From Paludisphaera soli (GTDB lineage Bacteria; Planctomycetota; Planctomycetia; Isosphaerales; Isosphaeraceae), in contig NZ_JAALJI010000005.1 in the NCBI RefSeq assembly GCF_011064595.1, positions 186,001 to 250,000 of the forward strand: a DNA stretch of 64,000 nt. Reading direction: 5' to 3'. Within the stretch, counting starts at the first letter, position 1; each line of letters opens with the position of its first letter. The notes below the pieces were generated by a model. It had not been told where the DNA came from and made no database searches. It worked only from the letters and a program-made list of their open reading frames with translations. Below, one piece after another: positions 1 to 64,000 of this stretch. The position numbers and the translations under genes were made by a program.

Positions 1-1346
1 CCGGGGCCGACGGCGGCTTCATCCTGGAAGAGCCGGCGTCCCGGACGTTGCAGGGGCGGTCGCTCCTGGCCGTCGCCGAGGGGGGCCGACGCCTCGGCGT
101 CTTCCGATACGACGCCGCCGCCTCGCGGGCCGCGTGCGAGGTTCCGACGCGGATCGTCGCCCGGCCGGCCCGGTCGATCGTTGCGATCGTGAGCGACGCC
201 GAGGGTCGGCCGGTCGCCGGCGCCGAGGTCCAGGCCGTCGGCGAGCGTCGGGCCTACCCCCGCGCCGCGACCGACGCCGACGGCCGGGCGACCGCCTTCG
301 CGCCGGCCGAAGCGCCCGTGGAATGGCTCGTCGCGCGCAAGCTCGGGGTCGGCTTCGATTTCCTCCCCGCCGCCGCCGCCGACGGGCCCCCCGACCCGGC
401 CCCGGTCGCCCTCACGCTCGGCCCCCCACGCGTGATCCGGCTGCGGGCGGTCGACGAGCAGGGCCGGCCGGCGGCTGGCGTCGCGTTCACCGCCTGGTTC
501 TTCCAGCGCGACGAGAACCGGACCGGCCTCGGGTTCAACGGCCGGATCATGTCGGCGACGACCGACGCCGAGGGACTCGCCGCGTTCGACTGGCTCCCCG
601 CCGGGGTCGCCCACCCGATCACCCTCTTCCCGATCGATCCCCGGTTCGCCGTGCGGCGGACGGTCGTGGAGGGGGAGCCGGACGAATCGGCGACGGTCCG
701 CCTCGCGCGACTCACGCCGATCCGGGGGCGGGTCACGCTCCCCGACGGCTCGCCCGCGAGGGACGTCCGGGTGACGGCCCAGGGGCGCGGCTTCGGCGAG
801 GACCTGGGGGTGGGCCTGGCGCGGACGGCCGACGACGGGACCTACGCCCTCGACGCGGCCCCGGACGAGATGTACGCCGTCTCCGTCGACGACGCGGACT
901 GGGCGGCGGCCACGCGGCGCGGGGTCCTCGTCGAGGCGGGCGCCCCGGTCGACGGGGTGGACTTCCGCCTGGCGCGCGGGACGCTCCTCCGCGGCGTCGT
1001 GCGGGAAAGGCCGGGAGGCCCCCTCGCGGCGGGGGCGGGGGTCCGGCTCTACGAGACGACCGTCGCGCCGCCCGACGAGGTCCTCATCGGCCGCGAGGGG
1101 GTCTTCCGCACGAGCTACGCCCCGGCCGACGCACGCGGCCGGTACATGTTCCGGGTCGGGCCCGGGACCTACGTCCTGGAAGGCCCCGGCGGCTCCACGG
1201 CCCCGGTCGCGGTCACGGACCAGGCGGAGGTCGTCCGCGACTTCCCCGTCGTCGGCCCGCCGCCGGAGCCCGAGGGGGGGCCCTTCAGGAAATCCGCCCT
1301 CCCGTTCTCGAAATCTCGGACGCGCCGGCCCCTCCTCGACCAGTAG
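1..1346 (+). CDS. Carboxypeptidase-regulatory-like repeat protein, C-terminal part (5' end outside window)
   Basis: The reading frame is open from the first codon of the window (frame starting at base 3), so this is the 3' part of a larger gene; the TTG at 48 is not a convincing start. The visible ~447 residues are a chain of beta-sandwich carboxypeptidase-regulatory-like (CarboxypepD_reg/SpaA-like) repeats, each with a phrase such as DAEGRPVAGAEV or TDADGRATA. It aligns residue for residue with the repeat region of the next gene (for example VRIRAVDEEGRPAAGV against VIRLRAVDEQGRPAAGV), so the two are tandem paralogues 44 bp apart. This copy stops where the other continues into more repeats and a thioredoxin domain, ending in a basic, unrelated tail. 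Probably the missing N-terminus also carries an ECF sigma factor and a membrane anchor, but that is inference. Confidence 0.75.
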   Translation, partial: GADGGFILEEPASRTLQGRSLLAVAEGGRRLGVFRYDAAASRAACEVPTRIVARPARSIVAIVSDAEGRPVAGAEVQAVGERRAYPRAATDADGRATAFAPAEAPVEWLVARKLGVGFDFLPAAAADGPPDPAPVALTLGPPRVIRLRAVDEQGRPAAGVAFTAWFFQRDENRTGLGFNGRIMSATTDAEGLAAFDWLPAGVAHPITLFPIDPRFAVRRTVVEGEPDESATVRLARLTPIRGRVTLPDGSPARDVRVTAQGRGFGEDLGVGLARTADDGTYALDAAPDEMYAVSVDDADWAAATRRGVLVEAGAPVDGVDFRLARGTLLRGVVRERPGGPLAAGAGVRLYETTVAPPDEVLIGREGVFRTSYAPADARGRYMFRVGPGTYVLEGPGGSTAPVAVTDQAEVVRDFPVVGPPPEPEGGPFRKSALPFSKSRTRRPLLDQ

Positions 1347-1390
1347 AGTGGGGAGCGGGGCGACGAACGAAGGGTCGAGGGGGCGCGGGG

Positions 1391-4300
1391 ATGGGCCGAG
1401 GGCCGACGAACGAGACGTTCCGGCGGATCCGGGCGCTTTACGCGACGGGGCCGGTGGGGGACCTGGACGACGCACGGCTGCTGGAGCGGTTCGCGGTCGG
1501 CGAGGGGCTGGATCGCGAGGACGCCTTCGCGGCGCTGGTGCGGCGGCACGGGCCGATGGTGCTCTCGGTCTGCCGGCGGATGCTCGACGGACATGGGCCC
1601 GGGCGGACCGACGCCGACGACGCGTTCCAGGCCGTCTTCCTGATCCTCGCCCGCAAGGCCGGCTCGCTGCGGCGTCCCGACGACCTGCGGCCCTGGCTCT
1701 ACGGCGTGGCCGTCCGCACCGGGAAGGAGGCCCGCCGCCGCGCCCTGCGGCTCCGCGACCGGGAAGGGGGGCCGCTCGACGACGCCCTCGCCGCGCCGGC
1801 CCCGGCGGACGCCGACCTGGCCGACCTCCGCGCGGCGCTCGACGAGGAGTTGGAGCGGCTCCCCGGCCGCTACCGCGAGCCGATTTTGCTCTGCGAGCTG
1901 GAGGGCGCCTCGCGCCGCGACGCCGCCTCGCGGCTGGGCCTGGCCGAAGGGACGCTTTCGAGCCGCCTCGCCCGGGGCCGCAACCTCCTGCGCGACCGCC
2001 TCGCCCGCCGCGGCCTGGCCGTCGGGTCGCTCGGCGCGGCGCTGGTCCCCCGGCCGGCGACGGCCGGCCTCGCCGCGCTGGTCGACGCCTCGACCCGCCT
2101 CGCCGCCAACGTCCGGTCTCCGCACGCCGGGACGGTCCCGGCCTCGGTCGCCGCCCTCGCCGAAGGAGTCCTCGCCATGCTCGCCGCCGCCCGATGGAAA
2201 GCCGCCGCCTCGTCCGCCGCGGGCCTCGCCGCCCTCGCCCTCACCGCCGGCCTGGCCTGGGGGTATGGGGGCCTCGCCCCGCAGCCCGATCCGGCGCCCG
2301 CCGTCGCCCCGGCCGACGAGCCCGAGCCCGCGAAGCAGACCGGCCCGGTCCGCCTCCGGGGCGTGGTCGTCGACGAGGCCGACCGCCCGCTCGCCGGGGC
2401 CGAGGTGCGGCTCGACCCCGAGTCGATCCGCGAGGTCCGCGCGACGACCGGCCCGGACGGCGCTTACGAGATGGCCGTCGACCGGCCGAACCTGGGCAAC
2501 TGGACGATCCTGGCGCGGACGGACGACGGCCGTTCGGCCGGGCTCCTGCGGGTCGATCGCGAGCTGACGCCGGCCCAGGCCCAGGAACCGGCGAGGATCG
2601 TCGTCCGGCCGTCTCGCGAGGTCCGCGTCCGCGTCGCCGACGCGGCCGGGGATCCCGCGGCCGGCGTGACGGTCGAGGCCGTCGCCGCCTACAACGCAGT
2701 CGCCCACGAGACCACCGGGCCCGACGGCGAGGCCCGCCTGCTCGTCCCCGCCGACGCCGTCGTCCCCTGGATCACCGCCCAGAAGCCGGCGGCCGGCTTC
2801 GACTACGCGGAGTTCGGCGAGGGCCGCGCCGGCGACCGGGTCGAGGGCGTGAAGGCCGACGCCCTGCCGGCGTTCGTCGCCCTGACCCTCGGCGAGCCCC
2901 GGACCGTGCGGATCCGGGCCGTCGACGAGGAAGGCCGGCCCGCCGCCGGCGTCGGCTTCTACGTCTGGCTGCTGAAGCGCGACGACCGGGCGAGCGTGGT
3001 CAACTACGCGAGCCGGATCCATCACGAGACGACCGGCCCGGACGGCGTGGCGACCTTCGACTGGCTGCCGAGGTCGAAGTACAGCCTGGCCTTCTGGCCG
3101 ATGGGCGACGGGATCACCTCGCGACGCATCGTCATCGAGGAGGACCAGCCCGACGAAGTGTCCGCACGGCTGGAGCGGGACGTGAAGATCCGCGGCCGGG
3201 TCACGCGGCCCGACGGCTCGCCGGCGCGGGGGATCAAGGTCCTCGCGTTCGGGTCGGGCCGGGGGAACGACCGCGGCTACGAACGGACGCGGACGGACGA
3301 CGAGGGCCGGTATACGTTGCAGGTCCCTCCGGGCGAGACCTACGCCGTGTGGGTCGACGACCGCGATTGGACCGCCCCGGCGCGGATGGACGTCGTCGCC
3401 CCGGCGGGGAGGCCGATCGAGGGGGTCGACATCGGCCTGGTGAAGGGGACGCTCGTGAAGGGGAGGCTGACCGTCGGCCCCGACCGACGCCCGGCGACCC
3501 AGGCCTGGGTCCACGCCCAGCAGACCCGCGGCGCCGCGCCGGACGACCCGCGCGAGGGAGGGGAAGCCGCCGACCGCCGGGTCCGGATGTTCGCGAACGC
3601 GGACGTCGAGCCCGACGGCTCCTATGCGCTCCGCCTGCCCCCCGGGACGTACGAGCTGACCGGCCCGGTCCGCGACGACCGCTCGACCCTCGTCGTGGGC
3701 GACGAGCCGGTGCTGATCCGCGACTTCCACATGGACCGGCCCGAGCGCGGGCGGTTCTCCGGGAGGGTGGTCGACGAGTCGGGCAAGCCGGCGGCGGGCG
3801 CCCGGGTGGAGATCGCGGAGGTCTCCGGCATCCCCTTCACGGTGGTCGCCGACGCCGACGGCCGATTCCAGACCGAGCGTCGGCTCGAACGGACCTACGT
3901 CTGCGTGAAGACCGCCGACGGCGGCCTGGGCGCCCTCGTCGAGGTCGGCCCCGACGAGCCGGAGGTCGCCCTCGTGCTCGCCCCCACCGCGACGGCGACC
4001 GGCCGGATCCTCGACGAGAAGGGGGAGCCGGCGCGGCGGGAGAAGCTGGAGTGGGGCTTCCAGGTCCACGACCGGGAGACCCGCGACGGCACCTCGTATA
4101 CGGCCTTCGCGCCCGAGGTGGTCACCGACGACGAGGGCCGGTTCACGCTGCCGCCGCTGGTCGTCGGCCAGCGTTACGAGATCCGCATTCGCCGCGACGA
4201 CGTCTACCACCTGGCCGGCGTCGCCAAGCCTGACAAGCCCGGCCTTATGGACCTGGGCGACCTTAGCGTCGGATCGGAACGCGCCGCGTCCACCTTCCGC

Positions 4301-4738
4301 GACGACGCGCCCGACGTCGGCGACGTCGCCCCGCCGATCGACGCGACGACGCTCGACGGGGAGCCGCTGCGGCTGTCGGACTTCGCCGGCAAGTACGTCC
4401 TGCTCGGCTTCTGGGCGACCTGGTGCGGGCCGTGTCTCGCCGAGGAGCCGCACATCCGGGCCGCGTACGACGCCTTCGGGAAGGACGGCCGGCTGGCGAT
4501 CGTCGGCCTCAGCCTGGACGAGTCGATCGACGCCCCGCGCAAGTTCCAGGACGAGCACAAGGTCCCCTGGACGATGGCCTTCCTCAACGGCGGCACCCAG
4601 GGCCCCAACGCCGCCTACGGCGTCCGCGCGATCCCGTCATTGGTCCTCGTCGGCCCCGACGGCAAGATCGTCGCCCGTGGCCTGCGCGGGGCGGGGATCC
4701 AGGCCGCCGTGGCGAAGGCGCTGAGCGCCAAGCCGTGA
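1391..4738 (+). CDS. ECF sigma factor fused to membrane segment, regulatory-like repeats and C-terminal thioredoxin domain
   Basis: A protein of 1115 residues. Residues ~40-110 match sigma-70 region 2 (DADDAFQAVFLILARKA, RPWLYGVAVR) and ~150-205 match region 4 (RLPGRYREPILLCELEG, then a helix-turn-helix ending GTLSSRLARGRNLLR). A hydrophobic segment at ~271-292 can cross the membrane. About seven carboxypeptidase-regulatory-like repeats follow (~310-970). The C-terminus (~985-1115) is a TlpA/redoxin-type thioredoxin fold with active site WCGPC at ~1011-1015 and the cis-proline region RAIPSLVLVGPDG. The layout puts the DNA-binding half in the cytoplasm and the repeats and thioredoxin outside. 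ECF factors with C-terminal extensions are known in planctomycetes; the terminal thioredoxin suggests redox or cell-wall sensing (inference). The ATG at 1391 is preceded by a G-rich stretch and starts at the expected sigma N-terminus. Confidence 0.9.
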   Translation: MGRGPTNETFRRIRALYATGPVGDLDDARLLERFAVGEGLDREDAFAALVRRHGPMVLSVCRRMLDGHGPGRTDADDAFQAVFLILARKAGSLRRPDDLRPWLYGVAVRTGKEARRRALRLRDREGGPLDDALAAPAPADADLADLRAALDEELERLPGRYREPILLCELEGASRRDAASRLGLAEGTLSSRLARGRNLLRDRLARRGLAVGSLGAALVPRPATAGLAALVDASTRLAANVRSPHAGTVPASVAALAEGVLAMLAAARWKAAASSAAGLAALALTAGLAWGYGGLAPQPDPAPAVAPADEPEPAKQTGPVRLRGVVVDEADRPLAGAEVRLDPESIREVRATTGPDGAYEMAVDRPNLGNWTILARTDDGRSAGLLRVDRELTPAQAQEPARIVVRPSREVRVRVADAAGDPAAGVTVEAVAAYNAVAHETTGPDGEARLLVPADAVVPWITAQKPAAGFDYAEFGEGRAGDRVEGVKADALPAFVALTLGEPRTVRIRAVDEEGRPAAGVGFYVWLLKRDDRASVVNYASRIHHETTGPDGVATFDWLPRSKYSLAFWPMGDGITSRRIVIEEDQPDEVSARLERDVKIRGRVTRPDGSPARGIKVLAFGSGRGNDRGYERTRTDDEGRYTLQVPPGETYAVWVDDRDWTAPARMDVVAPAGRPIEGVDIGLVKGTLVKGRLTVGPDRRPATQAWVHAQQTRGAAPDDPREGGEAADRRVRMFANADVEPDGSYALRLPPGTYELTGPVRDDRSTLVVGDEPVLIRDFHMDRPERGRFSGRVVDESGKPAAGARVEIAEVSGIPFTVVADADGRFQTERRLERTYVCVKTADGGLGALVEVGPDEPEVALVLAPTATATGRILDEKGEPARREKLEWGFQVHDRETRDGTSYTAFAPEVVTDDEGRFTLPPLVVGQRYEIRIRRDDVYHLAGVAKPDKPGLMDLGDLSVGSERAASTFRDDAPDVGDVAPPIDATTLDGEPLRLSDFAGKYVLLGFWATWCGPCLAEEPHIRAAYDAFGKDGRLAIVGLSLDESIDAPRKFQDEHKVPWTMAFLNGGTQGPNAAYGVRAIPSLVLVGPDGKIVARGLRGAGIQAAVAKALSAKP

Positions 4739-4804
4739 ATGCGACGGCTTCCCGCGCCCGCGCGACGACCCTAGAATGGGGGCGGAGAAGGGAGGGCCGT
4801 TCTC

Positions 4805-5065
4805 ATGGACAGGATCCTGCGAGGCGTCATTCGCGGACGGACGATCGAGCTGGACGAGGAGACCGGCATCGAGGACGGCCGGAGGGTCGAGGTCGTCCTC
4901 CGGTCGAAGAAGTCGCTCCCCGGCCCGCCCCCCGGCTGGACCCCCGGCGTCCTCAGCTCGGCCGCCGGCGCGCTGGCCGGGATCTGGACCGAGGAGGACG
5001 ACCGCGTCCTGGAGGAGATCGAGCGGGATCGCCATCGGCCGTCGAGCCGCGAGGCACCCGAGTGA
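4805..5065 (+). CDS. Antitoxin of a VapBC-like toxin-antitoxin pair
   Basis: A protein of 86 residues. The N-terminus (MDRILRGVIRGRTIELDEE, then DGRRVEVVL) resembles the AF2212/DUF104-like small beta-barrel antitoxins found with PIN toxins; the C-terminal half (WTEEDDRVLEEIERDR) is charged and probably helical, the part that usually wraps the toxin. A GGAGAAGGGAGGG stretch lies upstream of the ATG. The stop overlaps the start of the PIN gene (GTGA, 4 bp), as expected for translationally coupled antitoxin and toxin. Family assignment is from the sequence pattern and context; the pairing is the strongest argument. Confidence 0.75.
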   Translation: MDRILRGVIRGRTIELDEETGIEDGRRVEVVLRSKKSLPGPPPGWTPGVLSSAAGALAGIWTEEDDRVLEEIERDRHRPSSREAPE

Positions 5066-5463
5066 GCTTCCTCCTGGATACGAACATCCTCTCCGCCTAC
5101 CTGCGACGGCCTTCGAGCCTGGGCCATCGCTTCGTCCAGCATTCCGGACGCCTGTACACGTCGAGCATCTGCGTGGCGGAACTCTCCGTGTGGGCGCTCG
5201 CACGCCCGGCCGCCGATCCTCTCCGCGAGGCCCTCGACGACCTGCTCTTCCGCGAGGTCGGCGTCCTCGACTTCGACGCCGATTGCGCCTCCGAGTTTGG
5301 GCGGCTTCGCGTCGAGTTGAGGCGAGTCGGGGTCGGCGTCGACGGCATGGACCTGCTGATCGCCGCCACGGCGATGGTCTACGACCTGACCCTGGTCACG
5401 CACAACACGGCGCACTTCATAAGCATTCCCGGGCTGCGGACTGAAGACTGGCTCGTCGACTGA
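5062..5463 (+). CDS. PIN-domain ribonuclease toxin (VapC-like)
   Basis: A protein of 133 residues, the usual VapC length. The PIN-domain acidic residues are visible: LLDTNILSAYL (first Asp near residue 5), the central Glu in CVAELSVWAL, and GMDLLIAATAMV with VTHNTAHF towards the end. PIN toxins cleave RNA, often tRNA or rRNA, when the antitoxin is degraded. It starts with GTG at 5062 inside the antitoxin stop codon. A frame open further upstream is antisense-like sequence and was not used. Directly after its stop lies a copy of the tail of the preceding thioredoxin domain. Confidence 0.88.
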   Translation: MSFLLDTNILSAYLRRPSSLGHRFVQHSGRLYTSSICVAELSVWALARPAADPLREALDDLLFREVGVLDFDADCASEFGRLRVELRRVGVGVDGMDLLIAATAMVYDLTLVTHNTAHFISIPGLRTEDWLVD

Positions 5464-5464
5464 A

Positions 5465-5557
5465 CCGATCGGCCCCGAAGGCAAGATCCTCGCCCGTGGC
5501 CTGCGCGGGGAGGGCGTCAAGGACGCCCTGGCGAAGGCGATCGGCGTGAAGCCCTGA
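5465..5557 (+). pseudogene. Orphan C-terminal fragment of a thioredoxin-like domain
   Basis: Thirty codons just after the PIN toxin stop read PIGPEGKILARGLRGEGV and end in AIGVKP and a stop. They match the last ~30 residues of the sigma/thioredoxin fusion (VGPDGKIVARGLRGAGI ... ALSAKP) at about 70 percent, and the DNA shares long runs such as CGCCCGTGGCCTGCGCGGGG. No start codon or upstream domain goes with it. It is the remnant of a paralogous gene whose 5' part was lost, or a duplicated gene end created when the toxin-antitoxin pair entered. Confidence 0.75.
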
Positions 5558-5738
5558 GAGGGCGGCCTCGTTGGACGCGGGCGAGGCGCTTCCCCATCAT
5601 GCAGGCCCCGCCCGCCCGACCTTTGGGGCGGACGCCCGCGTCGGCTGGTCATCCGACGGCGTTCCTGATCGTCTTCCCCCTCATCCGGCCCTGACGGGCC
5701 GCCTTCCCCCGCGAGGTGGGGGAAGGGGGTAGGGCGGG
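5558..5738. repeat. Intergenic region between converging genes with dispersed hairpin repeat (copy A, 5674-5730)
   Basis: The segment 5674-5730 begins CCCCCTCATCCGGCC and contains two nested inverted repeats: GGCCCTGACGGGCC, and CCTTCCCCC paired with GGGGGAAGG. The same unit occurs twice more at 26335-26382 (opposite strand) and 26428-26477. It lies between converging genes, so it could end transcription from both sides, but no T-run follows. Nothing else is seen in the rest of the gap. Confidence 0.7.
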
Positions 5739-6452
5739 TCACTTGTAGACGGCGACGCCGGGGACGGCTTCCTTGAACTTGGCGACGGCCTCGGGGGAGA
5801 CGTTGGCGCCGATCAGGTAGACGGACTTGAGGCTCTTGACCTCCTTGAGGGTCTCCAGGCCGGCGTCGGTGACGGCGGTGCGGCTGAGGGCGAGGACCTG
5901 GAGGTTGGGGAGGCCCTTCAGGTGGGCCAGGCCCGCGTCGCCGACCTTGCTGTTGGTCAGGAAGAGCATGGTCAGGCCCTTGAGGTCCTTGATCTGTTCG
6001 AGGCCGGCGTCGGTGATCGCGGGGCTCATCAGGGTGAGCGCGGTGAGGCCGGGCAGCTCCTTGAGCGGGGCGAGCGCGGCGTCGGCGATCTGGGGGGTGT
6101 CGATGTAGACGACCTGGAGGTTGGGGATGGTCTTGAGGAAGCCCAGCCCTTCCTTGTCGCCGGACCAGGTCTTGAGGATGTTGACCGTGGCGACCTCGGC
6201 CCCGTCCTTCCCCTTGTCGACCGTGAGCGACGCGCCGAGCTTCTCGACCTCGACCTTGGCGAGCTTGGTCTTCAGCTCGGCGACCTCCTTCTGGAGGGCG
6301 GCGATCTGCTCCTTGAGCTTGGCCGGGTCTTCGGCCGGGGGTGCGGCGGCGGGGGGCTCCTCCTTCTTGGCCTCCTGGGCGAGGGCCGGGAGGGCCGCGG
6401 TCAGGGCGAGGAGGAGGAGGGCGAGCGGGCGGAGTCGGAGTAGCGGGGTCAT
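5739..6452 (-). CDS. Secreted leucine-rich repeat protein
   Basis: A protein of 237 residues. The N-terminus is a signal peptide (RLRPLALLLLALTAALPALAQ). A Lys/Glu-rich segment at ~45-75 (LKEQIAALQKEVAELKTKLA) predicts a coiled coil. From ~85 on, about five ~24-residue leucine-rich repeats of the bacterial type common in planctomycetes appear, with the recurring phrase ITDAGLEQIKDLKGLTMLFL and VTDAGLETLKEVKSL. Such repeats bind proteins; no catalytic domain is present. It is probably periplasmic or cell-surface located. Its partner is unknown. Confidence 0.85.
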   Translation of the reverse strand: MTPLLRLRPLALLLLALTAALPALAQEAKKEEPPAAAPPAEDPAKLKEQIAALQKEVAELKTKLAKVEVEKLGASLTVDKGKDGAEVATVNILKTWSGDKEGLGFLKTIPNLQVVYIDTPQIADAALAPLKELPGLTALTLMSPAITDAGLEQIKDLKGLTMLFLTNSKVGDAGLAHLKGLPNLQVLALSRTAVTDAGLETLKEVKSLKSVYLIGANVSPEAVAKFKEAVPGVAVYK

Positions 6453-6549
6453 GGTGGAGGGGCTCCCGGGTTGCGGCTTCGCATCGGTCGTGGGCTGGCC
6501 AGGGTAACCCGGCCCTCGCGGCGACGCAACCCGCAGGGTCCCCCGGGGG

Positions 6550-9500
6550 TCACGACAGCAGGAATTCCAGGTCCTCGCGGGTGAGGCCCGAGATGACGCG
6601 GTTGTCGGCGTTGAGGATGGCGTCGGCCAGGTCGCGCTTCTTCTGCTGGAGCTCGAGGATCTTCTCCTCGACGGTGTTCCGGCAGATGAGCCGGTAGGCG
6701 AAGACGTGCTGGGTCTGGCCGATCCGGTGCGAGCGGTCGATGGCCTGGGCCTCGACGGCGGGGTTCCACCAGGGGTCCAGCAGGTAGACGTACTCGGCGG
6801 CGGTCAGGTTGAGGCCCAGCCCGCCGGCCTTGAGGCTGATGAGGAAGATCGGGCATTCCGTGTCGTTCTGGAACCGGTCGACCTTGGCGGCGCGGTTGCG
6901 GGTGCGGCCGTCGAGGTACTCGTAGACGAGCCCCTCCTGGTCGAGCCGCTCCTTGACGATCGACAGGAAGCTGGTGAACTGCGAGAAGACGAGGACCTTG
7001 TGCCCCTCCTCGACGATCTCGGCCAGCGAGGGCATGAGCAGGTCGAGCTTGGCGCTGGGGCTGGAGTTGAGGTCGGGGCTGATGAGGCCGGGGTGGCAGG
7101 CGGCCTGGCGGAGCCGCAGGAGCGCCTCCAGGACCTCGATCTTGGAGCGGTTCAGCTCGGCGGAGTCCTTCTTCAGGAGGGCGTCGCGGTAGTGGACCCG
7201 CAGCTCCTCGTAGGTCCGGCGCTGTTCCGACTCCATGTCGCAGTAGAGGGTCTGCTCGGTCTTGTCGGGGAGGTCCTTGACGACCTCGGACTTGGTCCGT
7301 CGGAGGATGAACGGCCGCAGGGCCTTGGCCAAAAGCGAGCGGTCCTCGCCCTCGGCGAGGGTGGACGACCCGGCGTAGCGCTTGAAGACGGTGTCGCTGC
7401 CGAGCATGCCGGGGTTGAGGAATTCCAGGAGCGACCAGAGCTCGCCGATGTGGTTCTCGATGGGCGTGCCGCTGATGGCCAGGCGGTGGCGGGAGCGGAG
7501 CAGCCGGGCGGCCTTGGCGGACTGGCTCTCGGCGTTCTTGATGGCCTGGGCCTCGTCGAGGATGACGTAGTCGAACTCGACCTCCACCAGCTCGGCGATG
7601 TCGGTCCGCATGGTGCCGTAGGTGGTGACGATCAGGTCGTACTCGTCGAACTTCTCGCGGAGCGGGTGGCGGCCGGGGCCGGTGTAGTCCAGGACGCGGA
7701 GCCGGGGGGTGAACTTCTCGGCCTCCTGGAGCCAGTTGAAGACGAGCGAGCGGGGGACGACGGCCAGGGTGGGGCCCTTGGCCTGGCGTCGGAACCGCCG
7801 GCGCTGCAGCAGCGCGAGCACCTGGATCGTCTTGCCGAGGCCCATGTCGTCGGCGAGGATGCCGCCGAAGCCGAACCGCTGGAGGTAGTCGAGCCAGCCC
7901 AGGCCCTCGCGCTGGTAGGCGCGGAGCTCGCCGTGGAACCCGGGGGGGGAGTCGAGCGGGACGACGCCGTCGAACTGGCGGAGGTTCTTGCGGACCTTGG
8001 CGAAGGCCTCGTCGATCTGGATCTCGGGCTGGTTCTCCAAAAGCGCGTCGAGGAGCCCGGCCTGGGAGGCGTTGAACCGCAGCGCGCCGTTCTCGCCGGC
8101 GGCGCCGAGGTCGGCGAGCAGGCCGTAGCGCTTCAGCCACTCCTCCGGGAGCATGCCCATCGAGCCGTCGCCCAGCTCGATCATGGCCTCGCCGCGGCGG
8201 GCGGCGGCGAGCAGCTCGGGGAGCGAGACGCTCTGGCCGCCGTAGTCGACGCCGCCGTCGAGGTCGAACCAGTCGATGCCGGTGGAGAGGGCCAGCTTGA
8301 ACTCGCCGGCGGGGCGGATCAGCTTCCCCTCGGCCTCGATCCGCCAGCCCTCCTGGACCAGCTCCTTGGTGACGGCGTCCATCCGCTTGGCGGGGAGTTC
8401 CAGCGTGTTGGGGTCGAGCCGGGGGTCCTTGGCCTCGCGGAAGCCCAGCTCGAACAGCTTGACGTCGGCGGCCGACTCGGTGCGGGGGTCGCGGCGGATG
8501 ACCAGGCCCAGCTCGGTCGAGACGGCCAGGGGGGTCGTCCGGCCGGCGGGGATCAGGGCGCCGTCGTAGTCGAACTCCAGCTCGGCGAGGAGCTTGTCGG
8601 CGGCCAGGCCCCAGTTCTGGCGGGGCGTGCGCAGGGTGAGGCTGGGGCGGGGCTTGACGGCGATCTCCTCCAGCGCCATCGTCTCGACCAGCTCGCCCGC
8701 CGGGACGCGGGCCTCGGCCAGGATCCGGCCGAGCATCAGGTCCTGCTGGGGCTCGACGAAGGTGATCTCCTTCTCGTAGCGGAGCCGGACGATCCAGGTC
8801 ATGACCCCCAGGTCGTCGAACCGGGCGGCGCGGCCGACCCCCAGGACCAGGAGGCCGGGGACGAGGACCAAAGGCTCGGCCAGGTCCATGCGGTTGTCGC
8901 CGCGGCGGAGGACGCCGCGCCACGACCAGCGCTTGCCGCCGGCCTCGGCGCGGAGGTCCAGGGCGAACCGCCAGGGCTGGCCGTCGTCCCAGCGCATGGT
9001 GGGGGGCTCGTCCTCGCCGTCGGTGCGGCGGAGGCGGAGCCGGCCGCTGCGGGCGAGCCGCTCGACGAGCGAGGCCTGGTCCTTGCGGAGGATGAACCGG
9101 CGGGTGCCGCGGAGCTCGGCGGCCGGGTTGGCGCGGCGGGCGGGGGCGGCCGGGGCCGCGGCGGCGCCGTCCTCGCCCGGGGGGTGGCCGTGGCCGTTGA
9201 GGCCGGCGGTCAGGGTGGGGACGCCGTGGTGGGCCTCGTCCAAGAGGGCCAGGAGCAGGCGGTCCTCGGGGTCGTACTTGACGTGGGCCGCCTTGGGGGC
9301 GTACCACCAGGGCCGCAGCGGGCCCCACTCGCCGGTGGGCTTGCGCTGGCGGCGGGCCAGGTCGATGACCACCTGGTTCTGGGCCTGGGTGGCGGCGACG
9401 TCGAGGACGTAGACCAACAGCCGCTTGGCGTTGCGGTTGACGGCCTTGGCCCCGGCCGCGCCGGCGCCGGCGCGGCCGGCGGCGGCGTCCTCGCGGCGGG

Positions 9501-10191
9501 CCTTGTTCCGCGCCGCGCGGGCCTCGCGGGCGGAGGCCGGCGTCCAGGTCCCGGAAGGGCCCGAGGGGGGCGCGGGGCCGGCGGGGCCGGCCGAGCGGTC
9601 GCCGCCGGCCGCGCCGTTGCGGTCGCGGCCGCGGGCGGCGGCGCGGCGGTCCTTGGCGGCGTTGTTGCGGCCCCGGGCCGGGCGGTTGGGGACCTGGCCC
9701 GCCGGCGGCCGGGGCGCGCCGATGATCACGTCGCGGCCGTAGTCCGCGCCCAGCAGCTCGTCCAGGGGGTCGAGGGCCGGGGCCGGGGCGGGGCCCGACG
9801 CGGGGCGAGGCGCGTCGTCCCCCGGGGCGGCGCCCGGGGGCTGGGGCGGGGCCGAGCCCGGCGCGCGGCGGGGGGGCTCGGCCACCAGCCGCACGGCCAT
9901 GTTCGGGGGCGACTGGAGGAACCCCCGCGAGTCGGCCAGCATCAGGGTGGCCCAGAGGTGCTTGCAGGGCTCCCCCTGGGGCCCGAAGTACGGGCACGAG
10001 CAGGTCGCCAGCAGCCGGGCCCCCCGGAGCCGCGCGCGGACCCGGTACTTGGTCGTCCCGCGCACGCGGGCGACGACCTCGTTGGGCTTCGCCGACATCA
10101 GGCTGACGCGGCCCTTCGTGAAGTACGACTGGCCTCGCGCGCGGACGGCGTCGCTGAAATTTCGCGCGACTTTCTGGGCGATCCCCATCAT
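6550..10191 (-). CDS. SWIM zinc-finger SNF2-family helicase
   Basis: A protein of 1213 residues. A SWIM zinc finger (CSC ... CKH) lies at ~64-78. An Ala/Arg/Pro-rich low-complexity stretch follows (~95-260), then a long middle region, then a SNF2 ATPase: DDMGLGKT Walker A at ~780, DEAQ Walker B box at ~880, and helicase C-terminal motifs including SLKAGGLGLNLTAA, DPWWNPAVEAQA and DRSHRIGQ between ~1040 and 1190. Proteins of this type remodel or translocate on DNA and act in repair or transcription. The start chosen (ATG at 10191, followed by a second ATG) has GGGTGGG upstream; the frame stays open far upstream, but that sequence is antisense to gyrB. It points the same way as gyrB with a 164-bp gap. 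Confidence 0.9.
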   Translation of the reverse strand: MMGIAQKVARNFSDAVRARGQSYFTKGRVSLMSAKPNEVVARVRGTTKYRVRARLRGARLLATCSCPYFGPQGEPCKHLWATLMLADSRGFLQSPPNMAVRLVAEPPRRAPGSAPPQPPGAAPGDDAPRPASGPAPAPALDPLDELLGADYGRDVIIGAPRPPAGQVPNRPARGRNNAAKDRRAAARGRDRNGAAGGDRSAGPAGPAPPSGPSGTWTPASAREARAARNKARREDAAAGRAGAGAAGAKAVNRNAKRLLVYVLDVAATQAQNQVVIDLARRQRKPTGEWGPLRPWWYAPKAAHVKYDPEDRLLLALLDEAHHGVPTLTAGLNGHGHPPGEDGAAAAPAAPARRANPAAELRGTRRFILRKDQASLVERLARSGRLRLRRTDGEDEPPTMRWDDGQPWRFALDLRAEAGGKRWSWRGVLRRGDNRMDLAEPLVLVPGLLVLGVGRAARFDDLGVMTWIVRLRYEKEITFVEPQQDLMLGRILAEARVPAGELVETMALEEIAVKPRPSLTLRTPRQNWGLAADKLLAELEFDYDGALIPAGRTTPLAVSTELGLVIRRDPRTESAADVKLFELGFREAKDPRLDPNTLELPAKRMDAVTKELVQEGWRIEAEGKLIRPAGEFKLALSTGIDWFDLDGGVDYGGQSVSLPELLAAARRGEAMIELGDGSMGMLPEEWLKRYGLLADLGAAGENGALRFNASQAGLLDALLENQPEIQIDEAFAKVRKNLRQFDGVVPLDSPPGFHGELRAYQREGLGWLDYLQRFGFGGILADDMGLGKTIQVLALLQRRRFRRQAKGPTLAVVPRSLVFNWLQEAEKFTPRLRVLDYTGPGRHPLREKFDEYDLIVTTYGTMRTDIAELVEVEFDYVILDEAQAIKNAESQSAKAARLLRSRHRLAISGTPIENHIGELWSLLEFLNPGMLGSDTVFKRYAGSSTLAEGEDRSLLAKALRPFILRRTKSEVVKDLPDKTEQTLYCDMESEQRRTYEELRVHYRDALLKKDSAELNRSKIEVLEALLRLRQAACHPGLISPDLNSSPSAKLDLLMPSLAEIVEEGHKVLVFSQFTSFLSIVKERLDQEGLVYEYLDGRTRNRAAKVDRFQNDTECPIFLISLKAGGLGLNLTAAEYVYLLDPWWNPAVEAQAIDRSHRIGQTQHVFAYRLICRNTVEEKILELQQKKRDLADAILNADNRVISGLTREDLEFLLS

Positions 10192-10355
10192 CGATTCCCA
10201 CCCTGAACGCATCGGCCGGAGGGCCGGCCCGGCCCCGGGGTTCGCTCCCCCGCGGCGGGCCTCCCCGTCCTCGTCCCTTCCCGTCCGTCTCCCTCGCGTC
10301 GCGCCCCGCGGCCTCGGCCTTCGGCCGCCGCCCGGGCGCGCCCCGGCGTCCGTCG

Positions 10356-13437
<3,082 letters not shown>

Positions 13438-13493
13438 GCGGGTCTGGCGTCCTGGCTGGCCGGGTCGATCGGTCGGCCGGTGGGGCCGGGGCC

Positions 13494-14612
13494 TCAGCGC
13501 TCGCGCGTCAGGGGCATCACGACGTAGGTGTAATCGTCCGGGGTCTTGAACACGGCGGCGTTCTTGGCGTCGATCAGCTCGGCGGTGATCTCGGCGTCGT
13601 CGTCCAGGGTCTTCAGGGCGTCGAGCAGGTAGCGGGGGTCGAACGTGATGTCGACGGGCTTGCCCTGGTAGTCCAGCGGCAGGTCCACCTGGGCGCTGCC
13701 GACGTCGGCCGCCTGGCTCGACAGCACCAGGGCCCCGGGCCCGAACTGGAAGTCGACCCCCCGGCTCTCGTCGCTGGTGACGATCGAGGCCTGCTCGACG
13801 GCCAGCCGGAGCGGGCCCACCGTCATCGGCACCCGGGTCTCGACGCTCGTGGGGAAGACGTCCTGATAGCGCGGGAACCGGCCCTCGACGAGTCGGCTGT
13901 AGATCACGGCCCCCTCGGTCCGCACCAGCACGGCCGCCCCGGACTGGATCGTCAGGTGGACGAGCAGGTCGTCGTCGACGAGGTTCCGCTCGATCAGCTT
14001 CAGGGCCTTGACCGGGATCACCGGCGTCCCCGAGGGCGCGGGCGGGTCGTTCTCGGACTGGGCCTCGGCGGACATCTTCGCCAGCCGGCGGCCGTCGGTC
14101 CCGATCATCGACACGCCGTCGGGCCTCAGCTCGACGAGCACGCCCCCCAGGGCGTACCGGGCGCTCTCCAGGTCGGTGGCGAACACGGTCCGGCGGATCA
14201 GCTTCTTGAGGTTGCCCGACAGGATCACATGATACCGATCGGCGGCGAAATCGGGAACCTCGGGATAGAGGCTCGGGTCCTCCAGCGGCAGCTTGAAGCT
14301 GGAACGGGCCCCCTTGACCAGCAGGTGCTCCTCGGTCGTCTCCAGGAGCAGGTCCTGGTCGCCGCTGGTCCGCAGGATCGGGCCGATCTTGGCCGTCGGC
14401 AGGATCGCCGAGCCGGCCGCCTCGACCTTGACCCCCAGGACCCGGTGGCGGATCCCCACCTCCAGGTCGGTCCCCATCAGGACCGAGCCCTCCTCGTCGT
14501 CGACCGTGAGCTTGACGTTCTGCAGGATCGGCTTGGGACTCCGCGTGGGCACGACGCCGCTGACCATGTTGAACGCGGTGAGCAGTCCTTCGCGATTGCA
14601 CAATGCCCTCAT
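13494..14612 (-). CDS. dnaN: DNA polymerase III beta clamp
   Basis: A protein of 372 residues, the usual clamp length. Family signatures include the N-terminal LLTAFNMVSGVVPTRSPKPI followed by LQNVKL, GTDLEVGIRHRV, RTVFATDLESARYALGGV, TDGRRLA and the C-terminal peptide DDYTYVVMPLTRER. The clamp encircles DNA and holds polymerases and other partners through its hydrophobic pocket. The three-gene order dnaN, DUF721, gyrB on one strand suggests co-expression; the gap to DUF721 is 56 bp. Confidence 0.97.
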   Translation of the reverse strand: MRALCNREGLLTAFNMVSGVVPTRSPKPILQNVKLTVDDEEGSVLMGTDLEVGIRHRVLGVKVEAAGSAILPTAKIGPILRTSGDQDLLLETTEEHLLVKGARSSFKLPLEDPSLYPEVPDFAADRYHVILSGNLKKLIRRTVFATDLESARYALGGVLVELRPDGVSMIGTDGRRLAKMSAEAQSENDPPAPSGTPVIPVKALKLIERNLVDDDLLVHLTIQSGAAVLVRTEGAVIYSRLVEGRFPRYQDVFPTSVETRVPMTVGPLRLAVEQASIVTSDESRGVDFQFGPGALVLSSQAADVGSAQVDLPLDYQGKPVDITFDPRYLLDALKTLDDDAEITAELIDAKNAAVFKTPDDYTYVVMPLTRER

Positions 14613-15046
14613 GCGCGTGCCTCGTTCTGGGACGTTGCGTTGCTCGGCCCCGGTCGCATTCCGCCGGGCCGAAAGGGATGAAGGGGGAGGGCCGGAGCCG
14701 CCTCGCCACGTCGCGGATCGACGGCGGGCGGGGAAGGGGGGGACGCATCGAGCCGCCCGCGTCCGCTCATCTCCGATAGGTTCGTCGCCGCTCCATCATA
14801 CCACGATCGAGGGCCCGGCGCACCCCCCGGACCCCGCGATTCGCCTCCGGACGGGGAGGAGCGAGGGGCCGCAGGCTCGGGGCCCCCTCGGCCTCGTCCC
14901 GGGCGGGCCTCGCGTCGGGGCCGACGGACGGCGTCTTTCCTCGCACGGCGGGGCCCCGGTCGGTCGAGGGCCCGTCCCGGCGTCTCCCCGTATTCCCTGT
15001 GAGAGAAATCTCTACCGCCGTATTAATCATAGTGCGGCGGCGGGGC

Positions 15047-15055
15047 TGTGGATAA
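15047..15055 (-). promoter_or_regulatory. DnaA box 1
   Basis: The plus-strand text TGTGGATAA is the exact reverse complement of the strongest DnaA box TTATCCACA. It sits 14 bp from an A+T-rich patch. Confidence 0.65.
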
Positions 15056-15249
15056 CTTCCCGAGCGTCCGACGAACTCCAGAATACCAAAAGACTTACCG
15101 GGAGGCAACGGCATCCCCGCGCCGTTCACATCCCGGTTCACGGGATTGTGGACGGCCCGCGCGCAGCCGTCGACGACCGTGCAGGGCGCGAGCGGAGCCG
15201 TGATCGGGCCGTGCACGGCCGGCCGATCGGCGCGCGGTCGATCCGCGAG

Positions 15250-15258
15250 TTATCCACA
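15250..15258 (+). promoter_or_regulatory. DnaA box 2
   Basis: An exact TTATCCACA on the plus strand, pointing towards box 1. A second weak copy (TCGTCCACC) follows directly. Confidence 0.65.
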
Positions 15259-15505
15259 GGTCGTCCACCGATCGAAGCCGCCGCGGGGGGCGTGCGGGCG
15301 TGAGGGTCCGGCGGGGCGGGCGATCCGAGCCCGAGTCTGCCGATCCGTCGGCCTGCGCTTCCTTGCGTCCTCTTTTTCGGTCGGCGAGACCTTCGCGGTT
15401 GAGAACAATGGCGAGACTTTCCCGCAAGCCCCGCCGGCTTCGGAATCCGGGAGCTTCCGCGAGGGCCCGGCCCAACCCGCATCCTCCCGCCCTCCACGTC
15501 AGGCC

Positions 15506-16351
15506 CTACAGGACCAGCTTCCATTCGTCGCGCGCGAAGTAGCGGCACATGCCCGAGAACTCGGCCTCGGGGGCGATCATGGAGCGGACCCGGGCCTCGA
15601 CGTCGCGCAGCAGGTCGCCCGAGAGCCTTCCCGAATCGAGGACGAGTCGATAGGTCTCCAGGTACGCGTACTGGACGTGCCGAAGCCGGAGCAGCTCGAC
15701 CCGGTTCAGCCCGAGGCAGCTCTCGGCCGCTTCGAACGCCCGGCGGCTGGCGACGCGTCTCGGGTGGCGCGCCGCGATCGCCACCTGGCGCTGGATCGGG
15801 TCGACGACCCATTTGAAGAGCGGCTCGGGATCGTCGAGATAGGGGTCGACGAGCCCGGCCTTCTCGCGGGCGGCCGCTCGGAGGAATTCGGCCCGGGGAT
15901 GCCCCTCGGCGTCGTTCAGCGGATCCGGGGCGAGCCTCGCGGCGATCGCCCGACGCTCGTCCTTCGTCAGCGCGGCGGCCCCCCCGGGGATGGGAGGGTG
16001 GCTCATGGGGGCGCCGTGGACCGGGAACCGGTCGGCCTTGTAGACCTGGTTGCAGATCTGGCAGGCGAAGACGTAGTTGTCATAACAGTAGGCGAGCCAC
16101 CAGTACGAGCTCTTGGGTCGGAAGTGCTCCACGTCGCCGTGGGCGACGACCGAGGTCGCGGCCTCGCAGTAGGCGCACTTGCCGAAGGAATCGGCCTTGA
16201 GCTGGTCCTTGGCGACCTTCCACGAGTCCTTGAAGCGGACGTCGCCCTTCAGGTGGCCGTCCAGCAGCGCCAGCATCTTGGCCTCGCGGTGCCGGCCCCG
16301 GAAGCCGGCATGGACGGAGCGGGCCGAGCGATCGCGCGCGAGTCGGATCAA
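15506..16351 (-). CDS. HNH endonuclease, PtuB-like partner of an AAA ATPase (Septu-like defence)
   Basis: A protein of 281 residues. An HNH core lies at ~58-105: KCAYCEA, then VEHFRPK, then YVFACQICNQVYKADRFP, giving paired Cys-x2-Cys zinc ligands around the His-containing catalytic strand. It also has LVDPYLDDPEPLFKWV, a phrase typical of HNH proteins paired with ATPases (TIGR02646-like). It starts 25 bp after the ATPase gene stop on the same strand. This ATPase-then-HNH order matches the two-gene Septu anti-phage system, in which the nuclease is held by the ATPase and released on infection. Assignment to Septu is inference from domain pair and order. Confidence 0.8.
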   Translation of the reverse strand: MIRLARDRSARSVHAGFRGRHREAKMLALLDGHLKGDVRFKDSWKVAKDQLKADSFGKCAYCEAATSVVAHGDVEHFRPKSSYWWLAYCYDNYVFACQICNQVYKADRFPVHGAPMSHPPIPGGAAALTKDERRAIAARLAPDPLNDAEGHPRAEFLRAAAREKAGLVDPYLDDPEPLFKWVVDPIQRQVAIAARHPRRVASRRAFEAAESCLGLNRVELLRLRHVQYAYLETYRLVLDSGRLSGDLLRDVEARVRSMIAPEAEFSGMCRYFARDEWKLVL

Positions 16352-16376
16352 GGGAGTCCCCCCTGGCGGCCCCGGA

Positions 16377-17720
16377 TCATGAGCCGCCGCGGCGGGGCTT
16401 GGGCCTGGCCTTGGCGGCTTTCGGCCTCCCGCCGGCGGGCGCGGCCGGATCCCCGGCCGGGGGGGCTTCGGCCTGCAGGGCCGCGAGGATCTCCTCCATG
16501 AGCTCGCGTTGCCGGGGGCCCTGGGGGGTCGCGGCGTTCCAGTCGGGCAGCGCGAGGATCTCGCGCTCGAGTTCGGGGAGCCGGGCTCGCTCCGCCCGCG
16601 TGAGGCGGCCCGACGGCTTGTCGTTCAGCTCCCGGAACTCCGACCGCATCCGCTCGACCGGTCGCGAGTCGACGGTTTCCAGGCCGAAGAGGGGGCTCAC
16701 CAGGAGCTGATGGAGCATCAGCTTGCGCGGCTCGCCCTCGAAGGGGTGGAGCGTCGGCGGGGCGTGGTCGCCGTCGCGTTTCAGGACGAACAGCTCTCCG
16801 GGGCCCGCCTGGTGCACGGTCAGGGCCGAATGGGTGGTGGCCAGGATCTGGAAGTTCGGCAGCTTGGCCGACAGGAAATCGACGAGCTGGCGCTTCCAGA
16901 CCGGATGGAGGTGGAGGTCCATCTCGTCGATCAGGAGCAGGCCGCGGGCGGACAGGGGGTTCTTGTAGTCCTCGAAGATGCGGGTGATCCGGTCGAGGAG
17001 GTCGCCGCACCAGGCGGCCGCGTTCTGGTAGCCGTCGCTGAGCAGCTCGAACGGCAGCAGGCCGTCGGGGGTCCGGAACAGCAGCTTCCGGGCCGATTTG
17101 TCGATCCGCTCGAAGGCGACGCCCGGCAGCAGGTCGTCGAGGGTCGAGCGGACGACTTGCAGCCCCTCCTCGCCCCGCTCGTAGTCGAGGGCCATCGCCC
17201 AGTATTCGAGCGGGGTGAGCGTCGCGTCGTTCGAGAACATCGTCGCCACCGACCGCGATCGGGGGTGGCTGAAGACCTCCGACGCCGCGCGGCGGGGATC
17301 GCCGAGCCGTCGCGAGACCCCGTAGCCGACGACCGGGTAGTTCCGCGCCGAGTGGGCCAGCGCGCGGTCCAGGCGTTCGAGCGACTCCCGGTTGCCTTCG
17401 AAGATCCGGCGGATGTGGTCGCCCCGCGTCAGGTTCAGCTCGACGTGGCGCGTCTCGCCGTCGGCGGTGACCAGCTCGGCGGCCATGCGGCAGCGGTCGG
17501 CCTTCAGGCTGATCCAGGAGTCCGGGTCGCCGATCAGCTCGGGGAGCGCCTCGCTGCCGGCCAGCAGGAGGGCGATCGACCGCAGGACCGTGCTCTTGCC
17601 GCAGCCGTTCTGCCCGAGCAGCAAGGTCCACTTGCGGACGGGGGCGTCGGCCCCCCGGAACGAAAGGTCGAGCGCCTCGATCGCCCGCACGTTCTCGAGG
17701 ACGAGTCGCTTCAGGAACAT
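16377..17720 (-). CDS. AAA/ABC-type ATPase, PtuA-like (Septu-like defence)
   Basis: A protein of 447 residues related to SMC/RecF/OLD-type ATPases. Residues ~1-45 read MFLKRLVLENVRAIEALDLSF, the strand pattern of the family, with Walker A GQNGCGKST near ~41. The C-terminal half has the signature-like LLSDGYQ, Walker B LLLIDEMDLHLHP and the switch His in ATTHSALTV. There is no TOPRIM domain, which separates it from OLD nucleases; the nuclease is supplied by the adjacent HNH gene. The tail is Pro/Lys/Arg-rich. The start at 17720 was chosen because the fold begins there; the frame remains open another 26 codons through a CGGC tandem repeat. Confidence 0.82.
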   Translation of the reverse strand: MFLKRLVLENVRAIEALDLSFRGADAPVRKWTLLLGQNGCGKSTVLRSIALLLAGSEALPELIGDPDSWISLKADRCRMAAELVTADGETRHVELNLTRGDHIRRIFEGNRESLERLDRALAHSARNYPVVGYGVSRRLGDPRRAASEVFSHPRSRSVATMFSNDATLTPLEYWAMALDYERGEEGLQVVRSTLDDLLPGVAFERIDKSARKLLFRTPDGLLPFELLSDGYQNAAAWCGDLLDRITRIFEDYKNPLSARGLLLIDEMDLHLHPVWKRQLVDFLSAKLPNFQILATTHSALTVHQAGPGELFVLKRDGDHAPPTLHPFEGEPRKLMLHQLLVSPLFGLETVDSRPVERMRSEFRELNDKPSGRLTRAERARLPELEREILALPDWNAATPQGPRQRELMEEILAALQAEAPPAGDPAAPAGGRPKAAKARPKPRRGGS

Positions 17721-17750
17721 CGCCCGAGCCCTCGCAGTGGTCCCGTTGAT

Positions 17751-17774
17751 CGGCCGGCCGGCCGGCCGGCCGGC
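17751..17774. repeat. Tetranucleotide tandem repeat CGGC x6
   Basis: Six perfect CGGC units lie 31 bp upstream of the chosen ATPase start. The tract is self-complementary and can fold back. Such tracts can gain or lose units during replication. Confidence 0.8.
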
Positions 17775-17799
17775 GCGGCCGCGCCGCACGATCGTCACT

Positions 17800-19017
17800 C
17801 TAGCATCGGCCGTCGCGGAGGGCGAGCGGCGGGTCGGCTCGCGGGCGATAGGGCCACAGCGCGGGGACTTCCGGCAGCGCGCGGACCTCGTCGACGAACG
17901 ACGCGGCGAGGATCGCAGGCGCGTAGCCGCCGGCGCGGATGCGCCTCAGGGCCGAGGCGTGGATCATCACCTCCTCGGCCGGCCTCCCCTCGGTCACGAT
18001 CGTCCGATGCCGGCCGAGGCCGACGCCCAGGCGACCGCGCCCCGTCGTCGGGTCCCGGACGTACTTGGGGACGTACTCGAAGGGCCGCCAGGCCGGGGTC
18101 AGCGACTCGTGCATCGGCTCCGCCCAGGGGGCCTCGGGCGCGGGGTGGCGGCTCCGGACGGCGAGGAGGCGGGACGGGTCGATGAGCAGGCCCTTCGCTG
18201 CGGCCTCGGCGACCATCCAGTCGAAGGGCTCGCGCCAGAGGCCCCCCTCGCGCTCGGGGTAGCCGCCGCCGACGTCGGAATGCACGCCGGGGAACCAGGC
18301 CTGCAGGAGGTCCTGGCCCTCGGCCCGGCGGAATTCGTTCTGGCGGAAGAACCAGCGCCGCTCGTCGAGCGCCAGGGCGTGGCGGACCGCCCCGACGCTC
18401 GGGTTGCTGCGGGTGTAGGGGTACGAGCGGGGATTGTAGACCCAGCCGACCGACGCGACGGTGTCCCAGCAGCCCAGGAAGTGGACCGGGAAGCGGCGGT
18501 CGTCCTTCGCCGCCCCGGGCACGGCGCGGGCGAACGTGTTGCGGAACTGGTTGCTCAGCTTCCAGTAGTTGGAGCCGCCCGCGTCGTCGCGCCGGTCCGC
18601 ATCGCGCGAGGCGGAGAAGAGGCGCATCAGGTAGGGGGTGAGGTTGTGCTGGCCGCGAGGGAGCAGCCCCAGCGCGTGCAGCAGGGCCGCCAGGACGCGG
18701 ACGGCGTACGCGCCCCGGCTGAACCCGAAGAGGAAGACCCGGTCGCCGGGCTCCCAGGCGTCCATCAGGTAGGCGTACGCCCCTTCGACCTTGCGCGACA
18801 GCCCGGCCCCGAAGGCCAGGCCCGCCGCCTCGGAGAGCCGCCTCGCGATCCTCGTCGTCGTCCCGGGCTCCGGCAGCGTCCCCACGCCGGGGTCGTAGTA
18901 GAGCCGCTGCCGCCCCTGGTCCCGGTCGAGCGCCTGGACGAGCCGGACGATGCTGGTGTTCTCGGGGCCGAACTCATTGTTCGTGCCGTCGCAGAGGACC
19001 ACCAGGTTCCGGCCCAT
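17800..19017 (-). CDS. DUF2235 alpha/beta hydrolase-like protein
   Basis: A protein of 405 residues. It opens with the DUF2235 phrase NLVVLCDGTNNEFG, then YYDPGVGT, the nucleophile-elbow GFSRGAYAVR (~117-126), FLGCWDTVAS, and HSDVGGGYPE with the conserved Asp. DUF2235 includes lipase-type hydrolases such as type VI effectors of the Tle family, but also stand-alone proteins; no secretion genes are nearby. It follows rhamnulokinase by 33 bp and may be co-transcribed with it. Substrate is unknown. Confidence 0.88.
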   Translation of the reverse strand: MGRNLVVLCDGTNNEFGPENTSIVRLVQALDRDQGRQRLYYDPGVGTLPEPGTTTRIARRLSEAAGLAFGAGLSRKVEGAYAYLMDAWEPGDRVFLFGFSRGAYAVRVLAALLHALGLLPRGQHNLTPYLMRLFSASRDADRRDDAGGSNYWKLSNQFRNTFARAVPGAAKDDRRFPVHFLGCWDTVASVGWVYNPRSYPYTRSNPSVGAVRHALALDERRWFFRQNEFRRAEGQDLLQAWFPGVHSDVGGGYPEREGGLWREPFDWMVAEAAAKGLLIDPSRLLAVRSRHPAPEAPWAEPMHESLTPAWRPFEYVPKYVRDPTTGRGRLGVGLGRHRTIVTEGRPAEEVMIHASALRRIRAGGYAPAILAASFVDEVRALPEVPALWPYRPRADPPLALRDGRC

Positions 19018-19050
19018 CGAGGATCCTCCCGCGGCGCGCCGAGATCGCGT

Positions 19051-20556
19051 TCAGGACTTCACCAGCTCCTGGAAGCGGCCGTTGGCGTCGTCCCAGGCGG
19101 CGGTGCGGCGCGGCTCGTAGACGGTGACGGGGAACGAGCGGGCGACGATGGCGCGGAGGTCCTGGAGCGAGCCGATCCGGTTGCGGCCGTACGCCTGCAT
19201 CAGGATGTTGCCGATGGCCGTGGCCTCGACCGGCCCGGCGTGGACCGGCCGGCCGCAGGCGTCGGCGGCGAACTGGCAGAGGAGCGTGTTCTTGGAGCCG
19301 CCGCCGACGATGTGGATCGTCTTGATCTTCGTCCCGCAGATCGCCTCCAGCCGCTCGATCGTCCAGCGGTACTTCAGCGCCAGGCTCTCCAGGCAGGTGC
19401 GGATCAGCGCGCCTTCGGAGTCCGGCGCGGGCTGGCCGGTCTTCTCGCAGTAGGCGACGATCCGCGCGGGCATGTCGCCGTGCGAGAGGAACGACGGGTC
19501 GTCGGGGTCGATCAGGGGCCCGAACGGCGACGACGACATCGCCATCGCCATGAGCTGCTCGTAGCTCATGTCGTTGCCCGCCCGCGCCCAGGTCCGGCGC
19601 GACTCCTGCACGAGCCAGAGGCCCATGATGTTCTTCAGCAGCCGCGTGGTCCCGAGGACGCCCCCCTCGTTCGTGAAGTTGTAGCGATAGGTCTGCTCGT
19701 TGATGACCGGCCGGGGGACCTCGACGCCCAGGAGCGACCAGGTGCCGGAGCTGAGGTAGCACCAGTCCGGCGGCGAGTCGGTGCCGACGGTCGGGCTGGC
19801 GGTCGGCACGGCGACGACGGCGCTGGCGGTGTCGTGCGTCGGCGGCGCGATGACGGTGACGGGCTTCGCCAGGCCGACCTCCTCGGCCACCGAGGACCGC
19901 AGCATCCCCAGCTCGTCGCCGGGCTCGATGAGGTTCGGCAGGATCGACCGGGGGAGCCCCAGCGCCGTGCAGATCTCGTCCGACCACTGGCCGGTGCGGG
20001 GGTCGAGGAGCTGGGTGGTGGACGAGTCGGTCCGCTCGGCGGCGCGGACGCCGGTGAGCAGCCAGCCGAGGACGTCGGGCACCATCAACATCGTCTCGGC
20101 CGCTTCGAGCAGCGGGGAGTTCGCGGCCTTGAGCGCCAAAAGTTGGTAGACGGTGTTGAACGGCAGGAACTGGAGGCCGGTGATCTCGTAGATCCGCTCC
20201 TTGGCGATCTTGGAGAAGGCCAGGTCGAGCATGCCGTCGGTGCGCGGGTCGCGGTAGTGGACCGGGTTTCCCAGCAGGGTGTCGCCGCGGCCGATGAGCC
20301 CGAAGTCGACGCCCCAGGTGTCGACGCCGATGGCGTCGAGCGAGGCCTTCGACGCGGCCGTCTTGCGGATCGCGTCCTTCATCTCGTCGAACAGGCGCGG
20401 GAGGTCCCAGTAGAGGGTGTCGAGCATCCGCACCGGGCCGTTGGGGAACCGGTGGATCTCCTCCAGCCCCAGCCGGTCGCCGTCGAACCGCCCGAGCATC
20501 CCGCGCCCGCTCTCCGCGCCCAGGTCCAGCGCCAGGTAATCCGTCGTCTTCGCCAT
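19051..20556 (-). CDS. rhaB: Rhamnulokinase (FGGY family)
   Basis: A protein of 501 residues, close to the family length. The N-terminus DYLALDLGAESGRGMLGRFD is the RhaB version of the FGGY phosphate-binding loop. Further motifs are GVDTWGVDFGLI, FLPFNTVYQLLAL (~170), PPTHDTASAVVAVP, YLSSGTWSLLGVE, NEGGVLGTTRLLKNI and the ATP-binding HIVGGGSKNTLLCQFAAD. It phosphorylates L-rhamnulose in rhamnose breakdown. No isomerase or aldolase gene is next to it. The start at 20556 is where homology begins; the frame is open upstream without family sequence. Confidence 0.93.
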   Translation of the reverse strand: MAKTTDYLALDLGAESGRGMLGRFDGDRLGLEEIHRFPNGPVRMLDTLYWDLPRLFDEMKDAIRKTAASKASLDAIGVDTWGVDFGLIGRGDTLLGNPVHYRDPRTDGMLDLAFSKIAKERIYEITGLQFLPFNTVYQLLALKAANSPLLEAAETMLMVPDVLGWLLTGVRAAERTDSSTTQLLDPRTGQWSDEICTALGLPRSILPNLIEPGDELGMLRSSVAEEVGLAKPVTVIAPPTHDTASAVVAVPTASPTVGTDSPPDWCYLSSGTWSLLGVEVPRPVINEQTYRYNFTNEGGVLGTTRLLKNIMGLWLVQESRRTWARAGNDMSYEQLMAMAMSSSPFGPLIDPDDPSFLSHGDMPARIVAYCEKTGQPAPDSEGALIRTCLESLALKYRWTIERLEAICGTKIKTIHIVGGGSKNTLLCQFAADACGRPVHAGPVEATAIGNILMQAYGRNRIGSLQDLRAIVARSFPVTVYEPRRTAAWDDANGRFQELVKS

Positions 20557-20859
20557 CGTCTTGCCGTCTCCGCGCACGGATGAACCCGGGCCGCCTCGCG
20601 ATCCGAACCCGCCCTCGACCCATCGACACGGCCGCCGACGCGCTCCCGCGCGTCCCGACCCGGGCGTCTCGCGACGCCTCGCACGCCCAAGATCATAAGC
20701 CATCGGGCGCGGGCCCCTCAAGCGGGGTACGTCTCTCGATCGGGCGTCGTCGCCCGCTTGCGGGGCGATCGGGCCGGGGTTAGGCTGCCCGAGAGAGGTT
20801 GCGATCAGCGAGCGGCAGCCGTCGGACCGCCCGCAAGCAGGCGACGCCGAAATCCGCCG
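20557..20859. other. Intergenic region upstream of rhaB
   Basis: About 300 bp of G+C-rich sequence between rhaB and the following genes, presumably holding the rhaB promoter on the minus strand. I see no clear promoter, repeat or RNA gene. Confidence 0.4.
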
Positions 20860-22818
20860 TCAGCGGGCCGAGGTGCACATGGCCGATGCTCTCGTCATGT
20901 CGTCCGCCATGGCCGTCCTCGTCGCCGTCGCGCGGTGGCGCCGTCCCGTCCATCCGGCCACGGCCGTCTTCCTCGCCCTGCTGACCGGCGTCTTGCTGTG
21001 GGCGAACCTTCGACCGTCCGGATGGCAAGAGGTGATGGGCGGCGTTAGACCTCCCGCGGAGTTGGATCCTTTCACGAAAGCGATGTTCTGGCGGGGTTGG
21101 CCCCTCTCTCCCTGCATGTTTTGCCTGTCCCACGGCATGAAATTCCATCCGACCGGATTCGAAGGATGGACTCTGGTCCTCGACGCGCCCGTGTTCGTGA
21201 GCGTGCTCCTGCTTGCAAGGTTCGTCTGCGAGCGGGGCCTCCGCCGGCGAAGTGGACGCACCGAAGCTCCGGATGCTTCCCGCCAGGGCGAAGGGCCGGA
21301 TGCGGCGGCCGAGGGATGCCGTTCGCCGGGATGGGGGTGCACCCGATCGGGACGCTTGTGAGCGGGGTACGGCGGGTCGGCGGCGTCGGATTCGGCGAGG
21401 CGCTTGATGTGCCGGAGGACGCGGTCGTGGATCCGGTGGATGATCGGGTCGGACCAGAGCCGCCAGTAGGCGGCCGGCCAGAGGCCGTGGCGGTACAGGG
21501 TGCTCCCCTTCAGGAACGTCCCGCCCCCCGGGCGCGGGGTCAGCTCGAACTGGCCGCGTTCGGAGACCAGGAACCCGTCCAGGTGCGGCGGGTGGGCCTC
21601 GAAGAGCGGGCTCCACTCCCGCATCGGCGGCGGGTTGCTCGTCACGGCGAACCGCAGGAGGCGGGGCTCGTCCCAGGCGAGGATCGGCTCGACGAACGTG
21701 CCGGTGGAGAACTCGCAGCGGCGGATCGCGCCGACGCCGGACCCTTCGATCCGGGCCCGGATCGGGTAGGCCAGGCCCGTGCGGAAGACCCAGTCGTCCG
21801 GCGGGTCGAGGTCGGAGAAGCTGACGACGCGCCGCCAGACGGCCTCGGGGGGCGCGTCGACCCCGATGGATGTCTCGCAGGTGAACGCCCAGGGCTCGGG
21901 AGCGGCGAGGTGCTCGGCCCCCACCATCGTCGGCATGAGGGCGCACAGCAGGATCGCGAGCTTCCCCTGCTCGGCCGGCCGGCGCGGGCCATACTCGGCG
22001 ATGAAGTAGCCCACCAGGGCCCCCAGCGAGACGATCGGCAGGGCCAGCGGCACCAGCATGAGGATGCAGATGATCCCCTCGAACGCCAGGGCCAGCATCA
22101 GGGCGACCGCCGCCAGGGCGCAGGCCCAGCCGATCTGCAGCGCGCGGCCCGGGGTCGACCCGCGGCCCCAGCCGTCGATGACGACCGCGAACATCGGCAG
22201 CACGAACGGCAGTCCCAGGAAGAGGCTCAGGCCGTAGTCGCGCAGGACGTGCGTGCCCAGGTAGGCCGCCGACCCGCCGACCGCCAGCGGCGCCACGATC
22301 GCCGCGACCGTGCGGGGGGCGCCGTCGCCGATCCCCGCCCGCTCGGGCCGGGCGCGCTTCGGGCCGAGGGGGCCGTCGAGGTCGGCGTCGTACAGCCCGC
22401 CCGGCATGGCCCGGTCCCGGCTCGGGATCTGGCTGAGCACGAGGAAGAAGACGATGTTCAGCGGCGTGGGGGCGAAGGTGAAAGCCGCCAGCCAGGGCGG
22501 CCAGGCGGCGTCGCGCAGGCGGCGGACCGTCATCACGAGCGCCACCGTCAGGAACGGGGCCGTCAGGGCGAGCATCGTCGCGTAGAAGACCCGGTCGCCG
22601 CCCTCCCCCTCCCCCTCGCCCGAGAGCAGCCGGAGGAGGTCGCCCGGGAACCCGGACGCCGCCAGGAACCGGGGCGGCCTGCCGAACCACCAACGCTCGA
22701 CGAACTGGTCGAGGCTCAGCTTGAGCAGGGCGAGCAGGCACCCGACCGCCAGGTAGCTCCCCGGCGCGGTCCTCCCCCCGATGATCGGGAACATGCGGCG
22801 CGGACCGGACGCGTCCAT
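20860..22818 (-). CDS. DUF805-like membrane protein with C-terminal SRPBCC (polyketide cyclase-like) domain
   Basis: As read the frame gives 652 residues from MDASGPRRMF. The N-terminal ~330 residues carry about eight hydrophobic segments, the first part resembling DUF805 (TALVMTVRRLRDAAWPPWLA-like motif: LVMTVRRLRDAAWPPWL). Residues ~350-480 look like an SRPBCC ligand-binding fold (TSIGVDAPPEAVWRRVVSF, ending SDPIIHRIHDRVLRHIKRLA). The last ~165 residues are Ser/Arg/Pro-rich, without domain character, and lie opposite the small membrane gene. The true product probably ends functionally near residue 485, nucleotide ~21360, with the rest a read-through tail. Function is unknown. Confidence 0.65.
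   Translation of the reverse strand: MDASGPRRMFPIIGGRTAPGSYLAVGCLLALLKLSLDQFVERWWFGRPPRFLAASGFPGDLLRLLSGEGEGEGGDRVFYATMLALTAPFLTVALVMTVRRLRDAAWPPWLAAFTFAPTPLNIVFFLVLSQIPSRDRAMPGGLYDADLDGPLGPKRARPERAGIGDGAPRTVAAIVAPLAVGGSAAYLGTHVLRDYGLSLFLGLPFVLPMFAVVIDGWGRGSTPGRALQIGWACALAAVALMLALAFEGIICILMLVPLALPIVSLGALVGYFIAEYGPRRPAEQGKLAILLCALMPTMVGAEHLAAPEPWAFTCETSIGVDAPPEAVWRRVVSFSDLDPPDDWVFRTGLAYPIRARIEGSGVGAIRRCEFSTGTFVEPILAWDEPRLLRFAVTSNPPPMREWSPLFEAHPPHLDGFLVSERGQFELTPRPGGGTFLKGSTLYRHGLWPAAYWRLWSDPIIHRIHDRVLRHIKRLAESDAADPPYPAHKRPDRVHPHPGERHPSAAASGPSPWREASGASVRPLRRRRPRSQTNLASRSTLTNTGASRTRVHPSNPVGWNFMPWDRQNMQGERGQPRQNIAFVKGSNSAGGLTPPITSCHPDGRRFAHSKTPVSRARKTAVAGWTGRRHRATATRTAMADDMTRASAMCTSAR
20879..21361 (+). 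CDS. Small membrane protein of unknown function
   Basis: A protein of 160 residues from the ATG at 20879. Three hydrophobic segments are visible (ALVMSSAMAVLVAVARW; TAVFLALLTGVLLWANL; LVLDAPVFVSVLLLARFVC), separated by a loop with WRGWPLSPCMFCLSHGMKFH that has a CxxC pair. The hydrophobic layout argues for a real gene, although its third codon positions are less G+C-rich than in its neighbours. It overlaps the 3' end of the converging gene completely, so one of the two coding ends must be reconsidered. No function is recognised. Confidence 0.5.
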   Translation: MADALVMSSAMAVLVAVARWRRPVHPATAVFLALLTGVLLWANLRPSGWQEVMGGVRPPAELDPFTKAMFWRGWPLSPCMFCLSHGMKFHPTGFEGWTLVLDAPVFVSVLLLARFVCERGLRRRSGRTEAPDASRQGEGPDAAAEGCRSPGWGCTRSGRL

Positions 22819-23004
22819 CCCGGGCCCTCCCCCCTTGGTCGACCCCGAGGATCGCCGATGCGTCCTCCGCGCACAAGGGCCGACCGGGATCGAAGCCGAC
22901 CCCCCGCCCGCAAAGCCGAGCGGCCGGGGCCCAGCCTTTTGCGTCGGCCGCCGGCCGTGGCTATGCTGCGCCTCATTTTCGCACAGGCATCGGGGGGAGC
23001 TTCC

Positions 23005-24312
23005 GTGGAAATCGAGCGTGCAGCGAAGGTGCCGGCCGTGGCCTGGGGGGTGACGTTCGCCGGGATGGCGGTGAACCTCTGCCTGGGCATCCTCTACGCC
23101 TGGAGCATCTGGAAGGCGAACCTCGTGGGGGACGCGGCCCACCCGCCGGGCTCGCCGATGACCGGCCTGGACGCGGGCTGGACGTACCTGACCGACGCGC
23201 AGGCGACCTCGGCCTATGCGGCCTGCGGGATGATCTTCGCCCTGACGATGATCCCCGGCGGGCGGATCCAGGACCGCTACGGGCCGAGGTTCGGCGCGAC
23301 GCTGGGGGGCCTGTTCCTGGCGGCGGGGTGCATCGTGGCGGGGCTGATGAAGTCGTACCTGGGGCTTTTGCTGGGCTTCGGCGTGCTGGGGGGGGTCGGC
23401 ATGGGCTTCGGCTACGCGGCGACCACCCCGGCCGCGGTGAAGTGGTTCGGCCCGCACCGGCGGGGGCTGGTGGTGGGCCTGGTGGTCGGCGGCTACGGCG
23501 CGGCGGCGATCTACATCGCGCCGTTGGCGAAGTCGCTGATCGCGGCGTACGGGCTCTCGGGGAGCTTCATCGGCCTGGGGCTCCTGTTCGCGCTGGTGGT
23601 CGTGGTCGCCTCGCGGTTCCTGGTCTTCCCGCCGGCCGATTACGTCCCGCCGGGGGTCGCGGCGACGGACGCGTCGACGGCCCGGCTGACGACCGTGGAC
23701 TGGACGGCCTCGCAGATGCTGCGGACCTGGCAGTTCTACGGGCTGGTCTTCCTGTTCATCGGCTCGGCGCAGTCGGGGCTCCTGGTGATCGCCAACGCCG
23801 CGCCCCTGCTGAACGCCACGGCCAAGTCGATCGCCTTCTTCGCCGGCAACGCCTGGCTCCTGGCCTCGTACGGCGGCCTGGTGAACGCCACGGGGAGGGT
23901 GGGGACGGGGGTCTACTCGGACCGGATCGGCCGGTCGAACGCGTACGTGGTGAACGGGGTGGTGTCGGCGGCCTGCCTGTTCCTGATGCCCTGGATCATC
24001 GCCTCGGGGAGCGTGCCGCTCTTGTTCCTGGCGGTGGGCGTGGCCTACTGGCAGTACGGCGGGGCGCTGGCGCTCATGCCGGCGTTCACGGCCGACTTCT
24101 TCGGCCCGAAGAACATGGGCTTCAACTACGGCTTCGTCTTCCTCGGCTGGGGCGTGGCGTTCTTCGTCCCCCAGGCGGCCGGCTTCCTGAAAGACGCCAC
24201 CGGCAGCCTCGACGCCGCGTTCTTCCTGTCCGGCGGCCTCCTCGTCGCCGCCGTGGTCCTCAGCCTCTTCCTCCGCCGGCCCACGCTCCGCCAGGCCGGC
24301 GGCGCGGGGTGA
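23005..24312 (+). CDS. MFS transporter, oxalate/formate antiporter (OFA) type
   Basis: A protein of 435 residues with twelve predicted membrane helices. N-terminal features are GVTFAGMAVNLCLGILYAWS and the loop 2-3 signature GGRIQDRYGPR; the second half has GTGVYSDRIGRSNAY and PAFTADFFGPKNMGFNYGF, both characteristic of the OxlT/OFA branch. Members exchange oxalate, formate or related monocarboxylates. The GTG at 23005 was preferred over the ATG at 22963 because GGGGGGAG lies 6 bp before it. It diverges from the DUF805-like gene across 186 bp. Confidence 0.88.
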   Translation: MEIERAAKVPAVAWGVTFAGMAVNLCLGILYAWSIWKANLVGDAAHPPGSPMTGLDAGWTYLTDAQATSAYAACGMIFALTMIPGGRIQDRYGPRFGATLGGLFLAAGCIVAGLMKSYLGLLLGFGVLGGVGMGFGYAATTPAAVKWFGPHRRGLVVGLVVGGYGAAAIYIAPLAKSLIAAYGLSGSFIGLGLLFALVVVVASRFLVFPPADYVPPGVAATDASTARLTTVDWTASQMLRTWQFYGLVFLFIGSAQSGLLVIANAAPLLNATAKSIAFFAGNAWLLASYGGLVNATGRVGTGVYSDRIGRSNAYVVNGVVSAACLFLMPWIIASGSVPLLFLAVGVAYWQYGGALALMPAFTADFFGPKNMGFNYGFVFLGWGVAFFVPQAAGFLKDATGSLDAAFFLSGGLLVAAVVLSLFLRRPTLRQAGGAG

Positions 24313-24499
24313 GCGTTCGCTCGCGTGTCGCCCGATCCGGCCCGATCTCGACTCCTGGGTGGCCGACGAGGGGCGGACGCGGGCCCGGTGTTGGAACGGG
24401 ACCGCGGCCGCCTCCGTCGGCCGACTTCGCATCCGCCGGCCGCCGCCCGGCCCGCATCGGGGCGGGACGGCGCCGCGCGATACACCAAGGAGCGACAAC

Positions 24500-26077
24500 A
24501 TGAGATCCTCTTCCCATGTTGATCCACGACGTCGTCGGATCGGCCTGCACTTGAATCTGAACCTCAACGGCCTGGAGGACCGGACGCTGTTGTCGGTCGG
24601 CGGGGGGACGCGGTTCGCCGTGTTCCAGGGCCGGCTGGCGGCGCAGTCGAGCGACGCCTTCTCGATCCAGGTGGATCGCTACGGCTTCCGCCCGGGGCGT
24701 GGCGGCCAGGTGCTCCTGCGGATCGACGCCCGGGCGACCGACGGGACGCTCGATCCCGGGGTCGTCGACCTGGATTCGGACGGCCCTCGCGGCGTCCGGG
24801 TCGTCTCCGAGCGGGACGACGCGGGGGCCGGGGGCGGCAAGGACGGCGTGACGGTGGCGGCGGTCGGGCCCGGCGCCCTGACGATCCGCCCCACGGCCGA
24901 GGACGGGACCACGGGGGGCTACGCGGTCGGCGTCTCGCTGGCCGGCGACGTCAACGGCGACTTCCGCGTCGACCGTTCCGACCTGATGGCCATCCGCAGC
25001 TCGATCGGCCGCTTCCCCACCGAGCCGCCGTCGTCGCCCGACCCGGTGGACGTCGACGGCGACGGCGCGGTCACCCTCCGCGACTGGCAGCTCGCCTACC
25101 GCAACCTCGGGGCCTCGACGTCCATCCGGCCCCAGGAGCTGACCGCCCGCGTCGACCCGTCCGACGACCCCGACGGCGATAGGGTCGTCGACGAGGACGT
25201 GGAGGAGACCGCGCTGGTCGGCAAGGCGGCCCCCGGCTCGACCGTCCGGCTCGACGTCGGCGGCGACGGGACCTTCGAACGGACGACGACCGCGGGCGCC
25301 GACGGCTCCTTCCGGTTCGACGTGCCGCTGGCCCCGGGCGTCAACCCGTTCACCATCCGCGCCCAGGGCCGCGACGGCCAGGTCGTCGAGACGAAGCTCG
25401 CGGTGACCCGCGGCGAGCCGGCCGAGTCGGTGACCCGGTCGTACGACTTCGCCCAGGGCGCCCAGGGCTGGGACGCCGACTTCGCCGACCTGCCGACCGA
25501 CGCCAACGACAGCTACGAGCTGGAGTCCGGGATCCGCGACCTGCCCGACGAACTGGGTGTCGACGGGACCGGCTACAAGCTCCAGAGCCACAACCGATCC
25601 GACGACGTGTTCATGTTCCTGACCCGCAAGCTGACCGCGGCCGACGGGGTCGTGGCGGGGCAGGAATACCAGGTGAAGTTCACCATCAAGTTCGCCTCGA
25701 ACGCGCCGAGCGGCGCCTTCGGCATCGGCGGCGCGCCGGGCGAGGCGGTGGCCCTCAAGGCGGGGGCGTCGACCGTCGCGCCGGCGACCGTCGTGCAGGA
25801 CGGCTACGACCGGCTGAACGTGGACAAGGGGAACAACTCCGAGGGCGGGACGGCCGCCTCGGTCGTCGGCAACATCGCCAACGGCCTGGAGTTGCAGGAC
25901 GGGCAGACGAGCGTCCCGTACGTCTCGCTGACCCGCGAGCACACCCACACGGCCACCGTGAAGGCCGACGCCCAGGGGAACCTGTGGCTGCTCGTCGGCA
26001 CCGATTCCGGCTTCGAGGGCCTGACCGCGATCTACTTCCAGAGCATCGCCGTGACCCTCACGCCGGTCTCCGCCTGA
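24500..26077 (+). CDS. Secreted/surface protein with LEPR-XLL-like N-terminus, dockerin-like and Ig-like domains
   Basis: A protein of 525 residues. The N-terminus (basic, then LNLNGLEDRTLLS) matches the planctomycete LEPR-XLL sorting motif. Residues ~150-215 hold two calcium-loop repeats: DVNGDFRVDRSDL and DVDGDGAVTLRDWQLA, a dockerin type I-like pair. A bacterial Ig-like domain (GKAAPGSTVRLDV ... PLAPGVNPFTIRAQG) follows at ~235-300. The C-terminal ~200 residues form a beta-rich domain (SYDFAQGAQGWDADF ... NLWLLVGTDSGFEGL) like a carbohydrate-binding jelly roll. AAGGAGCGACAAC precedes the ATG. It is probably exported and bound to the cell surface; ligand unknown. Confidence 0.8.
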   Translation: MRSSSHVDPRRRRIGLHLNLNLNGLEDRTLLSVGGGTRFAVFQGRLAAQSSDAFSIQVDRYGFRPGRGGQVLLRIDARATDGTLDPGVVDLDSDGPRGVRVVSERDDAGAGGGKDGVTVAAVGPGALTIRPTAEDGTTGGYAVGVSLAGDVNGDFRVDRSDLMAIRSSIGRFPTEPPSSPDPVDVDGDGAVTLRDWQLAYRNLGASTSIRPQELTARVDPSDDPDGDRVVDEDVEETALVGKAAPGSTVRLDVGGDGTFERTTTAGADGSFRFDVPLAPGVNPFTIRAQGRDGQVVETKLAVTRGEPAESVTRSYDFAQGAQGWDADFADLPTDANDSYELESGIRDLPDELGVDGTGYKLQSHNRSDDVFMFLTRKLTAADGVVAGQEYQVKFTIKFASNAPSGAFGIGGAPGEAVALKAGASTVAPATVVQDGYDRLNVDKGNNSEGGTAASVVGNIANGLELQDGQTSVPYVSLTREHTHTATVKADAQGNLWLLVGTDSGFEGLTAIYFQSIAVTLTPVSA

Positions 26078-26484
26078 CGCCTGGCACGTCGCGATCCGAT
26101 CCGCCCATATCCCACCGCGGAGGGAGGCGTCCTGGAAGGCTGGGAGAGGGGCGCGAGGCCGGAAGCCGTCGCGCAAACCAACCCTCGACCGACCGACCCG
26201 GCCGCCTCCCCCCGCGTGGGACCGGCCAGGACTTTCTTCCCCCTGGCGGGTAATGTGCCGCGAAGCGGCGGCTGAGGGGGACGACGAGCACGAAAACCAT
26301 CGGAGAAACGGGCGGGCAAGCTGCCGCGAATCGTCCTTCTCCCCTCGTGGGGGAAGGTGGCCGCAGGCCGGATGAGGGGGGACGGGCGAGAAAGCCGTCG
26401 GCCCCTCGTCCGGTCCGCCTTGATGATCCCCCTCATCCGGCCCTTCGGGCCACCTTCCCCCACCAGGGGGGAAGGGAAGACAGT
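26078..26484. repeat. Converging intergenic region with hairpin repeats (copies B and C) and a second repeat type
   Basis: Copy B (26335-26382) and copy C (26428-26477) of the CCCCCTCATCCGGCC repeat lie in opposite orientation ~45 bp apart, so together they form a long inverted repeat. Copy C itself contains GGCCCTTCGGGCC and CCTTCCCCCACCAGGGGGG. A different repeat-like unit lies at ~26226-26275 (CCCCCTGGCGGGTAATG, then CCGCGAAGCGGCGG, then GAGGGGG). The region lies between converging genes and holds no plausible gene. Confidence 0.7.
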
Positions 26485-28080
26485 TCACTCCCCCGCGCGG
26501 AGGACGCGCACGGCTTGGATCGGCGGGTCGGCGCCTTCGAAGGCCAGGCGGAAGTCGGCCCCGCCGTTCTGGGCCCCGTCGAGGCGGGCGTCGGGGAGGT
26601 CGAAGCGGGCGGTCTTCCACGTCCGGGAGCCGGTCAAGGCGGCGCGGGCGGCGGCGGGCTTGTAGGCGCCGTTGTGGTCGGCCGCGCGGTCTGTCGAGTC
26701 GTAATGCACGCCGAACGAGCCGGGGGCGACGTCGTAATAGTCGACCTCGACGGCCGCGCGCATCGGGGCCTCGCGCTTGAACCCGTCGTCGGCCCGGAAG
26801 TACAGGTAGCGGGCGCCCACGCCCTGCGTCGGCGTCCGCGAGGGCTTGCCGGCGGTCGTCGAGGGGGCCGATCGGCCGTCGGCGACGTCGATCCGCCGGA
26901 GCCCCTCCTCCCGGTCGTCCGGGCCCAGGACGATGGAGACCGTCGGGGCGTCGGTGTACGCGGTCCTCGGCCTCGGCGGGACGACGCCGGACTTGAACAT
27001 GTCGACGTATTTGCGTGTCAGGTCGATGTACTTCCGGCCGTACTCGCGGGCCTCGGCGATCGTCGTCCCCTCGTGGAACTCGTTCCAGGTCTCGAGGATC
27101 ACGATCCGGGGCTTGCGGTTCAGGGCCTTGATCCAGGCCCGCTCGTAGAACGCGCCGTCCTCGCGGTCGACGACCAGGGGCTCGCGGCCCGGGACGGCCG
27201 AGTGGTCGTAGCCGGGGCCGATCTCGGCGACGCCGAGGAAGTTGGGTTGGATCGCGCCCCCCCAGGCGTAGACGTCGTCGGCCCGCACGTTCCAGGAGAT
27301 CTCGCGGACGACGTAGGGGACGAGGCCGCCGAACCGCTTCGCGAAGTCGGCCTTGAGGCGGCCGAGGCACGACTGGTCGTGGGCCTTCGCGAAGCTCGCA
27401 GAGTAGAGCTGGACGATCGGCCGGCCGTCGAGGAGCGCCCAGTGCCGCGGGGGGATCATCGAGAAGAAGTCGCGGACGGTGGCCGAGAACCAGGCGCGGC
27501 CGAGCTCGGTCGTCAGGTCGGCGTGATAGCCCCGGCCGTTGGCCTGGAGGGTCGACGTGTCGTAGAAGAGGCCGACGGCCGGCGGCGTCAGCCCCTCGGC
27601 CTTCAGCTCGTCGAGCGCCTTCACGAGCGGGGGGAGGCCCTCGAAGCTCCAGGAAAAGGGCGAGCCCGGCGCGTGGTCGGCGGGGGAGCCCCAGAAGACC
27701 GGCAGGACGACGTCGATCCCGGCGGCGATCATGTCCTTGAGCTGGCTTTTGTGCCAGGAGACGCTCCGGTACGAGAAGTCGTCGAGGGTCGGCGGGTGGG
27801 TGGTGAGCGCGTCGGAGCCGTCGCCGTCGAGGACGTGGGCCTTCGACGGGGCGTCGTACCAGTAGAAGTACTGGGTCGCCACGACCTTGTCGCCGGCGTC
27901 GAACCGGCGGGCGGCGGCGAAGTCGCCGGGCTTGAGGTCGACGTGCGGGCCGATCGCCGGGGGGATCTCCGTCTCCCGGCCGGGCTCCTGGGCGGCGATC
28001 GAAGCGAGCGCGGTCAGCGCGAGGCCCGCGACGGCCGTCGCGAGGTGCGCGAGGGGGCGGGGCGGAGTCGAGTGCGTCAT
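26485..28080 (-). CDS. Secreted glycosidase-like protein (DUF5010/GH99-like)
   Basis: A protein of 531 residues with a signal peptide (HLATAVAGLALTALASIAAQ). The catalytic-type domain (~65-390) shows TQYFYWYDAPSKAH, the MIAAGIDVVLPVFWG strand, RPIVQLYSASF and ILETWNEFHEGTTIAEARE, the last being the acidic end-of-barrel motif shared by DUF5010, GH71/GH99-like and WbsX-type proteins. A C-terminal beta domain (~400-531) with YFRADDGFKREAPMRAAVEV and a WKTARFDLPDARL phrase resembles a carbohydrate-binding module. Likely degrades or modifies a polysaccharide outside the cytoplasm; the substrate cannot be told. Confidence 0.78.
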   Translation of the reverse strand: MTHSTPPRPLAHLATAVAGLALTALASIAAQEPGRETEIPPAIGPHVDLKPGDFAAARRFDAGDKVVATQYFYWYDAPSKAHVLDGDGSDALTTHPPTLDDFSYRSVSWHKSQLKDMIAAGIDVVLPVFWGSPADHAPGSPFSWSFEGLPPLVKALDELKAEGLTPPAVGLFYDTSTLQANGRGYHADLTTELGRAWFSATVRDFFSMIPPRHWALLDGRPIVQLYSASFAKAHDQSCLGRLKADFAKRFGGLVPYVVREISWNVRADDVYAWGGAIQPNFLGVAEIGPGYDHSAVPGREPLVVDREDGAFYERAWIKALNRKPRIVILETWNEFHEGTTIAEAREYGRKYIDLTRKYVDMFKSGVVPPRPRTAYTDAPTVSIVLGPDDREEGLRRIDVADGRSAPSTTAGKPSRTPTQGVGARYLYFRADDGFKREAPMRAAVEVDYYDVAPGSFGVHYDSTDRAADHNGAYKPAAARAALTGSRTWKTARFDLPDARLDGAQNGGADFRLAFEGADPPIQAVRVLRAGE

Positions 28081-28236
28081 CGGAGAGGGCTCCCCGTCGG
28101 CCGCGACGGCGGGGCCGACGATCCTGGCGTGGAGGGCGGGGTGGGGCGGGCGGCCGGGCCGCGAAGGCCCGACCCAGGTGCGATTATCGGCCCGCCCGGG
28201 CCCGGGAGCAAGGGGCCCGCCCCGCGTCGGGGTGGG

Positions 28237-28998
28237 TCAGTCCTTCCAGTCCCAGCCGCCGACCTGGTCGACCAGGTCGTGGCGGGTCATGTCGAAGTGG
28301 AGGGGGGTGACGGTGACGTAGCGTTCGGCGAGGCCGGTGACGTCGGTCTCGGGGCCCGAGACCTCCAGGGGCGGGGTGTAGGTCATCCAGTAGTAGGTGC
28401 GCCCGCGCGGGTCCTGGCGGCGTTCGAAGCCCTCGCCGTGGCGTCCCAGGTCCATCGGCACGACCTTGACGCCCTTGGGCTCGCCCCGGGACCGCGAGGG
28501 GAGGTTCACGTTGAACAGCGAGCCGTTGGCCGGCTTGTTGGCCAGGATCTTCTCGATCACCTTGCGCGCCTGCCGGGCGGCGTGGGGGAAGTCGAAGTGC
28601 TCGGACAGCTCCAGCGAGACGGCGATGCTGGTGATCTTGAAGAAGGCGCCCTCGATGGCCGCGGCCACGGTGCCGGAGTAGAGGACGTTGATCCCGGCGT
28701 TGGCGCCGCTGTTGATGCCCGAGACGATCAGGTCGGGCGGGCGCGACATCAGCTCGCAGATGGCGAGCTTGACGCTGTCGGCCGGCGAGCCCTCGATCGA
28801 CCAGCCCAGGGGGGTGCCGTCGTCGTCGTCGACCTGCTTGGCCACCAGCGGGTTGAGGATCGTGATCGTGTGGGCCACGCCGCTCTGCTCGAGGGCGGGG
28901 GCCGCGACGGTGACGTCGCCCAGCTTCATCAGCTCCTTGCGCAAGGCCCGGAGCCCCGGCGCGAAGACGCCGTCGTCGTTCGTCAGAAGAATATGCAT
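28237..28998 (-). CDS. surE: 5'-nucleotidase SurE
   Basis: A protein of 253 residues, the usual length. It begins MHILLTNDDGVFAPGLRAL, the SurE metal-binding Asp-Asp motif, followed by VTVAAPALEQSG, GSPADSVKLAI, DLIVSGINSGANAG and VLYSGTVAAAIEGAF. SurE removes phosphate from nucleoside 5'- and 3'-monophosphates. In many bacteria it is next to pcm or nlpD; neither is here. The ATG at 28998 starts the conserved fold directly. The 156-bp gap to the downstream glycosidase-like gene holds only G+C-rich sequence. Confidence 0.95.
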   Translation of the reverse strand: MHILLTNDDGVFAPGLRALRKELMKLGDVTVAAPALEQSGVAHTITILNPLVAKQVDDDDGTPLGWSIEGSPADSVKLAICELMSRPPDLIVSGINSGANAGINVLYSGTVAAAIEGAFFKITSIAVSLELSEHFDFPHAARQARKVIEKILANKPANGSLFNVNLPSRSRGEPKGVKVVPMDLGRHGEGFERRQDPRGRTYYWMTYTPPLEVSGPETDVTGLAERYVTVTPLHFDMTRHDLVDQVGGWDWKD

Positions 28999-29210
28999 CG
29001 TCGGGACTTCGATCCTGTTCAGAGGAGGGGGGCGCGCCTCGAAAGCCCGGGACTCCGCCCCCCGGCGATCGTAACGGCCCCTCGCGCCCGCCGTCAACCG
29101 ACCGGCCCCCCGGCGGCCGGGTCGGGACGCCTGCGGGCTGCGCGCCCGGATCGTTTGCCGATTCGTCCGGACGAACCGGCCTCGCGGGCGATTTTCAGGG
29201 CCCGCAACCG

Positions 29211-29228
29211 TTTGGCCCCGAAAATGCT
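29211..29228 (+). promoter_or_regulatory. Possible sigma-54 promoter of the KaiC/kinase operon
   Basis: The sequence TTTGGCCCCGAAAATGCT fits the sigma-54 pattern: GG at 29214-29215, exactly ten bases, then GC at 29226-29227, with TTGGC and TGCT around them. It is 45 bp before the ATG of the KaiC-like gene. A single match in G+C-rich DNA can be chance. Confidence 0.3.
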
Positions 29229-29272
29229 CTTGCGGTCGATTTGAAAGATGACGCTAGCGACGGGGGGTGGGC

Positions 29273-30778
29273 ATGAGTCGACAAGCGGACGAGGGCGATC
29301 GCCTGGTGGCGACGGGGGTGGCGGGCCTGGACGACGTCCTGGGGGGCGGCTTCACGGCCGACAGGGTCTATCTCATCGAGGGGAACCCGGGCGCGGGGAA
29401 GACGACCCTGGCGCTGCAATACCTGATGGAGGGGGCGAAGCTCGGGGAGCCCGGGCTGTATGTGACCCTGTCGGAGACGAAGGTGGAGCTCGCGGCCGTG
29501 GCCCGCTCGCACGGCTGGTCCCTGGAGGGGATCATCCTGCTGGAGCTGGCGGCCTCGGAGGCCGATCTGGAGCCGGACAACCAGTACTCGATGTTCCAGC
29601 CGTCGGAGGTGGAGCTGGCCGAGACGACCCGGGTGATCCTGGCGGAGGTGGACCGGTCGAAGCCGAAGCGGGTGGTGATCGACTCGCTCTCGGAGATGCG
29701 GCTGCTCGCCCAGAGCCCGCTCCGGTACCGCCGCCAGATCCTGGCGCTCAAGCAGTTCTTCATCGGCCGGTCGTGCACGGTGTTCCTGCTGGACGACAAG
29801 TCGTCCGAGGTGGAGGACCTGAGGCTTCAGAGCATCGCCCACGGGGTCCTCAGCCTGGAGCAGCTCTCTCCCGAGTACGGGGCCGAGCGTCGGCGGGTCC
29901 GCGTCACGAAACTTCGGGGCCGGAAGTACCGCGGCGGCTACCACGACTTCGTGATCGAGCCCGGGGGGCTCGCCGTCTTCCCCCGGCTGGTCGCGAACGA
30001 GCACGACGAGGGGGGCGAGCGAGGGCTGCTGCAGTCCGGCAACGCCGAGGTCGACCTCATGATGGGCGGGGGCCTCCAGTACGGCACCAGCGCGGTCCTG
30101 CTCGGCCCGGCGGGGAGCGGAAAGTCGACCTTCGCCCTCCAGTACGCGCGGGCGGCGACGGCGCGCGGGGAGCGGGCCGCCGTCTTCTCCTTCGACGAGC
30201 GGCTGCAGACGATCCTGGAGCGCACCGAAGGGCTGGGGATGGACATCGGCGAGGAGGTCGCCTCGGGCCGCATCCGAATCCAGCAGGTCGACACGGCCGA
30301 GCTCTCGCCGGGCGAGTTCGCGCATCGGGTCCGGGAGTCGGTCGCCGACCGCGACGGCGTCGCGGGCGCGCGGATCGTGGTGATCGACAGCCTCAACGGC
30401 TACCTGAACGCCATGCCCGAGGAGCGCTTCCTGATCTCCCAGCTCCACGAGCTGCTCACCTACCTGGGCCACCGGGGCGTCGTGACCTTCCTGGTGGTGG
30501 CCCAGCACGGCCTGTTCGGGACCATGAACTCGCCCGTCGACACGACCTACCTGGCCGACACCGTGGTCCTGTTCCGGTATTTCGAGGCCCGGGGCGAGGT
30601 GCGGCAGGCGATCTCGGTCGTCAAGAAGCGGAGCGGCCGGCACGAGCGGACCATCCGCGAGCTGACGCTCGACACCGGCGACGGCCTGGTCGTCGGCCCC
30701 CCCCTGCGCGACTTCCAGGGCGTGCTGACGGGGACGCCGTTCTTCTTCGGCCCGGACGGGGGCCCGCAGGATGGCTGA
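29273..30778 (+). CDS. KaiC-like double RecA-domain ATPase
   Basis: A protein of 501 residues, similar in length to cyanobacterial KaiC. Two RecA-type domains are present: the first with ATGVAGLDDVLGGGF and Walker A GNPGAGKTT (~39), Walker B RVVIDSLSEM (~140); the second with Walker A GPAGSGKST (~279) and Walker B IVVIDSLNGYL (~366). No KaiA or KaiB is nearby, so a clock role is not implied. Many heterotrophic bacteria pair such proteins with histidine kinases, as here, where the stop overlaps the kinase start by 8 bp. Likely a signalling ATPase controlling the kinase. The ATG at 29273 has GGGGGGTGG close upstream. Confidence 0.9.
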   Translation: MSRQADEGDRLVATGVAGLDDVLGGGFTADRVYLIEGNPGAGKTTLALQYLMEGAKLGEPGLYVTLSETKVELAAVARSHGWSLEGIILLELAASEADLEPDNQYSMFQPSEVELAETTRVILAEVDRSKPKRVVIDSLSEMRLLAQSPLRYRRQILALKQFFIGRSCTVFLLDDKSSEVEDLRLQSIAHGVLSLEQLSPEYGAERRRVRVTKLRGRKYRGGYHDFVIEPGGLAVFPRLVANEHDEGGERGLLQSGNAEVDLMMGGGLQYGTSAVLLGPAGSGKSTFALQYARAATARGERAAVFSFDERLQTILERTEGLGMDIGEEVASGRIRIQQVDTAELSPGEFAHRVRESVADRDGVAGARIVVIDSLNGYLNAMPEERFLISQLHELLTYLGHRGVVTFLVVAQHGLFGTMNSPVDTTYLADTVVLFRYFEARGEVRQAISVVKKRSGRHERTIRELTLDTGDGLVVGPPLRDFQGVLTGTPFFFGPDGGPQDG

Positions 30779-32351
30779 GGAATCGACGAGCCCGTGCGAG
30801 GCCCGGGTCGAGGCCGAGGAGCGGGTCCTGCTCCTGGCCCCCACCCGGCGGGACGCCGCGGCGGCCGCCGGCGTCTTCCGGGCCGCGGGGCTCCCGCTCA
30901 CGGTCTGCGAGGACCTGGACGGGCTCTGCGGCGAGATCGGCCGCGGCGCCGCCGTGGCCGTCGTCCCCGCCGAGGCCGTGCTGCAGGACCACGAAGGGCG
31001 GCTGGCCGCGATCCTGAAGGACCAGCCCCCCTGGTCCGACCTGCCGCTGATCGTCCTGACCAGCCCGAACCAGACCCCGGCGGCGGCCCTGGCGCTGGAG
31101 CAGGTCGGCCACATGACGCTGGTGAACCGGCCGATCGAGGTCCGGTCGCTGGTGAGCACCGTCCGGGCCGCCCTGCGCGACCGCCGCCGCCAGTACGCGC
31201 GGCGGGCCGACTTCGTGGAGCGCGAACGCCAGGCCCAGGCCCTCCGCGAGAACGACCGCCACAAGGACGAGTTCCTGGCGATGCTGGCGCACGAGCTGCG
31301 CAACCCGCTGGCCGCGGTGAACAACGCGGTGGCCGTGATGAAGCGGTCCGGCGACCCCGCGAGCCGCGACTGGGCCGGCGCGGTCGTGGAGCGACAGGTG
31401 AGGCAGCTCGTCCGGCTGATCGACGACCTCCTGGACGTGGCCCGGATCAACGGCGGCAAGGTCCGCCTCAAGCCCGAACGGGTGGACGCCTCGGCGATCC
31501 TGGACCAGGCGGTCGAGACGATCCGGCCGCTGATCGACGAACGTCGGCAGATCTTGAGCGTGGCCGTGGAGCGGGGCCGGCTGCCGCTGGAGGTCGACGC
31601 GACGAGGATCGGCCAGGTCGTCCTCAACCTGCTCGCCAACGCCTCCAAGTACGGCGAGCCCGGCGGCCGGATCTGGCTCGCCGCCCGCCGCGAGGAGGGC
31701 CGGGCCGTGATCCGGGTCCGCGACGACGGCCACGGCATCCCGCCGGAGAAGCTCCCGGAGATGTTCCAGCTCTTCGCCCAGGGGGACCGCTCGCTCGCCC
31801 GATCGGAGGGGGGCCTGGGCATCGGCCTGACCCTGGTGAAGCGGCTCGCGGAGATGCACGGCGGCGACGTCGAGGCCCACAGCGACGGCCCCGGCACGGG
31901 GAGCGAGTTCGTCGTCCGGCTCCCCCTGGCCGCCGAGGCCGACGGCCGCCCCGAGGCCGACGCCGCGGCCGACCGCGCCCTCCCCCCCCGGCCCGCCCGC
32001 GTCCTGGTCGTCGACGACAACCCCGACAGCGCCTCGGGCATGGTGCAGATCCTGGAGCTGCTGGGCCACCAGGTCGCCTCGGCGCACGACGGCCCGGCCG
32101 CCGTCGCCTCCGCCCGCTCGTTCCGCCCCGACGTCGTCCTGCTGGACATCGGCCTGCCGGGGATGGACGGCTATCAGGTCGCCTCCGCCCTCCGCCGCGA
32201 CGAGGCCCTGCGGGGCGTCGTCCTCATCGCCGTGACCGGATACGGCCAGGAGCAGGACCGGCGGCGCTCCCGCGCCGCCGGGTTCGACCACCACCTGGTC
32301 AAGCCGGTGGACTTCGATTCCCTCGCCCCCCTCATCGGCCGCCCGCACTAG
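30771..32351 (+). CDS. Hybrid histidine kinase with degenerate N-terminal and intact C-terminal receiver
   Basis: A protein of 526 residues. The first ~130 residues resemble a receiver fold but lack the phospho-acceptor Asp. A short coiled segment leads to HisKA with LAMLAHELRNPLAAVNNAV (His ~173), then HATPase_c with VLNLLANASKYGEPGG, VRDDGHGIPPEKLPEMF and GGLGIGLTLVKRLAEMHGG. The C-terminal receiver (~410-526) has VLVVDDNPDSA, the phospho-site Asp in VVLLDIGLPGMDGYQ and the Lys in HLVKPVD. No membrane segment, so it senses inside the cell, probably through the KaiC-like protein translated just before it. Output is unknown; no DNA-binding domain is present. Confidence 0.92.
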   Translation: MAEESTSPCEARVEAEERVLLLAPTRRDAAAAAGVFRAAGLPLTVCEDLDGLCGEIGRGAAVAVVPAEAVLQDHEGRLAAILKDQPPWSDLPLIVLTSPNQTPAAALALEQVGHMTLVNRPIEVRSLVSTVRAALRDRRRQYARRADFVERERQAQALRENDRHKDEFLAMLAHELRNPLAAVNNAVAVMKRSGDPASRDWAGAVVERQVRQLVRLIDDLLDVARINGGKVRLKPERVDASAILDQAVETIRPLIDERRQILSVAVERGRLPLEVDATRIGQVVLNLLANASKYGEPGGRIWLAARREEGRAVIRVRDDGHGIPPEKLPEMFQLFAQGDRSLARSEGGLGIGLTLVKRLAEMHGGDVEAHSDGPGTGSEFVVRLPLAAEADGRPEADAAADRALPPRPARVLVVDDNPDSASGMVQILELLGHQVASAHDGPAAVASARSFRPDVVLLDIGLPGMDGYQVASALRRDEALRGVVLIAVTGYGQEQDRRRSRAAGFDHHLVKPVDFDSLAPLIGRPH

Positions 32352-32461
32352 CCCCGGGCGGGCCCCCGGCATCGTTCTCGCCCCTCCGTCCCTTCGGACG
32401 CCTCGGCCTCGTCATCGGGGCGGGCCGAGGCCCTTCGACTCGACGGCGACAGGAGGGGACG

Positions 32462-32781
32462 ATGCTCCCTCCGACCGTGGGACGCGTGCCGGCCAACGCG
32501 GACCATGTCGACGAGGCGATCCGGCACAAAACGCGGGAGGACGTGCGGCGGTCGGCCGCCGCCTGGTGGAGCTCGACGACGAGTGGGACGTCGAGCGGAC
32601 GCCGGAGGCGAACGCGGCGACCCTCGCCCTGGTGGGCGTCGGGCTGGGGGCGTTCGTGGACCGTCGCTTCCTGATCCTGCCCGCGGCCGCCGCCTTCCCC
32701 CCTCCTGGACGTCGCGCGCGGCGACGCCCCGGCGAGGGCGGACGGCGCGAAGCGCCGGAACCCCGGCCGGTCGTTCCTTGA
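32462..32781 (+). pseudogene. Frameshifted remnant of a small DUF2892-like membrane protein gene
   Basis: The first frame reads MLPPTVGRVPANADHVDEAI plus RHKTREDVRR, then loses sense; a second frame continues with LDDEWDVERTPEANAATLAL, then VGLGAFVDRRFLILPA. Together they resemble the N-terminal two-thirds of the small planctomycete/proteobacterial proteins with a DUF2892-like membrane segment (LDxEWDIERTLEANAA, LGAFVDRRFLLLP). The part that should follow is replaced by Arg/Pro-rich sequence. At least one frameshift near 32555 and a missing 3' end make it a broken gene. A sequencing error could explain the shift but not the missing tail. Confidence 0.6.
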
Positions 32782-32850
32782 CTTGGACGTGCGCGACGCC
32801 CGAACATCGAGTCGTCGAGGGTCCCTCGACGAACCGAAGGAGGCTGTGCG

Positions 32851-33405
32851 ATGCCGTGGGAATACGTCTCGTACGTCGTCGAGCCGCTGGAGTCTCCCCC
32901 CGTCTCGGAACTGCTCGCGGCCTTCCGCGGGGTCTACGTCGACGGGAGCGTCCTGTTCCGGGCCTTCCGGGCGGTCGACGATCGGGAATTCGATCGCGCG
33001 CGCCGGCTCGATTTCCGGAGCCTGGACCAGACCTTCCGGACCATCCTGACCCGGCCGTCGGTGGTCGCGGCGCTCCCGGAGCTGGAGATCCCCGACCCGC
33101 TCGAACCGCCGCCGGAGTTCCGCCAGATGTCGGCCTTCGGGATGGAAGGCGAGCTGACCGCCCTGCTGCTGGCCGGCGGGGCGAGCCGGCGGTTCGCCGG
33201 CACGATCGACGAGGCCCGGGGGCTGACCCGCCGCTTCATGGAGTCGCTGCTGGGCGACCACCTGGGCCAGCCCGACTGGTCGGCCGGCTGCTCCTCCACC
33301 CCCTGGACCCCCTGGTTCCGCGACGTGGCCTGGGACTTCACCTTCCTGCTGCTGGACCAGGAGGCGCGCCGGCTCTTCCTGCTCTGCATGACCGACACCG
33401 ATTGA
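32851..33405 (+). CDS. Conserved-looking hypothetical protein
   Basis: A protein of 184 residues, cytoplasmic by composition: no signal peptide and no membrane segment. GAAGGAGG lies 7-10 bp before the ATG, a strong ribosome binding site. Residues such as WSAGCSSTPWTPWFRDVAWD (~143-162) form a Trp-rich block near the end, and a Phe/Asp-rich block lies at ~35-65. I do not recognise the family. It precedes the HD phosphohydrolase by 17 bp and is probably in the same operon. Confidence 0.75.
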   Translation: MPWEYVSYVVEPLESPPVSELLAAFRGVYVDGSVLFRAFRAVDDREFDRARRLDFRSLDQTFRTILTRPSVVAALPELEIPDPLEPPPEFRQMSAFGMEGELTALLLAGGASRRFAGTIDEARGLTRRFMESLLGDHLGQPDWSAGCSSTPWTPWFRDVAWDFTFLLLDQEARRLFLLCMTDTD

Positions 33406-33422
33406 CCGAAGGATCGACGTAC

Positions 33423-34082
33423 GTGGACGCGATGGATCTCGACGCTCTCGCCGCCGCCCTGGAAAACGCCTTCCGCCGCCTCGCCCCTGGGGGGGACGCC
33501 GGCCACGACGTGCACCACGCCCGCCGGGTGCGCGACAACGCCTTTCGGATCGCCGATCGCGAGGGGGGCGACCGCGCGGTCCTCCTGGCGGCGGCCTACC
33601 TGCACGATCTGGTCAGCCCCCCCAAGGACTCGCCCGACCGGGCGCGGGCCTCGGCGCTCTCGGCGGAGGCGGCCGCGCCGGTGCTCCGCGAGCTGGGCTT
33701 CGACGAGGACCGCGCCGCGGCCGTCCGCCACGCCATCCACGCCCACAGCTTCTCCGCCGGGGTCGAGACGAGGACGCTGGAGGCGAAGATCCTCCAGGAC
33801 GCCGACCGCCTGGAGGCGCTGGGGGCGATCGGCGTGGCGCGGACGTTCTACACCGCCGGGCTGATGAACTCGTCGATGTTCCACGCCGACGACCCGTTCG
33901 CCGCCTCCCGCCCGCTCGACGACCGCCGGTTCGCCCTCGACCACTTCGCCGTCAAGCTGCTGAAGCTCCCCGCGACGATGAAGACCGAGGCCGGCCGCGC
34001 GCTGGCCGAAGACCGCCTGGGCGTCATGCGCGCCTTCCTCGAAGCCGTCGCCGCCGAACTGGGCGCGAGGCCCGCCTGGTGA
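33423..34082 (+). CDS. HD-domain phosphohydrolase (YedJ-like)
   Basis: A protein of 219 residues from the GTG at 33423, which has AAGGA 9 bp upstream; an ATG at 33432 is possible. HD-superfamily metal ligands are GHDVHHARRV (His), AAAYLHDLVSPP (His-Asp), AIHAHSFS and ILQDADRLEALGAIGVAR (Asp). This arrangement matches YedJ-type uncharacterised metal-dependent phosphohydrolases, acting on nucleotides or related phosphate esters. It follows the unknown gene closely. Confidence 0.88.
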   Translation: MDAMDLDALAAALENAFRRLAPGGDAGHDVHHARRVRDNAFRIADREGGDRAVLLAAAYLHDLVSPPKDSPDRARASALSAEAAAPVLRELGFDEDRAAAVRHAIHAHSFSAGVETRTLEAKILQDADRLEALGAIGVARTFYTAGLMNSSMFHADDPFAASRPLDDRRFALDHFAVKLLKLPATMKTEAGRALAEDRLGVMRAFLEAVAAELGARPAW

Positions 34083-34182
34083 GGCCGGGACGGCGGCCCC
34101 GTGGCGAAGTCGCCGCGCCTGTGCGACGATCGGGCCTTCGCCGCCCGGTCGTCGGGCCTCGTTCCGGGTGTTTGCAGGAGGC

Positions 34183-35253
34183 GTGATCCCCTTGGCCTGG
34201 CGATTCTGGGATTCGGTGCCGAACAAGCGGGCCGCGCTGGCCCGGGCGCTCGACGCGACGGGCGCGACCCGCGCGATCGAGGCCGTCCGCGAGGCCGGCG
34301 GCCGATCGGCGGTCGTCCTGACGTACCATCGGATCGCCGAGCCCGGCGCGTCGAACCCGTACTACGACCCGGTCGTCTCGGCCACGCCCGAAGGCTTCCG
34401 CGCGCAGATGGAGATGGTCCGCCGCCGCTTTCGCGTGGTCGGCCCGGAAGACCTACTCGCGGGCGACGACGGCGACCGCCGGCCCCTCGCGGTCGTCACG
34501 TTCGACGACGGCTACCGCGACAACCACGACGCCGCGCTGCCGATCCTGCAAGAGCTGGGCGTGCCGGCGACGTTCTTCATCCCGACCGGCTTCCTGGAGC
34601 GGCCGAGGCTCCCCTGGTGGGACCACGTCGCCTACGTCGTGAAGCGGACGACCCGCGCGCGGTTCGCCGTCGAGCGCGCGCCCGGCGATCCGTCGCCGAT
34701 CGCCGTCGAGCCGGGGGCCGACCGCGAGCCGGCCCTGACGACGCTCATCCGCGCGGTGCTCGACGGCCAGGTCCCGGACCAGGCCTGGTTCCTGGGACGG
34801 CTCGAGGAGGCGGCGGAGGTCGAGGTCGATTCGCCGTCGCTGGGACGCGAGCTGTTCGTCTCGTGGGAGCACCTGGCGAGGATCGCCGACCGGGGCTGCG
34901 CGATCGGCTCGCACGCGCACTCGCACGTCGCGCTCGGGACGCTCGACGACCGCGGCCTGCGGCGCGAGCTGGCGCTCTCGCGGACGATCCTGGAGGCCGC
35001 CCTGAAACGTCCGGTGCGGACGATCGCCTATCCCTACGGCTGGCCGGGGGCGGTGGACGACCGCGCCTACCGCCTGGCCGCCGCCGCCGGCTACCGCGCC
35101 GGCTTCACCACGATCGAGGGGATCGCCCGCCCCGGCGCCCCGGGCTTCGACCCGCTGGCGATCCCCCGCCTGACCGTCGGCGGCGGCGACGCCCCGGCCC
35201 TCCTCCGCGCCCGCGCCGCACTCTGGGGCGCGGCGGGGCGCTCGTGGCTGTAG
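34183..35253 (+). CDS. Polysaccharide deacetylase (NodB-homology)
   Basis: A protein of about 356 residues. NodB-fold motifs are TYHRIAEPG, the metal-binding TFDDGYRDNHDAALP, GVPATFFIPTGFL, the SHAHSHVALGTL metal-His motif and IAYPYGWPG. Such enzymes remove acetyl groups from N-acetylated sugars, often in lipopolysaccharide or exopolysaccharide. No signal peptide is evident. The start is uncertain: GTG at 34168 or 34183 or TTG at 34192, with AGGAGG at 34176-34181 fitting the TTG spacing best; the fold starts well after all three. Confidence 0.88.
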   Translation: MIPLAWRFWDSVPNKRAALARALDATGATRAIEAVREAGGRSAVVLTYHRIAEPGASNPYYDPVVSATPEGFRAQMEMVRRRFRVVGPEDLLAGDDGDRRPLAVVTFDDGYRDNHDAALPILQELGVPATFFIPTGFLERPRLPWWDHVAYVVKRTTRARFAVERAPGDPSPIAVEPGADREPALTTLIRAVLDGQVPDQAWFLGRLEEAAEVEVDSPSLGRELFVSWEHLARIADRGCAIGSHAHSHVALGTLDDRGLRRELALSRTILEAALKRPVRTIAYPYGWPGAVDDRAYRLAAAAGYRAGFTTIEGIARPGAPGFDPLAIPRLTVGGGDAPALLRARAALWGAAGRSWL

Positions 35254-35276
35254 CCGACGACCGGCCGCCTGCCTCG

Positions 35277-36128
35277 TCAGGCCAGCGTCAGCAGCACGAT
35301 CTCCGGGCGGCAGTAGAAGCGGACGGGAGGGCCGCTGGTGCCGACCCCTCGGCCGACGAAGACGGGGTACGACGGGCCCTGGGCGAGCCCGCCGGCGTAC
35401 TTGCGGCCGAACTGGGAGGGGATCACCAGCGCGCCCAGGCCGGGCACGACCACCTGGCCGCCGTGGGTGTGGCCGCTGAGCATCAGGCTGATGCGGGGAT
35501 CGCGCTGGTATTCGGCGACGTCGGGATTGTGCGACATCAGGACGACGGCGTCGCCTTCGTGGGCGTCCTCGAGCGCCTGGGAGACGCGTTGTTCGTCGGT
35601 CCAGAGGTCCCCCACGCCGGCGATCCGCAGGCGGTCGCCCCGGCGGTGCAGCCAGACGCCCCGATTGTCGATCAGCTCCAGGCCGGCGCGGTCCACCCGG
35701 GCCCGGGATTCGGAGCCGCTCTCCCAGTTGTCGTGGTTGCCCAGCACGGCGAACCGGCCCAGGGGGGCCCGCAGCCGGGCCATCTCGGCGCAGACCGGGG
35801 CGATGTACTCCGGGCTCTTGGAGACGTAGTCGCCTCCCAGCAGGACCAGGTCCGGCCGCAGGGCGTTGGTGCGGTCGACGACGTGGCGGATGTAGTCGAG
35901 GCCGACGTAGGGCCCGTGGTGCAGGTCGCTCAGGAACGCGACCGTGAGCCCCCGGAACGACCCCGGCAGCCTGGAAACGGGGATCGTCCGCCGCGTGAGC
36001 CGGCACCACCGGGCCTCCAGCAGCGGGTACGAGGCCCCGGCCAGCGAGGCCGCCACCGCGCCCATCGCGGCCCGCTTCCAGAACTTGCGCCGGCTCGTCC
36101 GCTCGACCGCCTTCGGCTCGTCGCCCAT
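35277..36128 (-). CDS. Metallophosphoesterase with twin-arginine-like signal (YkuE/YaeI type)
   Basis: A protein of 283 residues. The N-terminus TSRRKFWKRAAMGAVAASLA is a Tat-like signal. Calcineurin-type metal motifs appear in order: SDLHHGPY, LLGGDYVS, AVLGNHDNW, MSHNPD and SGHTHGGQV. This is the YkuE/YaeI pattern; relatives act on UDP-linked sugars or phospholipid headgroups. The start is set at MGDEPKAVERTSRRK because the Tat motif follows within 12 residues and GAAGGC lies just upstream. It converges with the deacetylase gene across only 23 bp. Confidence 0.9.
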   Translation of the reverse strand: MGDEPKAVERTSRRKFWKRAAMGAVAASLAGASYPLLEARWCRLTRRTIPVSRLPGSFRGLTVAFLSDLHHGPYVGLDYIRHVVDRTNALRPDLVLLGGDYVSKSPEYIAPVCAEMARLRAPLGRFAVLGNHDNWESGSESRARVDRAGLELIDNRGVWLHRRGDRLRIAGVGDLWTDEQRVSQALEDAHEGDAVVLMSHNPDVAEYQRDPRISLMLSGHTHGGQVVVPGLGALVIPSQFGRKYAGGLAQGPSYPVFVGRGVGTSGPPVRFYCRPEIVLLTLA

Positions 36129-36238
36129 GCCTTCGCGCCCTCGCCCATGCGTGGAAGGATCCGTCAGACTGGCCGTCTCCCATTGTTCGCAAAGGCCCCG
36201 CGACGGCAAGGGGAGTTCCCGGAACGCCACGGCGCGCC

Positions 36239-36268
36239 TTGAAGGCGGCGGGCCGCCGGCCTTACAAT
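36239..36268 (+). promoter_or_regulatory. Possible housekeeping promoter of larE
   Basis: TTGAAG at 36239-36244 and TACAAT at 36263-36268 are separated by 18 bp, about 100 bp before the larE start. The -10 box differs from TATAAT at one position. An inverted repeat (GGCGGCGGGCCGCCGGCC) fills the spacer. Confidence 0.4.
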
Positions 36269-36370
36269 TCAGTTCGGCGGCGGGGAGGTCTCGACGCGAG
36301 ACGCCCGTCGGGCGGACCCGATCCAGCGAGCGGCGGCGATCCGATCCCGGGATCGCGACGGAGGTGCGCC

Positions 36371-37294
36371 TTGGGCCTGAGCACGACGACGACCACGACC
36401 CCGACCCCGCAAACCGAAGCGACGGCCGAGCCGGGCCCGGATGCGGGCCTGGCGGCGCGTCGAGACGCCCTGATCGCCGCGATCCGGGGCTACGGCCGGG
36501 TGGCGGTCGCCTACTCCGGCGGCGTCGACAGCGCCGTCGTCGCCAGGGCCGCCTACGAGGCCCTGGGCGACGCGGCCGTCGCGGTGACGGCCGTCTCCGA
36601 GAGCCTGGCCTCCGGCGAGCTGGAGGAGGCCGAGGCCCTGGCGCGCAAGATCGGCATCCGCCATCGGGCGATCCGCACCGAGGAGTTCGCCGACCCCAAC
36701 TACCTCCGCAACAACCCCGACCGCTGCTACTTCTGCAAGAGCGAGCTGTACGGCCGGCTCGCCGGCCTGATGGACCAGCTGGAAGTCGACGCCATCGCCT
36801 CGGGCGCCAACCTGGACGACCAGGGCGACCATCGGCCCGGCATGCGGGCCGCCGGCGAGAAGGGCGTGAGGCACCCGCTGCAGGAATGCGGCCTGGGCAA
36901 GGCCGACGTCCGCGCCCTGGCCCGCGCCTGGGGACTGCCGGTCTGGGACAAGCCCGCCGCCCCCTGCCTCTCCAGCCGGATCGCCTACGGCGAGGAGGTC
37001 ACGCCCGAGCGGGTCCGGATGGTCGACCAGGCCGAGTCCTGGCTCCGCGGCCGGGGGCTCCGGCTGCTCCGCGTCCGCTACCACAAGGGGGACATGGCCC
37101 GCATCGAGGTCCCGGCCGAGGAGTTCCCGAAGCTCACGGCCGACCCCGTGCGGTCCGAGCTGGCGGCCGCCTTCCGCGGCCTCGGCTTCAAGTTCGTGAC
37201 GCTCGACCTGGAAGGCTTCCGCTCGGGGAGCCTGAACGACCTGATCCCTCCCGAGCAGTTGCTGAGTCGGAAGCCCGGCGTCGCGGCCCGCTGA
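36371..37294 (+). CDS. larE: ATP-dependent sacrificial sulfur transferase LarE
   Basis: A protein of 307 residues. The PP-loop ATPase motif is VAYSGGVDSAVVARAAYEA (~44), followed by SESLASGELEEAEALA, PDRCYFCKSELY, SGANLDDQGDHRPGM and KPAAPCLSSRIAYGEEVTPE. The Cys of APCLSSR is the position of the sacrificial sulfur donor in LarE. LarE thiolates pyridinium-3,5-biscarboxylic acid mononucleotide to make the nickel-pincer cofactor of lactate racemase. larB and larC are not in the window. The TTG start at 36371 was chosen because GGAGG lies 6 bp before it. Confidence 0.92.
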   Translation: MGLSTTTTTTPTPQTEATAEPGPDAGLAARRDALIAAIRGYGRVAVAYSGGVDSAVVARAAYEALGDAAVAVTAVSESLASGELEEAEALARKIGIRHRAIRTEEFADPNYLRNNPDRCYFCKSELYGRLAGLMDQLEVDAIASGANLDDQGDHRPGMRAAGEKGVRHPLQECGLGKADVRALARAWGLPVWDKPAAPCLSSRIAYGEEVTPERVRMVDQAESWLRGRGLRLLRVRYHKGDMARIEVPAEEFPKLTADPVRSELAAAFRGLGFKFVTLDLEGFRSGSLNDLIPPEQLLSRKPGVAAR

Positions 37295-37467
37295 GCCGCC
37301 TCGCCGCACCCTTTCGTCGGTTCGTTCGTACGGTTGAGGCGGATTCTCATTTTCTCTCGGGAAGCCGGGCGGCACGGGATCGTCTCAGGTCCCCCGCCCG
37401 CTCCTCTCGGTTCTTCAATTTGGCGGTTATCCGCCGCGTCGGGCCGACCGGGCCCGGCGGGGGGGCG

Positions 37468-38052
37468 ATGATGGCTCGGGTGAAATGCCGATGCGGCGAG
37501 ACGCTGGACGTGGATCGGAACGGCCCGGAGCGGGTCGTCTGCCCGCGCTGCCAGGCGCGGATCCGCGTGCGGAGGCCGGACGGCGCGGCGGCCGACGGGC
37601 TGATCCGGTTCCACTGCCCGTGCGGGCGCCGGCTGAAGGTCCGGGCCGAGAACCGGCCGGAAGCCGGCCGCTGCCCGGACTGCGGCGAGGTCGTGCCGGT
37701 GCCCTCGCCGGCGGCGCGCCCCTCGAACGTCGGAGTGGGCGTGGCGTCGCTCCCCAAGACCTCCAACCCCGGGGTCTCCAAGGCCGCCTTCCAGGACGAC
37801 GAGGCCCGCACCGAGGAGATGAACCCCGCCGACGTCGCCCGCCTCCAGCGCTGGGCGGCGCGGCACGGCGTCCTCCCGGGCGACGAGCCGTCGGCCCACG
37901 TCCCGCCCCCCGGGCTGGCCGACACCCCCTACTCGCCCCCCCCGGCCCTGCGGGTCGAGGCGGGCCTGCGCATCTGCCCCAAGTGCAAGCGCCCCCTCCA
38001 CATGAGCGCCACCTCCTGCCGCGCCTGCGGGGCCTCCACCCCCAAGCGCTGA
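37468..38052 (+). CDS. Zinc-ribbon protein of unknown function
   Basis: A protein of 194 residues with paired CxC/CxxC motifs in three blocks: VKCRCGETLDVD with VVCPRCQARI (~5-32), FHCPCGRRLKV with GRCPDCGEVV (~48-75), and LRICPKCKRPLHMSATSCRACG at the C-terminus. Each block can bind one zinc ion. The middle (~80-160) is Pro/Ala-rich and probably flexible. No enzymatic domain is present; a nucleic-acid or protein adaptor role is likely. The next gene module begins 56 bp later. Confidence 0.8.
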   Translation: MMARVKCRCGETLDVDRNGPERVVCPRCQARIRVRRPDGAAADGLIRFHCPCGRRLKVRAENRPEAGRCPDCGEVVPVPSPAARPSNVGVGVASLPKTSNPGVSKAAFQDDEARTEEMNPADVARLQRWAARHGVLPGDEPSAHVPPPGLADTPYSPPPALRVEAGLRICPKCKRPLHMSATSCRACGASTPKR

Positions 38053-38108
38053 AGCCGGACGGCCCTCCCCGGCCCCCGAGGCCGGGCCGTGGACCCTCCC
38101 GCTCTTTT

Positions 38109-38148
38109 TTACGAAAGGCTTCGTAGATTTCTACGAAGTGTTTCGTAA
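38109..38148. promoter_or_regulatory. Palindromic operator upstream of the BlaI gene
   Basis: A 40-bp near-perfect palindrome: TTACGAAA, GG, CTTCGTAGA, TT, then TCTACGAAG, TG, TTTCGTAA. Outer arms (8 bp) and inner arms (9 bp) are exact inverted copies. It is 54 bp before the repressor start and markedly A+T-rich against its surroundings. BlaI/MecI-type repressors bind dyads containing TAC/GTA; the inner arms contain CGTAGA/TCTACG. Autoregulation of the operon is the natural reading. Confidence 0.75.
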
Positions 38149-38202
38149 GAATGGTCGCGGCGTGCAGGGAAAGGGCCGTGGGAGCGGGGAGGGGGCGTGA
38201 CG

Positions 38203-38601
38203 ATGGGCGAGGCGAAGGATCCGATCCCGAGCCCGACGGACGCCGAGCTGGCGATCCTGCGGGTCCTCTGGCGGCGCGGGCCGAGCACCGTGCGCGAGGT
38301 GCACGAGGCGCTGAGCACCCGCCGGCCGACGGGCTACACGACGGCCCTGAAGCTCATGCAGATCATGGCCGAGAAGGGGCTGGTGCTCCGCGACGAGGCT
38401 CGGCGGACCCACGTCTACCACCCCCGCATCTCCGCCGAGGCGGTCGAGCGCGGGCTCGTCCGCGACCTGCTCGACCGCGTCTTCGACGGCGCCGCCGACC
38501 GCCTGGTCCTGCGAGCCCTGGGCGCCGGCCGGGTGACCCGCGACGAGGCCGCGAAGATCCGCGCCCTCCTCGACGAGATCGAGGGGGGCGACGCATCATG
38601 A
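38203..38601 (+). CDS. BlaI/MecI/CopY-family transcriptional repressor
   Basis: A protein of 132 residues, the family length. The winged helix shows PTDAELAILRVLWRRGPSTV, REVHEALSTRR, GYTTALKLMQIMAEKGLV and the wing RDEARRTHVYHPRI. The C-terminal half is helical for dimerisation and proteolytic inactivation. Its stop overlaps the start of the M56 peptidase gene (ATGA), the classic repressor-protease pairing in which the protease senses a signal and cleaves the repressor. A GTG at 38197 is an alternative start. Confidence 0.93.
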   Translation: MGEAKDPIPSPTDAELAILRVLWRRGPSTVREVHEALSTRRPTGYTTALKLMQIMAEKGLVLRDEARRTHVYHPRISAEAVERGLVRDLLDRVFDGAADRLVLRALGAGRVTRDEAAKIRALLDEIEGGDAS

Positions 38602-41441
38602 TCGACTACGACTCCGTCGCCGCCAGCCCGATCGTCTTCCGCCTGGCCTGCGGCCTGGCCCACTCGCTCTGGCTGGGCCTGCTCGTCGCCGCCGCCCTCG
38701 GCCTGACGCGGCCACTCCTGCGGGGCCGCCCCTCGGCGCGCCACGCCGCCGGCTGGCTGGCCCTGATCCTGGTGGCGGCGACCGTCCCGCTCACGGCCTG
38801 GCTCGCCCCCTCGACGACGGCTTCGCCCGCCCCGACGTCCGCTCCGCCCCCGCCCCCACCGCTCCCCGCGACCCTCGCTCCCCGCGCCGACGACCTCGCC
38901 CCGCTTCCGGCGCCGTCCGTCGTCGCGGCCTCCCCGTCGCGCGACTCCGGCGCGACGACCCCGTCCGTCGCGGCTCCGGCGCCCGCCATCCCCGACGATC
39001 CGCGGCCGGCCTACGCGGCGTTCGACCCCTGGGAACCCGTCCGGCCGTCGGCCCCCTGGATCGCGGGGGGCTGGCTCGTCGGCGCGATGGTCCTGGCCGC
39101 CTGGCGGGCGGGGGGCTGGCTCCGCCTCCGCAAGCTCCGACGCGAGTCGAGGCCTGCGCCGGAAGTCCTGCAAGCGGCGCTCGACCGGATCGCGGAGCGG
39201 ATGGGGGTCCGTCGCGCGGTGGAGTTGCTGGAGTCGGCGCGGTTGCGGGCCCCGGCGGTCGTCGGCTGGCTCCGTCCCGCCGTGCTGGCGCCGGTCGGGC
39301 TGCTCTCGGGGATGCCGCTCGACCAGGTGGAGCTGATCCTGGCGCACGAGCTGGCGCACGTCCGGCGCGGGGACTTCCTGGCGAACCTTATCCAGACCGC
39401 CATCGAGACGCTCCTGTTCTACCACCCGGCCGTCTGGTGGATCTCGCGGACGATCCGGGCCGAGCGCGAGGCCTGCTGCGACGACCTCGTCGTGACGACG
39501 ACCGGCGATCGGCTCGAATACGCGCGGGCCCTGGCTCGGCTGGCGGAGCTGTGCGTCGATCCGGGCGAGGGCCGCATCTCCCCGTTCCCGATGGCGGCCG
39601 ACGGCGGCGACCTGCTGGCCCGCGTGCGTCGGATCGTCCGCCCCGAGCCGCGCCGGTCGCTCCCCCGGACGGCCGGCGCGTTCGTCGCCCTCGTCGCGAC
39701 GGCCTACCTGGTCGGCGTACTCGGCTCGGCCCTCGTGCCGACCCCGCAAGGCGCCCCGCCGATCCCGACCGGCCCGCCACCGGACCCCGGGGCGGCGCTG
39801 CTGGCGCCGGCGCCGCCGGATCTCTTCTCCACCCCCAGGGCCGACGCGACGCCGGCACCGACGCGCGACTCCGATCCGGCCACCGTCCCCGAGCCCGACG
39901 GCGTCGACCGCCCGAGGGTCGTCGCGGTGAGCCCGGCCGACGGGGCGAAGGACGTCGCGCCCGACGCCGAGATCCGCGTCCGGTTCGACCGCCCCATGAT
40001 CCCGACCTCGGCGATGCTCGCCTGGAACTCCGACGTCCCCGGCCGGGCGGGCTACCGGCCGCGAGGGCCGCTGCGGTACGACCCGGCGACCTTCGAGTTC
40101 GCGCTGCCGGTCCACCTGACGCCCGGCTGCGACCACGGCCTGAAGCTCAACCCCGCGTCCTGGCCCGATCTCGACGTCGATCGGGGTTTCCGATCGGCCG
40201 ACGGCGCGACGGCCGCCCCCTTCCTGTGGTCCTTCACGACGGCCGCGTCCGAGCCGGCCCCGACACCGGTCGAGGGGACGCCGCCTCGGGCGGTCGCCGC
40301 GAGCCCGGCATCGGGCTCCGAGGTCTCCGTGCTGACGCCCGTGGCGATCACCTTCGACCGGCCGATGGACCCGACGTCGTACGGCCTGGCCGTCCCCCCT
40401 CGGCCTCAGGGGGGCCTCCAGGCCCCGTGGCTGCAAGGCGAGCCGATCTACGACCCGACGACGCGGCGGTTCGCCCTGCTCCTGGTGTTCCCGCCGGGCT
40501 GGCGCGGCGAGCTGCGTCTCGAGGGCTTCCGCTCGGCCGAAGGGGTCGCCGCAGCCTCGATCCCGCTGGACTATCGCCAGGTCGATGAACAAAACTCGAC
40601 GGCCCCCGCGCTGCGCGTCGGCGACCCGTCGCCCCGGCTCCGCGAGGTCGTCGAGCGCGCCCGCGAGGCGTCCCGCCGGGTGCGGAGCGTCTCCGTGCGA
40701 ACCCGCACGACCTCCAGGCCCCTCGGCGCCCGGCCGAGCTGGAGCCGGACCTACCAGGCCGACGGCGCCAGCTTCCGCAAGCAGGGCGGCCGGTTCGCGG
40801 GGGAGATCGACGGCCTCATCCGGGCCGGCGACGACGGGACGACATGCTGGGCCCTGCTGCCGGACCAAGCCGTCGCCGTCCCCTCGGGCGCGATCGAGAC
40901 GAAGGACGTCGCCGTCATCGACCCGTTCGACGCTTGGGGCGAATCGACCGTCGAGGAGCTGATCCGCGACCGCAGGTTCCAGGACGACGGCGAGGTCGAC
41001 CTGGACGGCCGCCGCTGCCGCGTGGTCTCCACCTGGGGCGTCATCGGGATGGCCGGCGTCGGCGCCTTCATTATAATCGGCGTCGACGGCGCTCGCTGGT
41101 TCCTCGACGCCGAGACCTATCTGCCGGTCCGGGTGGATTCCCCCGGCGCCCGCGCGACCGAGTTCTTCTACGAGTCGATCGACGAGCCGATCCCCGACGA
41201 GGCCTTCCGCCCCCCCGCCGGCGTCCCCCGGGCCGCCGATCCCGGGCCGATCCCCGAGGGCTTCGCCCGCCGGTTCCTCAAGGTCCGCGACGGCTCCGAC
41301 GGCCGACTCATCTACGACGGCCGACGCATCCACGACGGCCTACTCTCCGTCGACTGGGGCCTGGACGGGCCGAACGGCCGCTCCAGCATCCGGGCGAAAC
41401 CGGACCGTCGCGGGTTGCCGAAGGTCGGTATGATGAGATGA
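38598..41441 (+). CDS. M56 (BlaR1-like) membrane peptidase fused to two Ig-like domains and a LolA-like domain
   Basis: A protein of 947 residues. Two hydrophobic segments come first (~12-60), a Pro-rich loop, another segment (~155), then the M56 zinc site ILAHELAHVRRGDF (HExxH ~253), followed by FYHPAVWWISRTIRAEREACCDD with the third ligand. A further membrane segment lies at ~355-375. Outside follow two SbsA-type Ig-like domains (AVSPADGAKDVAPDAEIRVR with FDRPM at ~435; AASPASGSEVSV with FDRPM at ~575) and, from ~670, a LolA/outer-membrane-lipoprotein-like beta domain (EASRRVRSVSVRTRTTS ... GVDGARWFLDAETYLPVRVD). There is no penicillin-binding domain, so the signal is not a beta-lactam as in BlaR1. 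The sensor substrate is unknown. Confidence 0.88.
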   Translation: MIDYDSVAASPIVFRLACGLAHSLWLGLLVAAALGLTRPLLRGRPSARHAAGWLALILVAATVPLTAWLAPSTTASPAPTSAPPPPPPLPATLAPRADDLAPLPAPSVVAASPSRDSGATTPSVAAPAPAIPDDPRPAYAAFDPWEPVRPSAPWIAGGWLVGAMVLAAWRAGGWLRLRKLRRESRPAPEVLQAALDRIAERMGVRRAVELLESARLRAPAVVGWLRPAVLAPVGLLSGMPLDQVELILAHELAHVRRGDFLANLIQTAIETLLFYHPAVWWISRTIRAEREACCDDLVVTTTGDRLEYARALARLAELCVDPGEGRISPFPMAADGGDLLARVRRIVRPEPRRSLPRTAGAFVALVATAYLVGVLGSALVPTPQGAPPIPTGPPPDPGAALLAPAPPDLFSTPRADATPAPTRDSDPATVPEPDGVDRPRVVAVSPADGAKDVAPDAEIRVRFDRPMIPTSAMLAWNSDVPGRAGYRPRGPLRYDPATFEFALPVHLTPGCDHGLKLNPASWPDLDVDRGFRSADGATAAPFLWSFTTAASEPAPTPVEGTPPRAVAASPASGSEVSVLTPVAITFDRPMDPTSYGLAVPPRPQGGLQAPWLQGEPIYDPTTRRFALLLVFPPGWRGELRLEGFRSAEGVAAASIPLDYRQVDEQNSTAPALRVGDPSPRLREVVERAREASRRVRSVSVRTRTTSRPLGARPSWSRTYQADGASFRKQGGRFAGEIDGLIRAGDDGTTCWALLPDQAVAVPSGAIETKDVAVIDPFDAWGESTVEELIRDRRFQDDGEVDLDGRRCRVVSTWGVIGMAGVGAFIIIGVDGARWFLDAETYLPVRVDSPGARATEFFYESIDEPIPDEAFRPPAGVPRAADPGPIPEGFARRFLKVRDGSDGRLIYDGRRIHDGLLSVDWGLDGPNGRSSIRAKPDRRGLPKVGMMR

Positions 41442-41552
41442 CGACGCGTCCCGGATCCGAGCCGAAGGCCGAGCCTGCCGGAAACGGCATCCGGAGCGTC
41501 GCCGATGCGGAGCACCGGGTCGATCCGCTGGCCCATTCTCCGGGGCCCAACC

Positions 41553-42335
41553 ATGCGACTGAACCGGTTTATCAATCGAATTCTGATACCCTATGGATTG
41601 GTCACCGTCTGCGCGGTGGCCCTCCTGACCTGGCTGATGGGGGAGATAGGCCGTGCGAGGGAGGAAGCCCGATCCTCCCAATGCGTCGGCAACCTGAAGC
41701 AGCTCGGCCTCGCCTTGCTCAACTATGAGTCGGCTTACGGGTGCCTCCCGCCCCCCTACGTCGTCGACGCCCGCGGCAAGCCGCTGTATAGCTGGCGCGT
41801 CGTCCTTTGGGCCTATCTGGAACGGGAGAGGTGGAACGATCGCCAGCTCACGGAGAAATTCCGGTTCGGCGAACCCTGGGACAGTCCGAGAAATCGCAGC
41901 CTCCACTCCATGCGGCCGCCGAACTTCTTCTGCCCCAGCCATCCCGACAGGGCCGAACGAGGATTGACGAGCTTCGTCGCCGTCGTCGGGCCGCGGACCC
42001 TCTTCCCGGGCGGCGGCCAGGTGAGACGGCTGGCCGAGGTCCGCGATGATCCCGATGCGACCCTGATGCTCGTCGAGTCCCAGGACTCGGGAATCCACTG
42101 GATGGAGCCGCGGGACCTGGACTGGGACCTGATGAGCTTTCGCGTCAACGATCGATCCCGGCCCGGCATTTCGAGCGGGCACGGAATCGGGTCCTACCCG
42201 GGGCCTCACGTCCTCACGGCGGACTATGGCGTCGCGACCTTGTCGGACACGATGTCCCCGGATTCCATCAAGGCCTTGCTGATGATCGACGATGGCGAGA
42301 GGGTCGAGCTCGAGTTCGGCCCTCGCCGAAACTAG
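41553..42335 (+). CDS. DUF1559-like protein without the prepilin signal
   Basis: A protein of 260 residues. It keeps the DUF1559 hallmark AREEARSSQCVGNLKQLGLA, then LNYESAYGCLPPP and an H-type tail (SSGHGIGSYPGPHVLTADYG). The N-terminus is an ordinary membrane anchor (ILIPYGLVTVCAVALLTWL) instead of the [14 protein letters not shown] prepilin segment. The start at 41553 (MRLNRF) was chosen because the upstream frame lies over the end of the preceding region. Transcribed away from the M56 gene with 111 bp between; an anchored relative of the pseudopilins found further on. Confidence 0.82.
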   Translation: MRLNRFINRILIPYGLVTVCAVALLTWLMGEIGRAREEARSSQCVGNLKQLGLALLNYESAYGCLPPPYVVDARGKPLYSWRVVLWAYLERERWNDRQLTEKFRFGEPWDSPRNRSLHSMRPPNFFCPSHPDRAERGLTSFVAVVGPRTLFPGGGQVRRLAEVRDDPDATLMLVESQDSGIHWMEPRDLDWDLMSFRVNDRSRPGISSGHGIGSYPGPHVLTADYGVATLSDTMSPDSIKALLMIDDGERVELEFGPRRN

Positions 42336-42362
42336 ATTCCTAACACGAAGCGGCTCGGCCCC

Positions 42363-43793
42363 ATGGACTTCATCAGCACGTTCGACATGTTCAAGATCGG
42401 CCTCGGGCCGTCCAGTTCGCACACGATGGGGCCGTGGGCGGCGGCGCGGCGGTTCCTGGCGGGCCTGCGCGAGGCGGGGGAGCTGGATCGCGTCGCGCGG
42501 GTGCGGGTCGACCTGTTCGGCTCGCTGGCGAAGACGGGGAAGGGGCACGGGACCGACCTGGCCGTGATCCTGGGGCTCGGCGACTTCGACCCGGTGACGT
42601 GCGACCCGGGGATCGTCCATCCGGCCGTGGCCGAGGTCCGGGCCTCGCGGACCTTGCCGCTGGCGGGCGGGCGGCGGATCCCGTTCGACGAGCGCGAGGA
42701 CCTGATCTTCCACCGCGGCGAATCCCTGCCGTTCCACCCCAACGCGCTGCGGTTCACGGCGACGCTCGACGACGGGGCGGCCCGCGCCGAGACGTATTAC
42801 TCGATCGGCGGCGGCTTCGTCGTCCGCGAGGGGGAGGCGGCCGGCACGCCCGGCGACGGCCCGGCGATCCCGTTCCCGATCGAGACGGCGGCCGACCTGC
42901 TGCGGGCCTGCCGGGAGAACGGGCTGACGATCCCGGAGGTGGTCCTGCGCAACGAGCGGGCCGTGCGCGACGACGAGGCCATCCGCGAGGGCCTGGCGAG
43001 CATCTGGCGGGCGATGTGGGAGTCGGCGTTCCGGGGCGCGCACGCCGAGGGGATCCTGCCGGGGGGCTTGCAGGTCGTCCGCCGCGCCCCGAGGTTGAGC
43101 CGTTCGCTGCTGGGGGCGGAGGCCGAGGAAGCCTCGCGCGACGCCGACGCCTGGGTCGCGGCGATCCGGCGGTCGGCGCCGGGGTTCGACGCGACGCTCA
43201 AGTGGGTCGCCTGCTTCGCCCTGGCGGTGAACGAGGAGAACGCGGCGTTCGGCCGGGTGGTCACCGCGCCCACCAACGGCGCGGCCGGGGTGATCCCGGC
43301 GGTCCTGCTGCACCGGATCGCGGCCCACGAGGGGGGCGAGGCGGCCGTGGGGCCCTTCCTGCTCACCGCCGGCGTGGTGGGCGCGATGTTCAAGCGGCGG
43401 GCGACGATCTCGGCGGCGCAGGGGGGCTGCCAGGCCGAGATCGGCGTCTCCAGCGCGATGGCCGCCGCCGGCCTGGCGCAGACCCTGGGCGGCACGCCCG
43501 AGCAGGCGCTCATGGCCGCCGAGATCGCCATGGAGCATCACCTGGGCCTGACCTGCGACCCGGTCGCCGGCCTGGTCCAGGTCCCCTGCATCGAGCGCAA
43601 CACGATGGGCGCGATCAAGGCCATCACCGCCGCCCAGCTCGCCCTCGAAGGCGACCCGGCGCGGGCCAAGGTGAGCCTCGACGCCGTGATCCGGTCGATG
43701 TGGGAGACCGCCCTCGACATGAACTCCAAGTACAAGGAGACGTCCGAGGGGGGCCTCGCCGTCCAGATCCCCGTCAACGTCGTCGAGTGCTGA
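42363..43793 (+). CDS. sdaA: L-serine ammonia-lyase, iron-sulfur type
   Basis: A protein of 476 residues, a single chain with both the alpha and beta parts. It begins with [19 protein letters not shown], the family motif. Later segments are [38 protein letters not shown], and [17 protein letters not shown], which provide the Cys ligands of the [4Fe-4S] cluster. It deaminates L-serine to pyruvate. The gene is 27 bp after the DUF1559-like gene but probably unrelated in function. The ATG at 42363 starts the conserved N-terminus immediately. Confidence 0.95.
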
Positions 43794-43819
43794 CGGGGAT
43801 CTGGACGGCGACGAGGCGG

Positions 43820-44299
43820 TCAATCCAGCTGGCGGAGGCGTTCGACGACCTCCTTCTTGTGCTCGTCCTTGACGGCGGGCTCCTGTTCGAGGAGGTCGGC
43901 GGCCTTCTTGGCGGCCTCGGCGCGGGGGACGCCTTCGAGCTTGCCCAGGCGTTCCTCCAGCGTGGCGAGGACGTTGTCCAGGGTCTCGGCCTCCTTGAGC
44001 ATCGCGCCCTTCACGGCGGCCTCCTTGCGGGAGGACTTGCCGGCCTGGTCGACGTCGGGCGCCTCGCCCTTGGGCTTCGCCGTCTTGGCCGATTTGAGCG
44101 TCCGGCGGTTCTCCGGGAGGTTCTTGTAGCGGACGACGAACTCCTGGACGAGCGTCTCCGGCGTGTGCTGGAGCGACTTGTCGAACTCCGGAGTCTCGCC
44201 GCAGCCCTGGAGGGCGGCGGTCGCCAGGAGGGTGAAGAACGACGAGAACGCGGCGATCGCCAGGGTGGCCCGCCGCGAGGAGAGGGGTCGTGGGGTCAT
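43820..44299 (-). CDS. Lipoprotein, second gene of DUF1559/lipoprotein cassette 1
   Basis: A protein of 159 residues with a lipoprotein signal ([16 protein letters not shown]; lipobox LQGC). After cleavage the mature part is charged and helical ([36 protein letters not shown]). It is a paralogue of the lipoprotein at 45849-46319: both have GCGxxPEFDKxxxxTPExLxQE after the lipobox. It follows the DUF1559 gene on the same strand. Function is unknown; the constant pairing suggests it works with the pseudopilin at the envelope. Confidence 0.8.
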
Positions 44300-44385
44300 C
44301 GGGGTCGTCTCGGGGGGGGCGGGGACGCCCCGGCTCGACGTCGGGCCGGGGCGAGCCGCCTGATCTGTCCATGGATCCGCCGTCG

Positions 44386-45525
44386 TCAATACTCGTCGGC
44401 CGAGATGACCTCGCCGCCGTTGCGGGTGCCGAGCGCCCACCAGGTCGGCAGGGAGACCGAGTTCTTGATGAACCGGACCGAGCCGTCCATGAAGGCGACG
44501 TTGGCGCCGCCGGGGTGGTTGCTGCTGGGGTTCGCGCCGGTGTCCCCCTCGAAGCAGCGGAGCGTGTTCGAGTAGTAGACGTGGATCGTGGGCGCGTTGG
44601 GGGGGAAGAGATGGGAGTACAGGTGCCCTTCCCAGCCGTCGGTGAAGGCCCAGGTGGAGCCCTTGTACATCGTCCAGTCGGACCAGTTCTGGGCGGGGCC
44701 GGCGAGGCCGTCGCGGACCACGGCCCAGATGTCGACGTCGATCTGCTCGATCAGGGCGGAGTCGGTGTAGTTGAACCGCCGGCGGGGGTCGCGGTGGTTG
44801 CCCGTGCCGTCGTTCATGAGGAACTCGCTGGCGGCGGCGGTGTTCGACGTGCCGTCGGTGATGCTGGCCATCGAGACGTTGACGTTCGTGTTCGTGGCCC
44901 GGCCGGCCGGCGAGCAGGGGCCGACCGTGTTGTACATCCGCGAGGTCGAGATCGCCCCCATGTGGGGCGGCAGGTTGCCGCCGGTGGGCGCCTGGCCGGG
45001 CATCAGGATGTTCCGCGGCCGGCCGGTGTTGCCCGCGTAGTTGTTGTTGCCGAGCTTGCCGGTGCCGGTGTTCACCACGCCGTCCTGCGGCAGGCAGGTG
45101 AGGCCGTCCGAGGGGCAGAGGAACGTCGACACGGACGACCGCTGCACCGTCGCGTTCACGCCGTTGACGATGTTGTTGTTGCCGTAGAACCCGTCCGAGT
45201 ACGTGAAGTTGAACGAGTCGTACATCGGCTTCAGCTCGATGAACGGCAGGATCATGCAGAGCCAGGCCCGGTTGCCCGACGAGCCCCCGGTCCCGCCGTA
45301 CTCGTCGGCCCGGCGGTACTCGTGCACCGGCGTGGTGTTGAAGGCCGACATGTAGTTGTGGACGCCCAGGCCGATCTGCTTCAGGTTGTTGGTGCACTGC
45401 ATGCGGCGGGCCGCCTCGCGGGCGGACTGCACGGCCGGCAGCAGGAGGGCGATGAGGACCGCGATGATCGCGATCACCACCAAAAGCTCGATCAGGGTGA
45501 ACCCACGACGCCGTGCGATGCTCAT
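44386..45525 (-). CDS. DUF1559 pseudopilin-like protein, cassette 1
   Basis: A protein of 379 residues. The N-terminus [20 protein letters not shown] is a type III prepilin signal with cleavage before Phe and Glu at +5, followed by [20 protein letters not shown], the DUF1559 helix. The rest is a beta-rich domain ending with [14 protein letters not shown] and [15 protein letters not shown] lies just before the ATG at 45525. This family is greatly expanded in planctomycetes; members are thought to form pseudopili or surface structures. A 7-bp stem (CCCCGGC/GCCGGGG, 44328-44351) lies between it and the lipoprotein gene. Confidence 0.93.
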
Positions 45526-45848
45526 TGACTTCCTCCATCGGAAGCGAATTGGTATGAATGCCGTGGACGGGGACGACCCGCGACGCGGACGGTTCTTCGT
45601 CCGGCCGCGGCCGATCTTTCGGGCGGCGTGGGGAACGCCGCGCATCCCGACCCCCCGCGTCCTCGGGGGTCGACGCGGCTCTTTGGGACCGAGATTAGAC
45701 CATAGTAATGTGAAGACGACGTGAAGGTCGAATCAAATTGTGCGGAAACCACGACGTAGGAATTCGTGGTGAGCGGCGTGGGGAGGGCGAAGTGGGGAAG
45801 GGCGGAGGGCGGCGACCCGGCGTCGGGCCGCCGCCCCGGAGGGCCGGG
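45526..45848. other. Intergenic region upstream of DUF1559 cassette 1
   Basis: About 320 bp. The part near 45690-45745 is A+T-richer than its surroundings and presumably carries the promoter on the minus strand (TACTAT and TCTAAT are possible -10 boxes), but no matching -35 box at proper spacing is seen. A weak dyad CCACGA/TCGTGG lies at 45749-45769. Confidence 0.4.
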
Positions 45849-46319
45849 TCAGTCGCCGGCCTTGGCCATCTCGCGGAGCTTCTCGACGAGCAGGTCGCGG
45901 TCCTTGGCGTCGAGGGTCTGGTCCTTGGAGACGGCGTCGGCCGTCTTGGCGAAGACCTCGGCCGCCGGGAGGGCCTTGATGCTCCGGCCCTTGGCCTCGA
46001 TGTCGTCGAGGACGTCGTCCAGGTCGGCGACCTCGGCCTTCTTGGTCTGGCCCTTGGACTGGGCCTTGGTCTCGGGCTCGGCGACGTAGCCGGGGGCGGC
46101 CGCCCCCTTGGGGGCCGACGTCCGCTTCTTGTCGGCCTTGCGCGCCGAGGGCGCGAGCGATTTGGTGCGGAGGGCCAGCTCCTGGGCGAGCGACTCGGGG
46201 GTGTACTCGACGGCCTTGTCGAACTCGGGCGGCGTGCCGCAGCCCGGGGCGAGCCAGGCGGTCGCCAGGACCAGGGCGGCCGCGCAGGCGGCCGCGAACA
46301 GGCGGGGGGGACGACTCAC
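45849..46319 (-). CDS. Lipoprotein, second gene of DUF1559/lipoprotein cassette 2
   Basis: A protein of 156 residues starting at GTG 46319, with GGAGGAG upstream on the coding strand. Signal peptide LFAAACAAALVLATAWLAPGC ends in lipobox APGC (Cys is the lipidated residue). The mature part has CGTPPEFDKAVEYTPESL, Lys-rich middle, and VADLDDVLDDIEAKG and DRDLLVEKLREMAKAGD helices. It is a paralogue of the lipoprotein at 43820-44299. An upstream in-frame methionine is possible but lacks a signal arrangement. Confidence 0.8.
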   Translation of the reverse strand: MSRPPRLFAAACAAALVLATAWLAPGCGTPPEFDKAVEYTPESLAQELALRTKSLAPSARKADKKRTSAPKGAAAPGYVAEPETKAQSKGQTKKAEVADLDDVLDDIEAKGRSIKALPAAEVFAKTADAVSKDQTLDAKDRDLLVEKLREMAKAGD

Positions 46320-46355
46320 GGGATCTCTCCTCCGGCAAGGGTTCGAAACGACGAA

Positions 46356-46383
46356 GGGCGACGGGCCCGAAGGCCCGCCGCCC
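46356..46383 (-). terminator. Strong UUCG hairpin between pseudopilin and lipoprotein genes
   Basis: On the coding (minus) strand the RNA reads GGGCGGCGGGCC, loop UUCG, GGCCCGUCGCCC: a 12-bp stem with one G-U pair and a C(UUCG)G tetraloop, the most stable type known. No U-run follows, so it may be an RNA-stabilising or attenuating element rather than a full terminator, allowing more pseudopilin than lipoprotein. Confidence 0.6.
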
Positions 46384-46412
46384 GGCTGGATCATCCGACG
46401 GGCGGGGCCGGC

Positions 46413-47543
46413 TCAGTAGGCGTCGGCCGAGACGATCTCGCCCTTGTTGCGGGTGCCGAGGGCCCACCAGGCGGGGAGGCTGACCGAGTTCTTGATGAAC
46501 CGGACCGAGCCGTCCATGAACGACACGTTGACGCCGCCGGGGTGGTTGCTGGAGGGGTTCATGGCGCTGTCCCCCTCCTGGCACTGGATGGTGGCGGTGT
46601 TGTAGGTGTGGACGTTGGGCATGTTCGGCGGCAGGACGTGGGCGTAGACGTGCCGCTCCCAGCCGTCGGAATAGGCCCAGCTCAGGCCCTTGTAGTAGCT
46701 CCAGGCCTGCCAGTTGATCACGCCCCGCTGGGCGTCCTGCACCACTAGCAGCGCGGGGACGTCGGCCTGCTGGACGATCCCCGAGTTGGTGTAGTTGAGG
46801 TTGCGGCGGGGGTCGCGGTGGTTGCCCGTGCCGTCGTTGACCAGCGACTCGCTGAGGCAGGCCGTGTTCGACGTGCCGTCGGTGATGCTGGCCAGCGACA
46901 CGGTGAGGTTGGCCGTGGCGGCCGCGGCGGCCGTCGGGCAGGGCCCCTGCGCGTTGTGCATCCGCGTCATCGAGATGATCCCCGAGAGCGGCGGCAGGGC
47001 GCCGCCGTTGGGCGCGTCGCCCGGCATCAGGATGTTCCGCGGGTGGCCGGAGTTGGCGACGTAGTTGAAGTTGCCCGGCTGGAAGGCGAGGTCCCCCGAG
47101 CCCGACGAGTTGTTGATCACCCCGTCCGAAGGGCAGAGGAACGACGACACCGCGGCGCGGATCACCGTGTTCTCGGTCGGGTTCGGGCCCATCAGGGGCC
47201 CCGAGTAGACCCACTGGTCGGTGTAGGTCATGTTCAGGTTGTTGTACATGGCGGTCTGCTCCATGTACGGCAGGATCGCGCAGTACCACGAATGGCAGCC
47301 GGAACGCCCCGCGCCCCCCTCGGCCGCGTGCCGATACTGGTGCATCGGCGTGACGCTGTTGATGTCCATGTAGTTCGCGAACCCGAGGCTCAGCTGCTTC
47401 AGGTTGTTGGTGCACTGCATGCGGCGTGCCGCCTCGCGGGCGGACTGCACGGCCGGCAGCAGGAGGGCGATGAGGACCGCGATGATCGCGATCACCACCA
47501 GCAATTCGATCAGGGTGAATCCGCGACGCCGCAAGCTGATCAT
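46413..47543 (-). CDS. DUF1559 pseudopilin-like protein, cassette 2
   Basis: A protein of 376 residues. The first 50 residues nearly repeat those of cassette 1: [20 protein letters not shown] and [20 protein letters not shown]. The remaining beta domain is less similar but keeps [54 protein letters not shown] and KGEIVSADAY. GGAGACCCCC precedes the ATG at 47543. It and its lipoprotein partner are a tandem duplicate of cassette 1, oriented alike. Confidence 0.93.
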   Translation of the reverse strand: MISLRRRGFTLIELLVVIAIIAVLIALLLPAVQSAREAARRMQCTNNLKQLSLGFANYMDINSVTPMHQYRHAAEGGAGRSGCHSWYCAILPYMEQTAMYNNLNMTYTDQWVYSGPLMGPNPTENTVIRAAVSSFLCPSDGVINNSSGSGDLAFQPGNFNYVANSGHPRNILMPGDAPNGGALPPLSGIISMTRMHNAQGPCPTAAAAATANLTVSLASITDGTSNTACLSESLVNDGTGNHRDPRRNLNYTNSGIVQQADVPALLVVQDAQRGVINWQAWSYYKGLSWAYSDGWERHVYAHVLPPNMPNVHTYNTATIQCQEGDSAMNPSSNHPGGVNVSFMDGSVRFIKNSVSLPAWWALGTRNKGEIVSADAY

Positions 47544-47880
47544 GGGGGTCTCCGTGGATGAGTGCATTAAATAGAACGAGCGTTCGACCCCGCGCCGCGA
47601 CGGTTCGACGCGGACGATCGGGGGCGGAGCCGGGGGCGTTCGCCCCGACGTCGACGTCGGGACGCGGCGGGATCGCCGGACGGGTACCTGGACAAGACCG
47701 TGCGAGGCCGTCGGGTGGGCAAGATGGATCCAAATGAGCGAGGACCGAATCCGGCGAACCGCCTCGTCCTTGGGGAGAGGCGCGTCCCTGGGGGACGCGA
47801 GGGCCGTGCGGGTGGCTCCGGCGTGGTCGGGATTCGGGGAGGGCGTTCGACGAGAGATGATATCAGATTCGCGGCGAAGA
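47544..47880. other. Intergenic region between the secretion operon and DUF1559 cassette 2
   Basis: About 340 bp without a gene. On the minus strand TATTTAAT (47566-47573) is the only A+T-rich element near the DUF1559 start, a possible -10 box for cassette 2, without a clear -35 box. No repeats or RNA genes are apparent. Confidence 0.35.
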
Positions 47881-49857
47881 TCAACCGCCCGAGGAAATCG
47901 GCGCGGGATCTCCCGGCCCCGGCCCCGGGGCCGGGCTAGGGCCGGGGCGCGAGGGGGCGGCCTCGGATTCGTCGGGGACGGGGGCGTCGGCCGGCACGGC
48001 GTCGAGCCCCAGGGCCGCGTGGTATTCCGCCAGGGCGGCGAAGTACTTGGCCTCGGCGTCGACGCGGAGGACCTCGGCGTCGGCCGCCGCCTGCTCGCGG
48101 AGGTTGAGGAACAGGACGGTGCTCCCCCCCTCGCGGACCAGGGCGGCCTCGGCGGCCTCCAGCCGCCGGGCGAGCTCCACGTTCTCGCGGTAGCGGACGA
48201 CCTGCTCGTAGGCCGTCGTCAGGGCCGACGTGGCGTCCTGGACGTCGGCCCTCACCCGATCGACGGCGAAGCGGGCCAGGGCGTCGATCTGGCGGATCGT
48301 CGAGTCGGCGGCGATCACGCGGCCCTTGGCGTACCGCCGCTGGATCGGCACGTCGAACAGGAGCGAGGCCTCCATGATGAAGGGCCGGAAGTCGCCGAGC
48401 AGGTCCACGGCGCGGGGGCCGAAGTTCTGCTCGGTGTACACGTAGAGGTTCATCGAGGGGAGGAGCTGGTTCTGGGCGTAACGTCGCTCGACCGCGGCCT
48501 TCCGCGCCTGGAGCCGCAGCGAGTAGATCTCGGGGCGGAGCCGGAGCGCGACCTCCAGGTCCCGGTCCAGCCGGTCGGGGTCGGGGGCCGGGGTCGGTGG
48601 GAACGTCCGGGGGAGCCGGCCGGCGTCGGGCAGGCGGGGCATCCCGTAGCCGTCGCGGGCGTAGAGCGACAGCTCGATGGAGGCCTGCTCGGCCCGCCGC
48701 TGGGCCGCGATCAGCTGCTGCTGCCGCGACAGCAGGATCCGCCGGAAGTCCGCCAGGTCGATCGTCCGCACGAGCCCGGCGCGGGCCTGGTTCTCCAGGC
48801 CCTCGTTGCGCAGCTCCGCGACCCGGACCAGTTCGCCGTAGAGCGCGAAGGTCTTGCCGGCGGCCACCCAGGCCCAGTACGACTTCGAGGCGTCCTTGAA
48901 GAGCGTGATCCGCTGCTTGAGGACGGTGGGCTCGGCCTTCCGGCGCTCGATCTCCGCCTGGTAGAGCTTGGCCCGGCGGGCGTCGATCTCGCGGTTCTTC
49001 AGGAGCGGCAGCTCCATGCCTCCCACGAAGGCGCCGCCGCCCCGGGTGTTCAGGTAGTTGTAGTACGTCGGGAAATTGCCCTGGGCGACGCGGTAGCCGG
49101 CGAAGAATTTCGCCCCCGCCCACGCCGTCGGCTGCTCGAAGAAGACGTCGTGGACGCCCCGGTTGTAGTAGCCCAGCGGATAGTTGCGGGAGTCCATGTT
49201 GAGGTTGAGGTCGAAGGCGCCCTGGGCCGAGAGCAGGTCGCCGGCCGCGATCCCCCGCTCCTGCAAGGTCGAGAGCAGCAGCGGGTGCGTCCCCTCGACG
49301 GAGCGGAGCACCTCGCCCAGGCCCAGCGGCGGCCCCGTCGCCGCCCCCAGGACCGCGGCCGGGGTCCGGGATTCGGCGTCGGGCAGCGCGGGGGGGAGCT
49401 CGTCGGACCGGCCCTCGGCCGCGCCCGGCAGGCGGGGGAAGAGCCGGTAGAAGGGGGAGCCGGACGGGACCGGGAACAGGCTCTCCGGCGGGGAGAACGG
49501 GGAGCCCGTGGAGGATCGCGGGGGGAGGGCCGAGGGGGCGCGGTCGAGCCCCGGCGCGAACGGGCCGGACGTCGAGTCGACGGGCGGGATCTCCGGCGAC
49601 TCCCCCATGGCGCGCGGCGGCTGCCCGAAGACGCGGCCGGGGAGGGTCGAGGGGGGGCTGTCACCCGCCGGGACCTCGCCCATCGCCCGGGGAGGGCCCG
49701 GCAAGAGGTCGGGCTGGGTCCCGAACGGCAGCGAGGTCCGGGGCTCGGACGGGAGGCTGATCGACGGCATCCCCTGGGCGGCCGCCCCCGGCGCGGCCAG
49801 GGCCAGGGCCAGGGCCAGGGTCGTCGGCGGGCCGAGGGTGCTCGTCCGGAGTCTCAT
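47881..49857 (-). CDS. TolC-family outer membrane efflux protein
   Basis: A protein of 658 residues, longer than TolC (~490). After a signal peptide (TLALALALAAPGAAAQG) comes a Pro/Ser-rich ~170-residue extension with the repeat PPRAMGE occurring twice. The TolC-like part (~190-630) has two structural repeats with long helices (EIERRKAEPTVLKQRITLFK; LRLRPEIYSLRLQARKAAVE; TTAYEQVVRYRENVELARRL). The C-terminus is again Pro-rich. Its start overlaps the hlyD stop by 4 bp (ATGA), placing it third in an ABC-HlyD-TolC operon, a complete type I secretion system. Confidence 0.85.
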   Translation of the reverse strand: MRLRTSTLGPPTTLALALALAAPGAAAQGMPSISLPSEPRTSLPFGTQPDLLPGPPRAMGEVPAGDSPPSTLPGRVFGQPPRAMGESPEIPPVDSTSGPFAPGLDRAPSALPPRSSTGSPFSPPESLFPVPSGSPFYRLFPRLPGAAEGRSDELPPALPDAESRTPAAVLGAATGPPLGLGEVLRSVEGTHPLLLSTLQERGIAAGDLLSAQGAFDLNLNMDSRNYPLGYYNRGVHDVFFEQPTAWAGAKFFAGYRVAQGNFPTYYNYLNTRGGGAFVGGMELPLLKNREIDARRAKLYQAEIERRKAEPTVLKQRITLFKDASKSYWAWVAAGKTFALYGELVRVAELRNEGLENQARAGLVRTIDLADFRRILLSRQQQLIAAQRRAEQASIELSLYARDGYGMPRLPDAGRLPRTFPPTPAPDPDRLDRDLEVALRLRPEIYSLRLQARKAAVERRYAQNQLLPSMNLYVYTEQNFGPRAVDLLGDFRPFIMEASLLFDVPIQRRYAKGRVIAADSTIRQIDALARFAVDRVRADVQDATSALTTAYEQVVRYRENVELARRLEAAEAALVREGGSTVLFLNLREQAAADAEVLRVDAEAKYFAALAEYHAALGLDAVPADAPVPDESEAAPSRPGPSPAPGPGPGDPAPISSGG

Positions 49858-51245
49858 TTCGGCCTCTTGCTCTTGACCTTGTCCTTCTCGCCGCCGCCCT
49901 CCTTGGCGTTCGGCTCCGCATCCGCGATGATCTGGGGGAAGCCGTTCACGCGACGCCACAGCTCGTAGCCGAGCCGGACCTCGCGGAGCAGCACCCAGCC
50001 CTTGGTGCGGACGCCCTGGCGGAGGTAGCGTTCGGAAGGCCAGGCCTCGCCCTCGGCGGGGAGGGCGACGATGCGGAACTTCCCCTTGCCGTCGTCCGTC
50101 GAGTCGACCAGGGCGACCCGGCCGCCGAAGGTCCCCACGGCCACCGAGGGCCAGCCGGCGAACTGCACCGCCGGCCAGCCTTCGAACTGGAGCCGGACGG
50201 GGTCGCCGGGCTGCAGGAGCGGCACGTCGTTGCCGTCGACCATGAGCTCCACGGCGAGCGTCGCCGCGTCCGGGACGAGGGTCGCGATCGGCTCGCCGTC
50301 CTTGACCTGCTCGGTCCCCTGGTTGACCAGGAGCCGGAGGATCGTGCCGGCCCGCGGGGCCACGATCTGCTGGGTCTGCTGGCGCCGCACCTTGACCCGC
50401 ACCTCCTGCAGCTCCTTCTCGCACTCGTCCACCTTGCCCAGGGCCTTCTGGACCTCCCCCTCGGCCTTGCGGATGTCCGCCTGGGTCTTCGCCGACACCT
50501 CGGCGAGGTAGGCCGCCTTGGCCTGCTTGTCGATCCTGGCCGACTCCAGCGCGGCCGAGGCCTTCTGATACTTGGCGGCGCTCTCCCGGTACTTCTGTTC
50601 GGCCAGCTCGCAATCGCGCCTTGAGGCCAAACCCTGCGGCAGGAGCCGCGCCAGGCGTTCGGACTGGAGCCGATCGGTGTCGCGGGCGATCTGGGCGGCG
50701 GCCAGCTCCTGCTGCTCGGCGAGGATCTTCTGCTCGGCCACGTCGATGTAGCTCTTGGCCGACTGGACGGCCATGTCCCGCACCTCGCGGAAGCGTTCGA
50801 TCACGTCGCTGTAGATCTTGACCTCCTCGGCGGCCGTCTCCAGCTTGTGCTCGCTCGCCTCCCGCTGGGATTCGATGGCGCCCATGTAGTTCGGGTCGTT
50901 GTCGGCGATCCGGGCGATCGGCTGCCCGGCCTCGACCCGGGACCCCTCGGCGACGTACCACTCGACGACCCGCCCGTAGATCGGGGCCTCGACGGTGAAC
51001 TGGCGGTCCAGCGGGTCGAAGCCGATCACCCGGCCGCTGCCGGAGACCGTCTGGCGCCACGGCACCAGGGCCAGCGCGACGGGAGCGGCGATCAGCAGCA
51101 GGGTCAGCGCCCGGGCCAGGAAGAGGGCCGCACGGGGCTGCTGGACGAGCCGGAGGGCCGGCATCTCGGCCGCGACGAGGTGCCCGCGGCGGCCGGCGAC
51201 GCGGGGGGCCTGGGGGGCGTGGATTTCGATCGCGCGGGTTTCCAT
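49854..51245 (-). CDS. HlyD-family membrane fusion protein
   Basis: A protein of 463 residues. A single membrane helix (LARALTLLLIAAPVALAL) lies at ~45-62, followed by SGSGRVIGFDPLDRQFTVEA and GRVVEWYVAEGSRVEAGQPI, one half of the biotinyl-lipoyl-like domain. A long coiled coil (~115-290) is interrupted by LLPQGLASRRDCELAEQKY, and the second half of the lipoyl domain is VAPRAGTILRLLVNQGTEQV. The C-terminus has beta-barrel strands and a Lys-rich end. It links the ABC transporter in the inner membrane to the TolC-like channel. Confidence 0.9.
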   Translation of the reverse strand: METRAIEIHAPQAPRVAGRRGHLVAAEMPALRLVQQPRAALFLARALTLLLIAAPVALALVPWRQTVSGSGRVIGFDPLDRQFTVEAPIYGRVVEWYVAEGSRVEAGQPIARIADNDPNYMGAIESQREASEHKLETAAEEVKIYSDVIERFREVRDMAVQSAKSYIDVAEQKILAEQQELAAAQIARDTDRLQSERLARLLPQGLASRRDCELAEQKYRESAAKYQKASAALESARIDKQAKAAYLAEVSAKTQADIRKAEGEVQKALGKVDECEKELQEVRVKVRRQQTQQIVAPRAGTILRLLVNQGTEQVKDGEPIATLVPDAATLAVELMVDGNDVPLLQPGDPVRLQFEGWPAVQFAGWPSVAVGTFGGRVALVDSTDDGKGKFRIVALPAEGEAWPSERYLRQGVRTKGWVLLREVRLGYELWRRVNGFPQIIADAEPNAKEGGGEKDKVKSKRPK

Positions 51246-51262
51246 CGGCGAGCCTCCGGCGT

Positions 51263-53449
51263 TCAATAATCCAGGTCCGGGCCGCGGCCTTCGATCGCCG
51301 CGGGGGCGTGGTCGGCGGGGCCTTCGATCGCCGCCGTGGCGTGGTCGAAGCGGCCCCCCCGCAGGCGGACGCAGCGGTCGCAGCGCCGCGCCACGTCCTG
51401 GTCGTGGGTGATCACCAGCAGGGTCCACGGGGCCGAGTCGTCGAAGACGGTCTCCAGCACCCGCCGCCGGGAGTCCAGGTCCAGGCCGTCGAGCGACTCG
51501 TCGAGGACCAGGAGCCGGGGGCGTCCGGCGAGCGCCCGCGCCAGCATCAGCCGGCGGGCCTGGCCCTGCGAGATCGGCGCGCCGTGGGGCGCGAGCCGCG
51601 TGTGCAGGCCCTCGTCGAGCGTCGCGAACTCGTCGGTCAGGCCCACCGACTCCAGGGCCTCGTAGGCGTCCGCCTGCGAGATCCGGGGTCGGCCCATCCG
51701 GACGTTCTCCAGGATCGTCCCCTCGATCACGTCGAGCCCCTTCACCAGGGCCGCGCGTTCGCGGATCGAATCCAGCCGCAGGTCGCGGAGGTTCACGCCG
51801 TCGAGCGCCACGTGCCCGGCCGTCGGCGCGCGAAGGCCGAGGATCAGGTCGGCCAGGGTGCTCTTGCCCGAGCCCCCGGGGCCCACCACCGCCACCCGCT
51901 CGCCCGGGGCCAGCGACAGGTCGAGCCGGTCGAGGACCGGCCGGCGGCCCCCGTACGCATAGCTCAGCCCCCGCAGCCCCAGCTCCGCCCCGCCGGCCGT
52001 CGTCGCCGGCGGCTCGCCGTCGCGACGCTCCATCGGCAGGTCGATCAGGTGGCCGATCTTGTCGACCGCCGCCATCAGGTCGTACCAGCCCTCCAGGTGC
52101 TTGCCCAGCTTGGCGAACGAGCCGGCGACCGTGGCCACGATCAGCTCGGCGGCCACCAGCTGCCCCAGGGTCAGCTGGCCCTGGATCACCAGCCAGCCCC
52201 CCAGCCCCAGCAAGGCCGCCGTCGACGCCGCCTGGAACCCCAGCGCGAAGACGACCTGGCGCAGGACGACGGCGAAATGCTCGCCCCGCGCCGTCAGGTA
52301 CGCCCGCGTCAGGGCGTCCGCGCGGGCCATGGCGAACTCCGCGCCGCCGTCGTGCTTGAACGCCAGGGGCGAGCGGGCCAGCTCCTCCAGCGAGGCGGCG
52401 ACCGCGTACTTCGCCCGCGACTCCCGTATGCTCGTGGCGACCGCCCCCCGGCCCAGCAGGAAGACGGCGAAGGCCAAAGCCGCGAGGATCACCAGGTCGA
52501 AGCTCAGCAGGTACGGGTGGTAGAACGCCAGCACCACCAGCCCGAAGAACGCCTGGATGACCAGCGTGAGCCCGTCCAGCAGCAGCGAGGCCCCCACCTT
52601 CTGCACCGTCATCACGTCGAAGAAGCGGTTCGCCAGCTCCGGGCCGTACTCGCGGTCGTAGGCGTCGACGCGCACCCGGGGCAGGCGGTGCGCCAGGTCC
52701 GACGCCACCCGGACGAACAGCCGGCGCTGGAGGATCTCCACGACGAACGTCTGCAGCGACCGGATGGCCGCCGCCAGCGACAGGCAGACCAGCAACACCA
52801 GCGACAGGACCACGAGCTGCTGGGTCAGCAGGCTCATCGCCACCGTGGAGACCAGGGACTCCACCGCCAGCGGCGTGGCCAGCGACAGCAGCCCCACCGC
52901 CACCGCGAAGGCCGACACCACCCGCACGTCCTGCGCCTCGGGGCGGATCAGCCCCACCAGCCGCCGGAACGGCGTCATCGCCTCGTGGCCGTGGTGGTCG
53001 TGGCCGTGGCCGCCGTGCGGCGACGAGCACGTCGCGAGGGCCTGCACGAGCGCCCAATCCGCCGGCTCGGCGGGGTTCGCCAGGCCCAGCAGCCCGGCCA
53101 GCTCCGCCTCGCCGACCCAGCGGTCGGCCTCCCCCTCGGCGATCGCGGCGACCCGCGTCCGGCGGCCCCGGCGGCCCGTCGCCACCACCCAGCGGCCGCC
53201 GCCGAAGGCCGCGACCGGCGTGACCGGCGAGGCCGTCGCCAGGGCCTCCCGCAACGGGGCCTTCACCCCGACCACGCGGAGCCCGACATCCCCGCCGACC
53301 CGCTTCAAGAGGGCCGGCCAGATCGCCCCCGTCTCGCCCGGGATCTCCCGCCAGGCCCGACTCAGCGAGGAACGAGCCAGCCGGGGGTCGAACTCCACCC
53401 CGGTCGTCTCGGCGAGATATTCGAGCGTCTCCAGGAAGTCTCCGCCCAT
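51263..53449 (-). CDS. ABC transporter of a type I secretion system, with His-rich linker
   Basis: A protein of 728 residues. The first ~140 form a degenerate cytoplasmic domain like the inactive C39 domain of HlyB-type exporters, with no catalytic Cys/His pair evident. A linker GGHGHDHHGHE (~146-156) is strikingly His-rich. Six membrane helices follow (~175-440), then the ATPase: Walker A GPGGSGKST (~526), the signature ISQGQARR in place of LSGGQ, Walker B LLVLDESLDGLD and the His switch VITHDQD. GGAGGG stands before the ATG. First gene of the secretion operon; 17 bp separate it from hlyD. No obvious substrate gene is adjacent. Confidence 0.88.
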   Translation of the reverse strand: MGGDFLETLEYLAETTGVEFDPRLARSSLSRAWREIPGETGAIWPALLKRVGGDVGLRVVGVKAPLREALATASPVTPVAAFGGGRWVVATGRRGRRTRVAAIAEGEADRWVGEAELAGLLGLANPAEPADWALVQALATCSSPHGGHGHDHHGHEAMTPFRRLVGLIRPEAQDVRVVSAFAVAVGLLSLATPLAVESLVSTVAMSLLTQQLVVLSLVLLVCLSLAAAIRSLQTFVVEILQRRLFVRVASDLAHRLPRVRVDAYDREYGPELANRFFDVMTVQKVGASLLLDGLTLVIQAFFGLVVLAFYHPYLLSFDLVILAALAFAVFLLGRGAVATSIRESRAKYAVAASLEELARSPLAFKHDGGAEFAMARADALTRAYLTARGEHFAVVLRQVVFALGFQAASTAALLGLGGWLVIQGQLTLGQLVAAELIVATVAGSFAKLGKHLEGWYDLMAAVDKIGHLIDLPMERRDGEPPATTAGGAELGLRGLSYAYGGRRPVLDRLDLSLAPGERVAVVGPGGSGKSTLADLILGLRAPTAGHVALDGVNLRDLRLDSIRERAALVKGLDVIEGTILENVRMGRPRISQADAYEALESVGLTDEFATLDEGLHTRLAPHGAPISQGQARRLMLARALAGRPRLLVLDESLDGLDLDSRRRVLETVFDDSAPWTLLVITHDQDVARRCDRCVRLRGGRFDHATAAIEGPADHAPAAIEGRGPDLDY

Positions 53450-53584
53450 CGACCCTCCTTCGTCGGGGATCCGCCCGCCGACCCGGCCGAGGACGGGAGC
53501 GATCGCGGCCGGAGGCCCGATCCCCTACGAAGGACTATAGACTTTCTTGTCGCGTAATCAAGGTCGTCTTCGAGCCGGCCGGCG

Positions 53585-54214
53585 TCAGGCCGAGGTCGAG
53601 GCGGCCGGATCCGGGAGCGGCGGCAGCCGGTGGCCCAGCCGCTTCAGGCGGAGCGCCAGCGCGACCCAGGTCCAGCCGGTGAAGATCATGTCGATCCCCA
53701 CGAACAGGCCCACGACCCAGAGCGAGGTCTCGGGCCAGCCCTGCCAGATCAGCAAGCCCAGGCCCAGTTGCAGCAGCCCGCCGACGAACACCCAGCCCCA
53801 CTGCGGGAACTGGTACCAGGCCGAGACGATCGTCCGGAAGGCCCCGCCCACCAGCAGCACGCAGGCCAAAAGCAGCGTGACCGCGGCCATCGCCTCGATC
53901 GGGCGGTTGAGGAACAGCACCCCCATCACCGCGTACAGGACGCCCATCAAGAGGACCAGGAAGAACCCGCTCCAGTCCCGCGTCCAGAAGGCCCCGACGA
54001 GCTGCGCCACGCCCGCCATGATCAGCAGCACGCCGATCGTCAGGACCGTCGCCACGGACGAGATGAACGGCGCGGCGATCGCGAACATCCCGAACGCGAC
54101 CAGGGCGATGCCCAGGATCAGGAGCCAGATCCAGCGGCCCCGGATCGCTTCCAGCTCGTGCCGCAGCTCCCGACGGAACCGCACGACCTCGACGCCTCTC
54201 GCCTCGGTGCTCAT
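53585..54214 (-). CDS. HdeD/DUF308-family membrane protein
   Basis: A protein of 209 residues with about six short membrane helices in DUF308 pairs: RWIWLLILGIALVAFGMFAI, TVLTIGVLLIMAGVAQLVGA, GVLYAVMGVLFLNRP, AAVTLLLACVLLVGGAFRTI, and GWPETSLWVVGLFVGIDMIF near the end. HdeD-type proteins are linked to acid resistance in enterobacteria, but the role elsewhere is unknown. Length and order of helices fit the family well. Confidence 0.9.
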   Translation of the reverse strand: MSTEARGVEVVRFRRELRHELEAIRGRWIWLLILGIALVAFGMFAIAAPFISSVATVLTIGVLLIMAGVAQLVGAFWTRDWSGFFLVLLMGVLYAVMGVLFLNRPIEAMAAVTLLLACVLLVGGAFRTIVSAWYQFPQWGWVFVGGLLQLGLGLLIWQGWPETSLWVVGLFVGIDMIFTGWTWVALALRLKRLGHRLPPLPDPAASTSA

Positions 54215-54257
54215 GGCCTTACCTCGCGGAGATGGAGGGGGGATTCGGAGGTCGCGC

Positions 54258-54839
54258 TCAGGCGTCGGGGCCGCGTCGACGTCGACGCGACCGGTGGGCC
54301 CCCGCCGCGCACGCCAGCCCGCCGAGCATCAGCGCCAGGGCGGGAGGCTCGGCGACGACGGGGGGGGCGGCCGTCAGGTCCAGCACGATGCGCGACCCGG
54401 AAGTGAACGACAACCGCGCCCAGTTGACGGCCAGGGCGCCCTCGTGGAACGTCACGTTCGCCGCCGAGAATCGGGACACGTTGGTCGCCGCGTTGATCGC
54501 GACCCCGATGATCGACGGCGCGTCGGCGAAGGTCAAGAGGTTGCCGTTCTCGATGTAAAGTCCGTCCTGGTTCAGCGACGCCGCCGACGCCGACCAGACG
54601 ACCGGGGATCGATACTCGTAGATGATCTGCGAGTCGGTGGCGATCACGTCGAAGTAGTTCGCGAACCGCGCGTGCGCCTGCCCGTCGGCCGTGAACGTCG
54701 TCCCCGCGCCCGACTTCGAGCCGTAGGCGTAATACTGGGAGGTGATCGTGCTCCCCAGGAAGCCCGCCGAGGCGGTCGCGGAGGCCGCCAGCCAGGCGAT
54801 CGCCGCCAACGAGAAGGTGCCGAACCGGGTGCGGGTCAT
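54258..54839 (-). CDS. PEP-CTERM-like exported protein
   Basis: A protein of 193 residues. It has a signal peptide (SLAAIAWLAASATASAG) and a beta-rich, Asn/Ser/Tyr-containing mature domain. The C-terminus VVAEPPALALMLGGLACAAG followed by HRSRRRRR is a PEP-CTERM-type sorting signal (EP, hydrophobic helix, Arg cluster), with EPP in place of PEP. Such proteins are processed by exosortase and linked to exopolysaccharide. No exosortase gene is in the window. Closest in length to other planctomycete PEP-CTERM proteins of unknown role. Confidence 0.78.
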   Translation of the reverse strand: MTRTRFGTFSLAAIAWLAASATASAGFLGSTITSQYYAYGSKSGAGTTFTADGQAHARFANYFDVIATDSQIIYEYRSPVVWSASAASLNQDGLYIENGNLLTFADAPSIIGVAINAATNVSRFSAANVTFHEGALAVNWARLSFTSGSRIVLDLTAAPPVVAEPPALALMLGGLACAAGAHRSRRRRRGPDA

Positions 54840-55300
54840 GGTGTCGCTCCTTGAGGATGCCCCGGGCGTCTCCCGCCCGGACTTCAGCGCCTCGGCCTCC
54901 CGGCCCGGGATCGCCGTGGCCGCATGCCGCCACGCATAACGTAGGACGTCGCCGGCGGCCGTGAGATCGATGAGGCCGGAAAATCGCTCGAACTCGGGCG
55001 ACCGGCCCGACGCCGGGACCCTTGCGCCCGGCGGGGTCCCTGAACCGGGTGGCCCCTCGTGCTCTCGTGGTCCGGGCGGCCCGCCCGGATGTGGAAGGCC
55101 TGGGCTCCCGCCGTCCGGGCGGGCCGCCCGGACCACGAGGAGACGAAGACGCCGTGGGGTTCATGCTCGCCGGGGTCGAGGGCGATCCCCACCCGGCGGG
55201 TCGCGCTTGGCCGGCGTCGGCGAGTCGGTCATAATCCGTCGTGGGACGGGCGCGGTCGGCGCGCCGGCCGCCCGTTCGATCCGAGAGCGATGAAGCCGCG
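54840..55300. other. Divergent intergenic region with a 26-bp perfect inverted repeat
   Basis: About 460 bp between the PEP-CTERM-like gene and the acetyltransferase gene. Bases 55064-55089 and 55114-55139 are perfect inverted copies (26 bp, containing TCGTGGTCCGGGCGGCCCGC), with a 24-bp spacer. Outside these arms the region holds ordinary G+C-rich sequence and presumably two promoters, not identifiable. Confidence 0.6.
55064..55139. repeat. 26-bp inverted repeat, MITE-like
   Basis: Two exact 26-bp arms with a 24-bp loop. The arms contain internal dyads (GGGCGGCCCGCCC). The length, perfection and divergent location, where a terminator is not expected, suggest a small repeat element rather than a terminator. 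Confidence 0.7.
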
Positions 55301-55855
55301 ATGACCGATCATCCGAGCCCGGGACCGCCGATCGTCGTCCGCGACGCCCTGGGGTCCGACATGGAGGCCGTCCGGGCCGTCTACGCCCACCACGTCCTGA
55401 ACGGGCGGGCGACCCTGGAAGAGGTCCCCCCCACGACCGAGGAGATGGCCGTTCGCCGCGAGGCGGTCCTCGCCCTGGGCCTCCCCTACCTCGTGGCCGA
55501 GCGGGACGGCCGGATCGTCGGCTACTGCTACGCGTCGACCTACCGCCCGCGCGCGGGGTATCGGTTCACGGTCGAGGATTCAATCTACGTCGCCGACGGC
55601 TTCGCCCGGCGGGGGATCGGCTCGGCGCTGCTCGGGGCCCTGATCGAGCGCTGCGAGGCCGGCCCCTGGCGGCAGATGCTCGCCGTGGTGGGCGACGGCG
55701 GCAACCCGGCCTCGATCCACCTCCATCGCCGGTTCGGCTTCGAGCCGGTCGGCTCGATGAAGTCCGTCGGCTACAAGCTCGGCCGCTGGGTCGACGTGGT
55801 CGTCATGCAGCGCAGCCTGGGGCCGGGAGGTTCCACGCCGCCCGCCCCGGTTTGA
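55301..55855 (+). CDS. GNAT-family N-acetyltransferase (phosphinothricin-acetyltransferase-like)
   Basis: A protein of 184 residues. It has the pat/bar-like features VVRDALGSDMEAVRAVYAHH, a VLNGRATLEEVPPT strand, YLVAERDGRIVGYCYASTYR, SIYVADGFARRGIGSALLGA (acetyl-CoA-binding loop RRGIGSAL) and AVVGDGGNPASIHLHRRFGF. Relatives acetylate phosphinothricin, methionine sulfone or similar amino compounds; the true substrate here is unknown. The ATG at 55301 begins the fold directly. Confidence 0.93.
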   Translation: MTDHPSPGPPIVVRDALGSDMEAVRAVYAHHVLNGRATLEEVPPTTEEMAVRREAVLALGLPYLVAERDGRIVGYCYASTYRPRAGYRFTVEDSIYVADGFARRGIGSALLGALIERCEAGPWRQMLAVVGDGGNPASIHLHRRFGFEPVGSMKSVGYKLGRWVDVVVMQRSLGPGGSTPPAPV

Positions 55856-55880
55856 GGGCGGGTGGTCGGTCCGGCTCGGC

Positions 55881-58502
55881 TCAGGCGCCGTGGCGGTCGC
55901 GGAGGAGGGTGGCGGCGAGGGCCGTCCAGCCGGTCTGGTGGTTGGCGCCGCAGCCCCGGCCGGTGTCGCCGTGGAAGAACTCGTAGAAGAGGACGAGGTC
56001 CTTCCAGTTCGGGTCCTGGGCGTAGCGGGGGTCGTCGCCGTGGCAGGGGCGGCGGCCGTCCTCGTCGGGGAGGAACAGCCGGGTGAGGCGGCGGGCGATC
56101 TCGTCGGCGGCCTCGGTCAGCGTGACCCAATTCCCCGAGCCGGTCGGGCACTCGACCTGGCAGGCGTCGCCGTAGAAGGCGCCGTAGCGCTCCAGCGACT
56201 CGACCAGCAGGAAGTTCAGCGGGAACCAGACCGGCCCTCGCCAGTTGGAGTTGCCGCCGAAGAGGCCGCTGTCGGCCTCGGCCGGGACGTATTCGACGCG
56301 GTGTTCGGCCTCGCCGACCCGGATCACGAACGGCTTCTCGGCGTGGACCCGCGAGAGCGACCGCACGCCGTAATCCGACAGGAACTCCCCTTCGTCCAGG
56401 ACGTACTTCATCAGCCGCAGGAGCCGGTCCTTCGAGGGGATCGAGAGCAGGTAGTGGTCGTCCCCCGGGTCGGGCCGCGAGCCGGGAAGCTCCAGGTGGG
56501 CGGAGGCCCGGGGCATGTTCTTCGCGACCCACTCCACCCGGCGACGGAAGTTCGGCAGGGCGTCGAGCGTCTCGCGCGAGAGCAGGCCGACGGCGAACAG
56601 CGGGATCAGGCCGACCATCGACCGGACGTGCAGCGGCGTCATCTTGCCGTCGAGGTGGAGGTGGTCGTAGTAGAACCCCTCGGCCTCGTCCCAGAGGCCC
56701 GTGCCGTCGATCGTGTTGATGGCCGAGGTGATCGCCAGGTAGTGCTCGAAGAACTTGCTGGCCATGTCCTCATACGCCGGGTCGTCCCTGGCCAGTTCCA
56801 GGGCCATCTCCAGCATCTCGACGCAGAAGAAGGCCATCCAGGCGGTGCCGTCGGCCTGCTCCAGGTGGCCGCCGGTGGGCAGGGGGCTGGAGCGGTCGAA
56901 GACGCCGATGTTGTCCAGGCCCAGGAAGCCGCCGGCGAACAGGTGGCGGCCGGTGAAGTCCTTGCGGTTGACCCACCAGGTGAAGTTGAGCGCCAGCTTC
57001 TGGAAGACGCGGGCGAGGAACGCCTTGTCGGTCCGCCCCGATCGCTCATACACCCGGCGGCACGCCCAGGCGTGGACCGGCGGGTTCACGTCGGCGAAGT
57101 TGAACTCGTAGGCCGGGAGCTGGCCGTTGGGGTGCATGTACCACTCGCGGAGGAACCGCAGGAGCTGGTCCTTGGCGAAGCCTGGGTCGAGGTCGCCGTG
57201 GGAGATCATGTGGAACGCCGTGTCCCAGACGGCGAACCAGGGGAACTCCCAGACGTCGGGCATCGAGAGGATGTCGCGCGCGTGCAGGTGGCCCCAATCC
57301 TGGTTGGGGTGCGTCCGGTGCGCGGGGGGCGCCGGCTGGGCGGGGTCGCCCGCCACCCAGTCCGGGACGTGGTAGTAGAAGAACTGCTGGTTCCAGATCA
57401 GCCCCGCGTTCGCCTGCCGCATCACCGCGGCGCGTCCCGCATCCAGGCCGGGGCCGAGGTCGGCGTGGAAGGCGTCGGCCTCGGCCCGGCGGGCGTCGAA
57501 CACCGCGTCGATGCCGTCGCCGAACGGCTCGCCGGGCGCGTCGGCCGGCCGGAGCCGCAGGCGGATGGTCTCGCTCGCGCCGGGGGAGAGTTCCAGGCGG
57601 TGGACTGTCGCGGCCTTGGTGCCCGCGCCGTCGGGGTTCACGGCCTCGGCGCGGCCCTCGATCACATAGGCGTGGAACGCGTCCTTGACGTACGGCGTGC
57701 GGTTCGCGCCGCCGAAGAGGCGTTCGAAGTTGGTCTCGTTCTCGGTGAAGAGCCACTCGTCCGGGCCCCGGTCGTCGAGCCGGTAGCGGCCGAGCGTGGC
57801 GTGCTCGGCGACGACGCCGTCGCCGTCGCGACGGATCGAGGGGACGCCCCACTCGTGCTCGTAGCCGCCCCCCCAGGACCAGGTGTTGCGGAACCAGAGC
57901 GTCGGCAGGACGACGAGCGGGGCCGGGTCGGGCCCCCGGTTGGAGACGGTGATCCGGATGAGGACGTCGTCGGCCGCGGCCTTGGCGTACTCGACCTGCA
58001 CGTCGAAGTAGCGGCCCTCGTCGAAGATCCCGGTGTCGGCCAGCTCGTACTCGGGGTCGAGGAACCCGCGCCGGCCGTTCTCGGCGACGAGTTCGTCGTA
58101 AGGGAAGGGGGCCTGCGGGTACTTGTACAGGGCCTTGAGGTACGAGCCGGTGGGGACGGCGTCGAGGAAGTAGTACAGCTCCTTCACGTCCTCGCCGTGG
58201 TTCCCCTGGGGGTTGGCCAGGCCGAACAGCCGCTCCTTGAGGATCGGGTCCTTGCCGTTCCAGAGGGCGACCGCGAAGGCCAGGCGACACTCGCGGTCGG
58301 CCAGGCCGAGGAGGCCGTCCTCGCCCCAGCGGTAGGCGCGGCCGCGGGCGTGGTCGTGGGGGAAGCTGGTCCAGTTGTTCCCGTCGGCCGAGTAGTCCTC
58401 GCGGACCGTGCTCCACTGCCGCTCCGAGAGGTACGGCCCCCAGAGCTTCCACGGTCCGGCCGTCCCGTCGTCCTCGGCGAGCCTGGCGCGTTCGGCGCTC
58501 AT
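55881..58502 (-). CDS. GH63-like glucosidase (MGH1-type)
   Basis: A protein of 873 residues. The N-terminal beta-sandwich half has WGPYLSERQWSTVREDYSAD, then ALWNGKDPILKERLFGLANP. The C-terminal (alpha/alpha)6-barrel half contains IWNQQFFYYHVPDW, FPWFAVWDTAFHMISHGDLD, LPAYEFNFADVNPPVHAWA, GGFLGLDNIGVFDRS and GNSNWRGPVWFPLNFLLVE. These match the bacterial GH63 glucosidases and MGH1 relatives that hydrolyse alpha-glucosides such as glucosylglycerate or mannosylglycerate. It is probably cytoplasmic, with no signal peptide. The start at 58502 was chosen because homology-like sequence begins there; the frame is open upstream. Confidence 0.88.
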   Translation of the reverse strand: MSAERARLAEDDGTAGPWKLWGPYLSERQWSTVREDYSADGNNWTSFPHDHARGRAYRWGEDGLLGLADRECRLAFAVALWNGKDPILKERLFGLANPQGNHGEDVKELYYFLDAVPTGSYLKALYKYPQAPFPYDELVAENGRRGFLDPEYELADTGIFDEGRYFDVQVEYAKAAADDVLIRITVSNRGPDPAPLVVLPTLWFRNTWSWGGGYEHEWGVPSIRRDGDGVVAEHATLGRYRLDDRGPDEWLFTENETNFERLFGGANRTPYVKDAFHAYVIEGRAEAVNPDGAGTKAATVHRLELSPGASETIRLRLRPADAPGEPFGDGIDAVFDARRAEADAFHADLGPGLDAGRAAVMRQANAGLIWNQQFFYYHVPDWVAGDPAQPAPPAHRTHPNQDWGHLHARDILSMPDVWEFPWFAVWDTAFHMISHGDLDPGFAKDQLLRFLREWYMHPNGQLPAYEFNFADVNPPVHAWACRRVYERSGRTDKAFLARVFQKLALNFTWWVNRKDFTGRHLFAGGFLGLDNIGVFDRSSPLPTGGHLEQADGTAWMAFFCVEMLEMALELARDDPAYEDMASKFFEHYLAITSAINTIDGTGLWDEAEGFYYDHLHLDGKMTPLHVRSMVGLIPLFAVGLLSRETLDALPNFRRRVEWVAKNMPRASAHLELPGSRPDPGDDHYLLSIPSKDRLLRLMKYVLDEGEFLSDYGVRSLSRVHAEKPFVIRVGEAEHRVEYVPAEADSGLFGGNSNWRGPVWFPLNFLLVESLERYGAFYGDACQVECPTGSGNWVTLTEAADEIARRLTRLFLPDEDGRRPCHGDDPRYAQDPNWKDLVLFYEFFHGDTGRGCGANHQTGWTALAATLLRDRHGA

Positions 58503-58656
58503 CGTCGGTCGTCCCCCCTCGGCGTCGCCGGCCGGCCTCGCCCTCGACGGTCGTCGTCGGGGCGGGCGGGCGGCCCGGTCGATCGAGCCTGGTGGCTCAC
58601 ACCCAAATTGACGGACTAGGCGTGCGGCCTCGTGGACGCTTCCAGTGAGCCATTCG

Positions 58657-58899
58657 CTACACGTCCGGGTCGGCAAGGACCTCCGCCCGTGCTCGCTCGA
58701 TCAGCAAACGCCATGCTGGGTCGAACAATTCCGGCAATTGCTGCTCGACCATGCCGCACAGTTCGTAGAGCAGTTGGGTCTCGGCCTCGTGCACCACGCT
58801 GAGGCGTGCCTTGTCCCTGTACCGCATCAAGAAATCGACGAAGACGACGGCTTCAAACCTCGTCAAGCCCACGACAACTGACGGCGAATTCATGTCCAT
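58657..58899 (-). CDS. Small hypothetical protein
   Basis: A protein of 80 residues from MDMNSPSVVVGLTRFEAVVF; a second ATG lies two codons later. It is helical, acidic to neutral, and lacks a signal (VHEAETQLLYELCGMVEQQL; PAWRLLIERARAEVLADPDV). Codon use is less G+C-rich than in its neighbours. It lies between the glucosidase gene and the left 90-bp repeat, which is 38 bp before its start and probably overlaps its promoter. Family not recognised. Confidence 0.55.
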   Translation of the reverse strand: MDMNSPSVVVGLTRFEAVVFVDFLMRYRDKARLSVVHEAETQLLYELCGMVEQQLPELFDPAWRLLIERARAEVLADPDV

Positions 58900-58936
58900 C
58901 GTCCTATCCGTCAAATCGAGCGTGTCGAACTCCTGG

Positions 58937-59026
58937 TGGGCCGTCGCGGCTGAATCTCCGGGTCTTCGGGCGTGGTTCCTGGAGATTCGGACCGGCCTGG
59001 TCTCTCGCTCCGTGGCAACGAAACGC
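58937..59026 (+). repeat. 90-bp inverted repeat, left copy
   Basis: This segment matches the reverse complement of 60461-60550 at 87 of 90 positions. It begins TGGGCCGTCGCGGCTGAATC. Inside is a smaller dyad GAATCTCC (58952-58959) / GGAGATTC (58981-58988). The two copies enclose one complete gene. Confidence 0.85.
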
Positions 59027-59039
59027 GAGGACCGGCCGA

Positions 59040-60269
59040 TCACGGGCCGGCTCCCAGACGTGCTCGGATGGCGTCGCGAGCCCGAGCGAACGCGTCCCTC
59101 TCTCGGGGGGGATACGCCGTGTCGGCGGCCAGGGACTCCATAAGCCGGAGAGTCGCGCGATCTCCGCATCGCGCCAGACGCTCGCAGAGCGAGCTCACCA
59201 GTGCCCCGCGCTGGACCTCTTCGAGCCGCTCGGCGCTCATCCCGTCGATCGGGCCGCCCTCGGCCGGAGGCTTGGGCGGGACGATGAGGCGTTCGACCGG
59301 GGCCAGGGCCTCCCGCGTCCCGATGGACAGGAGGGCGTCCATGGCGTCTCCCCAGGACCTTCGGGCGGTCTCGACGAACATCGTGAGCTCGGGGACCACC
59401 GCGGTCTCACGCTGGATACCCGCGATCATGAGAAGCAGTCGCAGTTCATAGAGGTCGATGGTCGAAGCACCGAGCCGGTCCTTGAGGAAGGCCGGGGTGA
59501 ACCGAGTTGCGGCGCAGGCCTTCCCAGCCTGGTGCCATAGCTCGGAATTCACGCTATGCATGTCCGGCATCAATCGGATCGCACGCCAGACGGTGAGGTC
59601 CTGGGCCGCCCAGGCGCGGCGTTCCTCGTCGGGCCGCGCCAGGCGTTGGCGGAGGGCGACGAGATCGCGCGTCGCTTCCTCTCGGAGTCTCAAAGCGGAT
59701 TCCGGGAGGCGGGCCAGGTCGGCCTCCAGGAGGGAGGCGTGATGGGCGTCGCCGAAGAAACGGAAGAGGGCGGCGGCGGCGGCGAGGGCCTTGGGTTGGG
59801 CGTCGAGGCGAGCCAGGGCCTCTTCGGCCGATGCGAGGGCCGTCGGGGCCGGAGCGTACGTGAGGGCCATCAGGACGTGCGCGTCGCTGAAGCCCGAATC
59901 GCGGAGGCAGCCGGCCAGCTCGGCCGCGGCGTTCGGCTCGTCGGCGAGGACGGCCAAGGTCAGCAGCGCGAGGAGGGCGGAATCGATGTCCGGGCCTTTG
60001 GTTCTGGACCGGAGGAACCCGGCCGCGGCCGGCTCATAGGCCTTGGCGAGGGCGTCGGCCTCCGACCGATAGCCGTCGAGGCCGACGCGATCCTTGAAGT
60101 CCGCCATCCCTATGCCGACCGCAGGGCGCCTCAGGCGGGCGACCGCCGCCTCGAAGCTCTCGGCGAACGTGGAGAAGCCGGCCCCGGCGACTGCGAGGGC
60201 CGTCGCGAGGATCACGAGGAGTCGCGGGCCACCCGTCGACTCCCCCGCGGTGAAATCGCCTCGGGGCAT
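59040..60269 (-). CDS. Hypothetical membrane-anchored helical protein, enclosed by inverted repeats
   Basis: A protein of 409 residues from ATG 60269, which has GGAGGAG just upstream. One hydrophobic segment (RLLVILATALAVAGAGF, ~17-33) anchors the protein, then a mostly helical Ala/Leu/Arg-rich body with TPR-like or HEAT-like texture (DIDSALLALLTLAVLADEPN; ALASAEEALARLDAQPKALA; DATLRLM-type helices towards the end). No catalytic motif is apparent. It is the only gene between the two 90-bp repeats and has no recognisable transposase features. Function unknown. Confidence 0.7.
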   Translation of the reverse strand: MPRGDFTAGESTGGPRLLVILATALAVAGAGFSTFAESFEAAVARLRRPAVGIGMADFKDRVGLDGYRSEADALAKAYEPAAAGFLRSRTKGPDIDSALLALLTLAVLADEPNAAAELAGCLRDSGFSDAHVLMALTYAPAPTALASAEEALARLDAQPKALAAAAALFRFFGDAHHASLLEADLARLPESALRLREEATRDLVALRQRLARPDEERRAWAAQDLTVWRAIRLMPDMHSVNSELWHQAGKACAATRFTPAFLKDRLGASTIDLYELRLLLMIAGIQRETAVVPELTMFVETARRSWGDAMDALLSIGTREALAPVERLIVPPKPPAEGGPIDGMSAERLEEVQRGALVSSLCERLARCGDRATLRLMESLAADTAYPPRERDAFARARDAIRARLGAGP

Positions 60270-60460
60270 GACTCCTCCTCCCACCAGTGATACGACGGGG
60301 TTGCAGGGATCACGCTGGTCGCGCAGCGGATCGATCCGTTGCCGTTATGGTCGAAGCGGTCGTCGGCGGTCAAAACCTTCGTGCAATCGGCTTGGCATCG
60401 TATGACGGGCGTGATCCCCGAAGCTATCGCTCAACCCTCCACCTTTCGTGTCGTTCACCG

Positions 60461-60550
60461 GCGGTTCGTTGCCACGGGGCGAGAGACCAGGCCGGTCCGA
60501 ATCTCCAGGAACCACGCCCGAAGACCCGGAGAATCAGCCGCGACGGCCCA
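60461..60550 (-). repeat. 90-bp inverted repeat, right copy
   Basis: Reverse-complement partner of 58937-59026, 87 of 90 identical. It ends 18 bp from the stop of the MFS transporter gene. Between it and the gene start at 60269 are ~190 bp holding no further gene. Confidence 0.85.
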
Positions 60551-60568
60551 CTCGCACGTCCGGCCGGG

Positions 60569-62080
60569 TCACGCCTCGGCCGCGCGCGCCGGGACGGATT
60601 CGCGGTCGGATTCGGCCTCGGGCTTCGGCCGGCCCCCCACGCCCAGGCCGGCGATGATCGACGCGCCGATCACCATGAAGCCGGAGAGGATCCAGAGCGA
60701 TCGGTCGTACGAGTCGGTGTTCTCCTTCAGGACGCCGACCAGGGTGGGGCCGATCCAGCCGCCGAGGTTGGCCACCGAGTTGATGAAGCCGATGCTCGCC
60801 GCCGCGGCCGACTCGGTCAGGAACATCCCCGGCAGGGTCCAGAACGCGGGGAGATAGGCCTTGAAGCCGATCAGGGCCACGGTGAACCCCAGCACGGTCA
60901 GGCCCAGGCTCAGGGTCGACAGGTCGCCGTGCGTCAGCGGGATCAGGGCCATCGCCGCCGCCCCCAGGAGGATCGGCAGGCAGGCGTGCCAGCGCCGCTC
61001 GTTGGTCCGGTCGGAGTTCCAGCCGACGAAGATCTGGCCGACGAGCGAGCCGATCGGCGGGATCATCAGCAGGTAGGCCACCGTGTTCACGTCCAGCTTG
61101 TACCAGTCCTTGAGGATGGACGGCATCTGCATCTCCACCGCGTAGTTGCCGCAGGTGCAGAGGAAGAAGGCCAGCGCCAGCAGCAGGACCTTCGGGTGCG
61201 CCAGGGCCTGGGCGATGGTGAAGTGCCCCGTCGCCGCGTGACGACGCTTCTCGTCGTCCAGCTCGGCCTGGAGCGCCTCGCGTTCCTCCGGGGTCAGCCA
61301 GGTCGCGTGCGCCGGGCGGTCGGTCAGGTAGGCCAGCACCACGAAGCTGAGGACGACGGCCGGGATCCCCCAGAGGATGAACACCCACTGCCAGCCGGCC
61401 AGGCCCCACGGCCCGCCGGGGAACTTCAGCATCGCGTTCGAGATCGGCGGGGCCAGGATCTGCGAGATCGGCGCGGCGATGAAGAACGTCGCCAGCGCCC
61501 GCGAGCGGTCGCGGCGCGGGAACCAGTGCGAGAGGTACACGATCACCCCCGGGAAGAACCCGGCCTCGGCCAGCCCCAGCAGGAACCGCACGCCCCAGAA
61601 CTGGGCCACGAACGCCGAGCCCTCCCCCCGCAGCGACTCCACGTACGAGCCCGGCCCGCCGCCCGAGACCGCCTCCAGCCCCCGGGCCATCGCCCCCGTC
61701 AGGCTCTCCATCGCCGCCGTCACCACCGGCACCCGGCAGTGCACGAACGCCGTCAGCGAGGCCACCAGCCCCCAGGTGAACATGATCCGGAAGATCCACT
61801 TGCGGGCGCTCCAGCGCTCCACCAGGACCGAGCCGGGGATCTCCAGGAGCAGGTAGCCGACGAAGAAGACCCCCATCCCGAAGCCGAAGACCGACTCCGT
61901 GAACCCCAGGTGGCCCAGGTCCTTCTCCATCTCCAGCTTCGCGAAGCCGACGTTGGTCCGGTCCACGTAGGCCACGACGTAGCAGATGAACAACAGCGGC
62001 AGGAGCCGCCGGTACGCCTTGCCCCGGGCTCGGTCCAGGGCGCTCGGGGCGGCGGGGGCGGGTGAGGAATCAGACGGCAT
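60569..62080 (-). CDS. MFS transporter, anion:cation symporter (ACS) type
   Basis: A protein of 503 residues with about twelve membrane helices. The N-terminus RRLLPLLFICYVVAYVDRTN plus VGFAKLEMEKDLG, and FGFGMGVFFVGYLLLEIPGS, are the ACS-family hallmarks; LVERWSARKWIFRIM is the loop 2-3 motif, and FFPGVIVYLSHWFPRRDRSR follows. A ~35-residue extra loop near ~110-145 (SGGGPGSYVESLRGEG) is unusual. Relatives take up organic acids such as tartrate, phthalate, galactarate or glucarate. Substrate cannot be told. Confidence 0.9.
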   Translation of the reverse strand: MPSDSSPAPAAPSALDRARGKAYRRLLPLLFICYVVAYVDRTNVGFAKLEMEKDLGHLGFTESVFGFGMGVFFVGYLLLEIPGSVLVERWSARKWIFRIMFTWGLVASLTAFVHCRVPVVTAAMESLTGAMARGLEAVSGGGPGSYVESLRGEGSAFVAQFWGVRFLLGLAEAGFFPGVIVYLSHWFPRRDRSRALATFFIAAPISQILAPPISNAMLKFPGGPWGLAGWQWVFILWGIPAVVLSFVVLAYLTDRPAHATWLTPEEREALQAELDDEKRRHAATGHFTIAQALAHPKVLLLALAFFLCTCGNYAVEMQMPSILKDWYKLDVNTVAYLLMIPPIGSLVGQIFVGWNSDRTNERRWHACLPILLGAAAMALIPLTHGDLSTLSLGLTVLGFTVALIGFKAYLPAFWTLPGMFLTESAAAASIGFINSVANLGGWIGPTLVGVLKENTDSYDRSLWILSGFMVIGASIIAGLGVGGRPKPEAESDRESVPARAAEA

Positions 62081-62264
62081 GGGCGCCCTCGGTCATCGAA
62101 CGGTGGAGAGAAGGGTTCGCGGCGCGCGACGACCGATCAGTCTAAATCATCCGCGGCCCCCGCCCCACTCCCCAGCGGGGAATGCCCGCCGACGCGCGGC
62201 GCGCCGATTGCTACCCAGGCTCGGAGGAACGTCCGCGCAACGAGACTCCAGTCGGGAAGATCCC

Positions 62265-62780
62265 ATGAACTCCATCGACAAGAATCAGCCGGAGAAGAAC
62301 CACGAGGACCTCCAGGGCCCGGCGGCCGTCGCCAAGATCCGGGAGCTGGTCGACAGGGCCGAGACCTGCTTCTTCCGCACCGAAGGCGCGCGGCCGATGA
62401 ACGTCCGCAGGGTCGACGACCGGGGGAGCCTCTGGTTCCTGGCCGCCAACGACACCCACTGGGTCCAGGAGCTGGGCGCGGGGGGGCCGGTGGAGCTGTT
62501 CTTCCAGGGCTCCCCGCATTCCGGCTTCCTGCACCTCGAAGGCCGCGCCTCGCTCTCGCGCGACAAGGCGAAGATCAAGGAGCTGTGGGAGCCCACCCTC
62601 AACACCTGGTTCACCGAGGGCCAGGACGACCCCCGGATCGCCGTCATCGAGGTCGCCCCGACCGGCGGCCACTACTGGGACCACAAGCACGGCGGCCTCG
62701 TCGCCGGCGTCAAGATGCTCATCGGCGCCGCCGTCGGCGTCACCCTGGACGACTCGATCCAGGGCGAGTTGAAGGTCTGA
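62265..62780 (+). CDS. Pyridoxamine 5'-phosphate oxidase-fold protein (general stress protein 26-like)
   Basis: A protein of 171 residues. It shows the split-barrel flavin-binding pattern of general stress FMN proteins: KIRELVDRAETCFFRTEGAR, PMNVRRVDDRGSLWFLAAND, ELFFQGSPHSGFLHLEGRAS, and a C-terminal KELWEPTLNTWFTEGQDDPR with IAVIEVAPTGGHYWDHKHGG. Such proteins bind FMN or FAD and probably act in redox stress rather than vitamin B6 synthesis. It is divergently transcribed from the MFS gene across 184 bp. Confidence 0.9.
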   Translation: MNSIDKNQPEKNHEDLQGPAAVAKIRELVDRAETCFFRTEGARPMNVRRVDDRGSLWFLAANDTHWVQELGAGGPVELFFQGSPHSGFLHLEGRASLSRDKAKIKELWEPTLNTWFTEGQDDPRIAVIEVAPTGGHYWDHKHGGLVAGVKMLIGAAVGVTLDDSIQGELKV

Positions 62781-62840
62781 GCCGATTTCGCGATCGGCCC
62801 GCCTCGCGCGGGAGGGCCGATCGCGCGAGGCGGGCCGTCC

Positions 62841-63968
62841 TCAGGGCTGGGCCGGGGGCGGCGCGGGGGTCGCGTGCGGGCTGGGCTGGGGGCCGAAGTG
62901 GCCGTAGTCCATGCCCGAGAAGAACGACTTCGCCTGCGAAGGGTCGGGCCGGCCGGCCTGGGGGCCGTAGGGGTTGGAGGCCGGGGCCTGGAGCTGGTCG
63001 CGCAGGGCGGTCAGCATGGGGTACAGCTGCTGGTAGGCGGCCTGCTGGTCGGGCGTCTCGGCCACGCCGAAGCGCAGGTTGAAGCTGTTCATGAAGGCCA
63101 GCAGGCGGCCGAGAGTCGTGCTGGGGTATTTCTCCAGGCCCTTCAGGAACTGGGCGGTGGAGGGGGCCTTGAGCATCTTCGTGAGGCCGTAGAGGGCCTT
63201 CAGGTAGGCGTCGGCCTCGTCCCGATCCTTCGCGCCGGCGGGGAGCGCGGCGTCGACCTTGGCGTGGAGGGCCTCGATCTTCGCGCGGCACTCCGCGAGC
63301 GTCTCGGGCGAGACGCCGTCGGCGCCGTCCGATTCCTTGCGGGCCTTCGCGACCGTCGCGCGGAGCGCGTCGCGCTCGGGCTTGAAGGCCGGGTTCGTCA
63401 GCAGGGCGTCGGGGACGCCGTTGGCGCTCAGGTCGTCCAGGCTGGTGGCGATCATGTTCGCCGCGTAGCGGAACACGATGTTTTTCACGAGCTCGCTCTC
63501 CACGGGCTGCGGGGCGCCCTGGACGGCCTGGTAGGGGACCTGGGGGTTCGAAAGGTCGTCGAGGACCGCGTTCAGCGCGTCGCCCGTCTGGACGTCGTGC
63601 TGCGAGGGGTTGTCGTGGATCCGCCGGTAGGTCGTCTCGCCCGAGGCGGACGCCTCCTTCTGGTTCGCCTCGGAGCGGGCATAGTACGTCTTGGCGTTGT
63701 TCTTGTTCACTTCATACAGGTACTGATTGACCTGCATGGCGGTGTCCGCGTTGATCGAGCGGGCCTCCGCCGTCTGCTCGTTGTAGGCCCCGGCGCCGGC
63801 GGCGTAGACCCCCATCCCGCGAGCCTGGCTGCCGGCGACCGTGCTGCCCCCGCCCCAGCCGCCCCAACCTCCGTACCCGGACGGATAGCGATACTGGGCC
63901 TGGGCCTGCGCCCCGAGAACGACGAACGCCGCGGCCAGAAGCGCGGCCCGACCGAGATGACCAAGCAT
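62841..63968 (-). CDS. Secreted protein of unknown function with Gly/Tyr/Trp-rich N-terminus
   Basis: A protein of 375 residues with a signal peptide (AALLAAAFVVLGAQAQAQ). A short GGWGGWGGGSTVAGSQ stretch follows, then a helical region rich in Asn and Gln (QVNQYLYEVNKNNAKTYYAR), a central segment (LDDLSNPQVPYQAVQGAPQP; VFRYAANMIATSLDDLSANG), a helical domain to ~320, and a Pro-rich tail (HATPAPPPAQP). No known domain is recognised. The ATG begins 32 bp before the window end, so its promoter is mostly outside. Confidence 0.75.
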   Translation of the reverse strand: MLGHLGRAALLAAAFVVLGAQAQAQYRYPSGYGGWGGWGGGSTVAGSQARGMGVYAAGAGAYNEQTAEARSINADTAMQVNQYLYEVNKNNAKTYYARSEANQKEASASGETTYRRIHDNPSQHDVQTGDALNAVLDDLSNPQVPYQAVQGAPQPVESELVKNIVFRYAANMIATSLDDLSANGVPDALLTNPAFKPERDALRATVAKARKESDGADGVSPETLAECRAKIEALHAKVDAALPAGAKDRDEADAYLKALYGLTKMLKAPSTAQFLKGLEKYPSTTLGRLLAFMNSFNLRFGVAETPDQQAAYQQLYPMLTALRDQLQAPASNPYGPQAGRPDPSQAKSFFSGMDYGHFGPQPSPHATPAPPPAQP

Positions 63969-64000
63969 GGGGAAGCTCCCTGTTGAGAAGGCGAGGGCCG

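Follow-up and report, generated by a model that had tools for sequence, protein, structure and literature searches.

An orphan gene bracketed by a private 91-bp inverted repeat in an apparently lineage-specific segment of the Paludisphaera soli genome

Within the window (the whole 64,000-nucleotide stretch of Paludisphaera soli DNA that was analysed), four genes follow one another on the minus strand, coding for an MFS transporter, an orphan protein of 409 aa, a second and smaller orphan protein, and a glycoside hydrolase (Table 1). The larger orphan gene is the one complete gene lying between two inverted repeat arms of 91 nt each, which are 97% complementary and separated by 1434 nt. The original prediction had placed inward-facing arms matching at 87 of 90 positions around a single complete gene, and both the open reading frames and the alignment bear this out, the pair described then being the present one minus one base (88/91). 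The arm pair is real: the left arm, used as a query against its own genome, finds the right arm at E = 2.5e-37, and a chance origin of the match is therefore excluded.

The three mismatches between the arms fall at arm positions 19, 74 and 88, and the outermost 18 bases are identical. Likeness is lost on both sides of the arms, with agreement down to 13 of 60 bases inward and 25 of 60 outward, the latter scattered (7 of the closest 20). An inner dyad had been attributed to each arm; it is a modest one, with 10 pairs in the left arm (equalled by 6 of 300 shuffles) and a reduction to 7 pairs in the right arm (equalled by 210 of 300 shuffles). As a DNA fold, the whole left arm is no better than its shuffles (z -0.74). 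No target duplication exists at the outer arm ends, as had been noticed before, the longest common word there being 4 bases; the two ends of the roughly 1.98-kb segment in which the arms lie have a longest common word of 6 bases, all G/C. No microhomology was seen by eye at the arm borders.

Table 1. Genes and other features at the locus, in window coordinates
Feature	Position	Strand	Evidence or remark
Flanking gene for a glycoside hydrolase with MGH1-like and GH63 domains	55881..58502	-	domain matches
Lineage-specific segment, approximate extent	58588..60568	.	missing from the MFS-hydrolase junction of G032 and G030
Second small orphan gene, 79 aa	58657..58896	-	outside the arms, inside the lineage-specific segment
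Left arm, 91-bp inverted repeat	58936..59026	+	repeat search, own-genome search, alignment
Enclosed gene, 409 aa, orphan protein family	59040..60269	-	open reading frame; alternative start extends to 60284
Upstream region of the enclosed gene, 191 bp, within the arms, GC 0.61	60270..60460	.	
Right arm, 91-bp inverted repeat	60461..60551	-	identical to the left arm at 88/91
Flanking MFS transporter gene	60569..62080	-	protein and domain matches

Searches of Pfam, NCBIfam, PADLOC and PHROGs with the 409-aa protein gave nothing at E <= 1, in keeping with the earlier description of a gene without transposase features. Inspection by eye suggests a signal peptide at the N-terminus of the protein, a single-sequence fold is mostly helical and of low confidence (mean pLDDT 46.8), and the single match among solved structures (E 0.94) is meaningless. 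Two paralogues are encoded elsewhere in the same genome, on C118 (45% identity) and C154 (34%), giving three family members at three loci. One homologue is found in the same-genus genome G030 (36%), none at threshold in the four other same-genus genomes, and a remote one in G001. Homologues are thus found in 3 of 45 family genomes, that of P. soli included, and a profile built from four members matched the same 3 among 397 genomes of the class. No relatives appeared in plasmids, nor in GTDB genome contigs or viral contigs, the last two having been scanned with two short peptide patterns each, which can miss relatives. Judged by these matches, the enclosed gene is a member of a small, taxonomically restricted family with a patchy distribution, and conservation over the full length among the paralogues suggests a functional protein.

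The DNA between the MFS and hydrolase genes varies among relatives. In two of the five same-genus genomes, G032 and G030, the two genes are neighbours at an empty junction, their protein matches lying 142 bp and 252 bp apart, respectively, without either the enclosed or the small gene; the comparison with relatives lacking the cassette, proposed earlier as a check, thus finds the segment missing from the very same junction. G029 gave no hydrolase match at threshold, and the hydrolase relatives of G028 and G031 lie far from the MFS gene. Towards the hydrolase gene, homology to G032 stops near 58588, and towards the transporter gene it stops close to the MFS stop codon; in this GC-rich sequence both borders are uncertain by some 20 bp. 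The DNA that is extra relative to G032 amounts to about 1.98 kb. The right arm lies about 17 bp from the edge of this segment. To the left of the left arm, about 350 bp more of extra DNA are found, small orphan gene included, and the arms are therefore not the edges of the insertion.

Third-position GC is 0.84 and 0.79 in the two extra genes, versus 0.98 and 0.97 in the flanking ones. Relatives of the small gene were found in G008 (65% identical) and, more weakly matching, in G002 and G027 (4 of 45 genomes, its own included), and none in viral contigs. By gene order the segment and its enclosed gene are lineage-specific, and a gain in the P. soli lineage would explain this rather than a loss in G032 and G030. 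No transposase or site-specific recombinase exceeded its Pfam cut-off in the gene models scanned, that is, 33 of the 37 models drawn for the window, which cover part of it, plus the small gene (the models at 4204, 8276, 21166 and 50847 were left out); an IstB-type P-loop match in a KaiC-like ATPase at 29267-30778 fell below its cut-off.

MITE-like repeats of the GGGAGAAGG type were seen directly past the MFS stop in G028 (C1) and at about 4920-5080 of C59 in G030. As these lie downstream of the same MFS gene, the junction may be a hot spot for insertion.

In the P. soli genome, a search with the left arm found full-length arms at these two places only, besides 38 partial matches of 14-32 bp at E values up to 10. 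No full-length arm was found in the other 44 family genomes, where the best 20 candidates at most were scored per genome. Seven partial matches of 22-60 bp occur at E <= 0.01 in five of these genomes; at none of the seven loci does the matched stretch lie in an inverted repeat at E <= 1e-3, and one of them (L034) carries an unrelated 24-bp inverted pair. We considered the arms as copies of a dispersed element and rejected this, there being two full-length copies only, and treated the seven partial matches as chance.

Nor was an arm found in the 391 other genomes evenly drawn from the phylum, the P. soli genome standing alone at E <= 1e-4 among the 392, in a search that listed two scored candidates per genome and that weak relatives could escape. 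An exact 24-base arm core is absent from GTDB genome contigs and an exact 29-base core from viral contigs, the whole segment has no match in plasmid or phage records, and a peptide from one frame of the left arm has none in plasmids, in collections from which records close to the P. soli genome were possibly excluded. The search for further arms that had been proposed thus found no full-length one beyond the pair itself in its own genome, family or phylum, and the arms are private to this genome among those searched. The original prediction had named arms found only here, together with a cassette present in all relatives, as observations that would speak against it; the arms are indeed found only here, and the cassette is not in all relatives.

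Inverted pairs as such are not confined to this locus. We sampled 80 stretches of the genome which, together with the window, make up 1.664 Mb of its 7.97 Mb, for pairs of at least 50 bp and at least 85% identity lying 300-6000 bp apart (pairs spanning the border of a stretch are missed). Seven inverted pairs were found, the arm pair included. One tested arm from each of the six others had 17, 79, 21, 55, 49 and 51 matches in the sample, and these six pairs are therefore probably dispersed repeats that lie close together by chance; the arms of the 91-bp pair had two matches each, the arm itself and its partner. Direct-repeat rows of the same size class number 16 in the sample, some of them overlapping.

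At L155, L158, L161, L179 and L182 of the same genome, at least two abundant intergenic repeat families can be distinguished by eye, and it is these families, with 17 to 79 matches per 1.66 Mb, that form the six other inverted pairs. The arms share with such dispersed MITE-like repeats, which are found in this genome and in its relatives, that they are short, non-coding, provided with inner dyads and located between genes; they differ in copy number, with 2 matches per arm against 17 to 79 in the 1.66-Mb sample, so that the many genome copies typical of these repeats are not seen for the arms.

The other loci of the orphan family are flanked differently. The C118 paralogue (L072, 7717-8931) lies between two direct copies (7431-7631 and 8995-9194; 204 columns, 84.8% identity, slightly under the 85% limit of the genome sample) of the stretch where two convergent host genes meet, by eye a thioredoxin-like and an esterase gene. 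Both host genes are also present whole, each extra copy being the 3' end of one of them only. In four relatives, no thioredoxin-like gene was seen beside the esterase gene. A flanking duplication of about 200 bp is not the usual footprint of a transposase, being far longer than the target duplications known for transposases. At the G030 homologue (C15), tandem-repeat arrays lie upstream and downstream (L074, 7028-7297 and 8665-8783), part of them weakly inverted (35 nt, 71%). No strong flanking repeat was found for the C154 paralogue, which has a near-perfect 42-bp palindrome right past its stop (L042, 2693-2736; terminator-like by eye) and whose flanking regions are more than 6 kb apart in G031. 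Within 1.5 kb of the C118 and G030 homologues no inverted repeat was detected, and the arms were not seen beside any homologue of the enclosed gene.

Two of the three family loci in the P. soli genome thus lie between duplicated DNA, one of them inverted and one direct (C118). As direct pairs are frequent in the genome sample, this may be a coincidence. The 3' flank of the C118 paralogue can be aligned with the inner end of the left arm; when anchored, the alignment was equalled by 1-7% of shuffles, and unanchored by 11-52%, a weak hint that the inner end of the left arm could be the native 3' flank of the enclosed gene. Likeness between the 5' flanks of the same two genes is at chance level (15.8% of shuffles as good).

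The locus is real, lineage-specific and private in the genomes searched. It looks like a one-off, lineage-specific insertion, not like a working mobile element or a switch. Our preferred explanation, which we hold tentatively and somewhat short of even odds, is that the arms are a single inverted duplication made during acquisition of the orphan gene or in a later repair. A segment of about 1.98 kb would have been gained in the lineage between the MFS-transporter and glycoside-hydrolase genes, bringing in two orphan genes, the larger of which is bracketed by a private inverted duplication of 91 bp. Template switching or break repair could have placed an inverted copy of a 91-bp stretch from one side of this gene on its opposite side, a copying mechanism that we infer. 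The arms would then be a by-product of the acquisition or of later repair rather than termini of a still mobile element, and would presumably have no present function; no dedicated enzyme would act on them now, even if general homologous recombination might rarely invert what they enclose. The arm pair is most likely inert, an inverted duplication that surrounds an orphan gene gained by the lineage.

A one-off duplication accounts for arms that are private, for the lack of a target duplication, for extra DNA past the left arm and for the parallel at C118, where a locus of the same family also has a flanking duplication. That parallel is weakened by the 16 direct-repeat rows of the genome sample, given which a flanking direct repeat is not very rare. 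Known inverted duplications made by fold-back or template switching are likewise private inverted copies without target duplication that occur once, and the flanking duplication at the paralogous locus is a further likeness; they differ in that 1434 bp and a whole gene separate the copies here and that the source copy was not found. No match covering the arm at E <= 1e-3 exists in 13-17 kb around the MFS gene in the five same-genus genomes, and the sequence directly past the MFS stop in relatives shows no likeness to the arm by eye. Moreover, accidental copying around exactly one whole gene is a coincidence, and terminal repeats would explain the bracketing.

This last point leads to the strongest competitor, to which we nevertheless prefer the one-off duplication. 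The arms could be the terminal inverted repeats of a transposon family otherwise absent here, the segment between them being a relic cassette that, with its one gene, a transposase located elsewhere or left behind had moved in trans, the small gene having arrived earlier or separately. We regard this as unlikely, though well ahead of the explanations that follow. Its appeal lies in the inward-facing arms set tightly around a single intact gene, in the identity of their 18 outermost bases, in the apparent lineage specificity of the segment, and in the distribution of the gene family, with three members at three loci in this genome, one in one same-genus genome and none at threshold in four others. 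Against it stand the lack of a further full-length arm in the P. soli genome, the other 44 family genomes and the other 391 phylum genomes, the absence of the exact 24-base core from GTDB genome contigs and of the segment from plasmid and phage records, outer ends without a target duplication, homologues on C118 and in G030 that have no inverted repeat within 1.5 kb (C154 having the 42-bp palindrome only), and the 350 bp or so that are also extra past the left arm. Mobilisation in trans, as the original prediction had it, thus finds neither other arms nor a target duplication, and the extra DNA past the left arm tells against it as well. The missing target duplication is not decisive by itself, as some IS copies are reported to lack one (PMC11708052).

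The class of elements that the cassette most resembles are the mobile insertion cassettes (MICs), which, according to PMC3913671, are bracketed by two inverted repeats, have no transposase gene nearby and usually show a target duplication, as exemplified by MIC231 of Bacillus cereus and mic-qnrD of the Proteeae. The locus has in common with MICs inverted repeats around one gene that is not a transposase gene, the lack of a recognised transposase inside or nearby (by Pfam, in the 33 of 37 window models and the small gene), and absence from the same place in relatives. The arms are 91 bp long as opposed to 24 bp in mic-qnrD (PMC3913671). Further differences are that no target duplication, usual for MICs though not obligatory, was found, that no element or transposase sharing these ends was found in the P. 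soli genome or among the 45 family and 392 phylum genomes, and that there is extra DNA outside one arm: the empty site in G032 is not cut exactly at the arm ends, from which it departs by about 350 bp on the left and about 17 bp on the right. Two separate insertions would rescue the latter feature, and a transposon with the same ends may exist outside the genomes searched. By the tests run the segment is not a MIC, though it is MIC-like in looks.

The two explanations that assign the arms a present role have little support, and each seems to us improbable to about the same degree. In the first, recombination between the arms, whether by a site-specific recombinase or homologous, would flip the gene and alter its expression, which the geometry of the arms permits and for which Wolbachia offers a reported precedent, its IS elements inverting between their terminal inverted repeats (PMC3004938). 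No recombinase or invertase family exceeded its cut-off in the 33 of 37 window models and the small gene, so that the adjacent site-specific recombinase characteristic of invertible segments was not seen there. Being enclosed by the arms, the 191-bp upstream region would flip together with the gene, the dyad is reduced in the right arm, and the assembly, as weak evidence, contains one arrangement only, with no contig carrying the other junction. An invertible switch is thus unlikely.

In the second, the arms would work at the RNA level or as sites bound by proteins, perhaps by terminating or attenuating transcription to either side of the gene, and would be kept on that account. This would suit two arms that both lie between co-directional genes (all four being on the minus strand), a 10-pair dyad in the left arm that few shuffles reach, and a dyad pattern that recurs genome-wide, with 6 occurrences on each strand (the arms account for two of them) as opposed to 1 for its reversed control. 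The four other places have different loops, however, and no terminator-like or sigma-70 promoter-like site was found in 58400-60700. As RNA, the arms fold to within 1.5 sd of their shuffles, none of the homologues was seen with arms, and nothing near a gathering score was found in Rfam, where the one match up to E = 1 is a human lncRNA model outside the arms (E 0.046, 23.4 versus 50 bits).

Least probable of all, by a little, is a recurrent and family-linked process in which the orphan family spreads without a transposase and repair-like joining leaves a flanking duplication of 90-200 bp at each landing, inverted at the present locus (C143) and direct at C118. The remaining probability lies with other causes.

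Should the arms indeed be a by-product of repair, the locus would be a natural example of a taxonomically restricted gene entering a genome and of a cassette-like structure arising without a transposon, as well as a warning against calling each pair of inverted repeats a mobile cassette. If the inverted flank here and the direct flank at the paralogue shared a cause, they would define a testable route of gene dispersal.

Two further observations were made in the window. A direct repeat (45305-45513 and 47320-47531; about 216 columns, 87%) is common to two DUF1559 genes with N-terminal methylation motifs (44386-47567). At 15506-19017, a gene without matches, with HNH-like cysteines by eye, is accompanied by genes for an AAA_21 ATPase and a Tle1-like phospholipase-domain protein, the first two presumably resembling a Septu-type defence pair.
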